From Mesorhizobium sp. M1E.F.Ca.ET.045.02.1.1 (lineage in GTDB: Bacteria > Pseudomonadota > Alphaproteobacteria > Rhizobiales > Rhizobiaceae): a stretch of 64,000 nucleotides of DNA. The stretch lies in contig NZ_CP034447.1 of the NCBI RefSeq assembly GCF_003952485.1, positions 1,302,001 to 1,366,000 on the forward strand, read 5' to 3'. Below are positions 1-64,000 of the stretch, in pieces. The number at the start of each line of letters is the position of its first letter. Position 1 is the first letter of the stretch. The notes under the pieces were generated by a model that worked only from the letters and a program-made list of their open reading frames with translations, was not told the DNA's origin and made no database searches. The translations under genes were made by a program, and so were the position numbers.

Positions 1-40
1 CCGGCCCCGGCGGAGCGAATTCCCTCCTATCCAAGACCTA

Positions 41-74
41 AAAACAAAAAACCGGGCCCCAACGGCCCGGTTTT
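41..74 (-). terminator. Bidirectional intrinsic terminator downstream of the L,D-transpeptidase gene
   Basis: A 7-bp perfect GC stem (CCGGGCC at 52-58 with GGCCCGG at 64-70) closes a 5-nt loop. It is followed by TTTT on the plus strand and by a longer broken T run on the minus strand (complement of 41-51). The minus-strand gene ending at 144 reads towards it, so it most likely ends that transcript. Confidence 0.75.
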
Positions 75-143
75 CTGTTCTTGGACGTCTTGTTGTTGCC
101 TAGACGGTCCGCGCATGAATGCTTTTGTCCGCGGTCATCGTGA

Positions 144-761
144 TCACAACACGATGACCTTGGCCCCGACCGAGGTGCGGTCGTAGAGATCGATAATGTC
201 CTGGTTCATCAGGCGGATGCAGCCCGACGACATCGCCTTGCCGATCGAGAACCATTCCGGGCTGCCATGCAGGCGGTAGCCCATGTCGCCGCCCTTGTTG
301 AACAGATACATGGCGCGCGCGCCGAGCGGGTTCTTCAGGCCCGGCTCCATGCCGCCGGCGAACTTGGCGAGCTCGGGCTGGCGCCTGATCATCTGCGAAG
401 GCGGCGTCCAGGTCGGCCATTCGCGCTTCAGCGCGATATGGGCGGTGCCGTGCCATTCGAAGCCCTCGCGGCCGACGCCGATGCCATAGCGCATCGCCAT
501 GCCGTCACCCTCGATGAAGTAGAGGAACTTGTTCTGGGTGTCGACGATGATGGTGCCCGGCTTCTCCGAGGAGTCGTAGCGCACTTCCTGCCGGTGAAAG
601 CGCGCCGGCACCTTCTCGATCGGGACGCGCGGCAGCTGGTAGCCGGCGTCGGTCATCGCGCCATAGTTGTTGGTGAAGAGCTGCGAGCCGATCGTGCTGC
701 AGCCGCTGACCGCGGCCGAAAGCGCAAGAGCAGCGAGGATTGCAAGTGACTTCAAGCGCAT
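144..761 (-). CDS. L,D-transpeptidase (YkuD domain), predicted lipoprotein
   Basis: Predicted periplasmic enzyme that cross-links peptidoglycan stem peptides or anchors proteins to them through a catalytic cysteine. The start at MRLKSLAIL (761) gives 205 residues with a clean type II signal peptide. Its lipobox VSGC puts the lipidated Cys at 21; an upstream in-frame start would add eight residues before the signal. The YkuD domain fills the C-terminal two thirds and ends in the family motif HGSPEWFSIGKAMSSGCIRL, with His165 and Cys181 as the catalytic pair (SSGC replaces the common SHGC). The gene stands alone and is followed by a strong terminator. Family assignment is firm; its precise cell-wall role is inferred. 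Confidence 0.88.
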   Translation of the reverse strand: MRLKSLAILAALALSAAVSGCSTIGSQLFTNNYGAMTDAGYQLPRVPIEKVPARFHRQEVRYDSSEKPGTIIVDTQNKFLYFIEGDGMAMRYGIGVGREGFEWHGTAHIALKREWPTWTPPSQMIRRQPELAKFAGGMEPGLKNPLGARAMYLFNKGGDMGYRLHGSPEWFSIGKAMSSGCIRLMNQDIIDLYDRTSVGAKVIVL

Positions 762-986
762 GAATAGGTCCGACGCCCTGCCCAAATATCAGCGGCACGA
801 GTCGGCCGCCTTGTCGCCATCATTCATGCTGGCATTTCTTTTGCTTGCCAAGCGCGAGGTGCCTATATGCAAGGCTTTACCCGCCGGTAAGTGCCGAACT
901 GCGGCATTTCGGCAACAGGGCTGACAGGATTGTGAAGCAAAATCAATGGGGCCGCTCAAGGCCCATCGGAGACCAAGGAGTGCGCC

Positions 987-1376
987 ATGAATGTCGGTGA
1001 TGCCGCCGAGCGTTCCGGACTGCCGGCCAAGACCATACGCTATTATGAGGAGATCGGCCTGATCCGGCCTGCCAGGGCCGAGAACGGCTACCGCGATTAT
1101 TCCGGCGACGACGTCCACCGGCTGGCTTTCCTGCGCCGGGCGCGCAACCTCGGCTTTTCAATCGACGATTGCAGGCAGCTCATGGCGCTCTATCAGGATC
1201 GCGACCGCGCCAGCCACGACGTGCGCGAAATCGCCGCCGCCCATGTGAAGGCAATCGAGGAAAAGGTGCGCGAGCTGCAGTCGATGCGCGCGACGCTGCA
1301 GAAGCTGATCCACGCCTGCCATGGTGACGAACGGCCGGAGTGTCCGATTTTGGATGATATGGCGGGAGCGGCCTGA
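987..1376 (+). CDS. hmrR: MerR-family Cu(I)-responsive regulator (HmrR/CueR type)
   Basis: A 129-residue activator of the MerR family. The N-terminal winged helix contains the expected AKTIRYYEEIGLIRP segment (about residues 14-28). A dimerisation helix follows, and the C-terminal metal loop is CHGDERPEC, with two cysteines eight residues apart as in CueR/HmrR Cu(I) sensors, followed by PILDDM. Family knowledge says such proteins activate copper-efflux genes from promoters with a long spacer. No copper ATPase or chaperone is adjacent, so the target must lie elsewhere. The start has a GGAG-like site about 10 nt upstream (ccaaggagtgcgcc). The name follows rhizobial HmrR; cueR would be equivalent. 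Confidence 0.85.
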   Translation: MNVGDAAERSGLPAKTIRYYEEIGLIRPARAENGYRDYSGDDVHRLAFLRRARNLGFSIDDCRQLMALYQDRDRASHDVREIAAAHVKAIEEKVRELQSMRATLQKLIHACHGDERPECPILDDMAGAA

Positions 1377-1462
1377 GGCGCCGTGGCCAGAACCTGGACA
1401 AGTGTCCCATCCCTGTCTTAGCTCTCTGGCCAGCAACAACTCAGCGGCAGGAGTGCTTCACC

Positions 1463-1762
1463 GTGAAGGGATACTGGCTCATCGTCGGCACCGAGATTTC
1501 GGATCAGGAAGCGCAAGCCGAATACGCCAGGCTGTGGAAGCCTATCGGCGAGAAGTATCAGGCGCGCAGCAATCCCACCAAAGAGCCACCCTTGCTGGTA
1601 GAGGCGCGCGATGCCGGCCGGGTGGTTGTCGTCGAATTCCCGTCACTGGAAATGGCCAAGGCCTGCTACGACGACCCGGCCTACGACGAAGCCCGGCGGT
1701 TTGCGCTGCGGGCGTCAAACCGTGTCCTTCTCATCTTCGAAGGAGACCTCGGGGGAGCCTGA
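1463..1762 (+). CDS. DUF1330 family small protein
   Basis: A 99-residue protein of the DUF1330 family, which adopts a ferredoxin-like dimeric alpha/beta barrel fold. The family pattern is visible: an N-terminal strand (KGYWLIVGTEI), a central VVVVEFPS strand, then A-x-x-CYDDPAYDEARRFA, followed by a last strand LLIFEGDL. The start codon is GTG at 1463. No signal peptide or membrane segment is present. It lies 86 nt after hmrR in the same direction, so co-transcription is possible but not shown. The biochemical role of the family is unknown, and I do not propose one. Confidence 0.8.
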   Translation: MKGYWLIVGTEISDQEAQAEYARLWKPIGEKYQARSNPTKEPPLLVEARDAGRVVVVEFPSLEMAKACYDDPAYDEARRFALRASNRVLLIFEGDLGGA

Positions 1763-1847
1763 ATGAAGGGCTCTACAGTCGGGCACATACCCGTCTGACA
1801 ATACTCGCATTCATCCCTGTGACGGGACAGGACCAGTAAATTAAGTT

Positions 1848-2252
1848 CTAGCGCTCAGTCGTGATTGAGCCTGTGCCCATGGGCACGAAGAAGCAGGTCC
1901 ATCCGTATCTCTGATACGCCTCGAACTTCATATGTGGCGTGATCGTCCGGTAAAACGTCATCAAACGTTCGCAGATATGGTATCGGTCATCCGGCGCGGT
2001 CTGGACTCGCTCGCTTGGGATGAACCATTCCGCTTCCTGCGGTTCATTCATGTAGGTCGGGCGCGGCACCCTGACGTAATACCCATCCTTTGTCGCCCTG
2101 ACATCACTGGGGTCGATCGGGTGGCAATCCTTGCCCCCACAACAGTCATATCGCATAACAGGGTCAGCCTTGCCTGTGTACCAATCGTGAGCGTCTGCAT
2201 CGCCAACCAAGGCAAGCCAAACCCATGCGACGTGTCTTCCTCGGTGGTACAT
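1848..2252 (-). CDS. Hypothetical protein with paired-cysteine motif, possibly exported
   Basis: A 134-residue protein if it starts at MYHRGRHVAW; an in-frame start 24 nt upstream exists. The first 25 residues contain a short hydrophobic stretch (WVWLALVG) ending near DADAHDW, which may be a weak signal peptide. The motif RYDCCGGKDCHPI at about residues 34-46 looks like a metal- or disulfide-forming cysteine cluster. Further on are YYVRVPRP and a C-terminal aromatic segment with one more Cys. I do not recognise a named family with confidence. The flanking DNA looks less GC-rich than the neighbouring genes, which may point to later acquisition. Confidence 0.6.
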   Translation of the reverse strand: MYHRGRHVAWVWLALVGDADAHDWYTGKADPVMRYDCCGGKDCHPIDPSDVRATKDGYYVRVPRPTYMNEPQEAEWFIPSERVQTAPDDRYHICERLMTFYRTITPHMKFEAYQRYGWTCFFVPMGTGSITTER

Positions 2253-2400
2253 GGAAATCCCCTCGCATTTACGCATAACATATTAGTGATATCTAATCTT
2301 GGGCCCGAAGTCGCACTGTCGGCCGCATAGGTCCGTCGGGGTCCGTCAACCAGATAAGAAGCGGGTTCAAACCGTGAACAAAATCTGGCATGGTGCTGCC

Positions 2401-2901
2401 ATGCCTATCGTCTCCCCGATTCCCCTCAACCCGCTGATCGACGGCCGCCAGTCGGAGCGCGCCATGCTGGTGCGGCGCGGCGTACAGCGCTTGCTCCGCG
2501 AAATGGGCGCGCATGTGCTGCCGGAACTGTCGCTCGCCACCGGGCGCCGCGCCGACCTCGTCGCGCTGACCCGGCAGGGCGACATCTGGATCATCGAGAT
2601 CAAGTCCTCGATCGAGGATTTCCGCGTCGACCGCAAATGGCCGGACTATCGGCTGCATTCCGACCGCTTCTTCTTCGCCACCCATCCGGGCGTGCCGCAG
2701 GAGATCTTTCCGGAGGAATGCGGCTTCATCCTCTCCGACGGCTATGGCGCCGAGATCCTGCGCGATGCGCCGGAGCACCGCATGGCGGCCGCGACGCGCA
2801 AGGCGCTGATGCTCAGGATCGCCCGCGCCGGCGCTGCGCGCCTTCTGGCGGCGGAGCTTGCCGGTGTGGCGGTGCCGGCGCTGGACGGCGAGAGCGAGTA
2901 G
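2401..2901 (+). CDS. mmcB: MmcB family DNA repair protein
   Basis: A 166-residue protein of the MmcB family (formerly DUF1052), a PD-(D/E)XK nuclease-like fold linked to mitomycin C damage repair in Caulobacter. The core nuclease-like signature is visible: RRADLVALTRQGDIWIIEIK, giving D...E-x-K, followed by SSIEDFRVDRKWPDY, which is typical of the family. I chose ATG 2401 (MPIVSPIP); the open frame extends upstream but without family-like sequence. The gene is followed by a palindromic element shared with the convergent nhaA. In Caulobacter the homologue is SOS-regulated; no clear LexA box was found here. Confidence 0.85.
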   Translation: MPIVSPIPLNPLIDGRQSERAMLVRRGVQRLLREMGAHVLPELSLATGRRADLVALTRQGDIWIIEIKSSIEDFRVDRKWPDYRLHSDRFFFATHPGVPQEIFPEECGFILSDGYGAEILRDAPEHRMAAATRKALMLRIARAGAARLLAAELAGVAVPALDGESE

Positions 2902-2910
2902 CGCCCAGTT

Positions 2911-3121
2911 CCTCGCCCCACGCAGTGGGGAGAGGTGGCCCGGCCAAGCCGGGACGGAGAGGGGTCAGCGCGGCGTCTGGGAGTTGTCTCGAAGCCTCTA
3001 TGAGCTTCGTATCGCGGCTGGTCTTATGCCCTTCTTGCGCCGGGGTTTGGCGTCGCGGAGGGCGTCCCCCGCTCCGTCCCGGCTTCGCCGGGCCACCCCC
3101 CCGCCTTCGCGGGGGCGAGGA
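2911..3121. repeat. Two-unit palindromic intergenic element (copy A)
   Basis: A left unit (about 2911-2966) carries a short inner palindrome around CCCCACGCAGTGGGG followed by GGCCCGGCCAAGCCGGGACGG. A right unit (about 3064-3121) carries the related sequence in inverse orientation (CCGTCCCGGCTTCGCCGGGCC, then a CCCCCGCCTTCGCGGGGG palindrome). About 97 nt separate them. The transcript could fold into several strong hairpins between the convergent mmcB and nhaA. Related elements occur at 7555, 14412 and 24222. Confidence 0.75.
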
Positions 3122-3145
3122 AAACGGGCGGCGTTGCGGCCTGGC

Positions 3146-4333
3146 CTACTCCACTTCCTCCTCCTCACCTGCCGCCGGCGCCGTGAGCAGCACGGCGGCG
3201 CCGAACAGCGCGGCAATCAGCGAACCCGCGAGGATGCCGACCTTCACCGCGTCCTGAAGCGCTGCGTCACCGGCGAAGGCGAGCAGGCCGATGAACAGGC
3301 TCATGGTGAAGCCGATGCCGCACAGAAGCGAAATGCCAAGCATATGCAGCCAGCCGGAATTGACCGGCAGGTCGGCGAGGCCGAGCCGAATGGCGATGGC
3401 CGAGGAGCCGAAGACGCCGACCAGCTTGCCGACAACGAGGCCGGCGGCGACGCCCAGCGTCAGCGGCTCGACGAGCGCGGCGACGCTCAGGCCGCCGAGC
3501 GAGACGCCGGCATTGGCGAAGCCGAAGATCGGGATGACGATGAAGGGCACGAGCTTGTGCAGGCCATGTTCCAGCCGGTGCAGCGGCGAATGCTCGACAT
3601 CGTGGCCGATGCCGGGCGAGCGCTCGAGCGGAATGGTGAGCGCCAGCGCCACGCCGGCCAACGTGGCATGCACGCCCGACTTCAGCACCAGCACCCACAG
3701 CAGCGCGCCGATCACGAGATAGGGCACGAGATTCATCACGCGCACGCGGTTGAGCGCGATCAGCACGGCGATGGCCGCGAAGGCCGCCGCCAGATAGGCG
3801 AGCGACAGGCCGCTGGTATAAAACAAAGCAATGATGATGACGGCGCCGAGATCGTCGATGATGGCCAAGGCGGTGAGGAACACTTTCAGCGACGCCGGCA
3901 CCCGGCTGCCGAGCAGCGAGAGCACGCCGAGTGCGAAGGCGATGTCGGTGGCGGTCGGGATCGCCCAGCCGGACAGCGCCGCCGGACTGTCGCGGTTGAT
4001 CAAGACATAGACCAGCGCCGGAACCAGCATGCCGCCGGCGGCGGCGATGCCGGGCAGCACGCGGCGAGGCCAGGTCGAGAGCTGGCCGTCCAGCATCTCG
4101 CGCTTGATCTCGAGGCCGACCAGCAGGAAGAACACCGCCATCAGCCCGTCATTGATCCAATGCGAGACGCTGAGCGGTCCGAGATAGCCGTGGAGGACGG
4201 CGAAATAGGTTTCGGAGAGCGGCGAGTTGGCGACGATCAGAGCCAGCGCCGCTGCCGCCATCAGGATGATGCCGCCGGCCGCCTCGCCGTCGAGGAATTC
4301 ACGAAGGATCGATCTCGGCCGCTCGTCGCGCAT
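3146..4333 (-). CDS. nhaA: Na+/H+ antiporter NhaA
   Basis: A 395-residue inner-membrane antiporter that exchanges cytoplasmic Na+ for external protons. The N-terminus [21 protein letters not shown], the helix with GLEIKREM, and the unwound-helix segment [17 protein letters not shown] (containing the paired Asp region of the ion site) are all characteristic of NhaA. Length matches the family (about 390). About 11-12 hydrophobic segments are visible, and the C-terminus ends in an acidic GEEEEVE tail. The gene is 78 nt downstream of actR on the same strand but is probably a separate unit. The call is secure at family level. Confidence 0.95.
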
Positions 4334-4411
4334 ATCGCCTCCGTCACACGGCCAACGGGCCGGAATCCTGTTGTCGGATGATGCGTAAGCGTCTTTGGCG
4401 ACGCAAGCGTG

Positions 4412-4975
4412 TTAACGCGGCGCGCGCTTGGCGAGGATACGCTGCAAGGTGCGGCGATGCATGTTGAGCCGGCGCGCGGTCTCGGAGACGTTGCGGTCGC
4501 ACATTTCATAGACGCGCTGGATGTGTTCCCAGCGCACGCGGTCGGCCGACATAGGGTTTTCGGGCGGCGCCGCGCGCTCGCCGGCGGTGCGGGTGAGCGC
4601 GGCGAAGACGTCGTCGGCGTCGGCCGGCTTCGACAGATAGTCGACGGCGCCGAGCTTCACCGCCGTCACCGCGGTGGCGATGTTGCCATAGCCGGTCAGG
4701 ATGATGGTGCGGGAATCGTCGCGCTTCTCGCGGATGGCGGCGACCACGTCGAGGCCGTTGCCGTCGCCGAGGCGCATGTCGACCACCGCATAGGCGGGCG
4801 GACGGGCGCGCGCCTTGGCGACGGCCTCCTCCACGCTCTCCGCCGTCTCGACCGCGAAGCCCCTGGTTTCCATGGCGCGGGCAAGCCGGGTGAGGAACGG
4901 CTTGTCGTCGTCGACGATCAGCAACGAGGTGTCCTCGCCCTCAACCATTGCGCCGGTGGGTTCTTCTGCGCTCAT
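4412..4975 (-). CDS. actR: Redox response regulator ActR/RegA
   Basis: A 187-residue response regulator. The receiver domain (residues about 15-130) has the acidic pocket IVDDD, phospho-acceptor Asp66 in VVDMRLGDGNGLDVV, and the conserved Thr and Lys in ILTGYG and YLSKPAD. A short proline-containing linker leads to a Fis-type helix-turn-helix at the C-terminus (NVSETARRLNMHRRTLQRIL), nearly invariant in RegA/PrrA/ActR proteins. Homologues control redox-responsive genes for respiration, nitrogen and carbon fixation, and in Sinorhizobium acid tolerance. Its cognate kinase gene lies 105 nt upstream on the same strand. Assignment is firm. Confidence 0.95.
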   Translation of the reverse strand: MSAEEPTGAMVEGEDTSLLIVDDDKPFLTRLARAMETRGFAVETAESVEEAVAKARARPPAYAVVDMRLGDGNGLDVVAAIREKRDDSRTIILTGYGNIATAVTAVKLGAVDYLSKPADADDVFAALTRTAGERAAPPENPMSADRVRWEHIQRVYEMCDRNVSETARRLNMHRRTLQRILAKRAPR

Positions 4976-5080
4976 TTCGTCAGCATCCTACTGCCTTACT
5001 TTTACGCAGATACAATTCCGCAACAGCATTGTCCAATTTTTACAGCCGGCAACAAAGCTGCCATGCGGCAAACGCAAGGC

Positions 5081-6406
5081 TCAGGCGTTGTCGAACATGG
5101 TCCCCGACAGCTGCTGGGGATTGAGAAAGACGCTGCGCGGCCAGGTGATCTGCACCACCGCGCCCTCGCCGAGCCCGCTCGAATTGCGGAAGTCGAGCGT
5201 CGCGCCGGAACGCTCCAGCAAGGTCTTGGCGATGAACAGCCCGAGGCCAAGGCCGCCGCCGGCCTCGGTCCCCTGGCGTGTCGACATATAGGGCTCGCCG
5301 ATGCGGTCGATGATCTCCGGCGGGAAGCCTGGTCCGTCGTCGGTGATGGAAAAGGAAACCTCGGTCTCATCCCAGTTCCAGCCGATGGTGACGGTCTTCT
5401 TGGCGAAGTCGACGGCGTTCTCGACCAGGTTGCCGAGCCCGTAGATGACGCCGGGGCTGCGCTGCCCGACCGGCTCCGGGCCGATGCGCTCGCCGGGACG
5501 TAGCCGGATCGAGATGCCGAAATCGCGGTGCGGCGCCGTCACCTCCTCGACCAGCGAGGTCAGCGGCAGGCGCGACAGGTGCGCCTCGCCTTCCGAGGAC
5601 AGGCTGGTCAGCCGCTTCAGGATCTCGCGGCAACGCTCGCTCTGCGAGCGTAAGAGCTTCACGTCCTCGCCGAATTTCGGATCCTTGCCGAGCGCCTTTT
5701 CCATTTCCTTGGCGACGACCGTGATGGTGGCCAGAGGCGTGCCGAGCTCGTGCGCGGCTGCCGCCGCGAGCCCGTCCAGCGCGGAAAGATGCTGCTCGCG
5801 CTGCAGCACCAGCTCGGTGGCGGCGAGCGCATTGGCGAGCAGGCGCGCCTCCGCCGCGACGCGGAAAGCGTAGATGGCGGTGAAGGCGATCGAGGCGAAC
5901 ACGGCCATCCACATGCCGGCGACATAAATGAACGGCATCGGCAGCGGCGCATTCTCGTACCAGGGCAGTGGCAGATGGAAGAACACCAGCAGCGTTGCCG
6001 CCACGATGACCAGCACGCCGAGCATCGCCGTGAAGCGCAGCGGCAGCGACGCGGCGGAGATGACCACCGGCACGGAGAGCAGGACCGAGAACGGATTGGT
6101 CAGGCCGCCGGTCATGTAGAGCAGCCCGGCGAGCTGCAGGCTGTCGAAAGTCAGGATGGCGAAGGCCGCGAGCGGACCCAGCCGGTGCGCCGCCGGATAG
6201 CGGAAGGTCAGCCAGAGGTTCATCCAGGCCGAGCAGGCGATGAGCGCGAAGCACATCGAGACCGGCAGCGGGAATTTCAGCCCGTAGGCGACGACGAGCA
6301 CCGCAATGCTCTGGCCGACGATGGCGAGCCAGCGCAGGCGGATCAGCGTGTTGAGCCGCAGCCGCTGGCTCTGCTGGGAATCGGGCGCGCGCAGAATGTT
6401 GATCAT
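5081..6406 (-). CDS. actS: Redox sensor histidine kinase ActS/RegB
   Basis: A 441-residue membrane kinase. Six hydrophobic segments occupy residues about 25-185. The quinone-binding heptad GGLTNPF of the RegB/PrrB family is at residues 100-106. The H-box AAHELGTPLATI gives phospho-acceptor His219. The redox-active cysteine equivalent to RegB Cys265 is Cys259 in SQSERCREIL. N, G1 and G2 boxes (NLVENAVDF, DDGPGFP, GGGLGLGLFI) form the ATP site. It should phosphorylate ActR, the adjacent downstream gene. All diagnostic redox-sensing residues are present, so it looks functional. Confidence 0.95.
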   Translation of the reverse strand: MINILRAPDSQQSQRLRLNTLIRLRWLAIVGQSIAVLVVAYGLKFPLPVSMCFALIACSAWMNLWLTFRYPAAHRLGPLAAFAILTFDSLQLAGLLYMTGGLTNPFSVLLSVPVVISAASLPLRFTAMLGVLVIVAATLLVFFHLPLPWYENAPLPMPFIYVAGMWMAVFASIAFTAIYAFRVAAEARLLANALAATELVLQREQHLSALDGLAAAAAHELGTPLATITVVAKEMEKALGKDPKFGEDVKLLRSQSERCREILKRLTSLSSEGEAHLSRLPLTSLVEEVTAPHRDFGISIRLRPGERIGPEPVGQRSPGVIYGLGNLVENAVDFAKKTVTIGWNWDETEVSFSITDDGPGFPPEIIDRIGEPYMSTRQGTEAGGGLGLGLFIAKTLLERSGATLDFRNSSGLGEGAVVQITWPRSVFLNPQQLSGTMFDNA

Positions 6407-6595
6407 GACTTACGATTATAGCCGCAGGAGGGTGAGCGCTAGTAGCGCTGTGAAGGTGACTTACCCGGTTGGCAGCCCGGTGTTTCACCGTTCGTCTCGG
6501 TTCAACATCATGAACATTCGGGATTGGCCGAGGCCCCTCGCGACTTCGTCATCCACGGGCGGAGCGATGAGCGTCTGCGCCAATTCTGCGCAAGG

Positions 6596-9166
6596 CTACG
6601 TCCCCCGCGGCTTGGCACGGCTGGTGGCCGCCGCCAGCAGCGGGTTTTCCGGCCAGACATGTTTCGGATAACGGCCGCGCATGTCGGTGCGCACATCCGC
6701 CCAGGAGCCGCGCCAGAAGCCGGGGAGGTCGCGCGTCGTCTGGATCGGGCGATGCGCCGGCGACAAGAGTTCGAGCGTCAGCGGCACCGTGCCGCCCGCG
6801 ATCGCCGGATGGCGGTCGAGGCCGAACAGCTCCTGCACGCGGATGGCCAGCACCGGCCATTCGCCGTCATAGCGGATCGGCACGTGGCTGCCCGAGGGCG
6901 CGCCGAAATGGGTCGGCGCCAACGCATCGACCTTGCGCTGCAGGTCGTGCGGAACCAGCGACATCAGTCCCGCCGCGAGCACGCTCGGCTTGATCGCCGC
7001 GAAAGAGGCGTCGCCAGCGAGGAAGGGCAGCAACCAGTCGTCGAGGCGGTCGAGCAGCGCCTGGTCCGAGACATCGGGCCAAGGTGCGCCGAGGCCGCGA
7101 TTGAGCCAGCCCAGCCGCTGGCGCAGCGTCTCTCCCCCCTTGCCCCAGTCGAGCAGTGACAGGCCGTGCTCGCGCAGGGCATCCAGGATGGCGCGATCCG
7201 CATCGGCGCCCGAAGGCGCCGGCAGCATGCGCTCGGAAAGCGTGATGGCGCCAAGCCGCGCGATCTCGCGCACGCGCACGGCACGCCGTTCGCGATCGAA
7301 GCTGGCTTCTCGTTTCGTCTCGATTCGGTCGGCGAGCGCCGCGCGGAAATCGGCCTCGTCGACGGGCGCGGCGGCGGTGATGCGGGCGTTCTGCGCCTTG
7401 CCCTGCAGGTCGGCGACGACCAGCCAGGTCTCGCCGGCCAACGGATCGGCGGCATCGACCGTCGCACCGGAACCATTGGCGAGCACGAAGCGGCCGCGCT
7501 CGCCGCGCGCCCTGGCGATGCGATCCGGCCAGGCATGGATGAGGAGAGCGCCGGCGCTACCCTCCCCCTTGTGGGGAAGGTCGAGCCGCGCAGCGGATCG
7601 GGGTGGGGTCGGTTCGGGCACGCTACCAGCGACCCCACCCCGTCGATCACGCTGAGCGTCGCTCAGCGCGCTCGCCAACCCTCCCCTCGAGGGGGAGGGT
7701 TTGGCCAGGCGCTCGGCGAGCTGTCGGGCAGCGTTGGCGCGCGGGGATTTTTCGGTGCGAAAGCGCATCAGCCGCCGCTCCAGGTCGGCGCTGTCGCCGC
7801 CCAGCCCGCGCTCGGTGAGCAGCACGGCAAGCGTCGCCGCTTCGAGCGCCTGCCCAGCCTTTGCCGCTTCCGCCACCATATGCGCCAGCCGCACCGGCAG
7901 CGCCAATTTGCGCATCGCCGCGCCCGCTTCGGTCAACCGGCCAGCGTCATCTATGGCGTGCAGCGCCTTAAGCAGAACCCTCGCCTCGTTGAGCGCAGGC
8001 GCCGGCGGCGGGTCGAGAAAGGCCAGGCTCGACGGATCGGCGACGCCGAAGGCGGCGCAGTCTAGCAGCAGGCCGGAAAGGTCGGCCTCGAGGATTTCCG
8101 GCGGCGTGAAGGCGGGAAGCGCAGCCGTCTGCTCGGCGCGCCACAGCCGGATGGCGACGCCGGGTTGGGTGCGGCCGGCGCGGCCGGCACGCTGGTCGGC
8201 GGAAGCCTTGCTGACGCGCACCGTCTCCAGCCTGGTCAGGCCGCTGGCCGGCTCGTAGCGCGGCAGGCGCGACAGGCCGGAATCGATGACGACACGCACG
8301 CCGTCGATGGTGATCGAGGTCTCGGCGATCGAGGTCGCCAGCACCACCTTGCGGCGGCCGGCTGGGGCCGGCTTGATCGCGGCGTCCTGCGTTCTGTTGT
8401 CGAGCTGACCGTAGAGCGGGACGATATCGGTGTCGGCCGCGACATTGCCCAGAAGCCGTTCGGCCGTGCGCTCGATCTCGCGCTGTCCAGGCAGGAAGGC
8501 GAGCACGCTGCCCTGCTCGGTGGCGAGAGTGGAACGGACCGCCTTGGCTATCGCGTCCTCGATGGCCACGCCCGCCGACCGCTCGTCGTAGCGGATCTCG
8601 ATGGGATAAGCGCGGCCTTCGCTTTCGATCACCGGGGCTCCGGCCAGGAGTTTTGCGACGCGCGCGCCGTCGAGCGTCGCCGACATGACCAGCAGGCGCA
8701 GATCGGGCCGCAGCGCGCCCTGGACATCGAGCGCCAGCGCGAGGCCGAAATCGCCGTCGAGCGAGCGCTCGTGGAATTCGTCGAAGATCAGCGCCGAAAC
8801 GCCCGGCAGTTCCGGATCGTCGAGGATCATGCGGGAGAGCACGCCCTCGGTGACGACAAGGACTTTTGTCCGCGCCGAGGTGCGGTTCTCCATGCGCATC
8901 GCATAACCGACGGTGCCGCCAGGCTCCTCGCCGAGCAGCTCGGCCATGCGGCGGGCGGCGGCGCGGGCCGCCAGCCGGCGCGGCTCGAGCAGCACGATCT
9001 TGCGGTCCCCTAGCCAAGGCGCGTCGAGCAGGGCCAGCGGCACCAGCGTCGTCTTGCCGGCGCCGGGCGGCGCCACCAGCACGGCGCCGTTGCGCTCGGC
9101 GAGCGCGGCGCCCAGCGCCGCCAGCACGGCGGATACCGGGAGTTCCGGCAGCGATCCTGTCTTCAT
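6596..9166 (-). CDS. hrpB: ATP-dependent helicase HrpB with an in-frame repeat insertion
   Basis: An 856-residue DEAH-box helicase. Motif I is APPGAGKTT at about residues 32-40, motif II is DEFH at 129-132, motif III is SAT, and motif VI is QRAGRAGR. The C-terminal half carries the HrpB-specific region. The family is usually about 820 residues. The extra length lies at about residues 490-537, which are low-complexity and proline/arginine-rich (KPSPSRGGLAS to LDLPHKGEG). That segment is encoded by a palindromic element of the same type found between genes elsewhere in this window, read in frame without a stop. Its in vivo role is not known for most bacteria. Confidence 0.93.
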   Translation of the reverse strand: MKTGSLPELPVSAVLAALGAALAERNGAVLVAPPGAGKTTLVPLALLDAPWLGDRKIVLLEPRRLAARAAARRMAELLGEEPGGTVGYAMRMENRTSARTKVLVVTEGVLSRMILDDPELPGVSALIFDEFHERSLDGDFGLALALDVQGALRPDLRLLVMSATLDGARVAKLLAGAPVIESEGRAYPIEIRYDERSAGVAIEDAIAKAVRSTLATEQGSVLAFLPGQREIERTAERLLGNVAADTDIVPLYGQLDNRTQDAAIKPAPAGRRKVVLATSIAETSITIDGVRVVIDSGLSRLPRYEPASGLTRLETVRVSKASADQRAGRAGRTQPGVAIRLWRAEQTAALPAFTPPEILEADLSGLLLDCAAFGVADPSSLAFLDPPPAPALNEARVLLKALHAIDDAGRLTEAGAAMRKLALPVRLAHMVAEAAKAGQALEAATLAVLLTERGLGGDSADLERRLMRFRTEKSPRANAARQLAERLAKPSPSRGGLASALSDAQRDRRGGVAGSVPEPTPPRSAARLDLPHKGEGSAGALLIHAWPDRIARARGERGRFVLANGSGATVDAADPLAGETWLVVADLQGKAQNARITAAAPVDEADFRAALADRIETKREASFDRERRAVRVREIARLGAITLSERMLPAPSGADADRAILDALREHGLSLLDWGKGGETLRQRLGWLNRGLGAPWPDVSDQALLDRLDDWLLPFLAGDASFAAIKPSVLAAGLMSLVPHDLQRKVDALAPTHFGAPSGSHVPIRYDGEWPVLAIRVQELFGLDRHPAIAGGTVPLTLELLSPAHRPIQTTRDLPGFWRGSWADVRTDMRGRYPKHVWPENPLLAAATSRAKPRGT
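7555..7702. repeat. Two-unit palindromic element inside the hrpB coding sequence (copy B)
   Basis: The segment has a left unit with CCCTCCCCCTTGTGGGGAAGG and GGGTGGGGTCG, and an inverse right unit with CGACCCCACCCCGTC and CCCTCCCCTCGAGGGGGAGGG. This is the layout seen in the intergenic copies at 2911, 14412 and 24222. It is translated in frame as part of HrpB and adds roughly 45 residues. Confidence 0.75.
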
Positions 9167-9218
9167 GCCGCCCGCATATCAGCGGCCGTACACGGTACGC
9201 AACCAGTCCTGGAATTGC

Positions 9219-10109
9219 TCAGAGCCTTGTGCGCGTAAAAGGGTTCCAGCGCACGGTGCCCAGCCGCACCTCCTCGCGCACCATGGTGAGAAGGCCGGAG
9301 GCGCCAAGCACAGCAAGGCCGACCAGCGTCAGCATGTCGGGATATTCGTGGAAGAACAGCGAGCCCAGGATCACCGCCCAGACAATCTGCGAATAATGCG
9401 TCGGCGCGATCCGGTTGGCCGGCGCGTATTTGGCCGCCAGAAGCTGCAGAAGCTGACCGCAGGCGGTGAACGCCCCGGCCATCATCAGCCAGACCAGTTG
9501 CTTGGCGTCCGGCACGGTGAACGACGTCGCCGCGGCGCCAAGGCCGTTGAAGACGAGGCCGTAGCCGATCAGCACGCCAAGCATCGTCGTACGCTTTTCC
9601 TGCTGCGCCAGCGAGCGCATCAGGATGACGCTGGTGGCGGCGAGGAATGCGATGGCAAAGGCCGCGAGGTGGCCTAGATGCAACTCGCGGAAGCCCGGCC
9701 GTACAACCAGCATGACGCCAGCAAAGCCGGCAACCACCGCCAGCCACCGCCAGGGGCCGACCCTCTCCTTCAGGATGACGGTGGAGAGGATGGTGACGAA
9801 CAGCGGCGCCAGGAAGATCAACGCGTAGACTTCGGCCAGCGGAATGGTGGTGAAGGCATAGACGCTGAGCACGCCCGAAGCGATGCCCGCCCAGGCACGG
9901 GCCTGCACGGCCCATGGGCGTTTGGTGCGCCAGAAGTCACGCCAGCGCTCATCGGCGGGACGGGTGAAGAACAGGAAACAGCCGGCAAACAAGGTTACGA
10001 AGAAGCCTATCTCGAAGACGGTGAACTGCCCGCCCAGGCTCTTGATGACGGCGTCGCTGCACGAATAGCTTGCATAGGCGATCAGGGCGAGCAGAATTCC
10101 GTTCGGCAC
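9219..10109 (-). CDS. DMT-superfamily (EamA) transporter
   Basis: A roughly 296-residue membrane protein with ten hydrophobic segments arranged as two EamA repeats (about residues 5-135 and 145-285), typical of the drug/metabolite transporter superfamily. Features include the first helix AYASYSCSDAVIKSL, the end of repeat one with VTILSTVILKERVGPWRW, and the matching end of repeat two with ILGSLFFHEYPDMLTLVG. I chose GTG at 10109 (VPNGILLALIAY), because a longer version would overlap the divergent PIG-L gene at 10132. Substrate cannot be told from the sequence; it may export amino acids or metabolites. Confidence 0.8.
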   Translation of the reverse strand: MPNGILLALIAYASYSCSDAVIKSLGGQFTVFEIGFFVTLFAGCFLFFTRPADERWRDFWRTKRPWAVQARAWAGIASGVLSVYAFTTIPLAEVYALIFLAPLFVTILSTVILKERVGPWRWLAVVAGFAGVMLVVRPGFRELHLGHLAAFAIAFLAATSVILMRSLAQQEKRTTMLGVLIGYGLVFNGLGAAATSFTVPDAKQLVWLMMAGAFTACGQLLQLLAAKYAPANRIAPTHYSQIVWAVILGSLFFHEYPDMLTLVGLAVLGASGLLTMVREEVRLGTVRWNPFTRTRL

Positions 10110-10131
10110 GTTCCGTTTCCGGGAGAAAAGA

Positions 10132-10821
10132 GTGAAGATACTGGCGCTGGGGGCGCATCCCGACGACATCGAGATCTTCATGTTCGGTACGATGGCCGCC
10201 TATGCCGCGCTAGGCGCAGAGCTCACTTTTGCGATAGCCACGGACGGCGCCAAGGGCGGCAAGGGCGACCCTGCCGCGCTCGCCAAGGCACGACGCGCGG
10301 AAGCGATCGCCGCGGCCGGCCTGCTCGGGGTCACGCCGCGCTTCCTCGATTTTCCTGACGGCGCGCTGGTTGTGGACGCCGCGTTGATCGGCACTCTGAA
10401 GGCGATGATCGCCGAGATAGAACCCGATCTCGCGATCACCCATGCGCCGAACGACTATCATGGCGACCATCGCGCGCTGTCGGACGGCGTGCGCATCGCG
10501 GCGTCCTTCGCCGTGCCGGTGCTGCATGCCGACACGCTCGGCGGCACCGGCTTTGCGCCGACGCACTATGTCGATATTTCCGCGCATTGGAACATCAAGG
10601 CGCAAGCGATCCGCGCGCATCGCTCGCAGGATCCGGAGCGGTTCGTCGAGGGCGCGCGCACGCAGAACGAATTCCGTGCCGGCCAATGCAACGGCGCGCA
10701 CGGCGCCTTGGCCGAAGCCTTCCGGTTCGAGCCAGTCTTCCCGTTCGCCGACATACGCGAATTGCTGCCGCCGGCACCTCCGATCCGGCCGGTGACGGTC
10801 AGCACGAAGAGCGCCAAGTAG
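10132..10821 (+). CDS. PIG-L/LmbE family N-acetyl deacetylase
   Basis: A 229-residue zinc-dependent deacetylase of the LmbE/PIG-L family, whose members remove acetyl from N-acetylglucosamine-containing conjugates. The zinc and catalytic motif AHPDD is at residues 8-12. The third zinc ligand is in the motif NDYHGDHRALSDGVRIA. The start is GTG at 10132, preceded by a gggag ribosome-binding site, and is the only start that preserves the first strand KILALGAHPDD. It is divergent from the DMT transporter with 22 nt between start codons, so promoters must overlap the coding ends. The substrate is unknown. Confidence 0.85.
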   Translation: MKILALGAHPDDIEIFMFGTMAAYAALGAELTFAIATDGAKGGKGDPAALAKARRAEAIAAAGLLGVTPRFLDFPDGALVVDAALIGTLKAMIAEIEPDLAITHAPNDYHGDHRALSDGVRIAASFAVPVLHADTLGGTGFAPTHYVDISAHWNIKAQAIRAHRSQDPERFVEGARTQNEFRAGQCNGAHGALAEAFRFEPVFPFADIRELLPPAPPIRPVTVSTKSAK

Positions 10822-10922
10822 CCGGCTGACGACGATCCGGTCGGAGCGACCGGCAGTTATTTCCCAACGATTTCAAGCACCGTTTTCATCATGCTGCGGC
10901 GCAGCAACGAATTCGCTTGCCT

Positions 10923-10990
10923 TGTTTAGTAAAAAGAGCATCACTAAACAAATTACTAAACATCGGCAGCGCATTGCGCGTCATGTTTAG
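10923..10990. promoter_or_regulatory. Repeated TGTTTAGT/ACTAAACA operator-like sites upstream of the sugar/ketose operon
   Basis: TGTTTAGT at 10923-10930 forms an inverted repeat with ACTAAACA at 10943-10950. A second exact ACTAAACA follows at 10955-10962, and a half-site TGTTTAG lies at 10984-10990. Three exact 8-mers and one partial within 70 nt, in an otherwise GC-rich genome and about 75-140 nt before the first operon gene, suggest binding sites for a dedicated regulator. The regulator gene was not identified nearby. Confidence 0.55.
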
Positions 10991-11063
10991 CCCCTCGGAG
11001 GAGCGAGGGTTGAGGGCTTTTGAAACCGTCATCCGGACGCGTTTCGCAAATGGGAGGTAAGGC

Positions 11064-12395
11064 ATGAAATCGACCTGGAAACTGGCGTTGGGACTAACCT
11101 CGGCGGCACTCGCGTCGACAGCCGTCTCGAACGCCGCGCATGCGGAAGACCTGACGCTTTGCTGGGCCGCCTGGGACCCGGCCAACGCGCTCGTGGAGCT
11201 GTCCAAGGATTTTACCAAGGAGACCGGCATCGGCATGAAGTTCGAATTCGTGCCGTGGACCAACTATGCCGACCGCTTCCTCAACGAGCTCAACTCGCAT
11301 GGCAAGCTCTGCGACCTGATCATCGGCGACAGCCAGTGGATCGGCGGCGCCGCCGAGAACGGCCACTACGTCAAGCTGAACGACTTCTTCGACAAGGAGA
11401 AGATCAGCATGGACGACTTCGTGCCGGCGACCGTGGTCGGCTATTCCGAATGGCCGAAGAACACGCCGAACTACTGGGCGCTGCCGGCCATGGGCGACGT
11501 GGTCGGCTGGACCTACCGCAAGGACTGGTTCTCGCGGCCCGAGCTGCAGAAGGAGTTCAAGGAAAAGTATGGCTGGGACCTCGCCCCGCCGACGACCTTC
11601 GACCAGTTGAAGCAGATCGCCGAATTCTTCCAGAAGCGGCAGATCGACGGCAAGACGGTCTACGGCGCCTCGATCTATACCGAACGCGGCTCCGAAGGCA
11701 TCACCATGGGCGCCATGGACGTGCTCTACAGCTACGGCTTCCAGTATGAGAACCCGAAGAAGCCCTACGAGATGGACGGCTTCGTCAACTCCGAGAAATC
11801 GGTGAAGGGACTGGAATTCTACAAGGCGCTCTACGACTGCTGCACGCCTCCTGGTTCCTCCAATGCCTACATGGGCGAAGGCGTCGACGCCTTCAAATCC
11901 GGACAGGTGGCGATGCATATGAACTTCGCCTTCACCTGGCCCGGCCTGCAGAAGGACGAGAATGTCGGCGGCGACAAGATCGGTTACTTCGTCAACCCTA
12001 AAGGTCCCGACGGCGACCAGTTCGCCCAGCTCGGCGGCCAGGGCATTTCGGTGGTCTCATACTCCGACAAGCAGGAATCGGCCCTGAAATACATCAAGTG
12101 GTTCGCCAACAAGGACGTGCAGGCCAAGTGGTGGTCGCTCGGCGGCTATTCCTGCCTGAACTCCGTCGTCAAGGACCCGAAGTTCCCGTCCAGCCAGCCC
12201 TATGCGCAGGCCTTCCTCGACTCGATGGCCGTCGTGAAGGACTTCTGGGCCGAGCCGAGCTACGCGCCGCTGCTGCAGGCCTCGCAGAAGCGCTTCCACG
12301 ACTATGTCGTCGCCGGCCAGGGCTCGGCCAAGGACGCGCTGGACGGTCTCGTCAAGGACTGGACGCAGGTCTTCCAGGACGACGGCAAGATGTAA
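11064..12395 (+). CDS. ABC transporter substrate-binding protein (carbohydrate type)
   Basis: A 443-residue periplasmic binding protein of the extracellular solute-binding family 1. A Sec signal peptide covers residues 1-27 with cleavage after SNAAHA, leaving mature EDLTLCWAAWDPANAL. The fold is indicated by FTKETGIGMKFEFVPW near the N-terminus and by the late SYSDKQESALKYIKWFANKDVQ segment typical of sugar-binding proteins. A strong ribosome-binding site (gggaggtaagg) precedes ATG 11064. It heads an operon of two permeases, a small membrane protein, two ATPases and dihydroxyacetone-kinase genes, so the ligand is likely a ketose, polyol or a sugar broken down to one. The exact ligand cannot be read from the sequence. 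Confidence 0.9.
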   Translation: MKSTWKLALGLTSAALASTAVSNAAHAEDLTLCWAAWDPANALVELSKDFTKETGIGMKFEFVPWTNYADRFLNELNSHGKLCDLIIGDSQWIGGAAENGHYVKLNDFFDKEKISMDDFVPATVVGYSEWPKNTPNYWALPAMGDVVGWTYRKDWFSRPELQKEFKEKYGWDLAPPTTFDQLKQIAEFFQKRQIDGKTVYGASIYTERGSEGITMGAMDVLYSYGFQYENPKKPYEMDGFVNSEKSVKGLEFYKALYDCCTPPGSSNAYMGEGVDAFKSGQVAMHMNFAFTWPGLQKDENVGGDKIGYFVNPKGPDGDQFAQLGGQGISVVSYSDKQESALKYIKWFANKDVQAKWWSLGGYSCLNSVVKDPKFPSSQPYAQAFLDSMAVVKDFWAEPSYAPLLQASQKRFHDYVVAGQGSAKDALDGLVKDWTQVFQDDGKM

Positions 12396-12418
12396 GGCTC
12401 CTCCCGAGCTTGATCGAG

Positions 12419-12448
12419 GCGTCCCGTGCCGCCCTTGGCACGGGACGC
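12419..12448 (+). other. Perfect 12-bp hairpin between binding-protein and permease genes
   Basis: GCGTCCCGTGCC (12419-12430) and GGCACGGGACGC (12437-12448) are exact reverse complements around a 6-nt loop. No T run follows, so full termination is unlikely. Such hairpins after binding-protein genes commonly protect the upstream mRNA from 3' decay and so raise binding protein over permease. Confidence 0.65.
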
Positions 12449-12501
12449 AGTTCAGATAAATTCCATTGTCGAGACTTGACGTGACCGAAGCAGGACTAAC
12501 C

Positions 12502-13449
12502 ATGCTCAATCGGACTGCGGACAATGTTGCCCGGGCCACGCCCGAGCCGTTGGCCAAGAGGATCCGGGGCATCAGCGACAAGGGCCTCGCCTGGCTGTTC
12601 ATCTCGCCGACGATCCTTTTGTTGCTCGCCATCAACATCTTCCCGCTGTTCTGGGCGATCTATCTCTCCTTCACCAACTACCGCGCCAACCGTCCCAACG
12701 AGGCGGTGAAGAATCTCGGGCTCGCCAACTACCGGCGCATCCTCGGCGACCAGGACATCTGGATCGCCATGCAGACGACGGCGCATTTCGTGTTCTGGAC
12801 CATCCTTCTGCAGACGGTGATCGGCTTTACGCTGGCCTGGCTGATCGACAGAAAATTCCGCGGCCACGCCTTCTGGACGACGATCATCCTGGTGCCGATG
12901 ATGCTGTCGCCGGCGGTGGTCGGAAATTTCTGGCGCTTCCTCTACGAGCCGCAGATCGGGCTGTTCGCCTATGCGGTTTCGTTCCTAACAGGCATCCCGC
13001 CGACGAATGTGCAGATGCTGTCCAATGTCGAGTTGGCGCCGTGGGCGATCATCATCGTCGATACCTGGATGTGGACGCCCTACGTGATGCTGATCTGCCT
13101 CGCGGGCCTGCGCTCGATCCCCGAATATATCTATGAGGCGGCCGAGGTCGACCGCGCGTCCAACTGGCGGCAGTTCTGGTCGATCACGCTGCCGATGGCG
13201 CTGCCCTTCATCATGCTTGCGGTGCTGTTCCGCGGCATCGAGAACTTCAAGATGTTCGACATGGTGAACCTCCTGACCGGCGGCGGTCCGGGCTCGACCA
13301 CCGAGGTCGCCTCGATCACGCTGAAGCGGCAGGCTTTCGAGAGCTGGCGCACCGGCTATTCCTCGGCCTTCGCCATCATCCTCTTCGTCGCCGTGTTTGG
13401 CCTCGCCAACATCTACGTCAAGGCGCTCAACAAGGTGAAGCAGAGATGA
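12502..13449 (+). CDS. ABC transporter permease, MalF/UgpA type
   Basis: A 315-residue inner-membrane permease with six main transmembrane segments. The cytoplasmic coupling (EAA) loop is EYIYEAAEVDRASNWRQFWSITLP, followed by the usual final two helices and a GGGPGSTTEV turn. I chose ATG 12502 because AGGA sits 7 nt upstream; possible TTG and GTG starts lie at 12466 and 12481. Its stop overlaps the start of the next permease (ATGA at 13446-13449), indicating translational coupling. It should pair with that permease to form the channel. Confidence 0.9.
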   Translation: MLNRTADNVARATPEPLAKRIRGISDKGLAWLFISPTILLLLAINIFPLFWAIYLSFTNYRANRPNEAVKNLGLANYRRILGDQDIWIAMQTTAHFVFWTILLQTVIGFTLAWLIDRKFRGHAFWTTIILVPMMLSPAVVGNFWRFLYEPQIGLFAYAVSFLTGIPPTNVQMLSNVELAPWAIIIVDTWMWTPYVMLICLAGLRSIPEYIYEAAEVDRASNWRQFWSITLPMALPFIMLAVLFRGIENFKMFDMVNLLTGGGPGSTTEVASITLKRQAFESWRTGYSSAFAIILFVAVFGLANIYVKALNKVKQR

Positions 13450-14396
13450 GCCTGACCACCGCCCATTCCGTCGTAGCGCCGTCGTCTAACGCGAAGCGGA
13501 TCGCCGGCGCGCTCGTCGTCGGCTATGCGCTGATCTCGATCGTGCCGCTGTTGTGGATCTTCGCCACCAGCTTCAAGACGCCGCCGGATTCGATCGCCTA
13601 CCCGCCGAAGATCGTGTTCCAGCCCAGCATCGAGGGCTATTGCAACCTGTTCACCACCCGCACCAGACAAACGCCGGAATATATCAACGCGCTCGGACCG
13701 GCGACCGGCTTCTGCGACGAGACGGTGCGCAAGCGCAACATGGTCATCGCCGGGCCGTCGAACTTCCTGCCGCGCTTCGTCAACTCGCTGATCATCGCCT
13801 TCGGCTCGACCTTCTGCGCGGTGTTCCTCGGCACGCTGTCGGCCTATGGCTTCTCGCGCTTCAAGGTGCCTTTAGCCGACGACCTTTTGTTCTTCATCCT
13901 GTCGACGCGCTTCATGCCGCCGATCGCGGTGGCGATCCCGATCTACCTGATGTACCGCGAGATCGGCCTTTCCGACACCGCGCTCGGCATGATCCTGCTC
14001 TACACCGCGGTCAACGTCTCTTTAGCCGTCTGGCTGCTCAAGGGCTTCATCGACGAGATCCCGCGCGAATACGAGGAAGCGGCGATGATCGACGGCTACA
14101 CAAGGCTGCAGGCCTTCTGGCGCACCGTGCTGCCGCAGGCGACCACCGGCATTGCCGCGACCGCCATCTTCTGCCTGATCTTTGCCTGGAACGAATATGC
14201 GTTCGCCGCGCTTCTGACCTCCGGCACAGCGCAGACCGCGCCGCCCTTCATCCCGACCATCATAGGCGAAGGCGGCCAGGACTGGCCGGCGGTGGCCGCC
14301 GGCACGACGATCTTCCTGGTGCCGATCCTGGTCTTCACCATCCTGCTCCGCAAGCAACTCTTGCGCGGCATCACCTTCGGCGCGGTGCGCAAATGA
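13446..14396 (+). CDS. ABC transporter permease, MalG/UgpE type
   Basis: A 316-residue membrane permease and partner of the preceding one. The coupling loop reads EYEEAAMIDGYTRLQAFWRTVLPQA, the canonical MalG-type EAA motif. Six hydrophobic segments are visible, with a periplasmic insert after the first (residues about 45-105) containing a Cys (TGFCDET). Translation is coupled to the upstream gene by a 4-nt overlap. A 217-nt gap holding a palindromic element separates it from the next gene of the operon. Confidence 0.9.
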   Translation: MSLTTAHSVVAPSSNAKRIAGALVVGYALISIVPLLWIFATSFKTPPDSIAYPPKIVFQPSIEGYCNLFTTRTRQTPEYINALGPATGFCDETVRKRNMVIAGPSNFLPRFVNSLIIAFGSTFCAVFLGTLSAYGFSRFKVPLADDLLFFILSTRFMPPIAVAIPIYLMYREIGLSDTALGMILLYTAVNVSLAVWLLKGFIDEIPREYEEAAMIDGYTRLQAFWRTVLPQATTGIAATAIFCLIFAWNEYAFAALLTSGTAQTAPPFIPTIIGEGGQDWPAVAAGTTIFLVPILVFTILLRKQLLRGITFGAVRK

Positions 14397-14411
14397 TAGA
14401 TGTGGGACAAA

Positions 14412-14560
14412 GTCGACCCCCACTCCGTCGAGCTTCGCTCGACACCTCTCCCCCGATCGACGGGGGAGAGGAAGGGCGCGAACTTCATTCAGCCTGGCTC
14501 CCTTCCTCTCCCTCCGGAGGGGGGAGAGGTGGCGCTGCGAAGCAGCGACGGAGTGGGGGA
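14412..14560. repeat. Two-unit palindromic element within the transporter operon (copy C)
   Basis: Left unit (about 14412-14474) reads CCCCCACTCCGTCGAGC, then an inner hairpin CTCTCCCCCGATCGACGGGGGAGAG. Right unit (about 14502-14560) reads the inverse: CCTCTCCCTCCGGAGGGGGGAGAGG, then GCGACGGAGTGGGGG. It lies between the second permease and the small membrane protein and could lower downstream expression by forming strong RNA structure. Confidence 0.7.
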
Positions 14561-14613
14561 ACCACCTGGCAACCATCTCTCCCCCTAAACGGGGAGAAGG
14601 ACGGGAGGAACGC

Positions 14614-14817
14614 ATGAGCCGCACTGTCGTCTCCAAGCGCTCATCTTGGCCCCGCTGGGCAAGGCGCGGCCTGATGGAAAACATCGCCACCGCGATCATC
14701 GCCATCGGCTTCCTGATGCTGTTCCAGTCCTTCGCGCTGTCGCTCTACAGCTACTCCTTCGTCACCATGCTCGCCGGCACGGCCATGTTCATCATCGTCT
14801 CGAAGTTCCCGGAATAA
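14614..14817 (+). CDS. Small two-helix membrane protein of the transporter operon
   Basis: A 67-residue protein with a basic N-terminus (SRTVVSKRSSWPRWARRG) and two hydrophobic segments (about residues 22-42 and 46-62). It has a good ribosome-binding site (gggaggaacgc) and ends 2 nt before the first ATPase gene, so it belongs to the operon. Small membrane proteins also occur in other rhizobial ABC operons such as the glycerol system, where they may aid assembly. I could not assign a family. Function is unknown. Confidence 0.7.
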   Translation: MSRTVVSKRSSWPRWARRGLMENIATAIIAIGFLMLFQSFALSLYSYSFVTMLAGTAMFIIVSKFPE

Positions 14818-14819
14818 CC

Positions 14820-15926
14820 ATGGCCGAGATCCGCGTTCAGAACCTGAGAAAAGCCTTCGGCGAGTTCGTCGCCGTGCAGGATTCCAACTTCGTCGTCGAG
14901 GACGGCGAATTCTTCGTCATGCTCGGGCCGTCGGGCTGCGGCAAGACGACGACGCTGAGGATGATCGCCGGCCTCGAGCTGCCGACCGGCGGCAAGATCC
15001 TGCTCGGCGGCGAGGATGTCACCATGCGCCGCGCCCGCGAGCGCGACATCGCCTTCGTCTTCCAACTCTTCGCGCTTTATCCACATATGAATGTGCGCAA
15101 GAACATCGGCTTTCCGCTCTTGGCGCAAGGCATGGCGTCGGCCGAGATCCGCGCCCGCGTCGAGGAAACGGCGAAGCTCCTGCGCATCGACCACTTGCTC
15201 GACAAGTCCGTCTCCGGCCTCGCCGGCGGCGACCGCCAGCGCGTCGCGCTTGGCCGCGCCATCGTGCGGCGTCCGAAATGTTTTCTCATGGACGAGCCGC
15301 TCGGCACGCTCGATACCGAATTCCGCGATTTGATGGTCCATGAGCTGCGCGAGCTGCACAACCGCATTCACGCGACCACGGTCTATGTCACGCACGACCA
15401 GATGGAAGCGATGTCGATGGCCGACAAAATCGCGGTGATGAACCACGGCGTGATCGAACAGTTCGGAAGCCCACGCGAAATCTACGACCGGCCCGCGACG
15501 ATGTTCGTCGCCGACTTCATCGGCTCGCCGCCGATGAATTTCTTGCGCTTCGGCGGCGGGCTCGCCAGGGGCGCGAAGGAGATCGTCGTGCAGGGCGCCA
15601 AGGTGGCGGTGCCGGAGGTGCGCGAGGACGTGGCGCCCGCCGACATGGCGCTCGGCATCCGGCCCGAGCACATACGCTTCGACGATTCCTCCAAGCTGCG
15701 CGGCGCGATCTATGGCACCGAATATCTCGGCACCACGCAGATCGTCGCGGTGGAGACGGCCGACGGCGTCATCAAGGCCCGGGTGCCGGCCGGCATCCAT
15801 CTCACCCCCGGCGAGCAGGTCGGGCTGGCGTTGAGCAGCGCGCGGCTGTCGCTGTTCGAGAAAGGCACTGGACGCGCGGTCAGGACCGCCATGCATGATC
15901 AGGCAGCGGAGGCGCGTCATGGCTGA
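14820..15926 (+). CDS. ABC transporter ATPase with degenerate signature motif (MalK/UgpC-like)
   Basis: A 368-residue ATPase with the C-terminal regulatory OB domain of MalK-type proteins. Walker A is GPSGCGKTT (36-44), Walker B is FLMDEP (155-160) and the switch His is 192. The ABC signature reads LAGGDRQR (134-141) instead of LSGGQQQR, with Ser changed to Ala. The Q-loop region is FQLFALYPH, and the D-loop is GTLDTEFR rather than SNLDAKLR. The partner ATPase downstream is canonical, so the pair probably forms a heterodimer with one impaired ATP site. Start ATG 14820 lies just after the small membrane gene, and the 3' end overlaps the next gene by 8 nt. Confidence 0.88.
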   Translation: MAEIRVQNLRKAFGEFVAVQDSNFVVEDGEFFVMLGPSGCGKTTTLRMIAGLELPTGGKILLGGEDVTMRRARERDIAFVFQLFALYPHMNVRKNIGFPLLAQGMASAEIRARVEETAKLLRIDHLLDKSVSGLAGGDRQRVALGRAIVRRPKCFLMDEPLGTLDTEFRDLMVHELRELHNRIHATTVYVTHDQMEAMSMADKIAVMNHGVIEQFGSPREIYDRPATMFVADFIGSPPMNFLRFGGGLARGAKEIVVQGAKVAVPEVREDVAPADMALGIRPEHIRFDDSSKLRGAIYGTEYLGTTQIVAVETADGVIKARVPAGIHLTPGEQVGLALSSARLSLFEKGTGRAVRTAMHDQAAEARHG

Positions 15927-16932
15927 CGTCCACGTCCATCGGGCGACCAAGAGCTTCGGCGAGACAGTCGCCGTCAGCGATCTCGACCTTCAGATCAAGG
16001 ACGGCGAATTCGTCGTGCTGCTCGGCCCGACCGGCGCCGGCAAGACGACGACGCTCAGGCTGATCGCAGGGCTGGAACGGCCTGACAGCGGCACGATCCG
16101 CATTGGCGGGCACGACGCGACGACGCTGTCGCCGGCCGAGCGCGACACCGCGTTCGTCTTCCAGCAATATTCGCTCTACCCGCATCTTTCGGTCTTCGAC
16201 AATCTCGCCTTCCCGCTGCGCTCGCCGGCGCGGCGCTTTCCCGAAGAGGCGATCCGCCGCCGCGTCGAGGAAGTAGCGCGAATGGTGCGCATCGACCACA
16301 AGCTCCAGAATCGCTCGACCAGACTGTCGGGCGGCGAGATGCAGCGCGTCGCCATCGGTCGCGCCCTGGTGCGCAAGCCCGCGATCTACCTGATGGACGA
16401 GCCGCTGTCCTCGCTCGATGCCAAGCTGCGCGCCGATCTCAGGCTCGAGCTGAAGCGCATCCAATCCGAGCTCGGCGCCACCATGCTCTATGTCACGCAC
16501 GACCAGATCGAGGCGATGACCATGGCCGACCGTATCGGCATCCTGGCCGATGGCGTGCTGGTGCAGATCGGCACGCCGCGCGCGATCTATTCGGAGCCGG
16601 CAAACCTTCATGTCGCGGCCCGTCTCGGCCAGCCGGCGATCAACCTGTTGCCGGCCGGGCTGCTGCCGGAAGGCGGCGCGCCGACCGGCACGACGACCAT
16701 CGGCGCACGCACCGAGCATCTGTCGATCGAGAAGGCGGCGAATGGACATGCCGATGGCGTCGTCGACTGGGTCGAGCATCTCGGCGACCAGAACCATCTG
16801 CATGTGACGGTCGGGCCGAGGAAGCTGGTGACGCTGACCGATCCCGACACGCCACTCGAAAAGGGGGACAGAGTGACGATCCGCTATCGCTCGCCGCTTT
16901 ATTTCGGCTCGGACGGGCAAAGGCTGATGTAG
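15919..16932 (+). CDS. ABC transporter ATPase, canonical MalK/UgpC type
   Basis: A 337-residue ATPase: Walker A GPTGAGKTT, Q-loop FQQYSLYPH, signature LSGGEMQR, Walker B YLMDEP, D-loop SSLDAKLR, switch YVTHDQIEAMTMADR, followed by a shorter C-terminal TOBE/OB domain. The start ATG at 15919 overlaps the upstream ATPase stop by 8 nt, so the two are translated together. This subunit has all residues for hydrolysis and most likely provides the intact half-site of an asymmetric ATPase pair energising the two permeases. Confidence 0.9.
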   Translation: MADVHVHRATKSFGETVAVSDLDLQIKDGEFVVLLGPTGAGKTTTLRLIAGLERPDSGTIRIGGHDATTLSPAERDTAFVFQQYSLYPHLSVFDNLAFPLRSPARRFPEEAIRRRVEEVARMVRIDHKLQNRSTRLSGGEMQRVAIGRALVRKPAIYLMDEPLSSLDAKLRADLRLELKRIQSELGATMLYVTHDQIEAMTMADRIGILADGVLVQIGTPRAIYSEPANLHVAARLGQPAINLLPAGLLPEGGAPTGTTTIGARTEHLSIEKAANGHADGVVDWVEHLGDQNHLHVTVGPRKLVTLTDPDTPLEKGDRVTIRYRSPLYFGSDGQRLM

Positions 16933-16984
16933 CCGGCGAACACACATCTTTTGACGACCCGCAGATACGGACTGGACTGAATCC

Positions 16985-18625
16985 ATGAAGCACTTTTTCA
17001 ACCGCAAGGACTCGATCGTCACCGAAGCGCTGGACGGGTTTCTCGCCACCGCCGGCTCCGGCACGCTGGCGCGCCTCGACGGCTACCCGGAGATCAAGGT
17101 CGTGCTGCGCGCCGACTGGGACAAGACGAAGGTCGCCGTCGTTTCCGGCGGCGGCGCAGGGCACGAGCCCTCGCATGCGGGCTTCGTCGGCGCCGGCATG
17201 CTGACGGCCGCCGTCTCGGGCGAGATCTTCGCTTCGCCCAGCGTCGAGGCCGTGCTGGCGGCGATCCGCGCCACGACCGGACCGGCCGGTTGCCTGCTGA
17301 TCGTCAAGAACTACACCGGCGACCGCCTCAATTTCGGCCTCGCCGCCGAGAAGGCGCGCGCCGAAGGTTTTGCGGTCGAGATGGTGATCGTCGCCGACGA
17401 CATCGCGCTGCCCGATATCGCGCAGCCGCGCGGCGTCGCCGGCACGCTGTTCGTGCATAAGATCGCCGGGCATCTCGCCGAAACCGGTCATGACCTGGCG
17501 TCGGTTGCTGCCGCGGCGCGCGCGGCGGCGAAAGACATTGTTTCGCTGGGCATCTCGCTCTCCTCCTGCTCGATCCCCGGACAGGCGCATGAAGACCGCT
17601 TCGGCGACGACGACGGCGAGCTCGGCCTCGGCATCCACGGCGAGCCTGGCGTCGAGCGCATCGCCCTGGAGGCTGCCAGCAAGCTGGTCGCCATCATGGC
17701 GGAACGCCTCGCGGCGCGGCTCGATCCGCACAGCCGTTACGCCCTGCTGATCAACAATCTCGGATCGGTGCCGCCGCTCGAAATGTCGCTGATCGCGAAT
17801 GCCGTGCTGTCTTCGTCGCTGGCAAAGGCGGTGGCGCTGACGATCGGGCCTGGGCACCTGATGACCGCGCTCAACATGAACGGCTTTTCGCTGTCACTGA
17901 TCAGGCTGGACGCGGACCGCGAGGCGGCGCTGCTGGCGCCCGTCGGCCCGCATGCCTGGTTGCCGGCAAAGCCGGTTCGCCAACCGGTCGTCTTGGCGGT
18001 CGCCAAGTCTGCCGGCCGCGATGCCGCCATGACGGCCAGCCGCGATCCCGGCGTCGAGCGGCTGATCACCGCGATCTGCGAGAAGCTGATCTCGCTCGAA
18101 GAACCCCTGAACAGCCTCGACGCCAAGGCGGGCGACGGCGACACAGGGTCGACGGTAGCAACCGGCGCGCGCAGCGTGCTCGACCGCGCCGACACGCTTC
18201 CGCTCGCCGACCGGGGCGCAACTCTCGCCACAATCGGCGATATATTGGGCACCTCGATGGGCGGTTCGAGCGGCGTGCTCTTGTCGATCTTCTTCACCGC
18301 GGCGGCGCAGTCGCTCAAGGGCGGAGCACCGCTCGGCAAGGCGTTGCTCGCAGGCCTCGACCGGATGACTTTCTACGGCGGCGCGAAGGTCGGCGACCGC
18401 ACCATGGTCGATGCGCTGGAGCCGGCGCTGAAAGCGCTCGACGCAAGCGGGTTGGAAGCGGCCGCGTCGGCCGCGCGGCACGGCGCGGAGGCGACCGCCG
18501 CGATGCGGAGGGCGAAGGCCGGCCGCTCCGCCTATATCGGCCGGCAGCTTGACATCGCGGACCCGGGCGCCTTTGCAGTCGCCGAAGTGTTCGCGGCCGT
18601 GGCGGCCATGTTCGCCCCGGCATGA
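16985..18625 (+). CDS. Dihydroxyacetone/ketose kinase, DhaK-DhaL fusion
   Basis: A 546-residue kinase. Residues 1-330 form the DhaK (DAK1) domain: GGGAGHEPSH with His60, the catalytic Asp region NYTGDRLNF (Asp113), and the substrate-binding histidine His218 in GLGIHGEPG, which forms a hemiaminal with the ketone. Residues about 355-546 form the DhaL (DAK2) nucleotide domain with KAGDGDTGSTVATGA and GTSMGGSSG. Such fusions normally use ATP directly. The adjacent DhaL, DhaM, HPr and enzyme I suggest a phosphoenolpyruvate-driven route also operates. Related kinases act on dihydroxyacetone, glyceraldehyde or tetruloses such as erythrulose; the substrate here is uncertain. Confidence 0.9.
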   Translation: MKHFFNRKDSIVTEALDGFLATAGSGTLARLDGYPEIKVVLRADWDKTKVAVVSGGGAGHEPSHAGFVGAGMLTAAVSGEIFASPSVEAVLAAIRATTGPAGCLLIVKNYTGDRLNFGLAAEKARAEGFAVEMVIVADDIALPDIAQPRGVAGTLFVHKIAGHLAETGHDLASVAAAARAAAKDIVSLGISLSSCSIPGQAHEDRFGDDDGELGLGIHGEPGVERIALEAASKLVAIMAERLAARLDPHSRYALLINNLGSVPPLEMSLIANAVLSSSLAKAVALTIGPGHLMTALNMNGFSLSLIRLDADREAALLAPVGPHAWLPAKPVRQPVVLAVAKSAGRDAAMTASRDPGVERLITAICEKLISLEEPLNSLDAKAGDGDTGSTVATGARSVLDRADTLPLADRGATLATIGDILGTSMGGSSGVLLSIFFTAAAQSLKGGAPLGKALLAGLDRMTFYGGAKVGDRTMVDALEPALKALDASGLEAAASAARHGAEATAAMRRAKAGRSAYIGRQLDIADPGAFAVAEVFAAVAAMFAPA

Positions 18626-18635
18626 AGGACAGAGA

Positions 18636-19238
18636 ATGGCCGCTTCCGATTTCTCCAGACTGATCGCGGCGGCGACGGATACGGTTGCGGCGCATGCCGA
18701 CGAGTTGACAGCGCTCGATCAGGCGATCGGCGACGGTGACCATGGGCTCAATATGAGGCGCGGCTTCGAGGCCGTGCGCGCCGAGGCGGAGGCAATCGCT
18801 GCGAAACCGCTGCCGGATGCGCTGAAGGCGGTCGGCACCAAGCTGGTGATGACCGTCGGCGGCGCCTCGGGCCCGCTGTTCGGCACGCTGTTCATGGCGC
18901 TCGGCAAGGAACTGCCCGCGGTACCCGACCGCGCCGCGCTGACGGCGGCATTCGGCAAGGCGGTCGAAGCGGTTGCCGCGCGCGGCAAATCGCAGCCCGG
19001 ACAAAAAACCATGCTCGACGTGCTGCAGCCGGTGTATGAGGCGCTGGCGCAAGGCAAAACTGCCACGGAAATCGCCGATACCGCCGATCGGGCGGCTGAC
19101 GCCACCGTGCCGATGAAGGCCCTGCGCGGACGCGCCTCCTTCCTGGGAGAGCGCTCGATAGGGCATATGGATGCCGGGGCGCGCTCGACCGCGCTTCTGG
19201 TGCGCGCAGTCGCTGAAACCGTCGAGGATCGCCGATGA
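18636..19238 (+). CDS. dhaL: Dihydroxyacetone kinase subunit DhaL
   Basis: A 200-residue nucleotide-binding DhaL subunit. The Mg-ADP loop is visible as LDQAIGDGDHGLNMRRGF, with the aspartates that hold two Mg ions, followed by GGASGPLFGTLFM and the DGARST-like segment GHMDAGARSTALL near the C-terminus. In PTS-dependent systems, ADP stays bound to DhaL as a coenzyme and is rephosphorylated by DhaM. ATG 18636 follows the fusion kinase by 10 nt. The stop overlaps the dhaM start by 4 nt. Confidence 0.93.
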   Translation: MAASDFSRLIAAATDTVAAHADELTALDQAIGDGDHGLNMRRGFEAVRAEAEAIAAKPLPDALKAVGTKLVMTVGGASGPLFGTLFMALGKELPAVPDRAALTAAFGKAVEAVAARGKSQPGQKTMLDVLQPVYEALAQGKTATEIADTADRAADATVPMKALRGRASFLGERSIGHMDAGARSTALLVRAVAETVEDRR

Positions 19239-19624
19239 GCAATGTCGGTATCGTCATCGTATCGCATTCGCCGCTGGTCGCCGAAGGCACGGCCGACATG
19301 GTGCGCCAGATGGTGGGCGACGAAGTGCCGCTTGCATGGTGCGGCGGAAACGGCCATGGCGGGCTCGGCACAAGCGTCGAGGCGATCATGGGCGCGATCG
19401 ACAAGGCCTGGTCGGAAGCGGGCGTCGCCATCCTGGTCGATCTCGGCGGCGCCGAGACCAACTCAGAGATGGCGGTCGAGATGATCGGCGAGCCGCGCTC
19501 CCACAAGATCGTCGTCTGCAACGCGCCGATCGTCGAGGGCGCCGTGATGGCCGCGACGGAAGCTTCCGGCGGCGCCTCGCTCAAGGAAGTGGTGGCGACG
19601 GCGCATGAATTGTCGCCGTCATGA
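19235..19624 (+). CDS. dhaM: PTS-dependent dihydroxyacetone kinase phosphotransferase subunit DhaM
   Basis: A 129-residue protein consisting only of the EIIA-mannose-like domain of DhaM. The phospho-accepting histidine is the one in IVIVSHSPLVAEG (His11). The segment GGNGHGGLGTSVEAI and the strand VAILVDLGGAETNSEMA are typical of DhaM. In E. coli DhaM also carries HPr and partial enzyme I domains; here those functions are separate genes immediately downstream. It should pass phosphate from HPr to DhaL-bound ADP. Translation is coupled to dhaL by an ATGA overlap. Confidence 0.92.
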   Translation: MSNVGIVIVSHSPLVAEGTADMVRQMVGDEVPLAWCGGNGHGGLGTSVEAIMGAIDKAWSEAGVAILVDLGGAETNSEMAVEMIGEPRSHKIVVCNAPIVEGAVMAATEASGGASLKEVVATAHELSPS

Positions 19625-19643
19625 AGGAACGGGAACCGACTGA

Positions 19644-19946
19644 ATGTCCGCATCCGCCGAAGCCACTGTCCTGATCACCCACGAGGTGGGCCTGCACGCG
19701 CGCCCTTCGGTGAAGTTCACCAAGCTCGCCAAGTCGTTCGCGGCCGAGGTGGAAGTGGCGGTGGCCGCCAACGGCCCCTGGTTCGACGCCAAGAGCATCG
19801 TCAAGGTAATGGCGGCCAAGGCGCCCAAGGGAACCCTGCTGCACATAAGGGCGCGAGGTGACGGCGCCGAGCAAGTGGTCGGCGCACTGGTCGACCTGGT
19901 GCAGCGCGACTTCGACGAGGACAGGGACCATGCCCGGTCCGCTTGA
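19644..19946 (+). CDS. HPr phosphocarrier protein dedicated to the Dha kinase
   Basis: A 100-residue HPr. The active-site motif EVGLHARPSVKF gives phospho-His18. The region around the regulatory serine of Gram-positive HPr is kept as AKSIVKVMAAKAPKG (Ser51). It lies 19 nt after dhaM and is followed by its own enzyme I, which separates it from any general nitrogen-PTS HPr. The simplest role is to carry phosphate from enzyme I to DhaM. Serine phosphorylation here is not implied by the sequence alone. Confidence 0.92.
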   Translation: MSASAEATVLITHEVGLHARPSVKFTKLAKSFAAEVEVAVAANGPWFDAKSIVKVMAAKAPKGTLLHIRARGDGAEQVVGALVDLVQRDFDEDRDHARSA

Positions 19947-19987
19947 GACGGGCAAAACGTGTCCGACATCCGCAAGGACTGCGGACC

Positions 19988-21562
<1,575 letters not shown>

Positions 21563-21569
21563 GCGCGGC

Positions 21570-22001
21570 ATGGCCAAGGCAGCCAAGATACAGGAAGCCG
21601 GCTCGGAAGACGCTATCCGCGCCTACAAGACGATCCTGTCGCAGGTTATCGACCAGCGGCCATCGGGCATGCGCCAGCGCCTTGCCGACGCGCTCGGCAA
21701 GCATCGCAGCTTCGTCACGCAGATCTCCAGTCCGGCCTATTCGATACCGATCCCGTCAAAGCATCTGCCTTCTATCTTTTCCGTCTGCCATTTCAGTCCG
21801 GCCGAGCGCGACCAGTTCTTGGCCGCCTATCACCAGGCGCATCCGGGCAAGATGTCGGCGACTTCGGGTCCGCGCAAGACGCGCCACGTCTCGCTGATCG
21901 TGCCGGATTTCGGCGACGACAGGCAGAACGCCGCGCTCGACCGGGCGATCAACGAATTCATCCAGAAGATCACCAGCATCGCCGGCAAGGGCAGCGGCTG
22001 A
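21570..22001 (+). CDS. Conserved-looking protein of unknown function, possible DNA-binding
   Basis: A 143-residue protein 7 nt after the enzyme I gene, so almost certainly in the same operon. It has no signal or membrane segment. Residues about 30-60 (RPSGMRQRLADALGKHRSFVTQISSP) resemble a lambda-repressor-like helix-turn-helix. The next part contains PIPSKHLPSIFSVCHFSPAERDQFLAAYHQAHPG, and the C-terminus is helical. I do not recognise the family with certainty. A regulator controlling the operon is one possibility, given the operator-like repeats at 10923, but this is inference. Confidence 0.7.
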   Translation: MAKAAKIQEAGSEDAIRAYKTILSQVIDQRPSGMRQRLADALGKHRSFVTQISSPAYSIPIPSKHLPSIFSVCHFSPAERDQFLAAYHQAHPGKMSATSGPRKTRHVSLIVPDFGDDRQNAALDRAINEFIQKITSIAGKGSG

Positions 22002-22005
22002 CGAA

Positions 22006-22049
22006 GCAATTCCGGGAAAAATATGCAGCGGTTTTCCGTTCGGAATTGC
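22006..22049. repeat. Short palindromic intergenic element (GCAATTCC...GGAATTGC)
   Basis: GCAATTCC at 22006-22013 and GGAATTGC at 22042-22049 are exact inverted repeats. They enclose an inner stretch with gaaaa and ttttcc complementarity, forming a nearly continuous hairpin. The same element, with a longer loop, is at 28494-28561. It lies just before the second dhaK. Confidence 0.7.
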
Positions 22050-22084
22050 ATATATCAAATCCAGGACTGTTCGGGAGGACGGCC

Positions 22085-23071
22085 ATGAAGAAGTTCATCA
22101 ACACGGTGGATACGATCCTCACCGAAAGCCTCGACGGTTTCGTCGCCGCCCATTCGGACATCCTCGCGCTCGGCGACGAACATAAATTCGTCCGCCGCAG
22201 AGAGCTCAAGCCGGGCAAGGTGGCGCTGATCTCGGGCGGCGGCTCCGGCCACGAGCCGCTGCATGGCGGGTTGGTCGGCCACGGCATGCTGGACGCCGCC
22301 TGCCCCGGCCAGGTGTTCACCTCGCCGACGCCGGACCAGATCCTGGCAGCGATGCAGGCGGTCGACACCGGCGCCGGCTGCCTGTTCATCGTCAAGAACT
22401 ACGAAGGCGACGTGATGAATTTCGACATGGCCGCCGAGATGTCGGACGGCGTGCTGCAGGTGGTGACCAATGACGACGTCGCGGTCGAGAACTCGTCCTA
22501 CACGACCGGCCGGCGCGGCGTTGCCGGCACGCTGGTGGTGGAGAAGATCGTCGGCGCCGCGGCCGAACAAGGCATGGCGCTGCCCGAGCTCAAGGCACTG
22601 GGCGACCGCGTCAACGGCGCGATACGCTCGATGGGCGTGGCGCTGACCAGTTGCACCGTGCCGGCGGCGGGCAAGCCGACATTAGAGATCGGCGACAGCG
22701 AGATGGAGTTCGGCGTCGGCATCCATGGCGAGCCCGGCCGGCGACGCGATGCGCTGAAGAGCGCCGACGCCATCGCCGAGGAGATCTGCACGGCAATCAC
22801 CGGCGACCTCGGCGAACGCGCCGGAGGGCCGGCGCTGCTTTTCATCAACGGTTTCGGCGCCACGCCGTCGATGGAGCTTTACCTGATGTACAACAGCGCC
22901 CGCAAAATCTTCGAGAAGAGCGGCGTGACGGTGGCCCGCTCGCTGGTCGGCTCCTATGTCACCTCGCTCGACATGGCCGGCTGCTCGATCACGCTGGCCA
23001 TGCTCGACGACGAGATGGCGGCGCTGTGGGACGCGCCGGTGCATACGGCCGCGCTGCGCTGGGGGATGTAG
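22085..23071 (+). CDS. dhaK: Dihydroxyacetone kinase subunit DhaK (stand-alone)
   Basis: A 328-residue substrate-binding subunit. All three E. coli DhaK active residues have counterparts: His56 in GGGSGHEP, Asp109 in NYEGDVMNF, and the covalent-binding His214 in GVGIHGEPG. Unlike the fusion kinase at 16985 it has no DhaL domain, so it must use the stand-alone DhaL. ATG 22085 follows a gggagg site. The coexistence of a fusion kinase and a separate DhaK suggests two ketose substrates sharing one relay, or an ATP-driven and a PEP-driven route. Confidence 0.92.
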   Translation: MKKFINTVDTILTESLDGFVAAHSDILALGDEHKFVRRRELKPGKVALISGGGSGHEPLHGGLVGHGMLDAACPGQVFTSPTPDQILAAMQAVDTGAGCLFIVKNYEGDVMNFDMAAEMSDGVLQVVTNDDVAVENSSYTTGRRGVAGTLVVEKIVGAAAEQGMALPELKALGDRVNGAIRSMGVALTSCTVPAAGKPTLEIGDSEMEFGVGIHGEPGRRRDALKSADAIAEEICTAITGDLGERAGGPALLFINGFGATPSMELYLMYNSARKIFEKSGVTVARSLVGSYVTSLDMAGCSITLAMLDDEMAALWDAPVHTAALRWGM

Positions 23072-23138
23072 CTTCGCGCGGGCTTTTCTGCGACCATACT
23101 GGCCGAATTTGCATGCCATTCGCGACGTTGCCCGGTTG

Positions 23139-24164
23139 ATGCTGCCTCCGCTCTCGCCTGCCGAAGAAAAACTGCTGCTCGAGTTCGCCGACCCCGAAGC
23201 GCCGGCTGACCGCGGACGCAATCTTGCGGCAAGCAGCTTGAAGGCGTTGCTTGCCAACGCGGAATTCCACGGCGTGCTGCCGATCATGCTGCGCAAGCTC
23301 AGGGAACGCGGCGACGCCGACCTGCCGGACGATGCCGCCTTGCAGCAGAAGCTCGCCGAGTTGCGCGACCAGGCGACGATCGCGACCGGACAGTCGATGC
23401 TGCTGCAATATCACGGCGATCGCATCATGAAGGCGCTGGCGGCGAAAGGCGTTGCGGCCCGCATCGTCAAGGGACCGGTCTTCGCGCGAAAACTCTACCG
23501 CCACGCCGCCGACCGGCCGTACACCGACATCGACATCCTGGTCGATCCCGCCGGTATCGACGCGGCCAACACGACGATCGCCGAATGCGGTTTCGAGCTT
23601 GCCAGCGGCGAGGCGCAATCGCATGAGCTGCAGGAGTTCAAATGGCTGGAGAAGGAAAACTCCAGTCTGCTGATCGAGCTGCACGGCAACCTGGTGCACG
23701 ACACCGGCATGCGCCGGCGGCTGTCGCTCGGCTTCCGCGAGTTGCAGGCGATCGATGGCGGCGAGGCCGACACGCCGGCGTCACTGCTCGCCATTGCCAT
23801 CGTTCACGCGGCCGGCGGCCACAAATTCCACCGGCTGCAGCTTTGCGTAGATGTGCTGCAGGGCGTGCGCGCGCTGCAGTCGCCGGAGGCGGAAGCGCGG
23901 CTGCTCGAGGCCGCGCGCATGACAGGCATCGAGCTCGAGCTGGCGACGGTGCTCAACGTGACCGGGCGCTTGTTCGACGAGCCACGCGCCATCGCGCTCG
24001 CCAATCGCATCAAGCCCGATCTTTCGATACGGCTCGCCAAATGGCTCATCACCGGAAACATGCTTCTTCGCGTGAATTCACGGGAAAAGATGCGCTCGCG
24101 CCTCAGCCGCGACGCCTTCCGCTGGATCCAAAGGTTGGCCCGGCCGAGGCCCTATCCGGCCTGA
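23139..24164 (+). CDS. Nucleotidyltransferase family protein (NTP_transf_5-like)
   Basis: A 341-residue cytosolic protein. The nucleotidyltransferase core is KGPVFARKLYRHAADRPYTDIDILVDPAGID, with the metal-binding DID pair, and a later EFKWLEKENSSLLIELHGNLVH segment supplying a further acidic residue. This arrangement matches a family often found beside lasso-peptide or exopolysaccharide genes. A paralogous gene with the same core lies next to the lasso cluster at 50575. It faces the HPr-kinase-like operon at 24466 tail to tail, with a palindromic element between. I chose ATG 23139 (MLPPLSPAEEKLL). Acceptor and nucleotide are unknown. Confidence 0.75.
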   Translation: MLPPLSPAEEKLLLEFADPEAPADRGRNLAASSLKALLANAEFHGVLPIMLRKLRERGDADLPDDAALQQKLAELRDQATIATGQSMLLQYHGDRIMKALAAKGVAARIVKGPVFARKLYRHAADRPYTDIDILVDPAGIDAANTTIAECGFELASGEAQSHELQEFKWLEKENSSLLIELHGNLVHDTGMRRRLSLGFRELQAIDGGEADTPASLLAIAIVHAAGGHKFHRLQLCVDVLQGVRALQSPEAEARLLEAARMTGIELELATVLNVTGRLFDEPRAIALANRIKPDLSIRLAKWLITGNMLLRVNSREKMRSRLSRDAFRWIQRLARPRPYPA

Positions 24165-24221
24165 GCGGCTGCTATGATTTTCGGTGATCAAGAAAGGTAC
24201 TGTCGCGCCGCGTTCCTTCAC

Positions 24222-24377
24222 ACCCCCCTCTGTCCTGCCGGACATCTCCCCCGCAAGGGGGGAGATTGGCAGCTTCGTCGGCGACGCTCTTCCTCCAACG
24301 TAGGAGATTGACGAAAGCGGCAGTGACGTCCGATCTCCCCCCTTGCGGGGGAGATGTCCGGTAGGACAGAGGGGGTA
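24222..24377. repeat. Large inverted repeat, two-unit palindromic element (copy D)
   Basis: The arm at 24222-24266 and the arm at 24333-24377 are reverse complements over 45 nt with a single mismatch. Each arm also contains its own hairpin around CTCCCCCGCAAGGGGGGAG. The spacer is 66 nt. Just outside, TACTGTCGCGCC (24199) and TACTGTCCCGCC (24376) form an imperfect direct repeat. It fills most of the 301-nt gap between two convergent genes and probably ends transcription from both sides. Confidence 0.85.
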
Positions 24378-24465
24378 CTGTCCCGCCAGCGTTTCGGATT
24401 TTCTGCACAGCGCTCTGAAGTCACCGCAATGACGGGCGTTTCCGCTAATCGCCAAGCATGCGGAA

Positions 24466-25446
24466 CTAAGCCCGGCCCAACGCGGCGCGGATCAGCGCCG
24501 CTGCATCCGCCGGGCTCGCGCCGACCTCCAAGGTAAAGGTCGGGACCGCCTTGACCAGCGCCGCGATCATCGCCATGCGCCGTTTCTGCATCGCCAACAG
24601 ACCGGTCATGCCGGTCCTGACATTGTCGGTGGCCAAAGCCACCATCGCATCGGTCCTGGCCATGGGCATGAGCCGGGTTTCGGCATTGGCCGAACGCGCA
24701 AGATGAAGGAGCGCCGAGACCGGTCTCGCGGTCGTGTCCTCGATGCGGATGATTTCGGCAAGACGCTCCAGCGGGACCGCCTGCTCGCCTTCGGCGTCCC
24801 ATCTGTCGCCTAGACAGGGAGCAACGAACGGCAGCATAGCCGCGGTGTTGCGATGGACCTTCACTTTGCGCGGCATGCCCCAGGCCGTGATGCCATCCGA
24901 TGCCGCCCGCAATATCATGACATCGTCCGAGCAAAGGCCGAAGCCTTGCGATGCCAGCGCCAGCGATGTCGTCGACTTGCCGGTGCCGCTCGGGGCATGG
25001 ATGAGAACCAGGCCGTCGCGGTCCGGCAGGGTGAGGCCGGCGGTGTGGAGCATGTGCTGTCCGCCCGCATCGAGCGCGGCATCCAGCACCATCATCAGCA
25101 ATGTCCATTTGACCTTGCTGTCGGGATGCACACGGATTTCAGCCCAGCCTTCGTCGGCATGGACCGAGGCCATCTGAAGAGCAGGGAAGATCAGGTGAAC
25201 GATGTCGCCACCGTCGATCAGCCGGCAATGGCCGTCCAGCGGCACCTCGCCTTCGAAAGCGAGCTTCCCTTGAGGGTTTTCCGGCAGTGCCGACGTTTCG
25301 ACGATATTGATGCGAAAGCCGGGTTCGACGGGGTCGCTGACGCGCAAGGTGCCGAGCATCAGGTCGAAGCTTGGCCAGAGCTCGGCGCGCGACGCGGATA
25401 TGCTGATGATCTGGCCGTTGAGGTCATAGCAGAAGGTGGTTGCCAT
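24466..25446 (-). CDS. HPr kinase-related protein (locus 1)
   Basis: A 326-residue protein with a C-terminal HPr-kinase-like ATPase core: His134 in HMLHTAGL, P-loop IHAPSGTGKSTTSLAL (about 149-164), and CSDDVMIL (Asp-Asp pair). The N-terminal 120 residues are unlike true HprK. The gene follows the B2-like gene by 5 nt (ATG 25446). Proteins of this type, together with a PqqD-like and a B2-like partner, form what is called the HPr-rel-A system, whose target is not known. In lasso clusters related kinases phosphorylate the peptide. No true HprK function should be assumed. Confidence 0.8.
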   Translation of the reverse strand: MATTFCYDLNGQIISISASRAELWPSFDLMLGTLRVSDPVEPGFRINIVETSALPENPQGKLAFEGEVPLDGHCRLIDGGDIVHLIFPALQMASVHADEGWAEIRVHPDSKVKWTLLMMVLDAALDAGGQHMLHTAGLTLPDRDGLVLIHAPSGTGKSTTSLALASQGFGLCSDDVMILRAASDGITAWGMPRKVKVHRNTAAMLPFVAPCLGDRWDAEGEQAVPLERLAEIIRIEDTTARPVSALLHLARSANAETRLMPMARTDAMVALATDNVRTGMTGLLAMQKRRMAMIAALVKAVPTFTLEVGASPADAAALIRAALGRA

Positions 25447-25451
25447 GCTAC

Positions 25452-25886
25452 TCAAGCAGCGCGCGCCCCGGCAGCGTCGGCATGGTGACGATAGATCTCA
25501 ACCATGCCGGGCAGGCTGTCGCTGACCACCGGCTTACCGTCGAGGCACACCCAGCAATGCGCCGACAGGCGCGGCGCATGCATCGATTTCGAATCGACGC
25601 CGAAGCGCAGCTCAGGATCGAAACCGGCCATGCGCAGGAAGCGGAAACCGAGCAACCCTTCCCGCAGGCACCTGCGGTCGCGCATCAGCCAGGGGTGCCT
25701 GACCGTGCGATTGACGCGGGTGACGATGTAGGCCGAAGGCAAGCCCCGGTAGGGCGCGGGCGCGTCGAGCGGCGCCCATTTCAGCACGCTCTCGAAGTCG
25801 CGCTGGCCAATCAGCACCGGCATCAGCCGGGCGCTGAGCCACAAATGGGTGCGGAACAGCGCGCGCAGGAACGGTCCGTCGGCCAT
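25452..25886 (-). CDS. Lasso-peptide B2-like transglutaminase-fold cysteine protease (locus 1)
   Basis: A 144-residue protein of the B2 family. The catalytic triad pattern is readable: Cys in RRCLREGLLGFRFLRMAG, His in LSAHCWVCLDG, and an Asp in the same segment or in VVSDSLPG. The strand ELRFGVD before the His is typical. In lasso systems B2 removes the leader peptide. Here the gene sits between a PqqD-like gene (overlap at the start codon) and an HPr-kinase-like gene, with no cyclase or obvious precursor nearby. Its target is therefore unknown. Confidence 0.78.
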   Translation of the reverse strand: MADGPFLRALFRTHLWLSARLMPVLIGQRDFESVLKWAPLDAPAPYRGLPSAYIVTRVNRTVRHPWLMRDRRCLREGLLGFRFLRMAGFDPELRFGVDSKSMHAPRLSAHCWVCLDGKPVVSDSLPGMVEIYRHHADAAGARAA

Positions 25887-26173
25887 CACGCGCCCGGGTC
25901 GGCGAGGATGCCTTCCGCCACCAGTTCGGCGGCGAGCGCCGCCATGTCCTCGTCGAGCGTCGCCTTGTCGATCTCGAATTCGTCCGACAAGAGGTCGACG
26001 ATCTGATCGAGGTTGCGGGCGCCGTCGACCTTGTCGAGGAAGGCCTCGGTCGTGCCGTTGCAGGTGTAGAGCTGGCCGCTGCGCGCCAGAAGCACGACGG
26101 CGCCGTCGCCGACATGCTGCACGGAGGCGTCCTCCGCCATCCGCAGAACTGTTTCAGAGGCGATTTCAATCAT
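25886..26173 (-). CDS. PqqD-like peptide-binding protein (locus 1)
   Basis: A 95-residue PqqD/RRE-fold protein. The family pattern shows as VLLARSGQLYTCNGTTEAFLDKVDGARNLDQIVDLLSDEF, with two central strands followed by helices and an acidic C-terminal helix (DEDMAALAAELVAEGIL). Such domains bind leader peptides and present them to processing enzymes. It is the first gene of a three-gene operon with overlapping or near-contiguous reading frames. A gggag ribosome-binding site precedes the ATG. No leader-type peptide was found in the 400 nt upstream on this strand. Confidence 0.78.
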   Translation of the reverse strand: MIEIASETVLRMAEDASVQHVGDGAVVLLARSGQLYTCNGTTEAFLDKVDGARNLDQIVDLLSDEFEIDKATLDEDMAALAAELVAEGILADPGA

Positions 26174-26309
26174 GCGCCCGCTCCCTTTTGCCCCGAGAGC
26201 AATTAGCGCGGCACCGTGGCGCTGTCCATTGCCTGATGTCAGGCCCGGTGTTGCCTTCTTGCCCCAAGGTAAGCTAGAAACCGCCCGGGGTTTTCGGGGA
26301 GTGAACAGT

Positions 26310-26426
26310 ATGCGTTACAATTGGGATCGGGCTCCGACGGCTTTCGAGCGCCATCGGAAAGCGTTGGCGGCCGCTATTTTGATCGCCGGCGGCGTGGGGC
26401 TGATGCTCGCGACACTGCCGCTGTAA
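26310..26426 (+). CDS. Possible 38-residue single-pass membrane peptide
   Basis: A short frame encoding a basic N-terminus (RYNWDRAPTAFERHRK) and one hydrophobic helix (ALAAAILIAGGVGLMLATLPL). A ggggag site lies about 9 nt before ATG 26310. It occupies part of the 411-nt gap between the PqqD-like gene and prpE. No homologue is recognised; it is reported because start signals and topology look real. It has no lasso-core features. Confidence 0.4.
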   Translation: MRYNWDRAPTAFERHRKALAAAILIAGGVGLMLATLPL

Positions 26427-26584
26427 GCCGACTTCAAGTCGGGACGCCGGAACGGCGCTCAACCGGAAGCGCCGTCCGCAGAAATTTGCCGGCGACAATC
26501 GACGAAAATGCAAGAAGACATGGCCGGCAAAAGCCGATTAGGCTATTGCCAGACGACGCAATGTTTCCTGGGGAGGAAAAGTCG

Positions 26585-28492
26585 ATGGCCTCACGCTACC
26601 ACGAAGTCTATGCGGGCTGGAAACGCGACCCCGTAGGGTTCTGGGCCGAGGCGGCCAAGGCGATCGACTGGTATTCACCGGCCGAAAACGTCTTCGATCC
26701 CGCATCAGGCGTCTATGGCCGCTGGTTCGTCGGCGCCACCTGCAACACCTGCTTCAACGCCATCGACCGCCACGTGGCGGGCGGGCGCGCCGACCAGTTG
26801 GCGCTGATCCATGACAGCCCGATCACCGGCACGGTGCGGAAATTCACCTATGCCGAATTGAAGCGCGAAGTGGTTGCGCTGGCCTCCGTGCTCAAGAACC
26901 GCGGCGTCGGCAAAGGCGACCGCGTCATCATCTACATGCCGATGGTGGCGGAGGCCGCCTTCGCCATGCTCGCCTGTTCCCGCATCGGCGCCGTGCATTC
27001 GGTGGTCTTCGGCGGCTTCGCCTCACACGAGCTCGCCACCCGCATCGACGACGCCAAGCCGAAGCTGATCATCTCGGCATCCTGCGGCCTAGAGCCTGGA
27101 CGCGTGGTCGCCTACAAGCCCCTGCTCGACAAGGCGATCGAGATGTCTAAGCACAAGCCCGACGCCTGCCTGATCCTGCAGCGCGAGCAGTTGCGCTGCG
27201 AGATGAAGGACAATTACGACATCGACTATGCCGATGCGGTCGCCCGCGAGCGCGCGGCCGGCGCCAATGTCGACTGCGTGCCGGTTTTAGCCACCGACCC
27301 GCTCTACATCATCTACACCTCCGGCACGACCGGACAGCCGAAGGGCATCGTGCGCGACAATGGCGGCCACATGGTCGCGCTGAAATGGACGATGGACGCC
27401 GAGTTCGGCGTCAAGCCCGGCGAAGTGTTCTGGGCCGCTTCCGACGTCGGCTGGGTGGTCGGCCATTCCTACATCGTCTACGGACCGCTGCTGCATGGCT
27501 GCACCAGCGTGCTGTTCGAAGGCAAGCCGATCGGCACGCCGGACGCCGGCACCTACTGGCGGGTGATCTCGGAGCATGGCGTGGTGGCGCTGTTCACGGC
27601 GCCGACAGCTTTTCGCGCCATCAAGGGACAGGATCCCAGGGGCGAGTTCGTGTCGAAATACGACCTGTCGAAATTCCGCACCCTGTTCCTCGCCGGCGAA
27701 CGCGCCGATCCGGAAACCATCAAATGGGCGGAGCAGAAGCTCGACCGTCCGGTCGTCGACCATTGGTGGCAGACCGAGACCGGCTCGCCGATGACGATCA
27801 ACCCGGCCGGGCTCGGGCTTCTGCCGGTGAAGTACGGCTCGCCCGGCGTGCCGATGCCCGGCTACGACGTCCGCATCCTCGACGACGCCGGCCATGAGGT
27901 GGCGCGCGGCACGCTCGGCAACGTCGTGGTCAAGCTGCCGCTGCCGGCAGGCTGCCTGCCGACGCTCTGGAATGCCGACGCCCGCTTCCGTCAGGCCTAT
28001 CTCGAGGAGTTCCCCGGTTTCTACAAGACTGCCGACGCCGGCATGGTGGACGAAGACGGTTATCTCTATGTCATGGCCCGCACCGACGACATCATCAACG
28101 TCGCCGGCCACCGGCTTTCGACCGGCGCGATGGAGGAGGTGCTGGCCGCGCATCCGGATGTCGCAGAATGCGCCGTCATCGGCATCGCCGATGCGATGAA
28201 AGGTCAGGTGCCGCTCGGCTTCGTCGTGCTCAATGCCGGGGTGTCGCGCGACACCGGCGCCATCGAAAGCGAGGTGGTAGGCCTGGTGCGTGACCGGATC
28301 GGTCCGGTCGCCGCCTTGAAGACCGTCGTGACGATCAAACGGCTGCCGAAGACGCGCTCCGGCAAGATCTTGCGCGGCACGATGCAGAAGATCGCCGACA
28401 AGGAGGAATGGGCCATGCCGGCGACCATCGACGATCCTGCAATCCTCGATGAGATCACGGCGGCGCTCAACGGACGCGGCATCGGGATCTAG
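26585..28492 (+). CDS. prpE: Propionyl-CoA synthetase (acyl-CoA synthetase PrpE type)
   Basis: A 635-residue ANL-superfamily adenylating enzyme converting propionate (or acetate) with ATP and CoA to the acyl-CoA. Visible motifs: YIIYTSGTTGQPKGIVRDNGG (phosphate loop), DHWWQTETGSP, KTADAGMVDEDGYLYVMARTDD (hinge), and the catalytic lysine in TRSGKILRGTMQ. The N-terminus with WKRDPVGFWAEAA and SPAENVFDPASGVYGRWF fits PrpE better than Acs. Start ATG 26585 is preceded by ggggaggaaaa. Substrate preference between acetate and propionate is inferred from overall similarity. Confidence 0.9.
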   Translation: MASRYHEVYAGWKRDPVGFWAEAAKAIDWYSPAENVFDPASGVYGRWFVGATCNTCFNAIDRHVAGGRADQLALIHDSPITGTVRKFTYAELKREVVALASVLKNRGVGKGDRVIIYMPMVAEAAFAMLACSRIGAVHSVVFGGFASHELATRIDDAKPKLIISASCGLEPGRVVAYKPLLDKAIEMSKHKPDACLILQREQLRCEMKDNYDIDYADAVARERAAGANVDCVPVLATDPLYIIYTSGTTGQPKGIVRDNGGHMVALKWTMDAEFGVKPGEVFWAASDVGWVVGHSYIVYGPLLHGCTSVLFEGKPIGTPDAGTYWRVISEHGVVALFTAPTAFRAIKGQDPRGEFVSKYDLSKFRTLFLAGERADPETIKWAEQKLDRPVVDHWWQTETGSPMTINPAGLGLLPVKYGSPGVPMPGYDVRILDDAGHEVARGTLGNVVVKLPLPAGCLPTLWNADARFRQAYLEEFPGFYKTADAGMVDEDGYLYVMARTDDIINVAGHRLSTGAMEEVLAAHPDVAECAVIGIADAMKGQVPLGFVVLNAGVSRDTGAIESEVVGLVRDRIGPVAALKTVVTIKRLPKTRSGKILRGTMQKIADKEEWAMPATIDDPAILDEITAALNGRGIGI

Positions 28493-28493
28493 A

Positions 28494-28561
28494 GCAATTC
28501 CAGGAAAAGTGTGAAACGGTTGGGCTCGGCGACTTCGCCGTAGCCTTCCGTCCGGAATTGC
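28494..28561. repeat. Short palindromic element with nested hairpin (GCAATTCC...GGAATTGC)
   Basis: GCAATTCC (28494-28501) and GGAATTGC (28554-28561) are exact inverted repeats, as at 22006. The loop here holds an extra stretch (gctcggcgacttcgccg) that can itself pair. It starts right after the prpE stop codon and may act in 3'-end formation. The rest of the gap to 28739 shows nothing else recognisable. Confidence 0.65.
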
Positions 28562-28739
28562 GTCAAAACAAAGAGGTTGAGCGGTTTGCCGTTTCGGCGA
28601 AACGGTGAACCGATCCAGGCCGGTTCGCCGGCGCCCGCGAGCAGCGCTGTCACGAATTCGTCCCGCAGCGCAATCGCCTGTTGTGCAATGCAGCAACAGC
28701 CCCTAAAGTTCGTCTGGGGGGCCATTCCGAAGGCACGGC

Positions 28740-29819
28740 ATGGCTCAGCACAAGACAACATTCGGCGGCGTCGACATATTGCGTTTCCTGGCCGCCGTCA
28801 TGGTGATGTTCTATCACTATGGCTTCTGGGTATGGGCGTTTCCGGGCGGTGTCTCGGCACGCGCCACCGGCGGCATCCCGGCCCACCCCGAGATGGCCTT
28901 CGTCGGCTCCGGCTGGGTCGGCGTGCAGGTGTTCTTCGTCATCAGCGGCTTCGTCATCGCCTTCAGCGCGGAGAATTCGACGCCACTCAAGTTCTTCGAG
29001 GCACGCGTCAGGCGGCTGGCGCCGGCGGTCTGGGTCTGCGCGCCGATCTCGACCGCGGTGCTGCTCATGGTCGGCCTTTCCTGGCCGACGGACGCGGTGG
29101 TGCGGCTTGCCCGCACCGCCCTGTTCGTGCCCTTCGAGCCATGGGTGGACAGCGTCTACTGGACGCTCGGCATCGAGATCGCCTTCTATGCCATCGTCTG
29201 GATCCTGCTGCGGCTCGGCCGCTTCGACCTGATGGAAGCGGCCGCCATCATCATCGGGCTGGCCAGCACGCTGTTCTGGTGCCTCTATTTCGCCTTCGGC
29301 TGGACCGATCTCGCGGAGACGCGCTGGCTGCAGCTTACCCTGGTGCACCACGGCGCTTTCTTCGCCGTCGGCGTGCTGCTCTGGCTGATGCGCTTCAAGG
29401 CGGTGACCGCCCCGCGCCTCGGCTTCACTGCCCTGTTCCTCGTCGGTGGCGTGCTGCAGATCGTCAGCTCCGTCGACGTGCACAGCGTCAAGGTGGAAGC
29501 CGCGATGCCTTACGCGCCGCCGATCATCGTTTTCCTCGCGGCGATTGCGCTGATGGCATGGTCGCTCAGGCTCGATCTTTCCTGGCGCGGCTGGCGCCGG
29601 ATCGGGCTGATGACCTATCCACTTTACCTCCTCCACGATGTGGTCGGCGCGGCGATGCTCGGCGCCCTGATCCGGGCAGGCGTGCCCTACCTCGTCTCGA
29701 TCCCGGTCGTCGGAGCAGTCATGATCGCCGCAAGCTGGCTGGTGGCGGCCGAGGCCGAGCCCCGCGTCCGGCTTCTGCTCGACCACACGCTTTTCCGCTA
29801 CCGGCTCAGGGCCGCCTGA
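28740..29819 (+). CDS. Membrane acyltransferase (acyltransferase 3 family)
   Basis: A 359-residue integral membrane protein with about ten hydrophobic segments. The family signature is near the N-terminus: DILRFLAAVMVMFYHYGFWVW (catalytic-type His at about 21), then VGVQVFFVISGFVIAFSAE. Another typical motif is SVYWTLGIEIAFYAIVW. Members transfer acetyl, succinyl or other acyl groups to exported sugars. It lies some 4 kb from exoP but is not in the exo block, so a role in decorating an exopolysaccharide or lipopolysaccharide is only a suggestion. Confidence 0.85.
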   Translation: MAQHKTTFGGVDILRFLAAVMVMFYHYGFWVWAFPGGVSARATGGIPAHPEMAFVGSGWVGVQVFFVISGFVIAFSAENSTPLKFFEARVRRLAPAVWVCAPISTAVLLMVGLSWPTDAVVRLARTALFVPFEPWVDSVYWTLGIEIAFYAIVWILLRLGRFDLMEAAAIIIGLASTLFWCLYFAFGWTDLAETRWLQLTLVHHGAFFAVGVLLWLMRFKAVTAPRLGFTALFLVGGVLQIVSSVDVHSVKVEAAMPYAPPIIVFLAAIALMAWSLRLDLSWRGWRRIGLMTYPLYLLHDVVGAAMLGALIRAGVPYLVSIPVVGAVMIAASWLVAAEAEPRVRLLLDHTLFRYRLRAA

Positions 29820-29931
29820 GACAAAACATCGCCAGCTCCCGCAGCGGCGGTGCGTTGCCGTCGGTGTGGAATTGTTTGCATTCGGCGTGATATCGAGGCG
29901 CATTCCAGTGCGAGTACCCGAGCCTCAACCC

Positions 29932-30702
29932 GTGAGCCTGTTCCAGCGATCGAGACGACCCCGACCCTTGCCGCGCGAACGGCTGGTGATGGATATGCGG
30001 GATACCGTCGTCTACGCGATTGGCGATGTGCATGGCTGCCACGACGAGCTGCGCGCGCTGGAGCAGAAGATCCAGCTCGACGCGCAGCAGTTCCGCGGCC
30101 GCAAGATCATCATCATGCTCGGCGACTATGTCGACCGCGGGCCGCAGTCGCGCCGCGTGATCGAACATCTCATGGCGCCGCCGCCGAAAGGCTTCCTGCG
30201 CGTCTCACTGGCCGGGAACCACGAGGTGGCGATGCTCGCCTATCTCGACGGCTATCTGTCGCGGGAGCCGTGGCTCCGCGTCGGCGGACGGGAGACGCTG
30301 TTCTCCTACGGCGTCGACCCGGAGCGGCTGGCAGCCCTCTACGGTTCAAGCGATGAGGTGGACGCCCGCATCCGATCGGCCATTCCGGCCGCCCACGTCG
30401 CTTTCATGCGCACGCTGCCGGTGATGATCTGTTCGGACAACTTCGTCTTCGTCCATGCCGGTATCCGGCCCGGCATCGCGCTCGAAGCGCAGGACGAGGC
30501 CGACCTGCTCAATATCCGCGAGGAGTTCTTCCGCGCCGTGCATCGCCTCGACCGGTGGGTGGTGCATGGACATACCATCGTGGACGTTCCGAAACTCGAC
30601 GGCCGCCGGCTCGACATCGACACCGGCGCCTTCCAGACCGGACGGCTCACGGCGGTCAGGATCGTCGGCAAATATGGCCGGATGCTGTCGAGCAAGGACT
30701 GA
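29932..30702 (+). CDS. Serine/threonine-type metallophosphatase
   Basis: A roughly 256-residue calcineurin-like phosphatase of the bacterial PPP family. Metal-binding motifs are in order: GDVHG, GDYVDRGP, AGNHE, then HAG (VFVHAGIRPGIALEAQ) and VHGHT near the C-terminus. The motif set matches lambda-phosphatase-like and PrpA-like proteins. The start is uncertain: GTG 29932 (VSLFQRSRR) is preferred, while GTG 29866 and ATG 29989 are alternatives that do not change the domain. No signal peptide. The target is unknown. Confidence 0.85.
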   Translation: MSLFQRSRRPRPLPRERLVMDMRDTVVYAIGDVHGCHDELRALEQKIQLDAQQFRGRKIIIMLGDYVDRGPQSRRVIEHLMAPPPKGFLRVSLAGNHEVAMLAYLDGYLSREPWLRVGGRETLFSYGVDPERLAALYGSSDEVDARIRSAIPAAHVAFMRTLPVMICSDNFVFVHAGIRPGIALEAQDEADLLNIREEFFRAVHRLDRWVVHGHTIVDVPKLDGRRLDIDTGAFQTGRLTAVRIVGKYGRMLSSKD

Positions 30703-30802
30703 GGGAGAGTCCCTTAGAGTAGTTCGGACCGATCCGAGTATTCACTCCGGAAGACGAAACGCTCGGCAACGCCGTCATGGCGCAAGCACAGTTTCACCGC
30801 TC

Positions 30803-31792
30803 TCAGGTCGGCGCAAGCTCGGCATCTGGAGCGGCGCCAAAGGACAGCAAGTCGCCCTGCCATTTGCTGCGCTTGAGGAACTGTTCCCAAGTCACGGCAT
30901 CCGGATCGATTTTCCGACTCCAGGTCAGATCGCGCTCAGGGGCGTAGTAGCCATATTCGACGGCGTATTCGACCATACCCACCAACTCGCGTACGAGATG
31001 CTCATTGTCGGCGAAACCCGGAAAATGGCGTAACAGGTCTTCACGCGAATAGGCAGACGCATAATGCGCGCGCTTTCCGGCGACCCGCACAAACGTGTCC
31101 ACCATTTGTTGCGCCGAGATAAACTCGCCGATCACAGGCAGAACCTCGCCAGCGTATCGCGCCGGGTGGTCGAAGATCTCGCGCACCGGCGGGCCGGCCG
31201 CGGTCAGCGGATCACAGAACGGCATGGGGATATCCGGCGGCAAGTATATGGCAAACGTTATGCCGTCCTCCCCGCCCCGCGGCACGTAGTATTCCAGGAA
31301 GTTTGTGTAGTAAAACGCCAGATAGACAAACGAACTACGGACGGGCAAGCCGCGAATATAGTCCTCTACCCTTGCCTTGTCCGTGAAATGCGGCGCCCAC
31401 TTGGTGCCGCTGGTGATGGCTTCGACATTTTCGAGTCCGCTGAACACCACGTGCTCAACGCCAGCGGCCACTGCCGCATCGGCCAACTCCTTGCCCAGGC
31501 TAAGTTCGGGTTCCGCCGGCGGCACCTTGACGATGGGCGGTGTCATCAAGAACGCCCCAGCCGAGCCTTTCATTGCTTCGGTCAGATCAGCCTGCCTGCC
31601 GAGCTCAAGAGGCGCCACCACGACTTCGGCACCCTTCTTCGCCAGGGCCTGCGCAGGTTGGCTGTCGAGGCGCCGCGTCAGGGCGCGTACCCGGTAGCGC
31701 CCACCGTCGAGCAAGGAATTGGCGACGCTACGGCCTTGCTTGCTCGAGGCACCAACAACGGTAATCAGAGGTTTTGTATCGGCTTGGCTCAT
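30803..31792 (-). CDS. NmrA-like NAD(P)-binding protein
   Basis: A 329-residue atypical short-chain dehydrogenase. The N-terminal Rossmann motif is ITVVGASSKQGRSVANSLL, a GxxGxxG-type glycine motif, followed by YRVRALTR. The segment GVEHVVFSGLENVEAIT and TDKARVEDYIR are typical of NmrA/HSCARG proteins, which often act as redox sensors rather than enzymes. It is divergent from a LysR regulator at 31945, so it is probably the regulated target. Base composition of this pair appears lower in GC than in flanking genes, hinting at acquisition. Confidence 0.85.
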   Translation of the reverse strand: MSQADTKPLITVVGASSKQGRSVANSLLDGGRYRVRALTRRLDSQPAQALAKKGAEVVVAPLELGRQADLTEAMKGSAGAFLMTPPIVKVPPAEPELSLGKELADAAVAAGVEHVVFSGLENVEAITSGTKWAPHFTDKARVEDYIRGLPVRSSFVYLAFYYTNFLEYYVPRGGEDGITFAIYLPPDIPMPFCDPLTAAGPPVREIFDHPARYAGEVLPVIGEFISAQQMVDTFVRVAGKRAHYASAYSREDLLRHFPGFADNEHLVRELVGMVEYAVEYGYYAPERDLTWSRKIDPDAVTWEQFLKRSKWQGDLLSFGAAPDAELAPT

Positions 31793-31944
31793 GCTGGTTA
31801 TCCTGGTTGTGGGCGGAACCGCTTCCGCCCGCGATCGACCTCCACCACGGCCTCAGGCGCGCCGCGTGTCGGCCTTGACCACGGAGTCTCGGCCGGCGCG
31901 AGCTATATTGGAAATTATAAAAATGTTCGGCTACTATCCGTCCT

Positions 31945-32877
31945 GTGAATACCAAGCGCCTGGACCTCAATCTGTTGGTTACCCTGGAGACGCTGCTGGT
32001 CGAGCGGAACGTCACGAAGGCGGCTGCCCGACTGCACCTGAGCCAACCCGCGGTAAGCGCCCAGCTGAACCGTCTCAGGCGCGAGTTCGATGACCCGCTG
32101 CTAATTCCTGCCCAGCGAGGTATGACGCCGACGGTCAAAGCAATGGAGTTGCTCGATCCGTTGCGCCAAGCCCTTGATCAAGTTCGCGCCACGGTCGCTT
32201 CGCATAGGAACTTCGATCCGGCGAAGGCCAACCTGACCTTCGCAATCGCTTGCACGGACTATCTACAAGCGGCCGTGGTCAAGCCGCTCGTTGTGGAACT
32301 CAGGACGCGAGCGCCCGGTGTTCGCGTCGCGATCCGCAATCTGGACGTGGCGCAGTTGGAAGCGCAGATGGCGCGCGGCGACGTGGATTTGGCGCTCATG
32401 ACGCCGCAGGCGGCCTCGCCAAGTCTTCGCACTCGCCATCTGTTCGATGAGCGCTATGTGCTCATCGGCCGCCGGAAGCATCCATGGCTGCGGGACGGAA
32501 TCACGGTCGCTGAATTTGCTGAGCTAGAGCAAGTGATCGTATCTTTGGACGGAGGCAGCTTCGTGACGCCGTTGGACAGCGCTTTGGCTGCTCTCGGACA
32601 CAAGCGCAACGTGGTGCTCTCTGCGGCTTCGTTCCTGTTTGTCCCCGAGATCGTGTCTCACTCGGACTTCGTGGCGCTGGTCCCGGAACGGCTGGTCCGC
32701 AACTCGGCGGACCAGCTTGAAGTGATGGACTGTCCACTCCCCGTTGAAGGCTTTGCTGTGGGAATGGTTTGGCATGAGCGCAATCACGGACACAGCGGCC
32801 AACGCTGGATCCGTGAAGCTGTTGTCTCACTTGTCGCGCGTCAATCCTCGCCCCAGGCGCGCGATAGTCACGACTAG
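31945..32877 (+). CDS. LysR-family transcriptional regulator
   Basis: A 310-residue regulator. The winged helix is NLLVTLETLLVERNVTKAAARLHLSQPAVSAQLNRLRREFDDPLL (residues about 8-53), resembling the NodD-like subgroup. The effector domain follows from about residue 90. Start is GTG at 31945. The 152-nt divergent gap to the NmrA gene contains TATA-ttggaaat-TATA near 31904-31919, a possible operator. Its stop overlaps the exoP stop tail to tail by 4 nt. Most likely it controls the divergent NmrA-like gene; no sign it regulates exo genes. Confidence 0.88.
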   Translation: MNTKRLDLNLLVTLETLLVERNVTKAAARLHLSQPAVSAQLNRLRREFDDPLLIPAQRGMTPTVKAMELLDPLRQALDQVRATVASHRNFDPAKANLTFAIACTDYLQAAVVKPLVVELRTRAPGVRVAIRNLDVAQLEAQMARGDVDLALMTPQAASPSLRTRHLFDERYVLIGRRKHPWLRDGITVAEFAELEQVIVSLDGGSFVTPLDSALAALGHKRNVVLSAASFLFVPEIVSHSDFVALVPERLVRNSADQLEVMDCPLPVEGFAVGMVWHERNHGHSGQRWIREAVVSLVARQSSPQARDSHD

Positions 32878-35258
32878 GCGGCCTGCTTGGCGCGCGCGTC
32901 CGACTTCTCCAGGTAATAACTCGAATAGCGGTCGAAGAACCTTTCAGAGCCGCCGAGCGAGCCGTATTTCGCCAGCTTCTTCAGCTCGACCTTGTTGAGC
33001 ACCGCGCCGACGATCTTGTCGGCGATATAGGGCTCCTGCTCCAGCATCGAGCGCACCATGGCGCGTGGCGTGCGGCCCCATTCGGTGACGAGCACGAAAC
33101 CGTCGACCAGCGGCGCGAAGGCCTTGGCGTCGACCACGGGCCCGAGCGGCGGCAGGTCGACGATGACGTATTCGAAGGTCTCCCTGGCGTTCTCGATGAA
33201 GCGGCGCATGCCGGCCGAGCCCAGAAGCTCGCTGGTGTGCGAAAACTGGCCGCGCAGCACGGCGGGGATGATCGCCAGCTTGGTCTGGCGGTCGACCTTG
33301 CCGACCGACTGCCAGGTCTGCCCGTTGACCACCGCCTCCATCAGCCCGTGCTCGGCTTCCATGCCAAGGCTGCGGCTGAGGCCGGGATTGCGCAGGTCTC
33401 CATCGATCAGCAATGTCCTGGCGCCGTTGGCGGCGAGCAGTCCGGCAAGGTTTGCCGCAACCGTCGACTTGCCTTCGCCGGGCAGGACCGAGACAACGCC
33501 GATCACGCGGCTGCCCTTGTCTTCCATCACCACATCGAAGGCGATCTTGGCGTTGCGAAGCGTCTCGGCAAACATCGAGGCCGGCGCATCGAGACTCACC
33601 CGCATGCGCGCCCGTTTCTCGGCGGCGGACAGGCTGGTGACCTTGCCGTCGGTGGGCAGGTCGTCCGGTTTCGACTCCTTGGCCTTGCCGCCGCCGATCG
33701 TCGGCAGGTAGCCGAGGAACTTCAGGCCGACGCGGTCGCGAATGTCCTCGCCGGTGCGGAAGAAGCGCTCGTTGAATTCATTGAGGCCGCCGAAGCCGGC
33801 GCCGAGCATGAGGCCAAGCACCAATGACAGCGCCAGCACCCTGATGGTGCGCGGGCTCGACGCGGCAAGCGGCATGTTCGCGTCCGAGATGATGCGCACC
33901 TTGCCGACCGGGAAGGACTGCTGCTGCGAGGCTTCCTGATAACGGCCGAGGAAGGTCTGGTAGAGCGTGGAGAGCGCCTGCGCCTGCTGGTCGAGCTCCC
34001 TCAGCCTCACCTGCGATTCGTTGTCGGCCGAGCTCTGGCCGGCAGCGGTCGTGATCTTTTGCCTGAGCTCGGCCTCGCGCGCCTGCGCCACCTGAAAGTC
34101 GTTGCGATAGCTTTCGGTGATCTGCTTCAACTGCCCGAAGATCTGCGCCGACACATCGGCCTTTTCCTTGGTGAGCGCCACCGCCTGGGGGTGGTCCTTG
34201 CCGAAATTCGCCTCGACATCCTGCAGCCGCTTGGAGACGGCGAGATAACGGGTCTTGAGTCCGATGATGACCGAGCTGCTCGGCTGATCGGATGCGATCG
34301 CCGAATCGTTGAAGGCATTCTCGGAGCCGCTGTCGACGATCGCCTTGTACTGCTGGTAGCGGGCGCTGGCGCGCGCGGTATCGGCCTGCGCGATGATGAG
34401 CTGGGCGTTGAGATCGGAAAGCTGCTTGCCGCTGATCAACTGGCCGTCGCTGTTTGCGGACAGACCGTGCTCGGCCCTGAATCTCTCGACCTCCATGGCG
34501 GCCTGCTGCGAGCTTTGACGAAGCTCGGTCAGCCTGCCCTGCAGCCAGACAGCCGCGCGCTCGGTGGCGTCGAAGCTGGCATTGAGCTGATCGGCGAGAT
34601 AGGCCTCGGCATAGGCCTTGGTGATGGCCGTCGCGAGGGCCGGATCCGTCGACTGATAGCCCAAGGTGATGACGTTGCTGCGGCCGACGCGATCCGCCAT
34701 CAAGTCGGTCTGCAGCTTGAGAACCGCATAGTCGTGACGGGCGGCGGTAATCATCGCCTGGCGCGTCGCGGCGTCGACATTCTGGATCCCGGGGATGTCA
34801 TCCGTGCTCGAGCCGCCGCGAAAATAGGAAACCACGCCGCGCAGGAAACCGATGCCCTTGGCAAGGGCCGATTGCGGCGGATACATGAACTCGTCGTTCT
34901 GGTCGAGCTTCAGCTTGTCGACGACCACCGACGCCAGCCGCGCCGAGTTGAGAATTTCTATCTGGCTGAGGATGGTCGCGTCCGTCTGCTGCGTGGCGTT
35001 GGCCGCCGAAATGTCGTCCACGACCTTGTTCAGGCCCTCGTCGATCAGCACGCTCGAGACGGACGTGAATTGCTTGGGCGTGGTCTGCAGGTAGATGACG
35101 CCCAGGAACAGGCCGATGATGGCGCAGACCGCCACCACCTTGGCCTGCCGGGCCGCCATGCCAAGCAGACGCTCGACGTCGATGAAGTCTTCACCCTTTT
35201 CCGCTTCGGCGTTGGGCAATGGCATCCTCTTGTCGAGAGGAAAGTTGGCATAATTCAT
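32874..35258 (-). CDS. exoP: Exopolysaccharide chain-length regulator / BY-kinase ExoP
   Basis: A 794-residue Wzc-type protein of the inner membrane. A Wzz domain starts near residue 25, with the first membrane helix at about 38-57 and the second at about 480-500. Between them is a long periplasmic coiled coil. The cytoplasmic bacterial tyrosine kinase has Walker A VLPGEGKST, Walker A' LLIDGDLRNPG and Walker B VIVDLPPLGP. A C-terminal tyrosine cluster (KYGSLGGSERFFDRYSSYYLEK split over about residues 765-786) is the autophosphorylation site. It sets chain length with ExoF and ExoQ. It heads the minus-strand half of the exo cluster, as in S. meliloti. Confidence 0.93.
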   Translation of the reverse strand: MNYANFPLDKRMPLPNAEAEKGEDFIDVERLLGMAARQAKVVAVCAIIGLFLGVIYLQTTPKQFTSVSSVLIDEGLNKVVDDISAANATQQTDATILSQIEILNSARLASVVVDKLKLDQNDEFMYPPQSALAKGIGFLRGVVSYFRGGSSTDDIPGIQNVDAATRQAMITAARHDYAVLKLQTDLMADRVGRSNVITLGYQSTDPALATAITKAYAEAYLADQLNASFDATERAAVWLQGRLTELRQSSQQAAMEVERFRAEHGLSANSDGQLISGKQLSDLNAQLIIAQADTARASARYQQYKAIVDSGSENAFNDSAIASDQPSSSVIIGLKTRYLAVSKRLQDVEANFGKDHPQAVALTKEKADVSAQIFGQLKQITESYRNDFQVAQAREAELRQKITTAAGQSSADNESQVRLRELDQQAQALSTLYQTFLGRYQEASQQQSFPVGKVRIISDANMPLAASSPRTIRVLALSLVLGLMLGAGFGGLNEFNERFFRTGEDIRDRVGLKFLGYLPTIGGGKAKESKPDDLPTDGKVTSLSAAEKRARMRVSLDAPASMFAETLRNAKIAFDVVMEDKGSRVIGVVSVLPGEGKSTVAANLAGLLAANGARTLLIDGDLRNPGLSRSLGMEAEHGLMEAVVNGQTWQSVGKVDRQTKLAIIPAVLRGQFSHTSELLGSAGMRRFIENARETFEYVIVDLPPLGPVVDAKAFAPLVDGFVLVTEWGRTPRAMVRSMLEQEPYIADKIVGAVLNKVELKKLAKYGSLGGSERFFDRYSSYYLEKSDARAKQAA

Positions 35259-35425
35259 CTTCGGTCCAATTCCAGGTTGCAGGCGCTACCGGCCTTCGAA
35301 GAGTGGCGTCGTTACCAGAAAAGACCACGCAACATTCGTGCCACGGGGCGCCTGGCCAAGAAGGCCAAGCGCTTGCGGCGATGTCGCGCCATCGCGATTT
35401 CGCATATGCACCCAAAATTTGGGCA

Positions 35426-36322
35426 TTATGCGGCTACTTCCCGGCGCTCGTGCGACCGGACGAATTGCTGCAGCATTTCGAAGACTGGTCCTTTCATGTC
35501 GTCGCGCGCCAGAGCAAAGGCGATGGTGGCCTCGATGAAGCCTTCCTTTGAGCCGCAGTCGAACATGCGGCCGTTGAAGGGCTGGGCGTAGAACGGCTGG
35601 CTCTCGGCCAGGCGAACCATGGCGTCGGTGAGCTGGATTTCGTTGCCGGCGCCGCGCTGCTGGGTGCCGAGCAGGGCGAATATCTCAGGCTGCAGGATGT
35701 AGCGGCCGTTGATGTAGAAGTTCGACGGCGCTTTGGCGGGGGCCGGCTTCTCGACCATGGCGGTCACTTCGAAGCCTGAGGCCACCTCGGCGCCGCGGCC
35801 GACGATGCCGTATTTGCCGGTTTCCGAAGGATCGCAACGCTCGACGGCGATGACGTTGCCGCCGGTCCGCTGATAGAGGTCGACGGTTTCGGCGAGGCAG
35901 CCCGGCGTCCCGAAGGACACCATGTCGGGGAGCAGCAGGGCGAAGGGCTCGTTGCCGATCACATCGCGCGCGCACCATACGGCATGGCCGAGGCCATGCG
36001 GCGACTGCTGGCGGATGAAGCTGGTGGCGCCGGCCACCGGAAGCAGGCTTTCCAGCGACTGGAGCTGCGCCTTCTTGCCGGTCTGCTCGAGCGTTCCGAT
36101 CAGTTCAGGATGGAGGTCGAAATAATCCTCGATGACCGCCTTGTTGCGGCCGGTGACGAAGACGATGTGCTCGATGCCGGCCTCGAACGCCTCGTCCACG
36201 GCATATTGCACGACAGGCTTGTCGACGACGGGCAGCATTTCCTTCGGCATTGACTTGGTCGCCGGCAGGAACCGCGTTCCGAGCCCCGCCACCGGTATGA
36301 CTGCCTTCCTGACTTTCTGCAT
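35426..36322 (-). CDS. exoN: UTP-glucose-1-phosphate uridylyltransferase ExoN (GalU type)
   Basis: A 298-residue nucleotidyltransferase that makes UDP-glucose. The N-terminal signature is [31 protein letters not shown], with later motifs [20 protein letters not shown] and [12 protein letters not shown]. Length fits GalU/ExoN. It sits immediately downstream of the exoO gene position-wise and upstream of exoP, the same order as exoP-exoN-exoO in S. meliloti. It supplies UDP-glucose for the repeat unit and for Ugd. Confidence 0.93.
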
Positions 36323-36396
36323 CGCTTATTCCTTCTGAGGAGATCGATTTCAAACCTATCGCCGGCTATGAAAACTTATTCCATCCGCCCGCATGC

Positions 36397-37347
36397 TTAC
36401 CTCCCCGTCCCCACGGCAAACTGTGCCGCAACCCTTCTCAGCCGAACCGCGATCGGCATCGACATATGCCTGACCGCGGCCGGATCGCTGAGCGCAGTGC
36501 GTATCGCCTTGAGCGGCGCACGCGCCTTGATGTGCTGGACCAATGACAGGAACGACGACGCCTTGCGCAGGCTGCGGCCGCGCCTTGCGAAGGCCATTCT
36601 TGCGCTGTCATCCATGAAGTGCGCCGCGGCGAAGGCGGCATCGGCTTCGGCCATCGCCTCGACATGATGCAGTTCGAGCACGCGTGAGATCGAGCCGGTG
36701 CGGATGTGGTAGACATAACCGGTGGTCGGCTCGACCACGCAGCGGCCGCCGCTGGCCAGGGCGCTCGCCAAAAGAATGTAGTCCTCGCCGATGCGCAGCT
36801 TCTCGTCGTAGCGAAGCTGGTTTTCGTCCAGGAAACGGCGCTGGAAGATCGGCTTCAGATAGCCGAGGTTGAAGCGCGACTCGAAGACCACGTTGCCGGC
36901 GATGTAGTCGGCAAGCGATATCTCGCGGAGCGCCTCGAGATAGGCGGTCGGGAACATGATGTCGTCGGGCGTGCCGTCCTCGCGCACGACCTGGACGTTG
37001 TCGACCGCGATCTCGGCTCCCGCCTTTTCCGCCCGCGCGATCATTGCCGCCAGCCTGCCGGGAAGGACGGCGTCGTCGGAATCGAGCACCGCCACCCAGC
37101 GGCCGATGGCCCGATCGAGCCCGGCATTCCTGGCGCCGCCAGGGCCCCGGTTGGCCGGCAGCGCGACAACCTTCACGACGTCTTCGGGATAGGCGCGCGC
37201 GACATCGAGCGTGCGGTCGCTCGAGCGGTCGTCGACGACGATGATCTCGACGGAGACATCGCGCTGCGCCATCGCGCCGGCGATCGCACGGTCCAGGGTC
37301 GCCTCGGCGTTGTAAGCGGCGATGACGAAGCTGACGTCAGGCTGCAC
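36397..37347 (-). CDS. exoO: Glycosyltransferase ExoO-like (GT2)
   Basis: A 316-residue GT2 enzyme starting at GTG 37347 (VQPDVSFVIAAYNAE). The GT-A fold motifs are VSFVIAAYN, VDDRSSD, and the metal-binding VLDSDDA; KLRIGEDYILLASAL supplies the putative base region. The start overlaps the exoM end by 11 nt. An upstream extension exists but would run further into exoM. Position between exoN and exoM and similarity of the N-terminus point to ExoO, which adds a late glucose in succinoglycan assembly. Confidence 0.85.
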   Translation of the reverse strand: MQPDVSFVIAAYNAEATLDRAIAGAMAQRDVSVEIIVVDDRSSDRTLDVARAYPEDVVKVVALPANRGPGGARNAGLDRAIGRWVAVLDSDDAVLPGRLAAMIARAEKAGAEIAVDNVQVVREDGTPDDIMFPTAYLEALREISLADYIAGNVVFESRFNLGYLKPIFQRRFLDENQLRYDEKLRIGEDYILLASALASGGRCVVEPTTGYVYHIRTGSISRVLELHHVEAMAEADAAFAAAHFMDDSARMAFARRGRSLRKASSFLSLVQHIKARAPLKAIRTALSDPAAVRHMSMPIAVRLRRVAAQFAVGTGR

Positions 37348-38275
37348 GCTTGTCCCCTTCCTGCGGTGTGAGGCCGTATTGGCGGATTTCGCGAACGCCG
37401 ACCAAACCGCTGACGACGCCGACATGCATAATGCCGCGCAGCACGCTGCGGTTCCGTCGCACAGGGCTCACCGCCGTCAACAGCGCCATGCCGAAGCAAT
37501 AGGCCGCCTTGGTGGAAGCGAGGCCGACCTGACCGATGCGGCGCACGCCGCCGGCGTTGCGTCCGATGAGGTGGCCATGCGTCTGTCCGAAGCGGAAGCG
37601 GCGGCGGCGCAGCCAGTCGAAGGCCGCCCTGGAACGCGGCACCACCTCGTCGACAAAGGCCTTCGGGGCAAAGGCGATGCGCCCGCCAGCCTTGGCCATA
37701 TGATCGAAGAACTCGGTGTCCTCGCCGCCGGTCTGGCCGCGCGCCAGGCTGAAGCGCCGACTGCGCAGGCTCTCCTCGGCCATGCTGAGCAGGACGTTGC
37801 AGGTGTAGCCGGTGCGGATCTCGCCGCGCACCCAGACGGGAAGTGTCGAATGGAAATCGCCCTTGCGCATCCAGTCCGGCGCATCCGGACGATAGCTTGC
37901 GCGAACCGGTCCGAGCACGGCCGTCGCGCCGGTCGCCTCCGCGGTTGCGACAAGTTCGACGAGCCAATCCGGCGAAGCCGTCTCGTCGTCGTCGATGAAG
38001 GCCACGAAGTCCGACACGCTGGCATCGAGGCAGGCGTTGCGGGCGATCGAGATGTTGCGCGCCGGCGCGTGGCGATAGCGGATCGGCAGCTTCAGCTCCT
38101 GCGCCAAGGCCTTCACCAGCGACTGCGCGCTCGGCTCATCGTCATTATCGGCAACGACGATGCCGATCTCGAAGCCGATCGGCTTCTCCAGCGCGGCAAT
38201 GGAGCGCAGCGTGTCGGCAAGCTCCGGCCGGCGGAAGGTGCAGATGCAGATGTCGATGGAACGGCCGGCCATCAT
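37337..38275 (-). CDS. exoM: Glycosyltransferase ExoM-like (GT2)
   Basis: A 312-residue GT2 enzyme. The N-terminus IDICICTFRRPELADTLRS, the central segment NISIARNACLDASVSDFVAFIDDDE (metal site DDD), and KGDFHSTLPVWVRGEIRTGYTCNVLL closely match what I recall of S. meliloti ExoM. GQTGGEDTEFFDHM follows. Its ATG pair at 38275/38272 overlaps the exoA stop, so translation is coupled. ExoM adds the fourth sugar (glucose) of the succinoglycan backbone. Confidence 0.9.
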   Translation of the reverse strand: MMAGRSIDICICTFRRPELADTLRSIAALEKPIGFEIGIVVADNDDEPSAQSLVKALAQELKLPIRYRHAPARNISIARNACLDASVSDFVAFIDDDETASPDWLVELVATAEATGATAVLGPVRASYRPDAPDWMRKGDFHSTLPVWVRGEIRTGYTCNVLLSMAEESLRSRRFSLARGQTGGEDTEFFDHMAKAGGRIAFAPKAFVDEVVPRSRAAFDWLRRRRFRFGQTHGHLIGRNAGGVRRIGQVGLASTKAAYCFGMALLTAVSPVRRNRSVLRGIMHVGVVSGLVGVREIRQYGLTPQEGDKRAA

Positions 38276-39285
38276 GCCACCTTCCGCTGCGATCGAGGCG
38301 TCAGGAGCTGCTGCCAAAAGCCCACGGACCAGCCGAAATGCATGACCATCGCCGAAACGCCGGCCAGCGCTATGCCCGGATTGCGCTGGCGGATGGCGGT
38401 GACCAGGCCGTAGCCGAGGCACACGGCCGCCCAAAGCAGGAAAGGCACGGCCGCCAGCCAGGAGACGAAGGAAAAGAGCGCCAGGAGGACGACGGGCGCG
38501 ACCAGCAGCGGGATCATCTGCCGCACCTTCGGCACCATGCGGTGCTTCAACACGTTCTTGGCGCGGCCGCGGCCATAGCCCAGGTACTGGAAATAGAGGC
38601 TCTTCAACGTGGAACGCGGATAATAGACCATGTGGGTGCTGCCGCTCATCCAGATGCGGTAGCCGGCCTGGCGCAGCCGATAGTCGAGCTCGGCGTCCTC
38701 GTTGTGACTGAAGCTCTCGTCATAGCCGCCGACCGCCCTGAAGGCGGCGATGCGTATGAGCGCGTGGTGACCGTGGTCGACCCACTCGCCGGCCGACATG
38801 TGGCGATGCTTCGAGCCGCCAGTGCCGAGCTTGGAATTCTGCGCCGCGGCCGCAGCCTTCTGCATCGCGCCGGTGCCGCTGGTCAGCATCGAGACGACGA
38901 CCGAATCTGCGCCGGTGGCAAGCGCTTCCTCGATCAGCCTGTCGCAATAATCGACGGGATAGCCGCCATGCGCGTCGATGCGGATGAGATAGTCGGCAGT
39001 GTCGCCGAACGTCGCCACCGCCAGGTTGATGGCGGCACTCTGGATCCGCTTCGGATTGGCGAGCAGAACGACCCGAGGGTCCTCGGCGGCGACCTTTTCG
39101 ACAATGCCTTGCGTGCCGTCGGTGCTGCCGCCGTCGGCGACGACAATGCGCGCGCCCAGCCTTGCGGCAGCCGGCCGCAAGTGCCCGAGCAGCGCACCGA
39201 TATGGGCGGCCTCGTTGAGGCACGGAACGACGATCAGGCTCGATGCCGTGGTCTGCGTCATCGGCGTTTGTCCATTCTCGGCCAT
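38272..39285 (-). CDS. exoA: Glycosyltransferase ExoA-like (GT2)
   Basis: A 337-residue GT2 enzyme with C-terminal membrane segments (about residues 245-320). Motifs: LIVVPCLNEAAHIGALL, VVADGGSTDGT, LIRIDAHGGYP (metal-site DAH), and HNEDAELDYRLRQAGYRIW, followed by GYGRGRAKNVL. ATG 39285 begins one base after the exoL stop. In S. meliloti ExoA adds the first glucose to the galactosyl lipid, and gene order exoL-exoA-exoM-exoO is preserved here. Confidence 0.9.
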   Translation of the reverse strand: MAENGQTPMTQTTASSLIVVPCLNEAAHIGALLGHLRPAAARLGARIVVADGGSTDGTQGIVEKVAAEDPRVVLLANPKRIQSAAINLAVATFGDTADYLIRIDAHGGYPVDYCDRLIEEALATGADSVVVSMLTSGTGAMQKAAAAAQNSKLGTGGSKHRHMSAGEWVDHGHHALIRIAAFRAVGGYDESFSHNEDAELDYRLRQAGYRIWMSGSTHMVYYPRSTLKSLYFQYLGYGRGRAKNVLKHRMVPKVRQMIPLLVAPVVLLALFSFVSWLAAVPFLLWAAVCLGYGLVTAIRQRNPGIALAGVSAMVMHFGWSVGFWQQLLTPRSQRKVA

Positions 39286-39286
39286 C

Positions 39287-40459
39287 CTATGCCAGCGCCT
39301 CGGCCGCGAAGGTTCCGTCGATGGCGGCCAGGCCGCGCAGCTTGTCGACAAAGGCCAGGCAATCGCTGCGGTCGTAGCTCCAGGTCCTCGGATTGCGGGT
39401 CATCACCTGCGACTTCAGCTTGCCGTAACGCTCCTGGCTCATCCGGCCGAGCGCGGTCTCGAGTCCCTCGGGCGTGGCTTCCGACAAAAGCACGCCGATG
39501 TCCTGCTGCTTGAGGAAGCGGCCTGTTTCGGTGCTCGCCATCGAAATCGGCACGGCGCCGAAGCGGCAGCCTTCGTAAAGGCGGTTGGGAAGCAGCCATT
39601 CGGAATTCTGGCCTTGCTCGAAGAAATCGATCGCCCACGAGAAATGCGCCTCCCGGTAGATCGCCGCCATGTCCTCCGGATTGCGGTAGGGACCTCGAAA
39701 GGAAAGCCAAGGCTCGGCTTCGACGAAGGCATGAAAATCCGGGAATTCGGACAGCGCCGGACGGCCCCTGAGCACCACCTCGAAGCGTCCGTTTTGCCGG
39801 CGGGTGAATTCGGCCAGCAGCTCCAGCGAGCGCCGGCATCTGAGCGCGCCGAACCAGCCGATGCGCCAGGGCGGCGCCATCGGGGGGTCGCTCTCAGGCA
39901 GATTGTCCGCCGGCACCGGCATGGTGTCGAAATACTTGTTCTCGATCAGCTCGACCGGTGCGGCGATTTGCCCGAATGGTTTGAAATAGTTGGCGATGAA
40001 GGCGGGAGAACTGGTCACCAGCAGCTTCACGTCGCGGGCGAGATGGCGTTCGACTCCACGCAGCGTCTTGCCGATCAGGTCGTTGCGCAACACCAGCCGA
40101 TGGATGTCCAGGCATTCGTAGACGATCGGCACGCCGGCGCCGAAGGCCTGGTTCGCGCGGCGGGCAAGCGCCAGCATTTCGAGGTTGCGCGCGATGATCA
40201 GATCGGGTCGCGCCACGGCGCTGAGCTTGGCGCCGATCGTTACAGCGGCCCTGGCCACCGCGCCGATGCGCTGCGCGAATCGGCCATCGCGCGTCGGACC
40301 GAGGTCGACCGGCTCGATGCCTTCGATCTCGGCGATCGGACTGTTGGTGCGACGGAAGCCCGCCAGGGTAATCCCGGCGCCGCCTGCCCTGAGCATTTTG
40401 ACCCTTCGGCGCACGGCCGGATCGGATACGTCATGCACAAGGTACAAGACATGCAGCAT
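39287..40459 (-). CDS. exoL: Glycosyltransferase ExoL-like
   Basis: A 390-residue glycosyltransferase starting at MLHVLYLVHDVSDPAVRRRV (ATG 40459); upstream in-frame starts lack similarity. The stretch DGRFAQRIGAVARA, PDLIIARNLEMLALARRA, PIVYECLDIHRLVL and WRIGWFGALRCRRSLELLAEF closely resemble remembered S. meliloti ExoL. The C-terminal part NRLYEGCRFGAVPISMA is GT-B-like. It is the first gene of a five-gene minus-strand unit ending at exoP, divergent from the flippase gene. ExoL adds the third sugar (glucose). Confidence 0.9.
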   Translation of the reverse strand: MLHVLYLVHDVSDPAVRRRVKMLRAGGAGITLAGFRRTNSPIAEIEGIEPVDLGPTRDGRFAQRIGAVARAAVTIGAKLSAVARPDLIIARNLEMLALARRANQAFGAGVPIVYECLDIHRLVLRNDLIGKTLRGVERHLARDVKLLVTSSPAFIANYFKPFGQIAAPVELIENKYFDTMPVPADNLPESDPPMAPPWRIGWFGALRCRRSLELLAEFTRRQNGRFEVVLRGRPALSEFPDFHAFVEAEPWLSFRGPYRNPEDMAAIYREAHFSWAIDFFEQGQNSEWLLPNRLYEGCRFGAVPISMASTETGRFLKQQDIGVLLSEATPEGLETALGRMSQERYGKLKSQVMTRNPRTWSYDRSDCLAFVDKLRGLAAIDGTFAAEALA

Positions 40460-40657
40460 GAAACTCGACCGCTGTTGGGCCCGCCACCCACGGGAAAGGT
40501 AGTACAGCTTTTGCTGCATCGCAACATTTTTGGTGCGGCGTTGGTAAACAGCGCACATTTTTTGTTGCACTGCAAAAACGTCTTGCGGTAGTTTGTACCC
40601 GGCGGCGGGCGCCGGTCACGACGATGTCGGACCGGAGCAGAATCAGGAATCCTGAAT

Positions 40658-42154
40658 TTGGAAACCAGTGCATTCGATCCGCCCGAGGGCTCACTGCGCA
40701 GATCGGTCGGACGCGGCGCCGTCGTTACCGCGATGGCGCAGGGCGTGCGGGTCGCCACCCAGATCGTCTCCGTCATCGTGCTGTCGCGGTTGTTGTCGCC
40801 GCAGGATTTCGGCGTGGTGGCGATGTGCGCGCCGGTGCTCGCCTTCATCGCGCTGTTCCAGGATTTCGGCCTGACCCAGGCGACGATCCAGAAAACCGGC
40901 ATCCGGCACGAGGAGGTCAACTACCTCTTCTGGATCAACACGGCAGTGAGCGCGGTGCTGGCCTGCGTGCTGGCCGGGGCGGCCCCCTTGGTTGCCGCCT
41001 TCTACGGCGAGCCGCGCGTTACGGGGCTGGTCGCCGCGTTCGGTCTGCAGATCATGGCCTACGGCCTTGGCGCCCAGCATCTGGCGCTGATGACGCGGCG
41101 CATGGAGTTCACCAGGCTTGCCATCATCGATGTCGCCAGCGCCGTTTCCGGACTTGTCGTTTCGATCGCCTGGACCTTCATCGACCGCTCCTACTGGGCG
41201 CTTTTCGCCGGCACGCTGACCGGCGCCGTGCTGCCGACGATCTGCTATTGGGTGTCCTCGCGCTGGCGTCCCGGGCTGCCGCGCAAGGTCGAGGGCATCG
41301 GCCAGCTGATCCATTTCGGCGCCGGCATCACCGGCTTCAACTTCGCCAATTTCTTCGCCCGCAACCTCGACAACGTGCTCATCGGCAAATATTGGGGCGA
41401 GGCGCAGCTCGGCCTCTACGACCGCGCCTACAAGCTGCTGCTCTTCCCGCTCAGCCAGATCACCAATCCGCTGTCGAAGGTGATGGTTCCCGCGCTTTCG
41501 CGGCTGAAGGACGAGCCCGACCGCTACCGCAGCGCCTACCTGCGCGTCATGCCGCTGATCCTTCTGGTGGCGCTGCCAGGTGTGGCCTTCGCCACCGCCA
41601 TGTCCGACACGCTCATTCCCTTCGTGCTCGGCCAGCAGTGGCGGGAGAGCGCCGATATCTTCCTGGCGCTGGGTTTCGCCGGCCTTTTGCAGCCGCTCAA
41701 CAACCCGGCCGGCTGGCTGTTCGTCAGCCAGGGCCGTTCGGGCGATTTCATGCGCTGGGGCATCATCACCGCCGTGACCTCGGTGCTGGCCTTTGCCATC
41801 GGCCTGCCCTATGGCGCGCTCGGCGTCGCGGTCGTCTACGCGGTCAGCGAATATCTGCGGACGCCTTTCCTCTGGCTCTATGTCGGCAAGGCCGGACCGC
41901 TGCGCGCGAGCCATGTGCTCTACGCGGCGACCCCGTTCGTGCTCGGCGCGCATCTGGCGCTGGCGCTGGTCTGGCTCGCCAAGCCAATGCTGCCGGCGCA
42001 GCCCGTCATCGCCCTGGCAGGCGGCGCGGTGCTGTCCTATGTCGTCACCATCATCGTCGCGCTCGCCTTCGGCGCCGGCCGCGAGGCGCTTCGGGAGGCC
42101 TTGCGGCTGATCCCGGCGCGCGGGTTTTCCGCAGCACCCAGCGAAGCAAAATGA
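40658..42154 (+). CDS. exoT: Polysaccharide repeat-unit flippase (Wzx/ExoT type)
   Basis: A 498-residue membrane protein with about 12-14 hydrophobic segments and the MOP/PST-family N-terminus: GRGAVVTAMAQGVRVATQIVSVIVLSRLLSPQDFG. Another family motif is IGKYWGEAQLGLYDRAYKLLLFPL. It flips undecaprenyl-linked repeat units to the periplasm. The best start is TTG 40658 (aggaatcctgaa upstream); the next ATG is 25 codons inside the conserved region. The symbol is assigned by function and position; WzxC-type flippases are hard to separate by eye. Confidence 0.82.
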   Translation: METSAFDPPEGSLRRSVGRGAVVTAMAQGVRVATQIVSVIVLSRLLSPQDFGVVAMCAPVLAFIALFQDFGLTQATIQKTGIRHEEVNYLFWINTAVSAVLACVLAGAAPLVAAFYGEPRVTGLVAAFGLQIMAYGLGAQHLALMTRRMEFTRLAIIDVASAVSGLVVSIAWTFIDRSYWALFAGTLTGAVLPTICYWVSSRWRPGLPRKVEGIGQLIHFGAGITGFNFANFFARNLDNVLIGKYWGEAQLGLYDRAYKLLLFPLSQITNPLSKVMVPALSRLKDEPDRYRSAYLRVMPLILLVALPGVAFATAMSDTLIPFVLGQQWRESADIFLALGFAGLLQPLNNPAGWLFVSQGRSGDFMRWGIITAVTSVLAFAIGLPYGALGVAVVYAVSEYLRTPFLWLYVGKAGPLRASHVLYAATPFVLGAHLALALVWLAKPMLPAQPVIALAGGAVLSYVVTIIVALAFGAGREALREALRLIPARGFSAAPSEAK

Positions 42155-42237
42155 GCTTGCTCGGTGCAATGCAATTGCGTCCCGGCCGTGGCCGGACAAC
42201 CGGCAAAAAGCCGCTGATTTGAGGGTAAGGCAACAGC

Positions 42238-43260
42238 ATGAACTACCGATCGATTTCAGACATGAACGACGCGATCGTGCGGAACCTGCACCGGCTGCCG
42301 CGCGACATCGACCTGGTGGTCGGCGTGCCGAGAAGCGGCGTGCTCGCCGCAACGCTGGTCAGCCTGACGGCGAACATCCCGATGACCGATCTCGACAGCT
42401 TCCTCGCCGGCAGAATCTACACGTCGGGAATCACCAAGCGCCGCGCCGCGCTTGACCGGCAGCATTCCGAAATGCGCAAGATCCTGGTGATCGACGACAG
42501 CGTCAGCGGCGGCAACGCCATGCGCGATGCGCGCAACAAGATCGAAGCTGCCGGCATCAAGGGCGATTTCGTCTTCGCCGCCGTGTTCGGCCTCCTGTCG
42601 GAACACAAGGAAACCGACATCGTCTTCGAGGTCGTGCCGCATCCCAGGATGTTCCAGTGGAACTTCATGCACCACATCTTCCTCGAGCAATGCTGCGTCG
42701 ACATCGACGGCGTGCTCTGCCTCGACCCGACCGAGGAAGAAAACGACGACGGCCCGGCCTACGAGAAATTCCTCGCCGAGGCGCGGCCGCTGCTCGGGCC
42801 GACCCGCAAGATCGGCTGGCTGGTGACGAGCCGGCTGGAAAAGTACCGCAAGCTGACCGAGGCGTGGCTCGCCAGTCACGAGATCAAATACGACCACCTC
42901 ATCATGCTCGACCTGCCGAGCAAGGCCGAGCGACAGCGGCTCGGCGCGCATGGCAGCTTCAAAGCCGATTTCTACCGCAAGTCGGACGCCATCCTGTTCA
43001 TCGAGAGCGAGCATGAGCAGGCGCTCAAGATCGCCAAGCTGTCGGGCAAGCCGGTGCTGTGCGTCGAGACCAATATTGTGAGCTTTCCCGATGCGCTGTC
43101 GCTGCCGGCGCTGCAGCAGGCGGCGCGCAACCTGCCGGCGCGGCTCAGGCAGGTCAATTCGCCCGACGGACGCAAGAAGGTCGCGAAAGCGGCAGTGCGG
43201 GCGCTATTGGGCTCGCGTGGCTATGAAATGCTGAAAAGCCGCGTCAAAAGGCCTGCGTAA
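42238..43260 (+). CDS. Phosphoribosyltransferase-HAD-like fusion in the exo cluster
   Basis: A 340-residue cytosolic protein with two recognisable parts. Residues about 1-140 resemble a type I phosphoribosyltransferase: VVGVPRSGVLAATLVS, then the PRPP loop KILVIDDSVSGGNAM. Residues about 150-290 begin with CVDIDGVLCLDPTEE, an HAD-type DxDG motif I, followed by GWLVTSRLEKYRKLTEAWL (motif II-like) and FYRKSDAILFIES. The C-terminus is helical and basic. A combined phosphoribosyl transfer and dephosphorylation activity is possible, which would suit ribosyl addition to a polysaccharide, but no homologue with known function is recalled. It follows the flippase by 83 nt. Confidence 0.78.
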   Translation: MNYRSISDMNDAIVRNLHRLPRDIDLVVGVPRSGVLAATLVSLTANIPMTDLDSFLAGRIYTSGITKRRAALDRQHSEMRKILVIDDSVSGGNAMRDARNKIEAAGIKGDFVFAAVFGLLSEHKETDIVFEVVPHPRMFQWNFMHHIFLEQCCVDIDGVLCLDPTEEENDDGPAYEKFLAEARPLLGPTRKIGWLVTSRLEKYRKLTEAWLASHEIKYDHLIMLDLPSKAERQRLGAHGSFKADFYRKSDAILFIESEHEQALKIAKLSGKPVLCVETNIVSFPDALSLPALQQAARNLPARLRQVNSPDGRKKVAKAAVRALLGSRGYEMLKSRVKRPA

Positions 43261-43280
43261 GTAATAACTTACGCGATGCT

Positions 43281-44360
43281 CTACGCGGCTCGCCGGGAGC
43301 GCTGCTGCGCCGCCCTCTCGAGCAGGCCGAAGAAGGTGGCGAATTGGCGGTCGGGATCGAGTTCCGGGCGCTGCGAGAAGGCGAGCGCCGCCTCCGAGAG
43401 CCGCCCGTACTCCTGGCGATCGTTCCACAGCCGCCTGACCGCTCCGACCCAGTCCTCCAGCGGCGCGTCATAATCCAGCACCACGCCACCTGAGCCGATC
43501 GCCTCGGGCAGGCCGCCGCGCCGCGAACCGACAACCGGAATGCCGCTGCAATGGGCTTCAGACGCGACGCGGCCCCAGGCTTCTTCCCATTTGCTTGGCG
43601 CAAGCAGGATCTTCGTGCGGCCATAGATGGTTTTCATGTCGCTGGTGCGGTTTTCCAGCCTGATGTTGGAAAATGGCGCGATGGTCCGCTCGATCTGGGC
43701 CCGATGGTCGTCCTCGAGCTTCCAGCTCTCGACGAACAGGAACGGTATTTCCGGGCAAGCGGCGGCAACGCGCACAGCCAGGTCAAAGCCCTTTTCCTCA
43801 TAGGGGTTGATGAAGGTGACGAACTCACCGGTCGTCGGCGTGCTGTAGGTGGCCGGATTGATGGTCGGCGGGATGACGGTGGACTCGATGCCGAACTCCC
43901 GGCTGTAGGTGCGGGCCGTGAATTCGGAATTGGCGATATAGCGCGCCGCATCGAGCTCGCGCAGGTCGCCGCCCAGTTCGTGGAATTCGACATTCCTCAG
44001 ATAGACGACCAGCGGCACGCCCTCGGCCTGGAGCGCCTTGCCGAGCGGAACGGAGTTGTGGCATTGCACGACGGCGACGTCGGGCTGCATCTTCTTGACG
44101 GCGAAAGCGGCGGCCTCCCAGGGAAACCAGGCACGCACCACCGGATAGCCCGGAAAGCTGTCGATCACGGCGGGCTGGCCCAGCAGCTTCATCTTGGCGC
44201 GCGCCTTGTAGCCGAACAAGCCCTGGCCGAACAAAGCGGCGAGCACCGAAGCCTCATGGCCGTGCTCGATCAACTGCTCGACAAGGTGATGCGTGCTCGA
44301 TTGGACACCGCCGCTGAACTGCGGCGTGTAGCCAGTACCGCCTGCGAAAAGAACTTTCAT
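43281..44360 (-). CDS. Glycosyltransferase family 4 protein
   Basis: A 359-residue GT-B glycosyltransferase. N-terminal VLFAGGTGYTPQFSGGVQSSTHHLVEQL is the acceptor-domain glycine-rich start. The C-terminal nucleotide-sugar domain has KILLAPSKWEEAWGRVASEAHCSGIPVVGSRRGGLPEAIGSGG, the E-x7-E motif of GT4 (EAWGRVASEA). It converges with the fusion gene (20-nt gap). No counterpart is found in the core S. meliloti exo set, so it may add a different side-chain sugar in place of the missing ExoW. Specificity is unknown. Confidence 0.85.
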   Translation of the reverse strand: MKVLFAGGTGYTPQFSGGVQSSTHHLVEQLIEHGHEASVLAALFGQGLFGYKARAKMKLLGQPAVIDSFPGYPVVRAWFPWEAAAFAVKKMQPDVAVVQCHNSVPLGKALQAEGVPLVVYLRNVEFHELGGDLRELDAARYIANSEFTARTYSREFGIESTVIPPTINPATYSTPTTGEFVTFINPYEEKGFDLAVRVAAACPEIPFLFVESWKLEDDHRAQIERTIAPFSNIRLENRTSDMKTIYGRTKILLAPSKWEEAWGRVASEAHCSGIPVVGSRRGGLPEAIGSGGVVLDYDAPLEDWVGAVRRLWNDRQEYGRLSEAALAFSQRPELDPDRQFATFFGLLERAAQQRSRRAA

Positions 44361-44434
44361 GGGCTCGGCTCCTTGTCACGTTTTTCTTGGCCAGTTGTTC
44401 CTGGCTTGCCGGCGAGCGTGCCCGCCGGACGGTT

Positions 44435-44878
44435 TCAGGCACTCTGCTCCTCGAGATTGGCGAACGGATTGGTGCATGGGTGCCAGCCGGTGAAGCGGAT
44501 CGGATCACTGGGCGAGCCGCGCCAGGCATAGTCGGTCAGCATGTGGAACTCGGCGATGACCCAGCGCTCGAAATTCCCGACATCCTGCTGCTTCTGCCTG
44601 GGCAGGAATTCGCGCGCCTTGTCGAGCTTCACGGTCTCCAAAAGCGTCACCGCATCCGCCAGCTTGTCGCTCGGGAATACCCACGGACTGCGGTTGCGGA
44701 ACTCGAGCACGAATTGCTGCAGATGCTCGATCCGCATATTGAGCGGACCGAAGTATTTTTCCAGCGTGACGCGGACCAGATCCTCATCCGAGAAGGACGA
44801 TACGGCGGCAGCGGCGATGCCGGTCGAAGCAATGCCGCCGGCGACAACGGCCAGCGCGGTGCGTCGCGTGATCTTCAT
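44435..44878 (-). CDS. Tat-exported small partner of a GMC oxidoreductase
   Basis: A 147-residue protein beginning MKITRRTALAVVAGGIASTGIAAAA, a twin-arginine signal with Arg5-Arg6. The remainder is helical (DEDLVRVTLEKYFGPLNMRIEHLQQFVLEF) and ends with YAWRGSPSDPIRFTGWHPCTNPFANLEEQ. This resembles the subunit-3 family of gluconate 2-dehydrogenase-type enzymes, though I am not certain. It starts 12 nt after the GMC gene, so the two are co-expressed. It probably pulls the signal-less GMC subunit through the Tat pore. Confidence 0.7.
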   Translation of the reverse strand: MKITRRTALAVVAGGIASTGIAAAAVSSFSDEDLVRVTLEKYFGPLNMRIEHLQQFVLEFRNRSPWVFPSDKLADAVTLLETVKLDKAREFLPRQKQQDVGNFERWVIAEFHMLTDYAWRGSPSDPIRFTGWHPCTNPFANLEEQSA

Positions 44879-44889
44879 CGGTTCCTCCT

Positions 44890-46335
44890 TCATGCCAGCC
44901 GGCTCGCCGCCCGAAGCGAAAGGGCGGCGGCGGTCAGGCTCGGGTTGGCGCAGGAACAGCTCGGATAGGTGCTGGTGCCGACAACGACGAGGTTGCGGAG
45001 CCGGTGGTGGATCATGTCGCGGTCGACCACCGAGTCGGCCGGACCGGTGCCCATCCGCAAGGTGCCCTGCACATGCGATTCGGTTGGCCGGATCCCGCGA
45101 TCGAAGATCTGCTCGACCGGCAGCGGCTTGAGCAGCGACGGCAGCCTCTCGAGCGCCTTGGCCATGCCTTTGGTTGCGTAGTCGGACGCGCCCTTGAAGC
45201 TGACGAAGGCGTTCTCGTTCTTGTCGAGGATCACCCGGTTTTCCGGGTCGAGCAGGTTTTCGGTGACGATGACCAGCGGCAGCACTTGCCTGAGCCGCCC
45301 CTTCTCGGCCCGCATGCCATGCTGCCAGCGGTTCTCGAAATAGACCAGCGCCGCCGCGTGCTCAGCGCGATGCGGGCCGTCATAGAGACCGAAATTCAGC
45401 CCGGTGGTGATGGTGCTGCCGTCGAAATTGTCGACGCCGTCGAGATAGACCTCGTAGTTCCAGCCATAGGATTCATGCAGGCCGAGTCCGACGAACTCGC
45501 CGCCGAGCCCGGAGCGCAGCATGATCGCCGGGCTCTGGATGGCATTGGCGCCGAGGACGACGAGGTCGCCGCTGACCGAATATTCCTTGCCGTTGCGCAC
45601 GAAGCTGACCGATCGCACCGAACCGCCGGCATGGTCGAGCCGGCGCACTTCGGCGCCCAGGCACACCGACACGTCCGCGTGCTCGAAGACGTGCATCAGG
45701 CCATTATTGACGGTGAACTTGGCGTCGACCGGGCACAGCCAGCACCTGAGGTTGGCGCAGCAAGAGGTGCGCTGCGCCGTTGCCACTCGCGCACGGGCGG
45801 TCGGCATGACGAAATGCTGCTCCGGCTGCGCCGCCTTCATCATCCGATCAGGCGCCGACATGCGATGCGGCGGCTGCGGGAACGGCCGCGAGCGCGGCAG
45901 CATCCGGGCCATGTCGGGATCGCCGGAAATCGACATGACCTCCTCGGCATCACAATAGAACGGCTCGAGATCGTCATAGCTGATCGGCCAGTCGTTGCCG
46001 ACGCCGTAGGTGCTCTTCAGCTTGAAGTCGTTGGGGTGGAAGCGCGGCGTCTGCGCGAACCAGCAGTTGGTGCCGCCGCCGAGGCCGATCGTATAGTTCC
46101 ACGGCTTGTCGGCATTGTCGGTCTTGTAGGTGCTCTCGTCGTCTATGTCGGTGTTGGCGTTCTGGTTGAGCTGCCATTCATGCGTGTTGTGGCGGCCCCA
46201 TTCCAGCACCAGGGCGCGGGCTTTGCGCCGCTTCAGGAACTCATGCAGGAAAAAGGCTGAACCGAAACCGGAACCGATGACGACGAGATCGAAATGCTCG
46301 TTGGCGATTTTTTCGGGCTGAACGTCCATCACCAT
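44890..46335 (-). CDS. GMC-family FAD oxidoreductase
   Basis: A 481-residue flavoprotein. The FAD-binding Rossmann motif is DLVVIGSGFGSAFFLHEFL near the N-terminus. GLGGGTNCWFAQTPRFHPNDF is the second FAD contact, followed by NDWPISYDDLEPFYCDAEE. The C-terminal GMC signature is LVVVGTSTYPSCSCANPSLTAAALSLRAA with a His at VQGTLRMG-adjacent IHHRL. A cysteine-rich segment TSCCANLRCWLCPVDAKF (about residues 190-207) resembles that of periplasmic sugar/alcohol dehydrogenases. Start ATG 46335 (MVMDVQPEK); an earlier start is possible. It likely oxidises a sugar or polyol in the periplasm with its Tat partner. Confidence 0.85.
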   Translation of the reverse strand: MVMDVQPEKIANEHFDLVVIGSGFGSAFFLHEFLKRRKARALVLEWGRHNTHEWQLNQNANTDIDDESTYKTDNADKPWNYTIGLGGGTNCWFAQTPRFHPNDFKLKSTYGVGNDWPISYDDLEPFYCDAEEVMSISGDPDMARMLPRSRPFPQPPHRMSAPDRMMKAAQPEQHFVMPTARARVATAQRTSCCANLRCWLCPVDAKFTVNNGLMHVFEHADVSVCLGAEVRRLDHAGGSVRSVSFVRNGKEYSVSGDLVVLGANAIQSPAIMLRSGLGGEFVGLGLHESYGWNYEVYLDGVDNFDGSTITTGLNFGLYDGPHRAEHAAALVYFENRWQHGMRAEKGRLRQVLPLVIVTENLLDPENRVILDKNENAFVSFKGASDYATKGMAKALERLPSLLKPLPVEQIFDRGIRPTESHVQGTLRMGTGPADSVVDRDMIHHRLRNLVVVGTSTYPSCSCANPSLTAAALSLRAASRLA

Positions 46336-46463
46336 CGGATCGAACCCTTTCCCGAAACGCGCGCGATCATTGTCGGCCCCCAAATCATTGTCGGGGCCCC
46401 ATCATTGCCGGTCCCATTGTCGTTCGCCGGAACCGTCTGGCGGGAAGCTGGCCGCGGACATCG

Positions 46464-47795
46464 TCATGCCGCCATCCTGCCGATCGAGTGGTATTCGATG
46501 CCGTAGCGGGCAATGACCTTCGGGTCGTAGAGGTTGCGGCCGTCGAAGATGACCGGTGTCGTAAGCGCGTCCTTGAGCGCGTCGAAGGAAGGAGCCCTGA
46601 AGCTCTTCCATTCGGTGCAGATCAGCAGCGCGTCGGCGCCGCGCAGGGCCGCTTCCTTGGTGCCGCAGAGCAGAAGGTCCTCGCGCAGGCCGTAAATGGC
46701 CTGGCATTCCTGCATGGCCTCCGGATCATAGGCCTGCACCTTGGCGCCGGCCGCCCACAACGCCTCCATCAGCGTGCGCGACGGGGCCTCGCGCATGTCG
46801 TCGGTATTCGGCTTGAAGGCAAGTCCCCAGACGGCGAAGGTCTTGCCCTTGAGACTGCCCTGGAAGTAGCGGTCGACCTTGTCGAACAACACCGATTTCT
46901 GCGCGTTGTTGCGCTCCTCGACGGCGCGCAGCAGCTTGGCGTCGAACTTGACGCCCTCGGCGGTCTTGATCAGCGCGCGCACATCCTTGGGAAAGCAGGA
47001 GCCGCCATAGCCGAGGCCGGGATAGATGAAGTGGTAGCCGATGCGCGGATCGCTGCCGATGCCCTTGCGCACCTCCTCGATGTCGGCGCCCAACTGTTCG
47101 GCGAGATTGGCCATCTCGTTCATGAAGCTGATCTTGGTCGCCAGCATGCAGTTGGCCGCATATTTGGTGAATTCGGCGCTGCGCACGTCCATCACGATCA
47201 TCTTCTCGTGGTTGCGGTTGAACGGCGCGTAGAGCTCGCGCATCATCGCCTCGGTGTCCTCGCTCGACGTGCCGACGATGATGCGGTCCGGCTTCATGCA
47301 GTCGGCCACCGCCGAGCCTTCCTTGAGGAATTCCGGATTCGAGGCGACGTCGAAGCTCAGATCCTCGCGGCCGCGCTTCTTCAGCGTCTCGGCGATCTTC
47401 GCCTTGATCTTCTCGCAGGTGCCGACCGGCACGGTCGATTTGCCGACGACGATCTTGGGTGCGTCCATCTCGCGGCCGATGGCCTCGGCGACGGCAAGCA
47501 CGTATTTCAGGTCGGCCGAGCCGTCCTCGCCGGGCGGCGTGCCGACCGCGATCATCTGGATCTGGCCATGCTTGATGGCCGCGGTCGCATCGGTGGTGAA
47601 GCGGATGCGGCCGGCGGCGTGGTTCTCCTTGACGAGGGTTTCGAGCCCGGGTTCGAAAATCGGGATGAAGCCCTGGTTGAGCCGCTCCACCTTCGCCTCG
47701 TCGATGTCGACGCACACCACCTCATGCCCGACCTCGGCAAGCACCGCGGCCTGGACGAGACCGACATAGCCAATTCCAAACACCGTCAAATTCAT
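46464..47795 (-). CDS. ugd: UDP-glucose 6-dehydrogenase
   Basis: A 443-residue NAD-dependent dehydrogenase converting UDP-glucose to UDP-glucuronate. NAD motif [28 protein letters not shown] is at the N-terminus. The catalytic region is [19 protein letters not shown] with the thiol-forming Cys, and the C-terminal domain has [20 protein letters not shown]. Rhizobial homologues are named RkpK/Ugd. The presence here within the exo cluster suggests that the polymer contains glucuronic or galacturonic acid, unlike classic succinoglycan. Confidence 0.95.
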
Positions 47796-47815
47796 TTGGT
47801 TCTATTCCTGTTTAA

Positions 47816-47840
47816 GGCCGGGCCGCAAAACGACCCGGCC
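47816..47840. other. GC-rich hairpin in the ugd-exoK gap
   Basis: GGCCGGG (47816-47822) pairs with CCCGGCC (47834-47840) around an 11-nt loop, with a second run CCCCGGGGCCGGCCCGGG just beyond (about 47853-47870). It lies between the exoK stop and the ugd start and could weaken read-through from exoK into ugd. Confidence 0.5.
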
Positions 47841-47882
47841 AGTTCAGATATCCCCGGGGCCGGCCCGGGTTAATTCGTTAGA

Positions 47883-47949
47883 GCATGATCATATCCGAAC
47901 CGTGGGTCAGCGAAGCAAAAATCGGATGACCTTCGGTTCGGGATCATGC
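47883..47949. repeat. Short palindromic element (GCATGATC...GATCATGC)
   Basis: GCATGATC (47883-47890) and GATCATGC (47942-47949) are exact inverted repeats. Inner CCGAACC and GGTTCGG also pair, giving a long imperfect hairpin directly after the exoK stop codon. It looks like a second family of rhizobial intergenic palindromes, distinct from the GCAATTCC type. Confidence 0.65.
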
Positions 47950-48837
47950 CTAGTTGCTGTTAGTTATGGTGCAAGCCAGCGATTCCGGGAATTGGCATGG
48001 CTGGCCCAAAGCGGTGAAGGCGACGCGCTTGACCTGCATGGTCACCTTGCGGCCGGGATCGGCGAAGGCGCCCATCCAGTTGGTCAGCTTGTCGCTGCCC
48101 CACAGGCTGAAGAAGATCTTCTGCGGATTGGTCGGCAATTCGTCCGGATTGGTCACCTCGTTGACCAGCTTGCCGTTGACATACCAGCGCAGCCGGTCCT
48201 TCTCCCAGACGAAACCATAATCATTGAAGCCCTTGTCGGCGCCGCCTTCGACATCGACGAGCTTGCCGTTCTTCGGCTTGCCCTGGATGTAGCTGTTGAC
48301 CTGGACCTTCGACGGATCCTTGGTCAGAACCTCGAAGTCGATCTCGTCCCAGGGCTTTTTGTCCTGCGGCCCGATATAGGTGAAGAACGCGGCGTTGAGG
48401 CCGGATCCGGTGTCCGTCTTCATGCGCGCCTCATAGACGCCGTAGCCATAGCGCTGCTTGGTCTGCAGCTCGGCGCAGGCGAACTCGCGATCCTTGAGCT
48501 TGCGTTTTTCGAAGCCGAGCGAAAGCACGCCGTCGGAAAGCCGGACCAGATCCTTCGACCAGATGCAGTTCTGGTGATTGCCGTTGCTCCAGCCGTCGGA
48601 GACGTACCAGCGCGAACGGTCGAAATTCGAGAAATTGTCGACGAAGGACGGCGCGCTTTGCATGTCCTGCGCATGCGCATCCTCGGCATGCGCCGAATGC
48701 GGGACCGCCAAAACGGCTGCTGTAACTGCGAGCAGCGCGCTTGCGAGGCTTGGCCAAAAGCTACGCGGCCCATTCGGGTGCGCGCGCGACATGCCGCAAG
48801 CCGCCGCGGTCGTGGTGTTGTTGGGATCTGCGTTCAT
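47950..48837 (-). CDS. exoK: Secreted endo-beta-glycanase ExoK (GH16)
   Basis: A 295-residue glycoside hydrolase family 16 enzyme. ATG 48837 gives a long N-terminus with a signal hydrophobic core at about residues 30-50 and likely cleavage after SAHA. The active-site motif is WDEIDFEVL with nucleophile Glu165, Asp167 and acid/base Glu169. RYGYGVYEARMKTDTGSGLNAAFFTYIG is the typical upstream strand. S. meliloti ExoK trims succinoglycan outside the cell. It is positioned between the ugd and exoU genes, consistent with the exo cluster. Confidence 0.92.
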   Translation of the reverse strand: MNADPNNTTTAAACGMSRAHPNGPRSFWPSLASALLAVTAAVLAVPHSAHAEDAHAQDMQSAPSFVDNFSNFDRSRWYVSDGWSNGNHQNCIWSKDLVRLSDGVLSLGFEKRKLKDREFACAELQTKQRYGYGVYEARMKTDTGSGLNAAFFTYIGPQDKKPWDEIDFEVLTKDPSKVQVNSYIQGKPKNGKLVDVEGGADKGFNDYGFVWEKDRLRWYVNGKLVNEVTNPDELPTNPQKIFFSLWGSDKLTNWMGAFADPGRKVTMQVKRVAFTALGQPCQFPESLACTITNSN

Positions 48838-48971
48838 AACAAACTCACCTTGTGTTGTCCGCCCCAACCCAAAGTCATTCCTGGCCCGCCTCAGGCGAGC
48901 CGCTTCTGATCCTTTGCCCTTTGAACTCCTCTGTTGTCTGGTACCGACGACGCGTGCGTTGACGTGCCTTT

Positions 48972-49364
48972 TCAGGCTCGTCCCGCCGACCTCGCCAATC
49001 CTACGGCCGCGCTGGCCTGCTCAGCACCTTCATCGACGATCGCGTCAAGCGAATGGCGCAGTTCCTTCATCAGGCCTTTCTGTCGGGCGAGTTCGGCGAT
49101 GCGCCGCTCGTAATTCAGGATCGCGCCGGTCATCGCGCTGACGTCCGACGACTTATCTGTCGACGCGGAGCCATTCTCCATGGCCTCGACCAGGAAGGCC
49201 GCGTTGGCTGCCGTCGACCGGTAGCGATTCTCCAGCCCGGTCTTCTCCGCCTCGATCTCGGCGCCGATCTGGTCGAACAGCTTCGCCAGACGATCCAGTC
49301 GCTGGAGATCGGTCTGCCGGTCGCGGGCCGGGTCCCTGGATCTGAAGCCAAAAATCGAAGCCAT
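48972..49364 (-). CDS. Small coiled-coil protein of unknown function
   Basis: A 130-residue, charged, mostly helical protein starting at MASIFGFRSRDPARD (ATG 49364); an upstream in-frame extension looks non-coding. Heptad-like patterns run through DRQTDLQRLDRLAKLFDQIGAEIEAEKTGLENRY and AILNYERRIAELARQKGLMKELRHSLDAI. There is no signal or membrane helix. It sits between exoK and exoU on the same strand. No family was recognised; a role as an adapter or assembly factor would be a guess. Confidence 0.6.
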   Translation of the reverse strand: MASIFGFRSRDPARDRQTDLQRLDRLAKLFDQIGAEIEAEKTGLENRYRSTAANAAFLVEAMENGSASTDKSSDVSAMTGAILNYERRIAELARQKGLMKELRHSLDAIVDEGAEQASAAVGLARSAGRA

Positions 49365-49489
49365 TCGATCGGCCTTTCGCAATTGCTGCACCGCAACATA
49401 GACTGCCATTCTCGAGGCAAGTAGGCAACCGCGTAGTTTCGGAATGCGGACTTTTTTAGAAAATAGCTGGCCGCCGGAGCTGCGCGGGA

Positions 49490-50506
49490 TCACTCTTCCG
49501 CAGCACTTGTCGCAGCCATCAGGAAGCGCATCGCAGGCACTTGCTGCTTTGCAGCAATGCCGGTGCGGCGGAACAGCGCGTCCAGCTTGTCGGCGGCCAC
49601 GCCGCGAACGATCGGGATCAGATTGGACTGGCTGGCGAGGGCATAGGCGGCGGCCGACGCCAGGCCGCGCTCCGCCTTCACATCGAGGAAATTGCGCAGC
49701 CGGTATTTGTCGCGCACATGGCGTTCGTGGCGCCGCAGCGCGGCCTTCGAGCCTTCCGGCAGGTTGCCCAGCGCCAGCAGCGCCAGGTCGGCGTCGGCAA
49801 GGCGCTTCAGATCCTGCGTCCTATGGCGGCCGCTCAGCGAATCGGCGCGCACGATTGCGCCGTAGCCGCAGGACTTGATGATTTTGAAACGCGCTCCGCA
49901 GGCGACCGCGCGCGCATAGAGCTCGTAATCCTCGCCGAGCCGCAGGTTTTCGTCATAGCTCAGCCCGTGGCGCTCAAGGAATGCCCGGCTGATCACAGGC
50001 TTGAGGAAGCCCAGTTCGCCGCGCAGGACGCGGCGGCGAGAGATGTTGCCTTCGATGAAACCCTCGAAATCGAGGAATTGCGGCTCGGGCGCGAAGGACG
50101 GAGCCGCGACCTTGGTAAGGTCGCTCGCCGCATCGTCCCTGATCAGCATGATGTTGTCGGCGGCGAAATCCCAGTCGGCGCTGGCGAACAGCCGGCGGAA
50201 GCGGCCCTCGAGGAAGAAATCGTCAGCGTCGAGGATACTGAGGAAAGGCGAAACGGAGGCCTTGATCGCGGCGTTGCGGGCGAAGGACGGACCTCGGTTG
50301 ACGTCGAGACGCATCACCGAAAGCCTGCCACGGCCGTCGTCGGCGGCGCGCGCCACATGCTGCGTATCGTCGGTGGAGGCGTCGTCGACCACGACGACTT
50401 CCGCCACCTCCGCCTCGCGCAAAGCCGAGGCGATGGCGACGGGAATGGTCCGCGCCGCATTGCGGGCGGCGATTATGACGCAGACCCTTGGGGTCGTCAC
50501 GGGCAT
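49490..50506 (-). CDS. exoU: Glycosyltransferase ExoU-like (GT2)
   Basis: A 338-residue GT2 enzyme. N-terminus VCVIIAARNAARTIPVAIASAL, VVVVDDASTDDTQHVARAADDG, DVNRGPSFARNAAI, LDADDFF and a central EGNISRRRVLRGELGFLKPVISRAFLERHGL closely match remembered S. meliloti ExoU, as does IKSCGYGAIVRADSLSGRHRT. ExoU adds the sixth sugar of the succinoglycan repeat unit. In S. meliloti exoU is adjacent to exoX; here a nucleotidyltransferase and the lasso cluster lie between them. Confidence 0.9.
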   Translation of the reverse strand: MPVTTPRVCVIIAARNAARTIPVAIASALREAEVAEVVVVDDASTDDTQHVARAADDGRGRLSVMRLDVNRGPSFARNAAIKASVSPFLSILDADDFFLEGRFRRLFASADWDFAADNIMLIRDDAASDLTKVAAPSFAPEPQFLDFEGFIEGNISRRRVLRGELGFLKPVISRAFLERHGLSYDENLRLGEDYELYARAVACGARFKIIKSCGYGAIVRADSLSGRHRTQDLKRLADADLALLALGNLPEGSKAALRRHERHVRDKYRLRNFLDVKAERGLASAAAYALASQSNLIPIVRGVAADKLDALFRRTGIAAKQQVPAMRFLMAATSAAEE

Positions 50507-50574
50507 GATTCACCTTTCGATTGCATGAGTCCCAGCCAATCCCCTGCCCGAGATGTTGAATGCGAAACCTGTCC

Positions 50575-51732
50575 TCATCCGTTGCCCCGCACCGGCGTGA
50601 CGGCGTCCGGCCGCTCGAAGATGCGCCGGCTGAGATCGGCGGAGGCCGCCCATCCGGCCTCGGTCAGATAGCGCACCGGCTCGCGGCCGCAGAGCTCCCA
50701 CAGCACCGTCCGCCGCTGCGGCCAGCGCAGCGACGACAGCCAGGGCGCGATCACCATGTGGAAGAGGTCGGCATTGGCGATGCGCGCCAGGATCCGGGTG
50801 GCGCGGTCCGAGAGCAGTGTGACAGTGCCGCCAAGCAGAACATCGGCCGCGCGCAGGCCAAGCAGCAGCGTATCGGCCAGACCCTGCCCGGCGGCGTGGT
50901 CAAGCACATTCTGCTGTTCGGTTTCGCTCAGCCGGCTGGCCGCGGCTCTGACGTCGCAGACATAGCCGGCGCAAGGCTCGCGGTTGAAGAAGGCCTTGGC
51001 CACGCTGATGCAGGACAAGAGCAACATGTCGGACGCCGAAATCAAAGGCATACCGGTTCCGGCAATCTCGACCTGACGCTTGCGGCGCAGGAAGCCGTCG
51101 ATATCGCGCGGGCTCGGCGAGCCCGGCTGCTGCAGCCGGTAGTGGAGGTCGACCGTGGCAACCCGCACGCCGTCGTCGCGGACCATATGCTGCTCGCCGA
51201 GGAAGCGCACCCACCAGACCGAGCGCGACTTGCCGGCGACCTCGTAGCCGACCGAGCGCAAGGCCTCGCGGGCGGCGGTGAAACCGGACGGCGAAACCAG
51301 GATGTCGACGTCGCCGGACGGCTTCATGAAATGATCGCCATAGAGCAATTGCTGCTGGAGCGGCCCTTTCAGGAAGACGAAATCGATCTGCCTGCCCCGC
51401 AGCACCTGATGGATGGCGATCGAATCGCCGATGCAGGCGGCGTTCATCGACATGGTGCGCCGGCGATAGCCGTCGAGCCATGCCAGCAACTCTGGAGGCG
51501 TGGCGCCAGCCGCCCCGCGTGAGAGAGCCTTGAGCAAAAAGACCGCGACCTTGTTCAGCCTCGCAATGTCGGCGACGTTGGATGCCGAGATTGCCGGAGC
51601 CGGCATGTCGCCATGACCGGCGGCACTCGCAGCCGGATTGAAGAACAGCCGCAGACAGGCCTGCATATAGGCGACTTCGTCGGCGCAGCCGGCCGCACGC
51701 AGCCTGTCGTAAGAAGCATCCTGCACGGCCAT
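50575..51732 (-). CDS. Nucleotidyltransferase divergent from the lasso operon
   Basis: A 385-residue protein of the NTP_transf_5-like family. The core is FLKGPLQQQLLYGDHFMKPSGDVDILVSPSGF with the DVD metal pair, followed by VATVDLHYRL, the third acidic position. It is a paralogue of the gene at 23139. ATG 51732 is preceded by ggag; longer starts are possible. It lies upstream of exoU on the minus strand and diverges from the precursor gene across a 502-nt gap. In some Bacillus/Paenibacillus lasso clusters a nucleotidyltransferase acts after the kinase, adding a sugar to the phosphate; that function is proposed here by analogy. Confidence 0.78.
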   Translation of the reverse strand: MAVQDASYDRLRAAGCADEVAYMQACLRLFFNPAASAAGHGDMPAPAISASNVADIARLNKVAVFLLKALSRGAAGATPPELLAWLDGYRRRTMSMNAACIGDSIAIHQVLRGRQIDFVFLKGPLQQQLLYGDHFMKPSGDVDILVSPSGFTAAREALRSVGYEVAGKSRSVWWVRFLGEQHMVRDDGVRVATVDLHYRLQQPGSPSPRDIDGFLRRKRQVEIAGTGMPLISASDMLLLSCISVAKAFFNREPCAGYVCDVRAAASRLSETEQQNVLDHAAGQGLADTLLLGLRAADVLLGGTVTLLSDRATRILARIANADLFHMVIAPWLSSLRWPQRRTVLWELCGREPVRYLTEAGWAASADLSRRIFERPDAVTPVRGNG

Positions 51733-52234
51733 GCCCGATGTCGTTTCTCCGCAAAAACCGCCCGCGGCGGTGGTTATACCGCAACTGCGAAGAAAAGCAT
51801 CGCCAAAAATCTGGACGGCCATCCAGCGCGTTCCGAGGCAGCCTCGCCTCTGCAACCTGCGCGTTCAGTTCGCCGGCTTTCCGATCACTTTTGAAGACGG
51901 AGCGGACTGCGGCGGCGCAGCCCGGCAAGCGCTATTTTCTGCAGCATTTTTCCTCACGGTCGTAAGCCAGGTATTTGAGCCCCTCAAATTATCACAATTG
52001 TTTCATATACTTACCTAAACGGCAAAAACCCGACGCTACACCGCCGGACCACATCTGCCCAAAATGGAACCGTCCGCGACTTCATCACCGATGAAGGCGG
52101 GCGCAACCAAGAATTGATTAAGGCCTGGTAAATCAGGCTTGACTCATAAATGCTGCCATGCAGCAATTGCAACGCGGCATAGCAATATGCTGGCGGCATT
52201 CTGAAGCCGCTTCCAGTCTTAATTGGAGAGTAGA
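51733..52234. promoter_or_regulatory. Divergent intergenic region of the nucleotidyltransferase and lasso operon
   Basis: A 502-nt gap between divergent genes, noticeably more AT-rich from about 51955 to 52235 (ttatcacaattgtttcatatacttacc). It must hold promoters in both directions. A TTGACT near 52138 could be a -35 element, but no convincing -10 was identified. A small hairpin GCTGC-cat-GCAGC is near 52152. No other supported gene was seen, including further precursor peptides. Confidence 0.5.
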
Positions 52235-52387
52235 ATGGAACAGAATGTTGAGAAGCAGGAGTACGAGGCCCCCAGCCTGACGGTTCACGGCTCGATCGAA
52301 ACGATCACGCAGGGCGGCGCTGGTACGACGGCGCTGGACGCAGCATTTCCCGCACACACGCCTTTCGACCAGCTTACCTTCTCTTGA
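52235..52387 (+). CDS. Lasso peptide precursor (A)
   Basis: A 50-residue peptide with ggagag 5 nt before ATG 52235. The leader (1-26) has the RRE-recognition pattern YxxPxLxxxGxxxxxT: Tyr10, Pro13, Leu15, Gly19 and Thr25, the last at position -2 from the core, required in known lasso leaders. The core (27-50) begins GGAGTTALD, so Gly27 can form an isopeptide bond with Asp35 (core position 9). This gives a nine-residue ring with 15 residues left for loop and tail. It ends in QLTFS. There is no cysteine, so class II. The tail has His, Phe and Gln residues that could act as steric plugs. It is followed by B1, B2, C, K and D genes. Final Ser50 is the likely phosphorylation site. Confidence 0.9.
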   Translation: MEQNVEKQEYEAPSLTVHGSIETITQGGAGTTALDAAFPAHTPFDQLTFS

Positions 52388-52393
52388 GGCTGA

Positions 52394-52470
52394 GGGCGTC
52401 CGGGCATGTCGGAGTTGGGACTCCGGGCGCCCCTTTGAACAGATGGGCCGGGGGACCCTGTTCCCCCGGC
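52394..52470 (+). other. Two hairpins between precursor and B1 genes
   Basis: Hairpin 1 pairs GGGCGTCCGG (52394-52403) with CCGGGCGCCC (52423-52432), with one G-T pair. Hairpin 2 pairs GCCGGGGGA (52447-52455) with TCCCCCGGC (52462-52470) around a 6-nt loop. Neither is followed by a proper T run. Strong hairpins after a precursor gene commonly stabilise its mRNA or partly end transcription, giving more precursor than enzyme. Confidence 0.7.
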
Positions 52471-52545
52471 TTCCTGTCCGGCGATCGCAGGCAACCGATC
52501 CGGTCAGGCTTGAAGACGCGTGGCGTTCAACAATGAGGTTTTAGG

Positions 52546-52845
52546 ATGCACTGGAACCCATCTGACCACGACCGCGTGGTCGCGACCAGCGATGCGGTGG
52601 CCTGCGAATTCGGCAACGGACTGGCGCTGCTCCATCTCAAGTCCAACATCTACTACAGCCTGAACGGCGTCGGCGCCTATATCTGGGAACTTATCCAGGA
52701 GCCGCGGTCGATCCTCGACATAAAGAACGCCATGCTTGCGCGCTACGATGTCGATGCCGGGCGCTGCAAGGCCGATGCCGAGGGCCTGCTCAAGGGGCTG
52801 ATCGAAGCTGGGCTTGCGAGGCTCCACCATGAGGAACTGGTCTAG
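52546..52845 (+). CDS. Lasso peptide leader-binding protein B1 (PqqD-like RRE)
   Basis: A 99-residue RRE-domain protein. The fold pattern reads VVATSDAVACEFGNGLALLHLKSNIYYSLNGVGAYIWELI, the typical B1 pattern of three strands, Y-x-LN-x-x-G and helix, then a helical tail. It binds the leader of the precursor and delivers it to B2. The stop overlaps the B2 start by 17 nt, so they are translated together. ATG 52546 follows a gaggttttagg site. It is a paralogue in function of the PqqD-like gene at 25886. Confidence 0.88.
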   Translation: MHWNPSDHDRVVATSDAVACEFGNGLALLHLKSNIYYSLNGVGAYIWELIQEPRSILDIKNAMLARYDVDAGRCKADAEGLLKGLIEAGLARLHHEELV

Positions 52846-53245
52846 GGTCCTCTCACTGAGCGGCGCGGAAATGCTGTTCTTGATGCGCTGCCTGGCGGTG
52901 ATCGGCGCCGTGCGGCTAGGACTGGCCGTTTTCTCCTACAACCATGTGCGTGGCCTGGTGACGCGGCTTGATGCCAAAGGCGCGGCGAGCACGGGCGAAC
53001 TCAGGCGCATCGCCTGGGGCGTCGCCGCTGCCGCACGGTTTGTGCCTGGCGCCAGCTGCCTCACCCAGGCTCTCGCCGGACACTATCTGCTTGCCCGCAA
53101 GGGCAATGCCTCCAAGATCCGCATCGGCATCGAGCGCGACACCGGAGCCGAGCTCAAGGCACATGCCTGGCTGGTCAGCGGCAACCACATCGTGCTCGGC
53201 GGCTCGATCAGCGGGTTCAACCATCTTGTCGATCACGGACCGTAG
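52829..53245 (+). CDS. Lasso peptide leader protease B2 (transglutaminase fold)
   Basis: A 138-residue B2 protease starting at MRNWSRVLSL (ATG 52829); an upstream start adds five residues. The catalytic cysteine is Cys77 in VPGASCLTQALAGHYLLARKG and the histidine is His112 in ELKAHAWLVSGNHI, the standard B2 motifs. A C-terminal Asp (Asp135) or the segment's Asn completes the triad. It cuts between Gln26 and Gly27 of the precursor, freeing the amino group for cyclisation. It ends 3 nt before the cyclase gene. Confidence 0.9.
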   Translation: MRNWSRVLSLSGAEMLFLMRCLAVIGAVRLGLAVFSYNHVRGLVTRLDAKGAASTGELRRIAWGVAAAARFVPGASCLTQALAGHYLLARKGNASKIRIGIERDTGAELKAHAWLVSGNHIVLGGSISGFNHLVDHGP

Positions 53246-53248
53246 ACG

Positions 53249-55171
53249 ATGAGCGGCGTCGCCGGAATTCTGTCGAGGGAGGACGGCAGGCCTGCCGCAG
53301 CCGCCGACATCCAACAGATGCTCGCGCGCATGCGCCACCGGGCGCGCGACGGCAGCTCGTGGTGGGCGGATGGAAGCGCGGCGCTCGGCCATGCCTGGCT
53401 CGACACGACGGGCGAAGACGGCCCCGGCCCGCTGACGATGGCCAACGGCAAGCTCGCCATCACGGCGGATTGCCGGCTGGACAATCGGGAGGAGCTTTTG
53501 GCGCGTCTCGGCATACGTGACCACGCGGCGGCCGACGCGATGCTTCTTGTGCGCGCTTACCTGAAATGGGGCGATGCCTGTCCGACCTATCTGCAAGGCG
53601 ATTTCGCCTTCGCGATCTGGGATGCCGAGCGCCGAGCGCTGTTTTGCGCCCGCGACCATTTCGGCATCAAACCATTCTATTATCACGCGAGCGCCAGGCG
53701 CTTCGCGTTCGCCTCGGAGATCGGCCCTCTGCTGGCTCTGGACGGTGTCGGCACGCGCATCAGCGAGCATCAGATTTCCGGCTTCCTTGCCGGACTGCCC
53801 GACGATCCGCAGTCGACCCACTATGCCGAAATCTTCCGCCTGCCGGCCCGCCACATCCTGACGGTGACGGACAGCCGGGTGACGCTTCGCCGCTACTGGC
53901 AGATCGAGCCTTCGCCAAGGCCGCTTCGCTCGGATGCGGCTGAGGAATTCAGGCATCTCTTCTCACAGTCGGTGCGAAACCGGATGCGCGGCACCACTGC
54001 CATCGGCGCGATGCTGAGCGGCGGCCTCGATTCGTCTTCGATCGCCGGCGTCGCCGGCCTGCGGGCGGCTGCGGAGCGCAGACCGAGACTCAAGACCTTC
54101 TCGCTGGTCTTCGAGAAGGGCTCGCCGATGGATGAGAAGCCATTCATCGACGCGGTGCTCGACCGGCACCGGCTCGACGGCACGATGATTTCCGTCGGCA
54201 ACTACGCGCCTTTCGCCGAGTTCGAGCGCATCCTGGAGGAACAGGAAGGGACGTTCCTGGCGCCTGGCCTGTCGTTGACCCGCAGCATCTACCGGACAGC
54301 GGGCGCCAAGGGGGTGAAGGTGCTGCTCGACGGCCATGGCGGCGACGAGGTCGTTTCGCATGGGTATGGACTGCTGCATGAGCTCGCCAACGCGGGCCGA
54401 TGGCTGGCACTGTGGCGCGAGCTTCACGGCGGCTCCGGCATCTACGGCGAAGGCATGCTCGCCATGTATTTCAGATTCCTGACCATCTACGGGCCGGCAT
54501 GGCGGATCGCCAGGTGGAGAAGCCGGATGAACCGGCTTCTGTCCAGGCTGCGGCCGGGGCCCGCCGCGCAGGCACGCGTCCCCGCCTGGGGCGGCCTGGT
54601 CAACGCCGAGCTCGCCCGGCGCACCGACCTCGTCGAGCGCTTCCACCGTTCCGGCTACATGCCGTCGAGCGTCAGCGCCAGCGAGGCGCTCACCCATCGC
54701 TGGGTGCTCTCGACCGGTCTGGTGCCGCACGCTTTCGAGGTGCTGGACAAGGCGGCAGCCAATTTCGGCGTCGAACCGCGCTATCCGTTCTGGGACAAGC
54801 CGCTGGTCGAATTCTGCCTGGCGCTGCCCGGCGCGGAAAAGCTGCATAACGGCTTCGGCCGCTACGTGCTGCGCCGGGCGATGGAGGGCGTGCTGCCGCC
54901 GGCGGTGCAGTGGCGGCGGGACAAGATCGATTTCACCGCCAACCTGGTCAAGGGCATGCTTGGCCACCATCGCGACCTGATGGACGCGATGCTGGTGTCG
55001 GATGGCGATCGCATCGCGCCCTACGTCAACCTGGGCGAGGTCAACGCCGCCTATGCGCGGCTGCTCGATAAGCCGGACGAGGCCGCGCCGCTCGATGTGC
55101 AATATGTCTGGCGCTCGATCTCGCTGTCGCTCTGGCTGCGGCAGATCCAGCCGGCGAGGAACCCGGCATGA
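53249..55171 (+). CDS. Lasso cyclase C (asparagine synthetase-like)
   Basis: A 640-residue ATP-dependent macrolactam synthetase. The N-terminus MSGVAGIL is glutaminase-like but has Ser2 instead of the catalytic Cys, as expected for lasso cyclases that do not need glutamine. The AMP-forming PP-loop is AMLSGGLDSSSIAG (SGGLDSSS at 257-264), and the second active-site segment is LLDGHGGDEVVSHGYG. It would adenylate Asp9 of the core and close the ring with Gly1 while the tail is threaded. The last 4 nt overlap the kinase start. Confidence 0.92.
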   Translation: MSGVAGILSREDGRPAAAADIQQMLARMRHRARDGSSWWADGSAALGHAWLDTTGEDGPGPLTMANGKLAITADCRLDNREELLARLGIRDHAAADAMLLVRAYLKWGDACPTYLQGDFAFAIWDAERRALFCARDHFGIKPFYYHASARRFAFASEIGPLLALDGVGTRISEHQISGFLAGLPDDPQSTHYAEIFRLPARHILTVTDSRVTLRRYWQIEPSPRPLRSDAAEEFRHLFSQSVRNRMRGTTAIGAMLSGGLDSSSIAGVAGLRAAAERRPRLKTFSLVFEKGSPMDEKPFIDAVLDRHRLDGTMISVGNYAPFAEFERILEEQEGTFLAPGLSLTRSIYRTAGAKGVKVLLDGHGGDEVVSHGYGLLHELANAGRWLALWRELHGGSGIYGEGMLAMYFRFLTIYGPAWRIARWRSRMNRLLSRLRPGPAAQARVPAWGGLVNAELARRTDLVERFHRSGYMPSSVSASEALTHRWVLSTGLVPHAFEVLDKAAANFGVEPRYPFWDKPLVEFCLALPGAEKLHNGFGRYVLRRAMEGVLPPAVQWRRDKIDFTANLVKGMLGHHRDLMDAMLVSDGDRIAPYVNLGEVNAAYARLLDKPDEAAPLDVQYVWRSISLSLWLRQIQPARNPA

Positions 55172-56157
55172 ATGTTTCAGCCGCCGCGCCGGCCACCGGG
55201 CCAGAAACCGATGCTGGACCCGAAGCCCGGCGCGGGCGCATCCGCCGATTCTACAAGGCCTATGGCCTGACGATCGGCTCGGATGTGGCGTTGCCGGAAC
55301 TGCAGCCAGCCGCGCCCACGGCACCCGATATCGTGATCGCCGTCGGGCCGGTCGACTTTGCCAGGCCCGCCACGGAAGGCGGAACCGCCTTCCGCTTCGA
55401 GCCGACGCGCCAATATCTGTCCTGGCAAGCCGTCGGCACCTTCCTGATCAGCGATGCTTCCAGGATCGATGTCGATCCGGCGCCGGGCGTCGACGATCCG
55501 CTGCTGGCCTTCCCGCTCCTGGGTCCGGTGCTGGCGCTCGCCCTACATCAGCGCGGCTTGCTGGTCCTGCATGCCAGCGCGATCGCCGTGGGTTGCCAAA
55601 GCGTGATCTTCATGGGCGACAAGGGCGCCGGCAAGTCGACCACGGCGGGCGCGATGATCCGCGCCGGTCACCTTCTGCTTACCGACGATGTCGTGGCGCT
55701 TGACCTGTCCGATCCAAGCCAACCGATGATCCTGCCCGGTTTCCCGCAGCTCAAGCTTGCAACGGATGCCGCCGACGCCATCAGGATCGGACAAGCGGAG
55801 GTGCGGCCGCAGGTGCATCCGCAGATCGACAAGGCGCAGCATCGTTTGCATGACGGATTTGCCCGCGAAGCCGTGCCGGCGGCCCGGATCTATGTGCTGG
55901 AGCGCGGCGAGCGGGCGGCGATCACTCCGCTGCCGGGCGCCGGCGCCCTGCCGGCGATCATCAAGTTCTCCTACGTCACCCGGTTCGGCCGGCAGGCGCT
56001 GGTTGCCGATTTCGCATCCATGCATCTCAGCCAATGCGCGCAGCTTGCCGCCAAAACAGGCGTCCGCCGGCTCGATGTGCCGGCAGGCCTGGAACGGATC
56101 GGCGAGGCTGTCGCCTTGATCGAGAACGACGTGACGGCCGACACGCAGGCAAGGTGA
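55168..56157 (+). CDS. HPr-kinase-like lasso peptide kinase (K)
   Basis: A 329-residue kinase. After a divergent N-terminal half, the HprK-like core has His135 in LLVLHASAIAV, the P-loop FMGDKGAGKSTTAGAM (150-158) and the acidic LLTDDVVALDL (Asp173/174). Translation is coupled to the cyclase by ATGA. In the paeninodin system and related clusters such kinases phosphorylate the C-terminal serine of the precursor. The precursor here ends in Ser. The protein is thus predicted to add phosphate to Ser50 before or after cyclisation. It differs from the kinase at 24466 in the N-terminal half. Confidence 0.85.
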   Translation: MNVSAAAPATGPETDAGPEARRGRIRRFYKAYGLTIGSDVALPELQPAAPTAPDIVIAVGPVDFARPATEGGTAFRFEPTRQYLSWQAVGTFLISDASRIDVDPAPGVDDPLLAFPLLGPVLALALHQRGLLVLHASAIAVGCQSVIFMGDKGAGKSTTAGAMIRAGHLLLTDDVVALDLSDPSQPMILPGFPQLKLATDAADAIRIGQAEVRPQVHPQIDKAQHRLHDGFAREAVPAARIYVLERGERAAITPLPGAGALPAIIKFSYVTRFGRQALVADFASMHLSQCAQLAAKTGVRRLDVPAGLERIGEAVALIENDVTADTQAR

Positions 56158-56165
56158 GCAGAGGC

Positions 56166-58076
56166 ATGGCCTGGTCCTCGAAATGTCGCCTCTCCGTTTT
56201 CCGGGACGTCGCCGGCTTCGGCGCCGTGATGGCGCATCTCGGCGGCCGACGCACGCTGACGGCACTGGCCTTCCTCATCCTGGGAAGCCTGACCGAGGGC
56301 CTTTCGATCCTGCTGCTCATCCCGCTCCTGCATCTGATCGGCAATGCCGACGAGGATTTCGCCGTGCGGGTGCCGGGCGCCCTGCAATGGCTTGTGCCCG
56401 CCGGAGCGCTGTCGCTGGCGACGGTGCTCTGCCTGCTCGTCGGACTGGTGGCGCTGCAGGCGATGTTCACCCGCTTCAAGTCGCTCTATATGGCGCGGCT
56501 GCTCTACGACTTCGTCAACCGCGTGCGCATGAACCTGTTCGAGAGCATCGGCAAGGCGCGCTGGGGGGTCTTCACCCGCATGCGCGGCTCCGATCTCGAC
56601 CACGCGCTGACCGGCGACATCGACAGGGTGCAGGCGGCCGCCTTCTCGCTGCTGATGCTTGCCCAGACGACGCTGCTGCTCGCGGGCTATCTCGTGGTGT
56701 CGCTGTTCATCTCGCCGGTGATGACGTCCTTCGCCATCCTCGTCGGCGTGCTGTTGTTCGTTGCCCTGCAGCCCTTCCGTGCCCGCGCCACCGCATACGG
56801 CCGCGTGCTGACCGGCAGCCGCCAGGATCAGTACCGCACGGTCTCGGAGTTCCTTGGCGGCATCAAGGTGGCCAAGAGCCTGAACGTCGAGGCCAGCTAT
56901 TTCGCGCAGCTCCGCGCGACGCTGGAGAAGATGAAGGCGGACAACATCGCCTATGTCCGCAACAGCACCATCGGCACCGCGCTGTTCCAGGTTGCGAGCG
57001 TGATCGGCCTCAGCCTGTTCATCTACATCGCGCTGGTGCGCTTCCACCTGTCGCTTGCCGAAATCGTCGTGCTGCTCTTGGTCTTCATGCGGGTCGCGCC
57101 GCGCTTCATGGATATGCAGACGCAGGCGCAGCAGGTGCTGATCAATCTGCCGGCATACACCGCCATGCAGGCCCTGCAGGCGCGCTTCGATGCGGAGCGC
57201 GAGACGGAGCCGGGCGATACCGCACAGGGCGCCAGGCTTTCGCTCGATACCGGCCTCGACATTCGCGACGTCTCGTTCGTTTATGGCGACCGCGATGGAG
57301 GGGGCGACGGAAGGCCGGTGGTGAGCGGTATCACCTTCGGCCTTCCCGCCGGCAAGGTGACGGCCCTGATCGGGCCGTCCGGCTCGGGCAAAAGCACGAT
57401 CGCCGACATGCTGCTTGGGCTGCTCGAGCCGACCTCCGGCATGATCCTGGCGGACGGCGTCGAGATCACCGCCAAGAACCGACGGACCTGGCGCGATCAG
57501 GTGGCCTACGTGCCGCAGGACGTGTTCCTGCTGCACGGCACGATCGCCGCCAATTTGCGCCTTGCGGCGCCGCGGGCCGGCGAAGCGGAGCTTTGGGCGG
57601 CGCTGCGCAAGGCGCATGCGGCCGACTTCGTCGAGCGGCTCGACCTGCGGCTTGAAACCGTGGTGGGCGACCGCGGCGTCCGGCTCTCGGGCGGGGAACG
57701 CCAGCGCATCGCGCTGGCGCGGGCGCTGCTGCGCAGGCCTTCGCTGCTCATCCTCGACGAGGCGACGAGCGCGCTGGACTGGCAGAACCAATCGCTGATC
57801 GCCCAATCCATCGACGGGTTGCGCGGCCAGATGACGATCCTCACCATCGCGCACCGACCGTCGATGATCGCCTTCGCCGACTGGGTCGTGGCCATCGAGA
57901 ACGGGCATATCGTCGAAGTCGGGCAATATCAGCGGCTGAAAGCAAAGTCCGGCAGCCGGCTGGCCAGAATGCTCTCCGGCGAGCGAGCCGAGCCGGAAAC
58001 CGCAACACCGGCGGACGATGCGCCGGTCCCGGCGCAGGCCGAAAGATCAGCGGAGGCTGCCGCGCCTGGCGGTTAG
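56166..58076 (+). CDS. Lasso peptide ABC exporter (D)
   Basis: A 636-residue half-transporter with an N-terminal six-helix membrane domain (about residues 30-320) and C-terminal ATPase: Walker A GPSGSGKST, Q-loop VPQDVFLLHGT, signature LSGGERQRIALARAL, Walker B LLILDEATSALD, switch His in TIAHRPS. It lacks a C39 peptidase domain, as expected when B2 cuts the leader. It forms a homodimer that exports the mature peptide and likely gives self-immunity. ATG 56166 is 8 nt after the kinase. Its end overlaps exoX tail to tail by 30 nt. Confidence 0.9.
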   Translation: MAWSSKCRLSVFRDVAGFGAVMAHLGGRRTLTALAFLILGSLTEGLSILLLIPLLHLIGNADEDFAVRVPGALQWLVPAGALSLATVLCLLVGLVALQAMFTRFKSLYMARLLYDFVNRVRMNLFESIGKARWGVFTRMRGSDLDHALTGDIDRVQAAAFSLLMLAQTTLLLAGYLVVSLFISPVMTSFAILVGVLLFVALQPFRARATAYGRVLTGSRQDQYRTVSEFLGGIKVAKSLNVEASYFAQLRATLEKMKADNIAYVRNSTIGTALFQVASVIGLSLFIYIALVRFHLSLAEIVVLLLVFMRVAPRFMDMQTQAQQVLINLPAYTAMQALQARFDAERETEPGDTAQGARLSLDTGLDIRDVSFVYGDRDGGGDGRPVVSGITFGLPAGKVTALIGPSGSGKSTIADMLLGLLEPTSGMILADGVEITAKNRRTWRDQVAYVPQDVFLLHGTIAANLRLAAPRAGEAELWAALRKAHAADFVERLDLRLETVVGDRGVRLSGGERQRIALARALLRRPSLLILDEATSALDWQNQSLIAQSIDGLRGQMTILTIAHRPSMIAFADWVVAIENGHIVEVGQYQRLKAKSGSRLARMLSGERAEPETATPADDAPVPAQAERSAEAAAPGG

Positions 58077-58313
58077 ATTTTCGCCCTCGGCCACCTTGAC
58101 GCCCCGCTCGGCTTCACGCGGCTTGTCAGCGGTCGTCGGGGTGCTTCTGACGATCATGGCATAGACCAGAAGGAAATAGCCCGCCTGAATGATCACCGCG
58201 CATATGACGGCACGCATGATGATGGTGCCGAGCGAGGCTCCATCGAAATAGGACCAGCCGATCACGATCGCGAGTGCGAACATCATGCCGACGATGAATT
58301 TTGGCAAAGACAT
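58047..58313 (-). CDS. exoX: Exopolysaccharide production repressor ExoX
   Basis: An 88-residue inner-membrane protein with two hydrophobic helices: PKFIVGMMFALAIVIGWSYF and the highly characteristic TIIMRAVICAVIIQAGYFLLVYAMIV. The C-terminal tail is charged. The family (ExoX/Psi) lowers exopolysaccharide synthesis post-translationally, probably by acting on ExoY. In S. meliloti exoX is divergent from exoY, as here. Start ATG 58313 (MSLPKFIVG). Its 3' end overlaps the lasso exporter gene by 30 nt on the opposite strand. Confidence 0.85.
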   Translation of the reverse strand: MSLPKFIVGMMFALAIVIGWSYFDGASLGTIIMRAVICAVIIQAGYFLLVYAMIVRSTPTTADKPREAERGVKVAEGENLTARRGSLR

Positions 58314-58918
58314 GATCGTCGGCCTCAACCGATACGAGCATGCAAAAGCTGCGACTTACCCACCCGCGTAACTCCCCGTTCCGCCAAAAAGCTATTTCTG
58401 GCTGCCCAATTCGACCGGTTGCTTCCGGCCTTCCTAACCCGCGTAGACTATGACAGAAACAATTTGCGACTCTATTAAGGCGGGGGTCCCGCGACAAGGC
58501 CAACCACAAATAATATCCAATGATTTCGCAGGATCGACTCTGCCATGCTGCGACGCACACGGCTGCGCCGACACCTACGCAAATGACCGAATCGGGCGCC
58601 AGTAGAACCTAAAATATTAATTAGTATTTAATGCGAATAACTTACCTGAGCGAGTGATTCTCGCGTCATGCAACCACCGCTCTCCTGCAGCAAAGAACGC
58701 GCTGTCCAAAAATGGCCTAAAAACGGCACTACATTTCCTGAAATTTCTCTGATCTTGTCATAAACACGCCACAAAGGCGAAAATTTGGGCATGGTACGTT
58801 TATTATTTAGTCAATTCATGACGCGAACATTTCACGCAGATGAGAAATTGTGTGTTGCGCTGCAGCATTTTTTTGATATCGTGCCATAAACCATTCGTTC
58901 AACGTATGGAGCTTTTGC
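58314..58918. promoter_or_regulatory. AT-rich regulatory region between exoX and exoY
   Basis: A 605-nt divergent gap with no supported gene. It is much more AT-rich than the surroundings, especially 58605-58650 (aaaatattaattagtattt) and 58790-58830 (tacgtttattatttagtcaattc). Long AT-rich regions before exoY are typical targets of MucR/Ros zinc-finger regulators in rhizobia. Individual binding sites cannot be fixed by eye. Confidence 0.65.
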
Positions 58919-59596
58919 ATGAGGGACGTCGCCAAGTCGGCCAATGCGGGTTTTGCGCAGGCTGGCATTGATTTTCCACCCCCCATCGGCGGTCTGCTCA
59001 AACGCAGTTTCGATATCGTCGGTTCCCTGGCCGGTCTGGTTCTGCTCAGCCCGCTCTTCCTGATGGTCGCGCTGCTGGTCAAGCTTTCCGACCGCGGCCC
59101 GATCTTCTATGGCCACAAGCGAATCGGTCGCGGCGGCAGGATCTTCGCCTGTCTCAAGTTCCGCACCATGGTCCAGGACGGCGAGCGGGTGCTCGCCGCG
59201 CATCTGGCCGCCAATCCGGACGCCAATGCCGAATGGCTCGCGACGCGCAAGCTGAAGAACGATCCGCGCGTGACGCGAGTCGGCCAGGTGCTGAGGAAGC
59301 TCAGCCTCGACGAGCTGCCGCAGATCATCAATATCCTGCAGGGCGATATGAGCCTCGTCGGCCCGCGCCCTGTGGTTCGTGACGAGCTCGAGATCTATGG
59401 CAGCGCAGCCGTCTACTATCTGAAGTCGCGCCCCGGTCTCACCGGGCTGTGGCAGGTCAGCGGACGCAACGATGTGTCCTACGACACGCGCGTCGCCTTC
59501 GACCGCCACTATGTCGAGAACTGGTCGATGGTCGAGGACATTCGCATCATCGTCAAGACCGTGCCTGCCGTGTGGATGTCGCGCGGCAGCTATTGA
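58919..59596 (+). CDS. exoY: Undecaprenyl-phosphate galactosephosphotransferase ExoY
   Basis: A 225-residue polyprenyl-phosphate hexose-1-phosphate transferase that starts the repeat unit by moving galactose-1-phosphate onto undecaprenyl phosphate. Family motifs: KRSFDIVGSLAGLVLLSPLFL (membrane helix), FYGHKRIGRGGRIFACLKFRTM, DPRVTRVGQVLRKLSLDELPQI, NILQGDMSLVGPRPVVRDE and KSRPGLTGLWQVSGRN. It is short, lacking the extra N-terminal helices of WcaJ. ATG 58919 fits ExoY length. It is followed by exoF with a 59-nt gap, as in S. meliloti. Confidence 0.95.
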   Translation: MRDVAKSANAGFAQAGIDFPPPIGGLLKRSFDIVGSLAGLVLLSPLFLMVALLVKLSDRGPIFYGHKRIGRGGRIFACLKFRTMVQDGERVLAAHLAANPDANAEWLATRKLKNDPRVTRVGQVLRKLSLDELPQIINILQGDMSLVGPRPVVRDELEIYGSAAVYYLKSRPGLTGLWQVSGRNDVSYDTRVAFDRHYVENWSMVEDIRIIVKTVPAVWMSRGSY

Positions 59597-59655
59597 CCGA
59601 CGGGCCTGCCCCGCCGAACTCGGGGCAGGCATCCGGCAGTGATCTCATCGGGCGG

Positions 59656-60963
59656 ATGGGGCCAAAGCGGATCGGAAACGTTCATTTGAAAAAACACACC
59701 TTCGGACTGCCTTTCGCCTGCAGTCTTCTTTCCAGGGCGCCCAGCCGATTCGCGGCTGTGGCGCTTATGATGTCTCTCCTGACGCCGCAGATGGCAGCGG
59801 CCGAAGACTATCGTCTCGGCCCGCAGGACAAGCTCAACATCCGCGTCGCCGAATGGCAGACGGTCGACGGCACGTTCCGTGACTGGTCGGCGCTCAACGG
59901 CGACTATACGGTCGGCCCTGCCGGAATGCTTTCGGTGCCCTTCGTCGGCGAGATGCAAGCGGCCGGCAAGACGACGTCGGAAATCGCGGCGGCGATCGGG
60001 GTTGCCCTGCAGCGCAAGCTGGCGCTGCCCGACAAGCCCGAAGCCTCGGTGGAAATGGCGCAGTTCCGGCCGTTCTACATCTCAGGCGAGGTGCAGAACC
60101 CCGGCCAGTTCCCCTATGTGCCCGACCTGACGGTGCTGAAGGCGCTCAGCATCGCCGGCGGCATCCGGCACAGTGCCGACTACGGCCCTCAGCTCGGCAA
60201 GGACCTGGTCACGGCCAAGGGTAGTTTCGACATCTATGACGACCAGCGGCTGCGGCTGCTCATCAAGCGTGCCCGCATCGATGCCGAGCTCGCCGGCAAG
60301 GAGAGCTTCGACGTGCCGAAAGAGGTGGAGGGCGACCCGCGCGTGCAGGCGATAGCCTCTGATGAAATGCAGATCCTCACTGCCGACCAGAAGGCGCTGA
60401 AGCTGAAGCTGGACGCACTCGACGACCTGAAAGGCGTTCTGCAGGGTGAAGTCGAATCGCTGCAGAAGAAGATCGCCAACCAGCAGCAGCAGGTGGATCT
60501 CGCGCAGCAGCAGCTCACCAGCATCGGCCCGTTGGCGCAGAAGGGCCTGGTCGCCAATGCGCGGCTGCTCGATTCGAAACAATCGGTGGCCGACCTGCAG
60601 GGTAAGATCCTGGACTATGAAACGGCCATCCTCACCGCCAAGCAGTCGATCAGCAAGGCCGAGCAGGACGCCATCGATGCCCGCAATACGCTCAACTCCA
60701 ACCTGGCTGCCAGCCGGCAGCAGGCCGAAGCGGACCTCAACGAAGCGACGCTGAGGACTGCAATGCAGAAGGGCCTGATCGCCCAGGCGACGGATCCAGC
60801 GACGGCGGCCGCCATGACCAGCAGCAGCGGAGAACCGACTTTGCTCTACTCGCTGGTGCGCGTCGCCGACGGCAAAACCAGCGAGGTCGACGCCAAGGAA
60901 GACACGCCGGTGCTGCCGGGCGACGTGATCAAGGTCAAGCTGGCGCCGACGGCCAGCCAGTAA
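59656..60963 (+). CDS. exoF: Outer-membrane polysaccharide export protein ExoF
   Basis: A 435-residue periplasmic/outer-membrane export protein starting at ATG 59656. The signal peptide runs to about residue 50 (MMSLLTPQMAAAEDY). The PES domain is EDYRLGPQDKLNIRVAEWQTVDG and a SLBB-like domain covers FYISGEVQNPGQFPYVPDLTVLKALSIAGG. A long coiled coil (about residues 225-390) precedes the C-terminus. This long form is characteristic of ExoF rather than Wza. It forms the export path with ExoP. Confidence 0.9.
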   Translation: MGPKRIGNVHLKKHTFGLPFACSLLSRAPSRFAAVALMMSLLTPQMAAAEDYRLGPQDKLNIRVAEWQTVDGTFRDWSALNGDYTVGPAGMLSVPFVGEMQAAGKTTSEIAAAIGVALQRKLALPDKPEASVEMAQFRPFYISGEVQNPGQFPYVPDLTVLKALSIAGGIRHSADYGPQLGKDLVTAKGSFDIYDDQRLRLLIKRARIDAELAGKESFDVPKEVEGDPRVQAIASDEMQILTADQKALKLKLDALDDLKGVLQGEVESLQKKIANQQQQVDLAQQQLTSIGPLAQKGLVANARLLDSKQSVADLQGKILDYETAILTAKQSISKAEQDAIDARNTLNSNLAASRQQAEADLNEATLRTAMQKGLIAQATDPATAAAMTSSSGEPTLLYSLVRVADGKTSEVDAKEDTPVLPGDVIKVKLAPTASQ

Positions 60964-61085
60964 CGCCACCCGCCAGGGCCCCGCTTCAGCGTGGCCATGG
61001 CGACGGAGGCGGGAGGAACACGTCAGGCTCGTTCGCGCCTAGGTGCGGGCGAGCGAACTGTCTGTACCGCGCTTGAAGGCATAAA

Positions 61086-62177
61086 ATGCAGCCCGCCGCT
61101 CCGCGTCACGTCTACCTCAACCTCGACGCCATCCGCGGCGTGGCGGCGATCAGCGTGATGCTCTACCACTTCTCGCCATTCCTTGCCGACGGCAAGGTGC
61201 TGCCGTCGAGCTATCTCGCGGTCGACCTCTTCTTCCTGCTCAGCGGCTTCGTCATCGCGCATGCCTATGACCGCAAGATCGAGAACGGCATGGGCTTCGG
61301 CACGTTCCTGGCGATCCGCCTGATACGCCTCTATCCGCTGTACCTCGCCGGCACGCTGCTCGGTTTCTTCTACCTGCTGGTCAAGAACAGGCTGATCCCG
61401 ACGGAATACATGCCATTGTCAGAGATCGGCATGCAGCTGACGACAGGAATGTTCTTCATCCCGCTGGTCGGCGAGGCCTATCACACGATCTTTCCGCTCA
61501 ATCCTGCGTCGTGGTCGCTGTTCTTCGAACTGATCGTCAACATCGCCTATGTCGCCGTCTTCTTCGTACTGTCGAGACGCGTGCTGACGGCGCTGATCGG
61601 CGTCAGCCTCGTTCTGCTGATCGTCGCCTCGGTGTACGCCGGCACGCTCGATTTCGGCATGACCGGCAAGACCATCGTCAGCGGGCTGCCGCGCGTGTCG
61701 TTCTCCTTCTTCCTGGGCGTGCTTCTGTGCCGGTCGATGGCGGGCTACCAGGGCAATCTCGGCTTCATGCGGCGCGGCTGGTGGGTCGAGGCAGCGATCC
61801 TGCTCACGTTGGCCGTGTTCGCCGTCGCGCCGGCGGGCGGCGCGCGCGTCGCCTACGACCTCGCCTCTATCGTCATCGTCTTCCCGCTCATGGTCGTGAC
61901 CGGCGCCGTGGCGCCGACCGCGCCGCGTCTGGCAGGCTTCTATGGCTGGCTGGGGCGGATCTCCTACCCGATCTACATCATCCACACGCCGATGCTGATG
62001 ATCATCGCCGGTGCCGGCAAGGCGGTGTCGGTCGACCCGTTCGCGCATCATCCGTGGTTCGGCATCCTGATGGCGGTCGCGGTCATCGTCATCGCCGACA
62101 TCGCCACCCGCATCTACGACGAGCCGCTGCGCCGCTTCCTGCAGCGGCAGATGCAGCGCTCGCGGGCCGTGGCCTAA
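61086..62177 (+). CDS. Membrane acyltransferase in the exo cluster (ExoZ-like)
   Basis: A 363-residue acyltransferase-3 family membrane protein, about ten hydrophobic segments. N-terminal signature NLDAIRGVAAISVMLYHFSPF carries the catalytic-type His. Then DLFFLLSGFVIAHAYDRKI, the R-x-x-R-L-x-P-like RLIRLYPLYLAGT, and NPASWSLFFELIVN. It lies between exoF and exoQ, near the position of exoZ in S. meliloti, whose product acetylates the repeat unit. The donor (acetyl or succinyl) cannot be read from the sequence. RBS gaaggcat is weak. Confidence 0.85.
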   Translation: MQPAAPRHVYLNLDAIRGVAAISVMLYHFSPFLADGKVLPSSYLAVDLFFLLSGFVIAHAYDRKIENGMGFGTFLAIRLIRLYPLYLAGTLLGFFYLLVKNRLIPTEYMPLSEIGMQLTTGMFFIPLVGEAYHTIFPLNPASWSLFFELIVNIAYVAVFFVLSRRVLTALIGVSLVLLIVASVYAGTLDFGMTGKTIVSGLPRVSFSFFLGVLLCRSMAGYQGNLGFMRRGWWVEAAILLTLAVFAVAPAGGARVAYDLASIVIVFPLMVVTGAVAPTAPRLAGFYGWLGRISYPIYIIHTPMLMIIAGAGKAVSVDPFAHHPWFGILMAVAVIVIADIATRIYDEPLRRFLQRQMQRSRAVA

Positions 62178-62224
62178 GGGTCTGACCTTAATCTCGACAG
62201 ACCTTAGAGCGGTTCAGATGTCGA

Positions 62225-63508
62225 TCAGACCGGGGCCGGCATGTGGCCGGCGGCCGGCTTTTCATCCTGGACGGGAATGGCAACCCGCCGTCGCCGGGCA
62301 ACCGGCAGCGGGCTCAGCTTGAACAGGCCGTAATAGACGATGAAGGAGGCCATGAAGTAGGGGCCGAGGATCTCGACCTCGAAGAAGGAGCGGATCAGCA
62401 TCAGCCCGACGGCGCCGGCCAGCACCACCGAATCGGCGCTCCAGTCGCCGAACACCACCTTCGATACATGGCCGTAGAAGGCGCGCAGGATGATCAGCGC
62501 CAGCATGGTGACGCCGACGAAGCCGATCTCGACCAGGGTTTCGATATAGGTGTTGTGGAAGTGGAAGCCGGTGCGGGTCGTGATGTAGAATTCCGCCCAC
62601 AACCGTTCCGGATCGGCGAAGCCTTGCACCCAATAGGCGGCATAGCCGTAACCGAGCAGCGGATGCAGTTGCGCCGCCTCCCAACCCTGTTGCCAGAGAT
62701 AGGTGCGGCCGGTCAGCGTCGAATCCTTGCCGAAAATGCCGAGCACGACGTCCAGCAGGCCAAGGTTCAGCGCGGCCACCACGCCGGCCACCAGCGCGCC
62801 GCCGCCGACCACGAACAGCACGCGGCGGTAGCGCCGCGACAGCACCCTGCTCATGGTGAGCAGGATGACGACGCCGAGCACCGCCGGCAGAGAGGCGACA
62901 GATGTCGCCGAGTGGCAGATCGCCAGCATATATGCCGACATCAGGATGATCGGCGCTGTCCAGACGAAGCTCAGCCAGTTGCGCCGATAAAACATCAGGA
63001 AGACGAGGGACAAAAAGATGCCGAGCGACGAGAAGAAGCCGACCTGGTTCTTGGAGGCGAAAGCGCCGACGAAATTGAAGGTGCCGTCGATTATGTCCAA
63101 CGCGTAAGCGTTGACTTTCAATGAGTAGAGCAGGACGAAGAAGATGCCGATCAGCGAGCCCAGCACCAGCGTACGAACGCTGATGGTGCGAGCCGCGATA
63201 TAGGCACAGACGATGTGCGAGGAATATTGCACCGCCGCCCGCGCGCTGGTGCCGGCCGCCTGCGACCAGAAGACCGACAGGCAGACATAGGCCGCAAAGA
63301 GTATCGGCAGCCAGGCGCTCGAGAGTTTCCAGGTGAAGCGTCGGTAGTCGACAAAGAGCAGCGGCAGCCAGACCGCGTAATAGGCAAGGATCAGGATCTG
63401 GCCGAAATTGCTGGAATAGGCAAAGGCAAGGACGGAAACCGCCACGGCAAAGGCGCCATAGGCCTTGTTCGCCTCGGGATCGAGCAGAATGGATTTCGGA
63501 ATCTTCAT
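62225..63508 (-). CDS. exoQ: Exopolysaccharide polymerase ExoQ (O-antigen ligase family)
   Basis: A 427-residue integral membrane protein with about 11-12 helices. The Wzy/WaaL-family core is visible: large periplasmic loop GRTYLWQQGWEAAQLHPLLGYGYAAYWVQGF, followed by TTRTGFHFHNTYIETLVEIGFVGV. It polymerises repeat units in the periplasm. The gene points back towards the ExoZ-like gene, so it is separately transcribed. The proline/basic tail ends at 62225. ExoQ is the name used for this position and topology in rhizobia. Confidence 0.88.
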   Translation of the reverse strand: MKIPKSILLDPEANKAYGAFAVAVSVLAFAYSSNFGQILILAYYAVWLPLLFVDYRRFTWKLSSAWLPILFAAYVCLSVFWSQAAGTSARAAVQYSSHIVCAYIAARTISVRTLVLGSLIGIFFVLLYSLKVNAYALDIIDGTFNFVGAFASKNQVGFFSSLGIFLSLVFLMFYRRNWLSFVWTAPIILMSAYMLAICHSATSVASLPAVLGVVILLTMSRVLSRRYRRVLFVVGGGALVAGVVAALNLGLLDVVLGIFGKDSTLTGRTYLWQQGWEAAQLHPLLGYGYAAYWVQGFADPERLWAEFYITTRTGFHFHNTYIETLVEIGFVGVTMLALIILRAFYGHVSKVVFGDWSADSVVLAGAVGLMLIRSFFEVEILGPYFMASFIVYYGLFKLSPLPVARRRRVAIPVQDEKPAAGHMPAPV

Positions 63509-63758
63509 GCCGGATTTCTTGTCCGTTCAGCCTTGGACCGGTTCAGCCTCTGGTAGCCGGGCACGCCAATGTTCGGCCTGGCCAGATCATTGTGCACTGC
63601 AGCATAACCTATCGCCCCAGCGCCGATGGCTCAACCGGAAATGTTGTCACGGGCAAAAAGAGGCGGCCATCCGAGGCCTGTCGCATAGCGAAAAGGCCGG
63701 AATGGGGCGGCGGCGCAGCCGGCCTCAAGCCATCGTCGACCGGGCGACGGCGGCCTGG

Positions 63759-63947
63759 ATGAGCCGATCGGCAAGGATAGCCAGAAAGCTCATCCTGGCC
63801 GGGCATCCGACCGCCAACATCGCCGAGCGGCTCGGCATCACCGTCGGCACGGTAAAGAACCACCGCCGCCGCATCTACGAAAAACTCGACATCACCACCG
63901 AGCGCGAATTGTTCCTGCAATTCTTCCAGCACCGGATGGAGGCCTGA
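63759..63947 (+). pseudogene. LuxR-type helix-turn-helix fragment
   Basis: A C-terminal 62-residue stretch with a clear LuxR/GerE DNA-binding domain: LILAGHPTANIAERLGITVGTVKNHRRRIYEKLDI. The sequence in front (63510-63758) lacks a recognisable receiver or sensory domain, and the first HTH helix is altered (SRSARIARKLILAG in place of T-x-x-E-x-x-V). The open frame upstream looks non-coding. It is either a stand-alone small regulator or the remnant of a longer gene. The rest of the 63509-63758 gap shows nothing else. Confidence 0.5.
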
Positions 63948-64000
63948 AGCCGACGCAGTTTCCGGCCGCGCCCCTGTCAGCCGTGCAGTTCCCTGGAAAT

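Follow-up and report, generated by a model that had tools for sequence, protein, structure and literature searches.

Lasso peptide kinases of the HprK-like type, proteobacterial ones included, phosphorylate a C-terminal serine (PMC9266682, PMC8498205). In Sphingobium yanoikuyae, the SyanA/SyanK cluster is described as having the gene order A B1 B2 C K D with a split B protein, an HprK-like kinase and a C-terminal Ser (PMC5067487, PMC8498205). For pseudomycoidin, from Bacillus pseudomycoides, the kinase PsmK and an annotated nucleotidyltransferase, PsmN, act on the terminal Ser (PMC9266682), and PsmN is reported to add hexoses to the lasso peptide phosphate (PMC9266682, PMC8498205). Paeninodin-like lasso clusters and LPP clusters of Bacilli, according to a 2026 paper (PMC13381572), combine an HprK-like kinase, an NTP-transferase gene and an exporter and lie in capsular polysaccharide loci.

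Here, we describe a Mesorhizobium locus with a similar set of genes. The window is the whole 64,000-nucleotide stretch of DNA analysed, and coordinates are positions within it. Seven genes (NTP_transf_5, precursor, B1, B2, C, K and D) are assigned, with a probability of about 0.82, to a cassette that would make a class II lasso peptide whose C-terminal serine is tailored. The product is a further member of a known lasso kind; the point of interest is the constant location of its genes within a rhizobial EPS locus. Gene content, motifs, conservation, co-inheritance, position and loss scars were observed directly.

Precursor and core enzymes

The six plus-strand genes of the preliminary description, namely a 50-residue precursor, B1, B2, cyclase, HprK-like kinase and ABC exporter, were confirmed from the sequence at their positions. 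The precursor (52235..52387, + strand) consists of a 26-residue leader and the 24-residue core GGAGTTALDAAFPAHTPFDQLTFS. It scores 24.5 bits against the lasso leader model NF033521 (cut-off 19) and 32.8 bits, just under the cut-off of 33, against NF033528. The leader marks listed previously, Tyr10, Pro13, Leu15, Gly19 and Thr25 (position −2), are all present and are invariant in the 102 genus precursors counted, one row with an N having been left out. One precursor with these marks lies upstream of B1 in every one of the 103 cyclase-bearing genus genomes, window included, and the reading frame is therefore not a chance one. Nor is it generally below gene-calling size, as had been claimed: several close 50-residue relatives carry the NCBI names 'lasso peptide' or 'lasso RiPP family leader peptide-containing protein'.

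Core residues Gly1, Asp9, Phe12, Pro13, Thr16, Pro17, Thr22, Phe23 and Ser24 are invariant (102/102). The cores differ in the ring and share the TFS end; pN/pS is 0.039 for the leader, 0.27 for the core and 0.52 for ring positions 2–8. No Cys occurs in the core of any of the 102 precursors. Invariant Gly1 and Asp9 support the predicted nine-residue ring; Asp5, Asp19 and Asp20 were rejected as ring partners as they are not conserved.

Microcin J25 likewise begins with GGAG and closes its ring at Gly1. Its ring has eight residues, through Glu8, and its B protein is fused, whereas the Mesorhizobium core has Asp9 and no Glu at position 8, and B1 and B2 are separate. To our knowledge, no kinase or NTP gene belongs to the microcin J25 system. 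The resemblance pointed out earlier is incidental and does not extend to kinship, since GGAG is not kept among relatives (which start GGGG, GGSG, GASG or GTGG) and ring, B protein and tailoring all differ.

B1 (52546..52845, +) is a PqqD-like leader-binding (RRE) protein with 64 bits against PF05402 (PqqD) and scores below the cut-offs of the lasso-specific PqqD models; its relatives by sequence in the PDB are TbiB1 (5v1u) and a lasso PqqD chaperone (9x90). B2 (52829..53245, +), a predicted transglutaminase-like leader peptidase, matches NF033537 with 63.6 bits (cut-off 33), and its Cys77 and His112 are invariant in 14 aligned sequences. C (53249..55171, +), an asparagine-synthetase-like lasso macrolactam synthetase, matches NF033535 with 755.8 bits (cut-off 525) and contains an SGGLDSS motif. 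D (56166..58076, +, with an alternative GTG start at 56154) is an ABC exporter by its PF00005 and PF00664 matches. Profile scans and alignment thus provide B1 (RRE), a B2 peptidase with Cys and His, and a C cyclase, which together with the leader marks, Gly1 and Asp9 bear out the earlier assignment to class II.

A conserved hairpin lies in the gap between precursor and B1 (52442..52474, +). Of the 15 pairs that RNAalifold predicted from 27 relatives, 11 fall in this hairpin; five of the 11 show two-sided changes in some sequences, whereas at the innermost pair nine sequences have a break or a gap. The hairpin may perhaps set the ratio of precursor to enzymes. An Rfam scan of the 64 kb window at gathering scores gave no match.

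Predicted tailoring enzymes

K (55168..56157, +) is a predicted HprK-like kinase that falls below both the Pfam and the NCBIfam cut-offs (28.1 bits against Hpr_kinase_C, cut-off 33.3). Its His135, Lys156, Asp173 and Asp174, which correspond to the His-Lys-Asp-Asp kinase motif as given in PMC9266682, are invariant in six aligned homologues of 40–51% identity. With these residues kept and the core ending in Ser in 102 of 102 precursors, a phosphorylated product is expected; by analogy with characterised relatives, K probably phosphorylates the C-terminal Ser of the precursor. Beyond the Mesorhizobium cassette, the link between kinase and terminal Ser is looser, since some relatives (L221, L227, L241 and L253) pair a kinase with precursors that end otherwise.

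The calculated mass of the core is 2392.13 Da when linear and 2374.123 Da when cyclised ([M+H]+ 2375.130), in agreement with the 2374.12 Da given before. The unmodified m/z of 2375.13 proposed as the product to seek is not supported, since the kinase motif and the terminal Ser predict a shift of +79.97 per phosphate. The expected product has 2454.09 Da or more; calculated [M+H]+ values are 2455.10, 2535.06 and 2615.03 for one, two and three phosphates, and a form bearing phosphate and hexose would have a neutral mass of 2616.14. Accordingly, the mass to look for is corrected from the bare core to its modified forms.

A divergent gene (50575..51732, −) encodes a 385-residue NTP_transf_5 nucleotidyltransferase-superfamily protein that the preliminary description, which took the cluster to be complete at six genes, had missed. 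Scanned as a longer 426-residue frame, it scored 120 bits against PF14907 (cut-off 31.2). The start at 51732 was chosen because in-frame stops occur in 19 relatives at query residues 27–41 of the longer frame, in several cases directly before this Met. At E 1e-60, matches among the 146 genus genomes were confined to the 103 that bear the cyclase and to the fragmentary G122. The gene is assigned to the cassette because its presence tracks the cyclase genome by genome, and a six-gene cluster was rejected.

The AlphaFold model of this protein has a mean pLDDT of 79.9 and a pTM of 0.84. Foldseek gave MenAT1 as the best hit (E 1.8e-4), followed more weakly by LnuA and ANT(2''); a search by sequence for a solved relative returned none that was credible (best E 0.53). 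Like the pseudomycoidin cluster with its annotated nucleotidyltransferase PsmN, the cassette contains a nucleotidyltransferase-family gene. By this analogy the NTP_transf_5 protein may add a sugar to the phosphate. The step is uncertain, because a heterologous test of the related LppN, described in PMC13381572, showed no change when lppN was deleted. The genome has two PF14907 genes over the cut-off, the second of them in another module. The sole leader-motif match there (21900–27200) overlaps the second NTP gene and is not believed to be a precursor.

Position in the exo locus and inheritance

The seven genes sit between an exoU-like and an exoX-like gene of the chromosomal exo (EPS) locus. 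The left border is a GT2 glycosyltransferase gene (49490..50506, −; PF00535), named exoU-like by position only. On the right, the exoX-like gene (58047..58328, −) overlaps D by 30 bases, 3' end to 3' end; its protein scores 39 bits against NF052519 (ExoX; cut-off 140) and 24.2 bits against PF11089 (cut-off 25). An exoY-like priming sugar transferase follows (58919..59596, +; PF02397, 217 bits), and 140 of the 146 genus genomes have a match to it at E 1e-60. The locus also contains the endo-glycanase ExoK (47950..48867, −; NF052392, 432 bits, cut-off 350) and, at its far end, an ExoP-like exopolysaccharide transport protein (32874..35258, −; TIGR01005, 568 bits, cut-off 411.7). The layout GT2, NTP, B1, B2, C, K, D, exoX, exoY, exoF is identical in 101 of 103 loci and interrupted by contig ends in the other two. 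The GT2 gene was rejected as an eighth cassette gene because it is kept, beside exoX/exoY-like genes, in all 34 cassette-free loci examined.

A cyclase match is present in 103 and absent from 43 of the 146 genus genomes, so that the cassette is dispensable. An exoX-like gene accompanies the GT2 gene in 32 of the 34 cassette-free loci, with 90–711 bp between the two matches. Cassette remnants occur in 12 of these 32 spacers: 11 contain sequence resembling the 3' end of D, and one contains two pieces resembling the NTP gene. The closeness of the neighbours and the remnants indicate that the cassette was inherited and repeatedly lost. On the flank tree (135 rows), presence changes five times, compared with 30.6 times on average in shuffles. 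Flank and cyclase distances agree over 99 genomes (Spearman 0.85, for genes that are linked). Within this genus of legume symbionts, descent of the cassette has been largely vertical.

That the cassette lies inside the EPS locus in most Mesorhizobium species is a hint at a cell-surface role for the peptide, as opposed to that of a stray antibiotic. An ordinary antimicrobial lasso peptide of the microcin J25 kind, lying in the exo locus by chance and modified only for minor tuning or self-protection, would also be made by lasso machinery with an exporter; the faster change of the ring would fit an arms race, and the repeated losses would suit it. We consider it rather unlikely, because the constant layout and invariant tail parts are unlike sporadic mobile warfare clusters, because profile scans found no isopeptidase or separate immunity gene among the seven, and because PMC13381572 gives the roles of the related Bacilli peptides as unknown.

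Relatives outside the genus

Across the family, the cyclase was found in nine of 297 genomes, five of them Mesorhizobium, and a class-wide search at E 1e-80 returned only the genome itself among 385. Three loci in other genera of the family, with cyclases 37–56% identical, combine the cassette, its NTP gene included, with EPS genes. The same combination occurs in Pseudaestuariivita, where the cassette genes have the same order and the EPS neighbours are others, and in Caulobacter, where the genes are ordered differently. Of eight alphaproteobacterial relatives, three (L234, L249 and L254) have only weak EPS neighbours, and none of six EPS families appears in 23 of 47 non-Mesorhizobium loci, several of these stretches being short. 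As a rough base rate for such closeness, 20 genomes held 1 to 11 ExoP-like genes each, and Mesorhizobium genomes with any exoY-like match held 1 to 3.

These distributions bear on whether the lasso genes are passengers of an exo locus that moved between genera as a block, with no functional tie to EPS. Recurrence of the association in Caulobacter and Pseudaestuariivita among differently arranged or different EPS genes argues against this, as does the same association in Bacilli reported in PMC13381572. The rarity of the cyclase, the presence in other genera of the family of the cassette with several EPS neighbours in the same order, and the agreement of flank and cyclase distances speak for it; on balance, we regard a mere passenger as rather unlikely.

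The Mesorhizobium cassette differs from the SyanA/SyanK cluster as described in including a divergent NTP_transf_5 gene, and its location is an exo locus. Pseudomycoidin comes from a different phylum, and hexose addition by the NTP_transf_5 protein is putative only. Paeninodin-like leaders of Bacillota carry WxxP, with a nearly invariant W (PMC13381572), whereas all 102 Mesorhizobium precursors have YxxP. The Mesorhizobium cassette also differs from the Bacilli clusters in having no SipW-like peptidase among its seven genes and in having long been kept in one locus of one genus.

Proposed biosynthesis and function

Judging from characterised relatives, the enzymatic steps would be ordered as follows. 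B1 would bind the leader, and K would phosphorylate Ser24 of the core while the precursor is still linear. B2 would cut after Gln26, and C would join Gly1 to the side chain of Asp9, with the ring closing around the tail. The NTP_transf_5 enzyme would put a further group, most likely a sugar, on the phosphate, and D would export the product.

A linear phosphorylated peptide whose ring is never closed is very improbable: the LPP clusters of PMC13381572 do share K, an RRE, an NTP gene and an MsbA-like exporter, and the disrupted cyclase beside an intact precursor envisaged in the preliminary description does occur, but only in two of 103 genomes (both of which keep precursor and kinase), whereas in the other 101 a single open frame carries a cyclase match over 85% or more of the length, and neither Gly1 nor Asp9 varies.

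From gene position, we tentatively propose for the tailored lasso peptide a role alongside EPS, either on the cell surface or within the matrix. A more specific and more doubtful version makes it a working part of the EPS system, in which phospho-Ser would be coupled to a sugar or an EPS repeat unit and the peptide would anchor or decorate the matrix, or tune EPS synthesis or host recognition. Such a role would explain why the cassette has kept its place between exoU-like and exoX-like genes throughout the genus and turns up near EPS genes in other orders as well. In M. loti R7A, loss of exoU blocks infection-thread formation, and mutants in M. loti mlr5265 and mlr5266, possible cassette genes, are impaired (PMC8227245, PMC6144797).

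No role has yet been assigned to kinase-type lasso peptides, as PMC13381572 states for those of Bacilli. As the cassette adjoins an exoU-like gene in a genus of legume symbionts, gene deletions in a tractable symbiont, with EPS, biofilm and nodulation assays at hand, could reveal what a phospho-lasso peptide does.

Gene content of the cassette

The six plus-strand genes for the lasso precursor (A, 50 residues, 52235–52387), B1, B2, the cyclase C, the HprK-like kinase K and the ABC exporter D were re-read and lie at the positions of the preliminary description. B2 starts at 52829, overlapping the 3′ end of B1, the start of K overlaps the 3′ end of C, and D extends from 56166 (alternative GTG at 56154) to 58076. 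B2 and C are lasso proteins by curated models, both above the cut-offs; the lasso-leader domain model likewise accepts the precursor. The lasso class had thus been assigned correctly; the gene set and the mass to look for were incomplete, since K predicts a phosphate and a seventh gene, encoding an NTP_transf_5 protein (PF14907; 50575–51732, minus strand), had been overlooked. The start of this NTP gene was set at Met 51732 because relatives carry stops immediately upstream. The cassette is NTP-A-B1-B2-C-K-D, bordered by an exoU-like glycosyltransferase (GT2) gene (49490–50506, minus strand) and an exoX-like gene (58047–58328, minus strand), as 32 of the 34 cassette-free sites inspected keep matches to both genes, 90 to 711 bp apart.

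The AlphaFold model of the NTP protein was fair (mean pLDDT 79.9, pTM 0.84; seven sequences), and on this model Foldseek places the predicted fold in the nucleotidyltransferase superfamily, with matches to MenAT1 (E 1.8e-4) and, more weakly, to LnuA, ANT(2″) and FKRP (E 0.004 to 0.02). For pseudomycoidin, PMC9266682 describes the addition of hexoses to the phosphate by a protein of the nucleotidyltransferase family.

Presence and loss in the genus

The cyclase was found in 103 of the 146 sampled genomes of the genus (E at most 1e-100) and the NTP gene in 104 (E at most 1e-60), namely all 103 with the cyclase (in G081 on a different contig from it) and G122, a fragmentary assembly without a cyclase match, in which a contig ends beside the NTP gene. 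The NTP gene thus tracks the cyclase and not the exopolysaccharide (EPS) gene cluster, or exo locus, whose exoY-like gene was matched in 140/146 genomes. In the 103 loci compared (102 fetched and the window), B1, B2, C, K, D and exoX were always present; the NTP, GT2, exoY-like and exoF-like genes were each found in 102, the misses (G078 and G081) being at contig ends. Disrupted cyclases beside an intact precursor, named in the preliminary description as counter-evidence, do occur, but in two genomes only: in G051 the cyclase is split over two frames and in G077 it lies in rearranged pieces.

The cassette-free site was inspected in 34 of the 37 genomes with an exoY-like match but no cyclase; the GT2 gene was present in all 34 and the exoX-like gene in 32. 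In 11 of the 32 spacers a sequence resembling the 3′-terminal part of D survives, the best match (G082) reaching 75% over 88 residues and the weakest (E 0.005) being marginal; one spacer (G054) retains two NTP-like pieces. A tree built from the two flanking proteins has 135 rows, of which 101 carry the cassette and 34 lack it; on this tree, cassette presence requires five changes, against a mean of 30.6 in shuffles. From these remnants and few changes we conclude that the cassette has long been present in the genus and was lost several times, the tree being one of linked genes with moderate support. The ten outermost genomes (nine and G126) may never have had it. Genome G136 (locus L072) is the lone cassette bearer inside a cassette-less clade; either it regained the cassette or it retained it while its neighbours lost theirs.

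Precursor conservation and expected product

The precursor was found in 103/103 loci, as 51 distinct sequences. Among the 102 without N, core residues Gly1, Asp9, Phe12, Pro13, Thr16, Pro17, Thr22, Phe23 and Ser24 are invariant and Asp at 5, 19 or 20 varies, a pattern that supports the importance of both the predicted nine-residue ring and the C-terminal Ser. The pN/pS values (96 unique sequences) were 0.039 for the leader, 0.27 for the core and 0.52 for ring positions 2–8. There are 31 distinct cores, and the exact core of the window occurs in 7/102 precursors. A hairpin between precursor and B1 (52442–52474) is conserved with some covariation.

The hand-calculated masses of the 24-residue core were correct on recomputation (linear 2392.13, cyclised 2374.123, [M+H]+ 2375.130). 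K is a weak HprK relative by model scores; its His135, Lys156, Asp173 and Asp174 are invariant among six aligned homologues, and PMC9266682 describes a catalytic His-Lys-Asp-Asp motif for lasso kinases whose phosphorylation target is the precursor's C-terminal Ser. Because K keeps this motif and the core ends in Ser, the main product should be phosphorylated, with predicted masses of 2454.09 (one phosphate), 2534.06 (two) or more. B1 would bind the leader, K would phosphorylate Ser24 on the linear precursor, B2 would cleave after this phosphorylation, C would close the Gly1–Asp9 ring, the NTP protein would further substitute the phosphate and D would export the product.

Relatives outside the genus

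In a family-wide sample the cyclase was found in 9/297 genomes (E at most 1e-90), five of the same genus and four assigned by genus codes to other genera (37–56% identity), one of these being a record named Mesorhizobium microcysteis (L224). Of these four loci, the three long enough to read (L176, L178 and L179) all have the NTP gene at the same place and EPS genes adjoining the cassette: exoX-, exoY- and exoF-like genes in L176 and L178, GT2 in the former only of these two, and ExoK-like and GT2 genes in L179, where no precursor matched the search pattern.

Scanning named genomes yielded 79 loci, of which 35 are from Mesorhizobium and 44 from others; among the 44, K was found in 42 (own model) and an NTP match in 26, 22 of them under 100 bits. 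Asp9, TP at 16–17 and a TFS or TLS end are common to the precursors of Sphingomonas, Pseudaestuariivita, a Methylobacteriaceae MAG, Nostoc and a Pyrinomonadaceae MAG; those of other relatives, mostly cyanobacteria, lack a terminal Ser, and many loci had no precursor that fitted the search pattern. Four clusters (L240, L243, L253 and L254) hold two or three different precursors each; the cyanobacterial ones among them have long cores without terminal Ser, although the stretches L243 and L253 both include a kinase.

EPS genes adjoin the Pseudaestuariivita (Wzy, GH16, GT2 and Wzz) and Caulobacter (ExoF-, ExoP- and ExoQ-like, GT2) clusters. In Sphingomonas sp. Y57 (L234:15756–17858) a GH16 glycanase with RTX repeats directly follows the NTP gene. 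Of six EPS families, one or more were matched in 24/47 non-Mesorhizobium loci, with models built partly from these same hits. An ExoP-like match was found in 13 cyanobacterial loci, which are related to each other, some matches being weak. Twenty such genomes carry 1 to 11 ExoP-like genes each, so one would be expected to fall within about 20 kb by chance in on the order of 1% of cases, a rough estimate and no formal test.

A second, cyclase-less module

A second module lies at 22956–26173, about 6.7 kb outside the exo locus on its exoP side. It comprises an NTP_transf_5 gene (22956–24164, plus strand; PF14907, 90 bits) and, on the minus strand, genes for an HprK-like kinase (24466–25455), a lasso-type B2 (25452–25889; NF033537, 69.8 bits, cut-off 33) and a PqqD/B1-like protein (25886–26173). 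The neighbouring frames showed neither a cyclase nor an exporter nor a credible precursor, and the module is reminiscent of the linear phosphopeptide (LPP) systems of Bacilli. Its kinase occurs in 97/146 genomes of the genus, 92 of which also have the lasso cyclase.

Position in the exo locus

ExoK and the ExoP-family protein score above curated cut-offs; the exoX-, exoY-, exoF-, exoQ- and exoU-like names rest on weaker or more general matches and on gene order. The order in the window (Q, F, Y, X, cassette, U, K … P) is that listed for M. loti in PMC8227245, exoQFYXUKTLAMONP, where nothing is named between X and U, with the cassette inserted between these two.

The product type is of an already known kind: A-B1-B2-C-K-D kinase-type lasso clusters are published for Proteobacteria (PMC5067487, PMC8498205), and capsular polysaccharide loci of Bacilli are described as holding paeninodin-like lasso and cyclase-less LPP clusters, of unknown role, with biofilm suggested (PMC13381572, 2026). 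In a full-text literature search, with most subscription papers outside its coverage, no title or abstract among the matches listed dealt with a lasso cluster located in the exo locus of a rhizobium; its constant position there across a genus of symbionts therefore seems, within these limits, not to have been reported. M. loti CJ3sym carries the cassette (L201), and infection-thread formation is reported as blocked in exoU mutants of M. loti R7A (PMC8227245, PMC6144797). From the position of the cassette, we infer a possible function alongside EPS.
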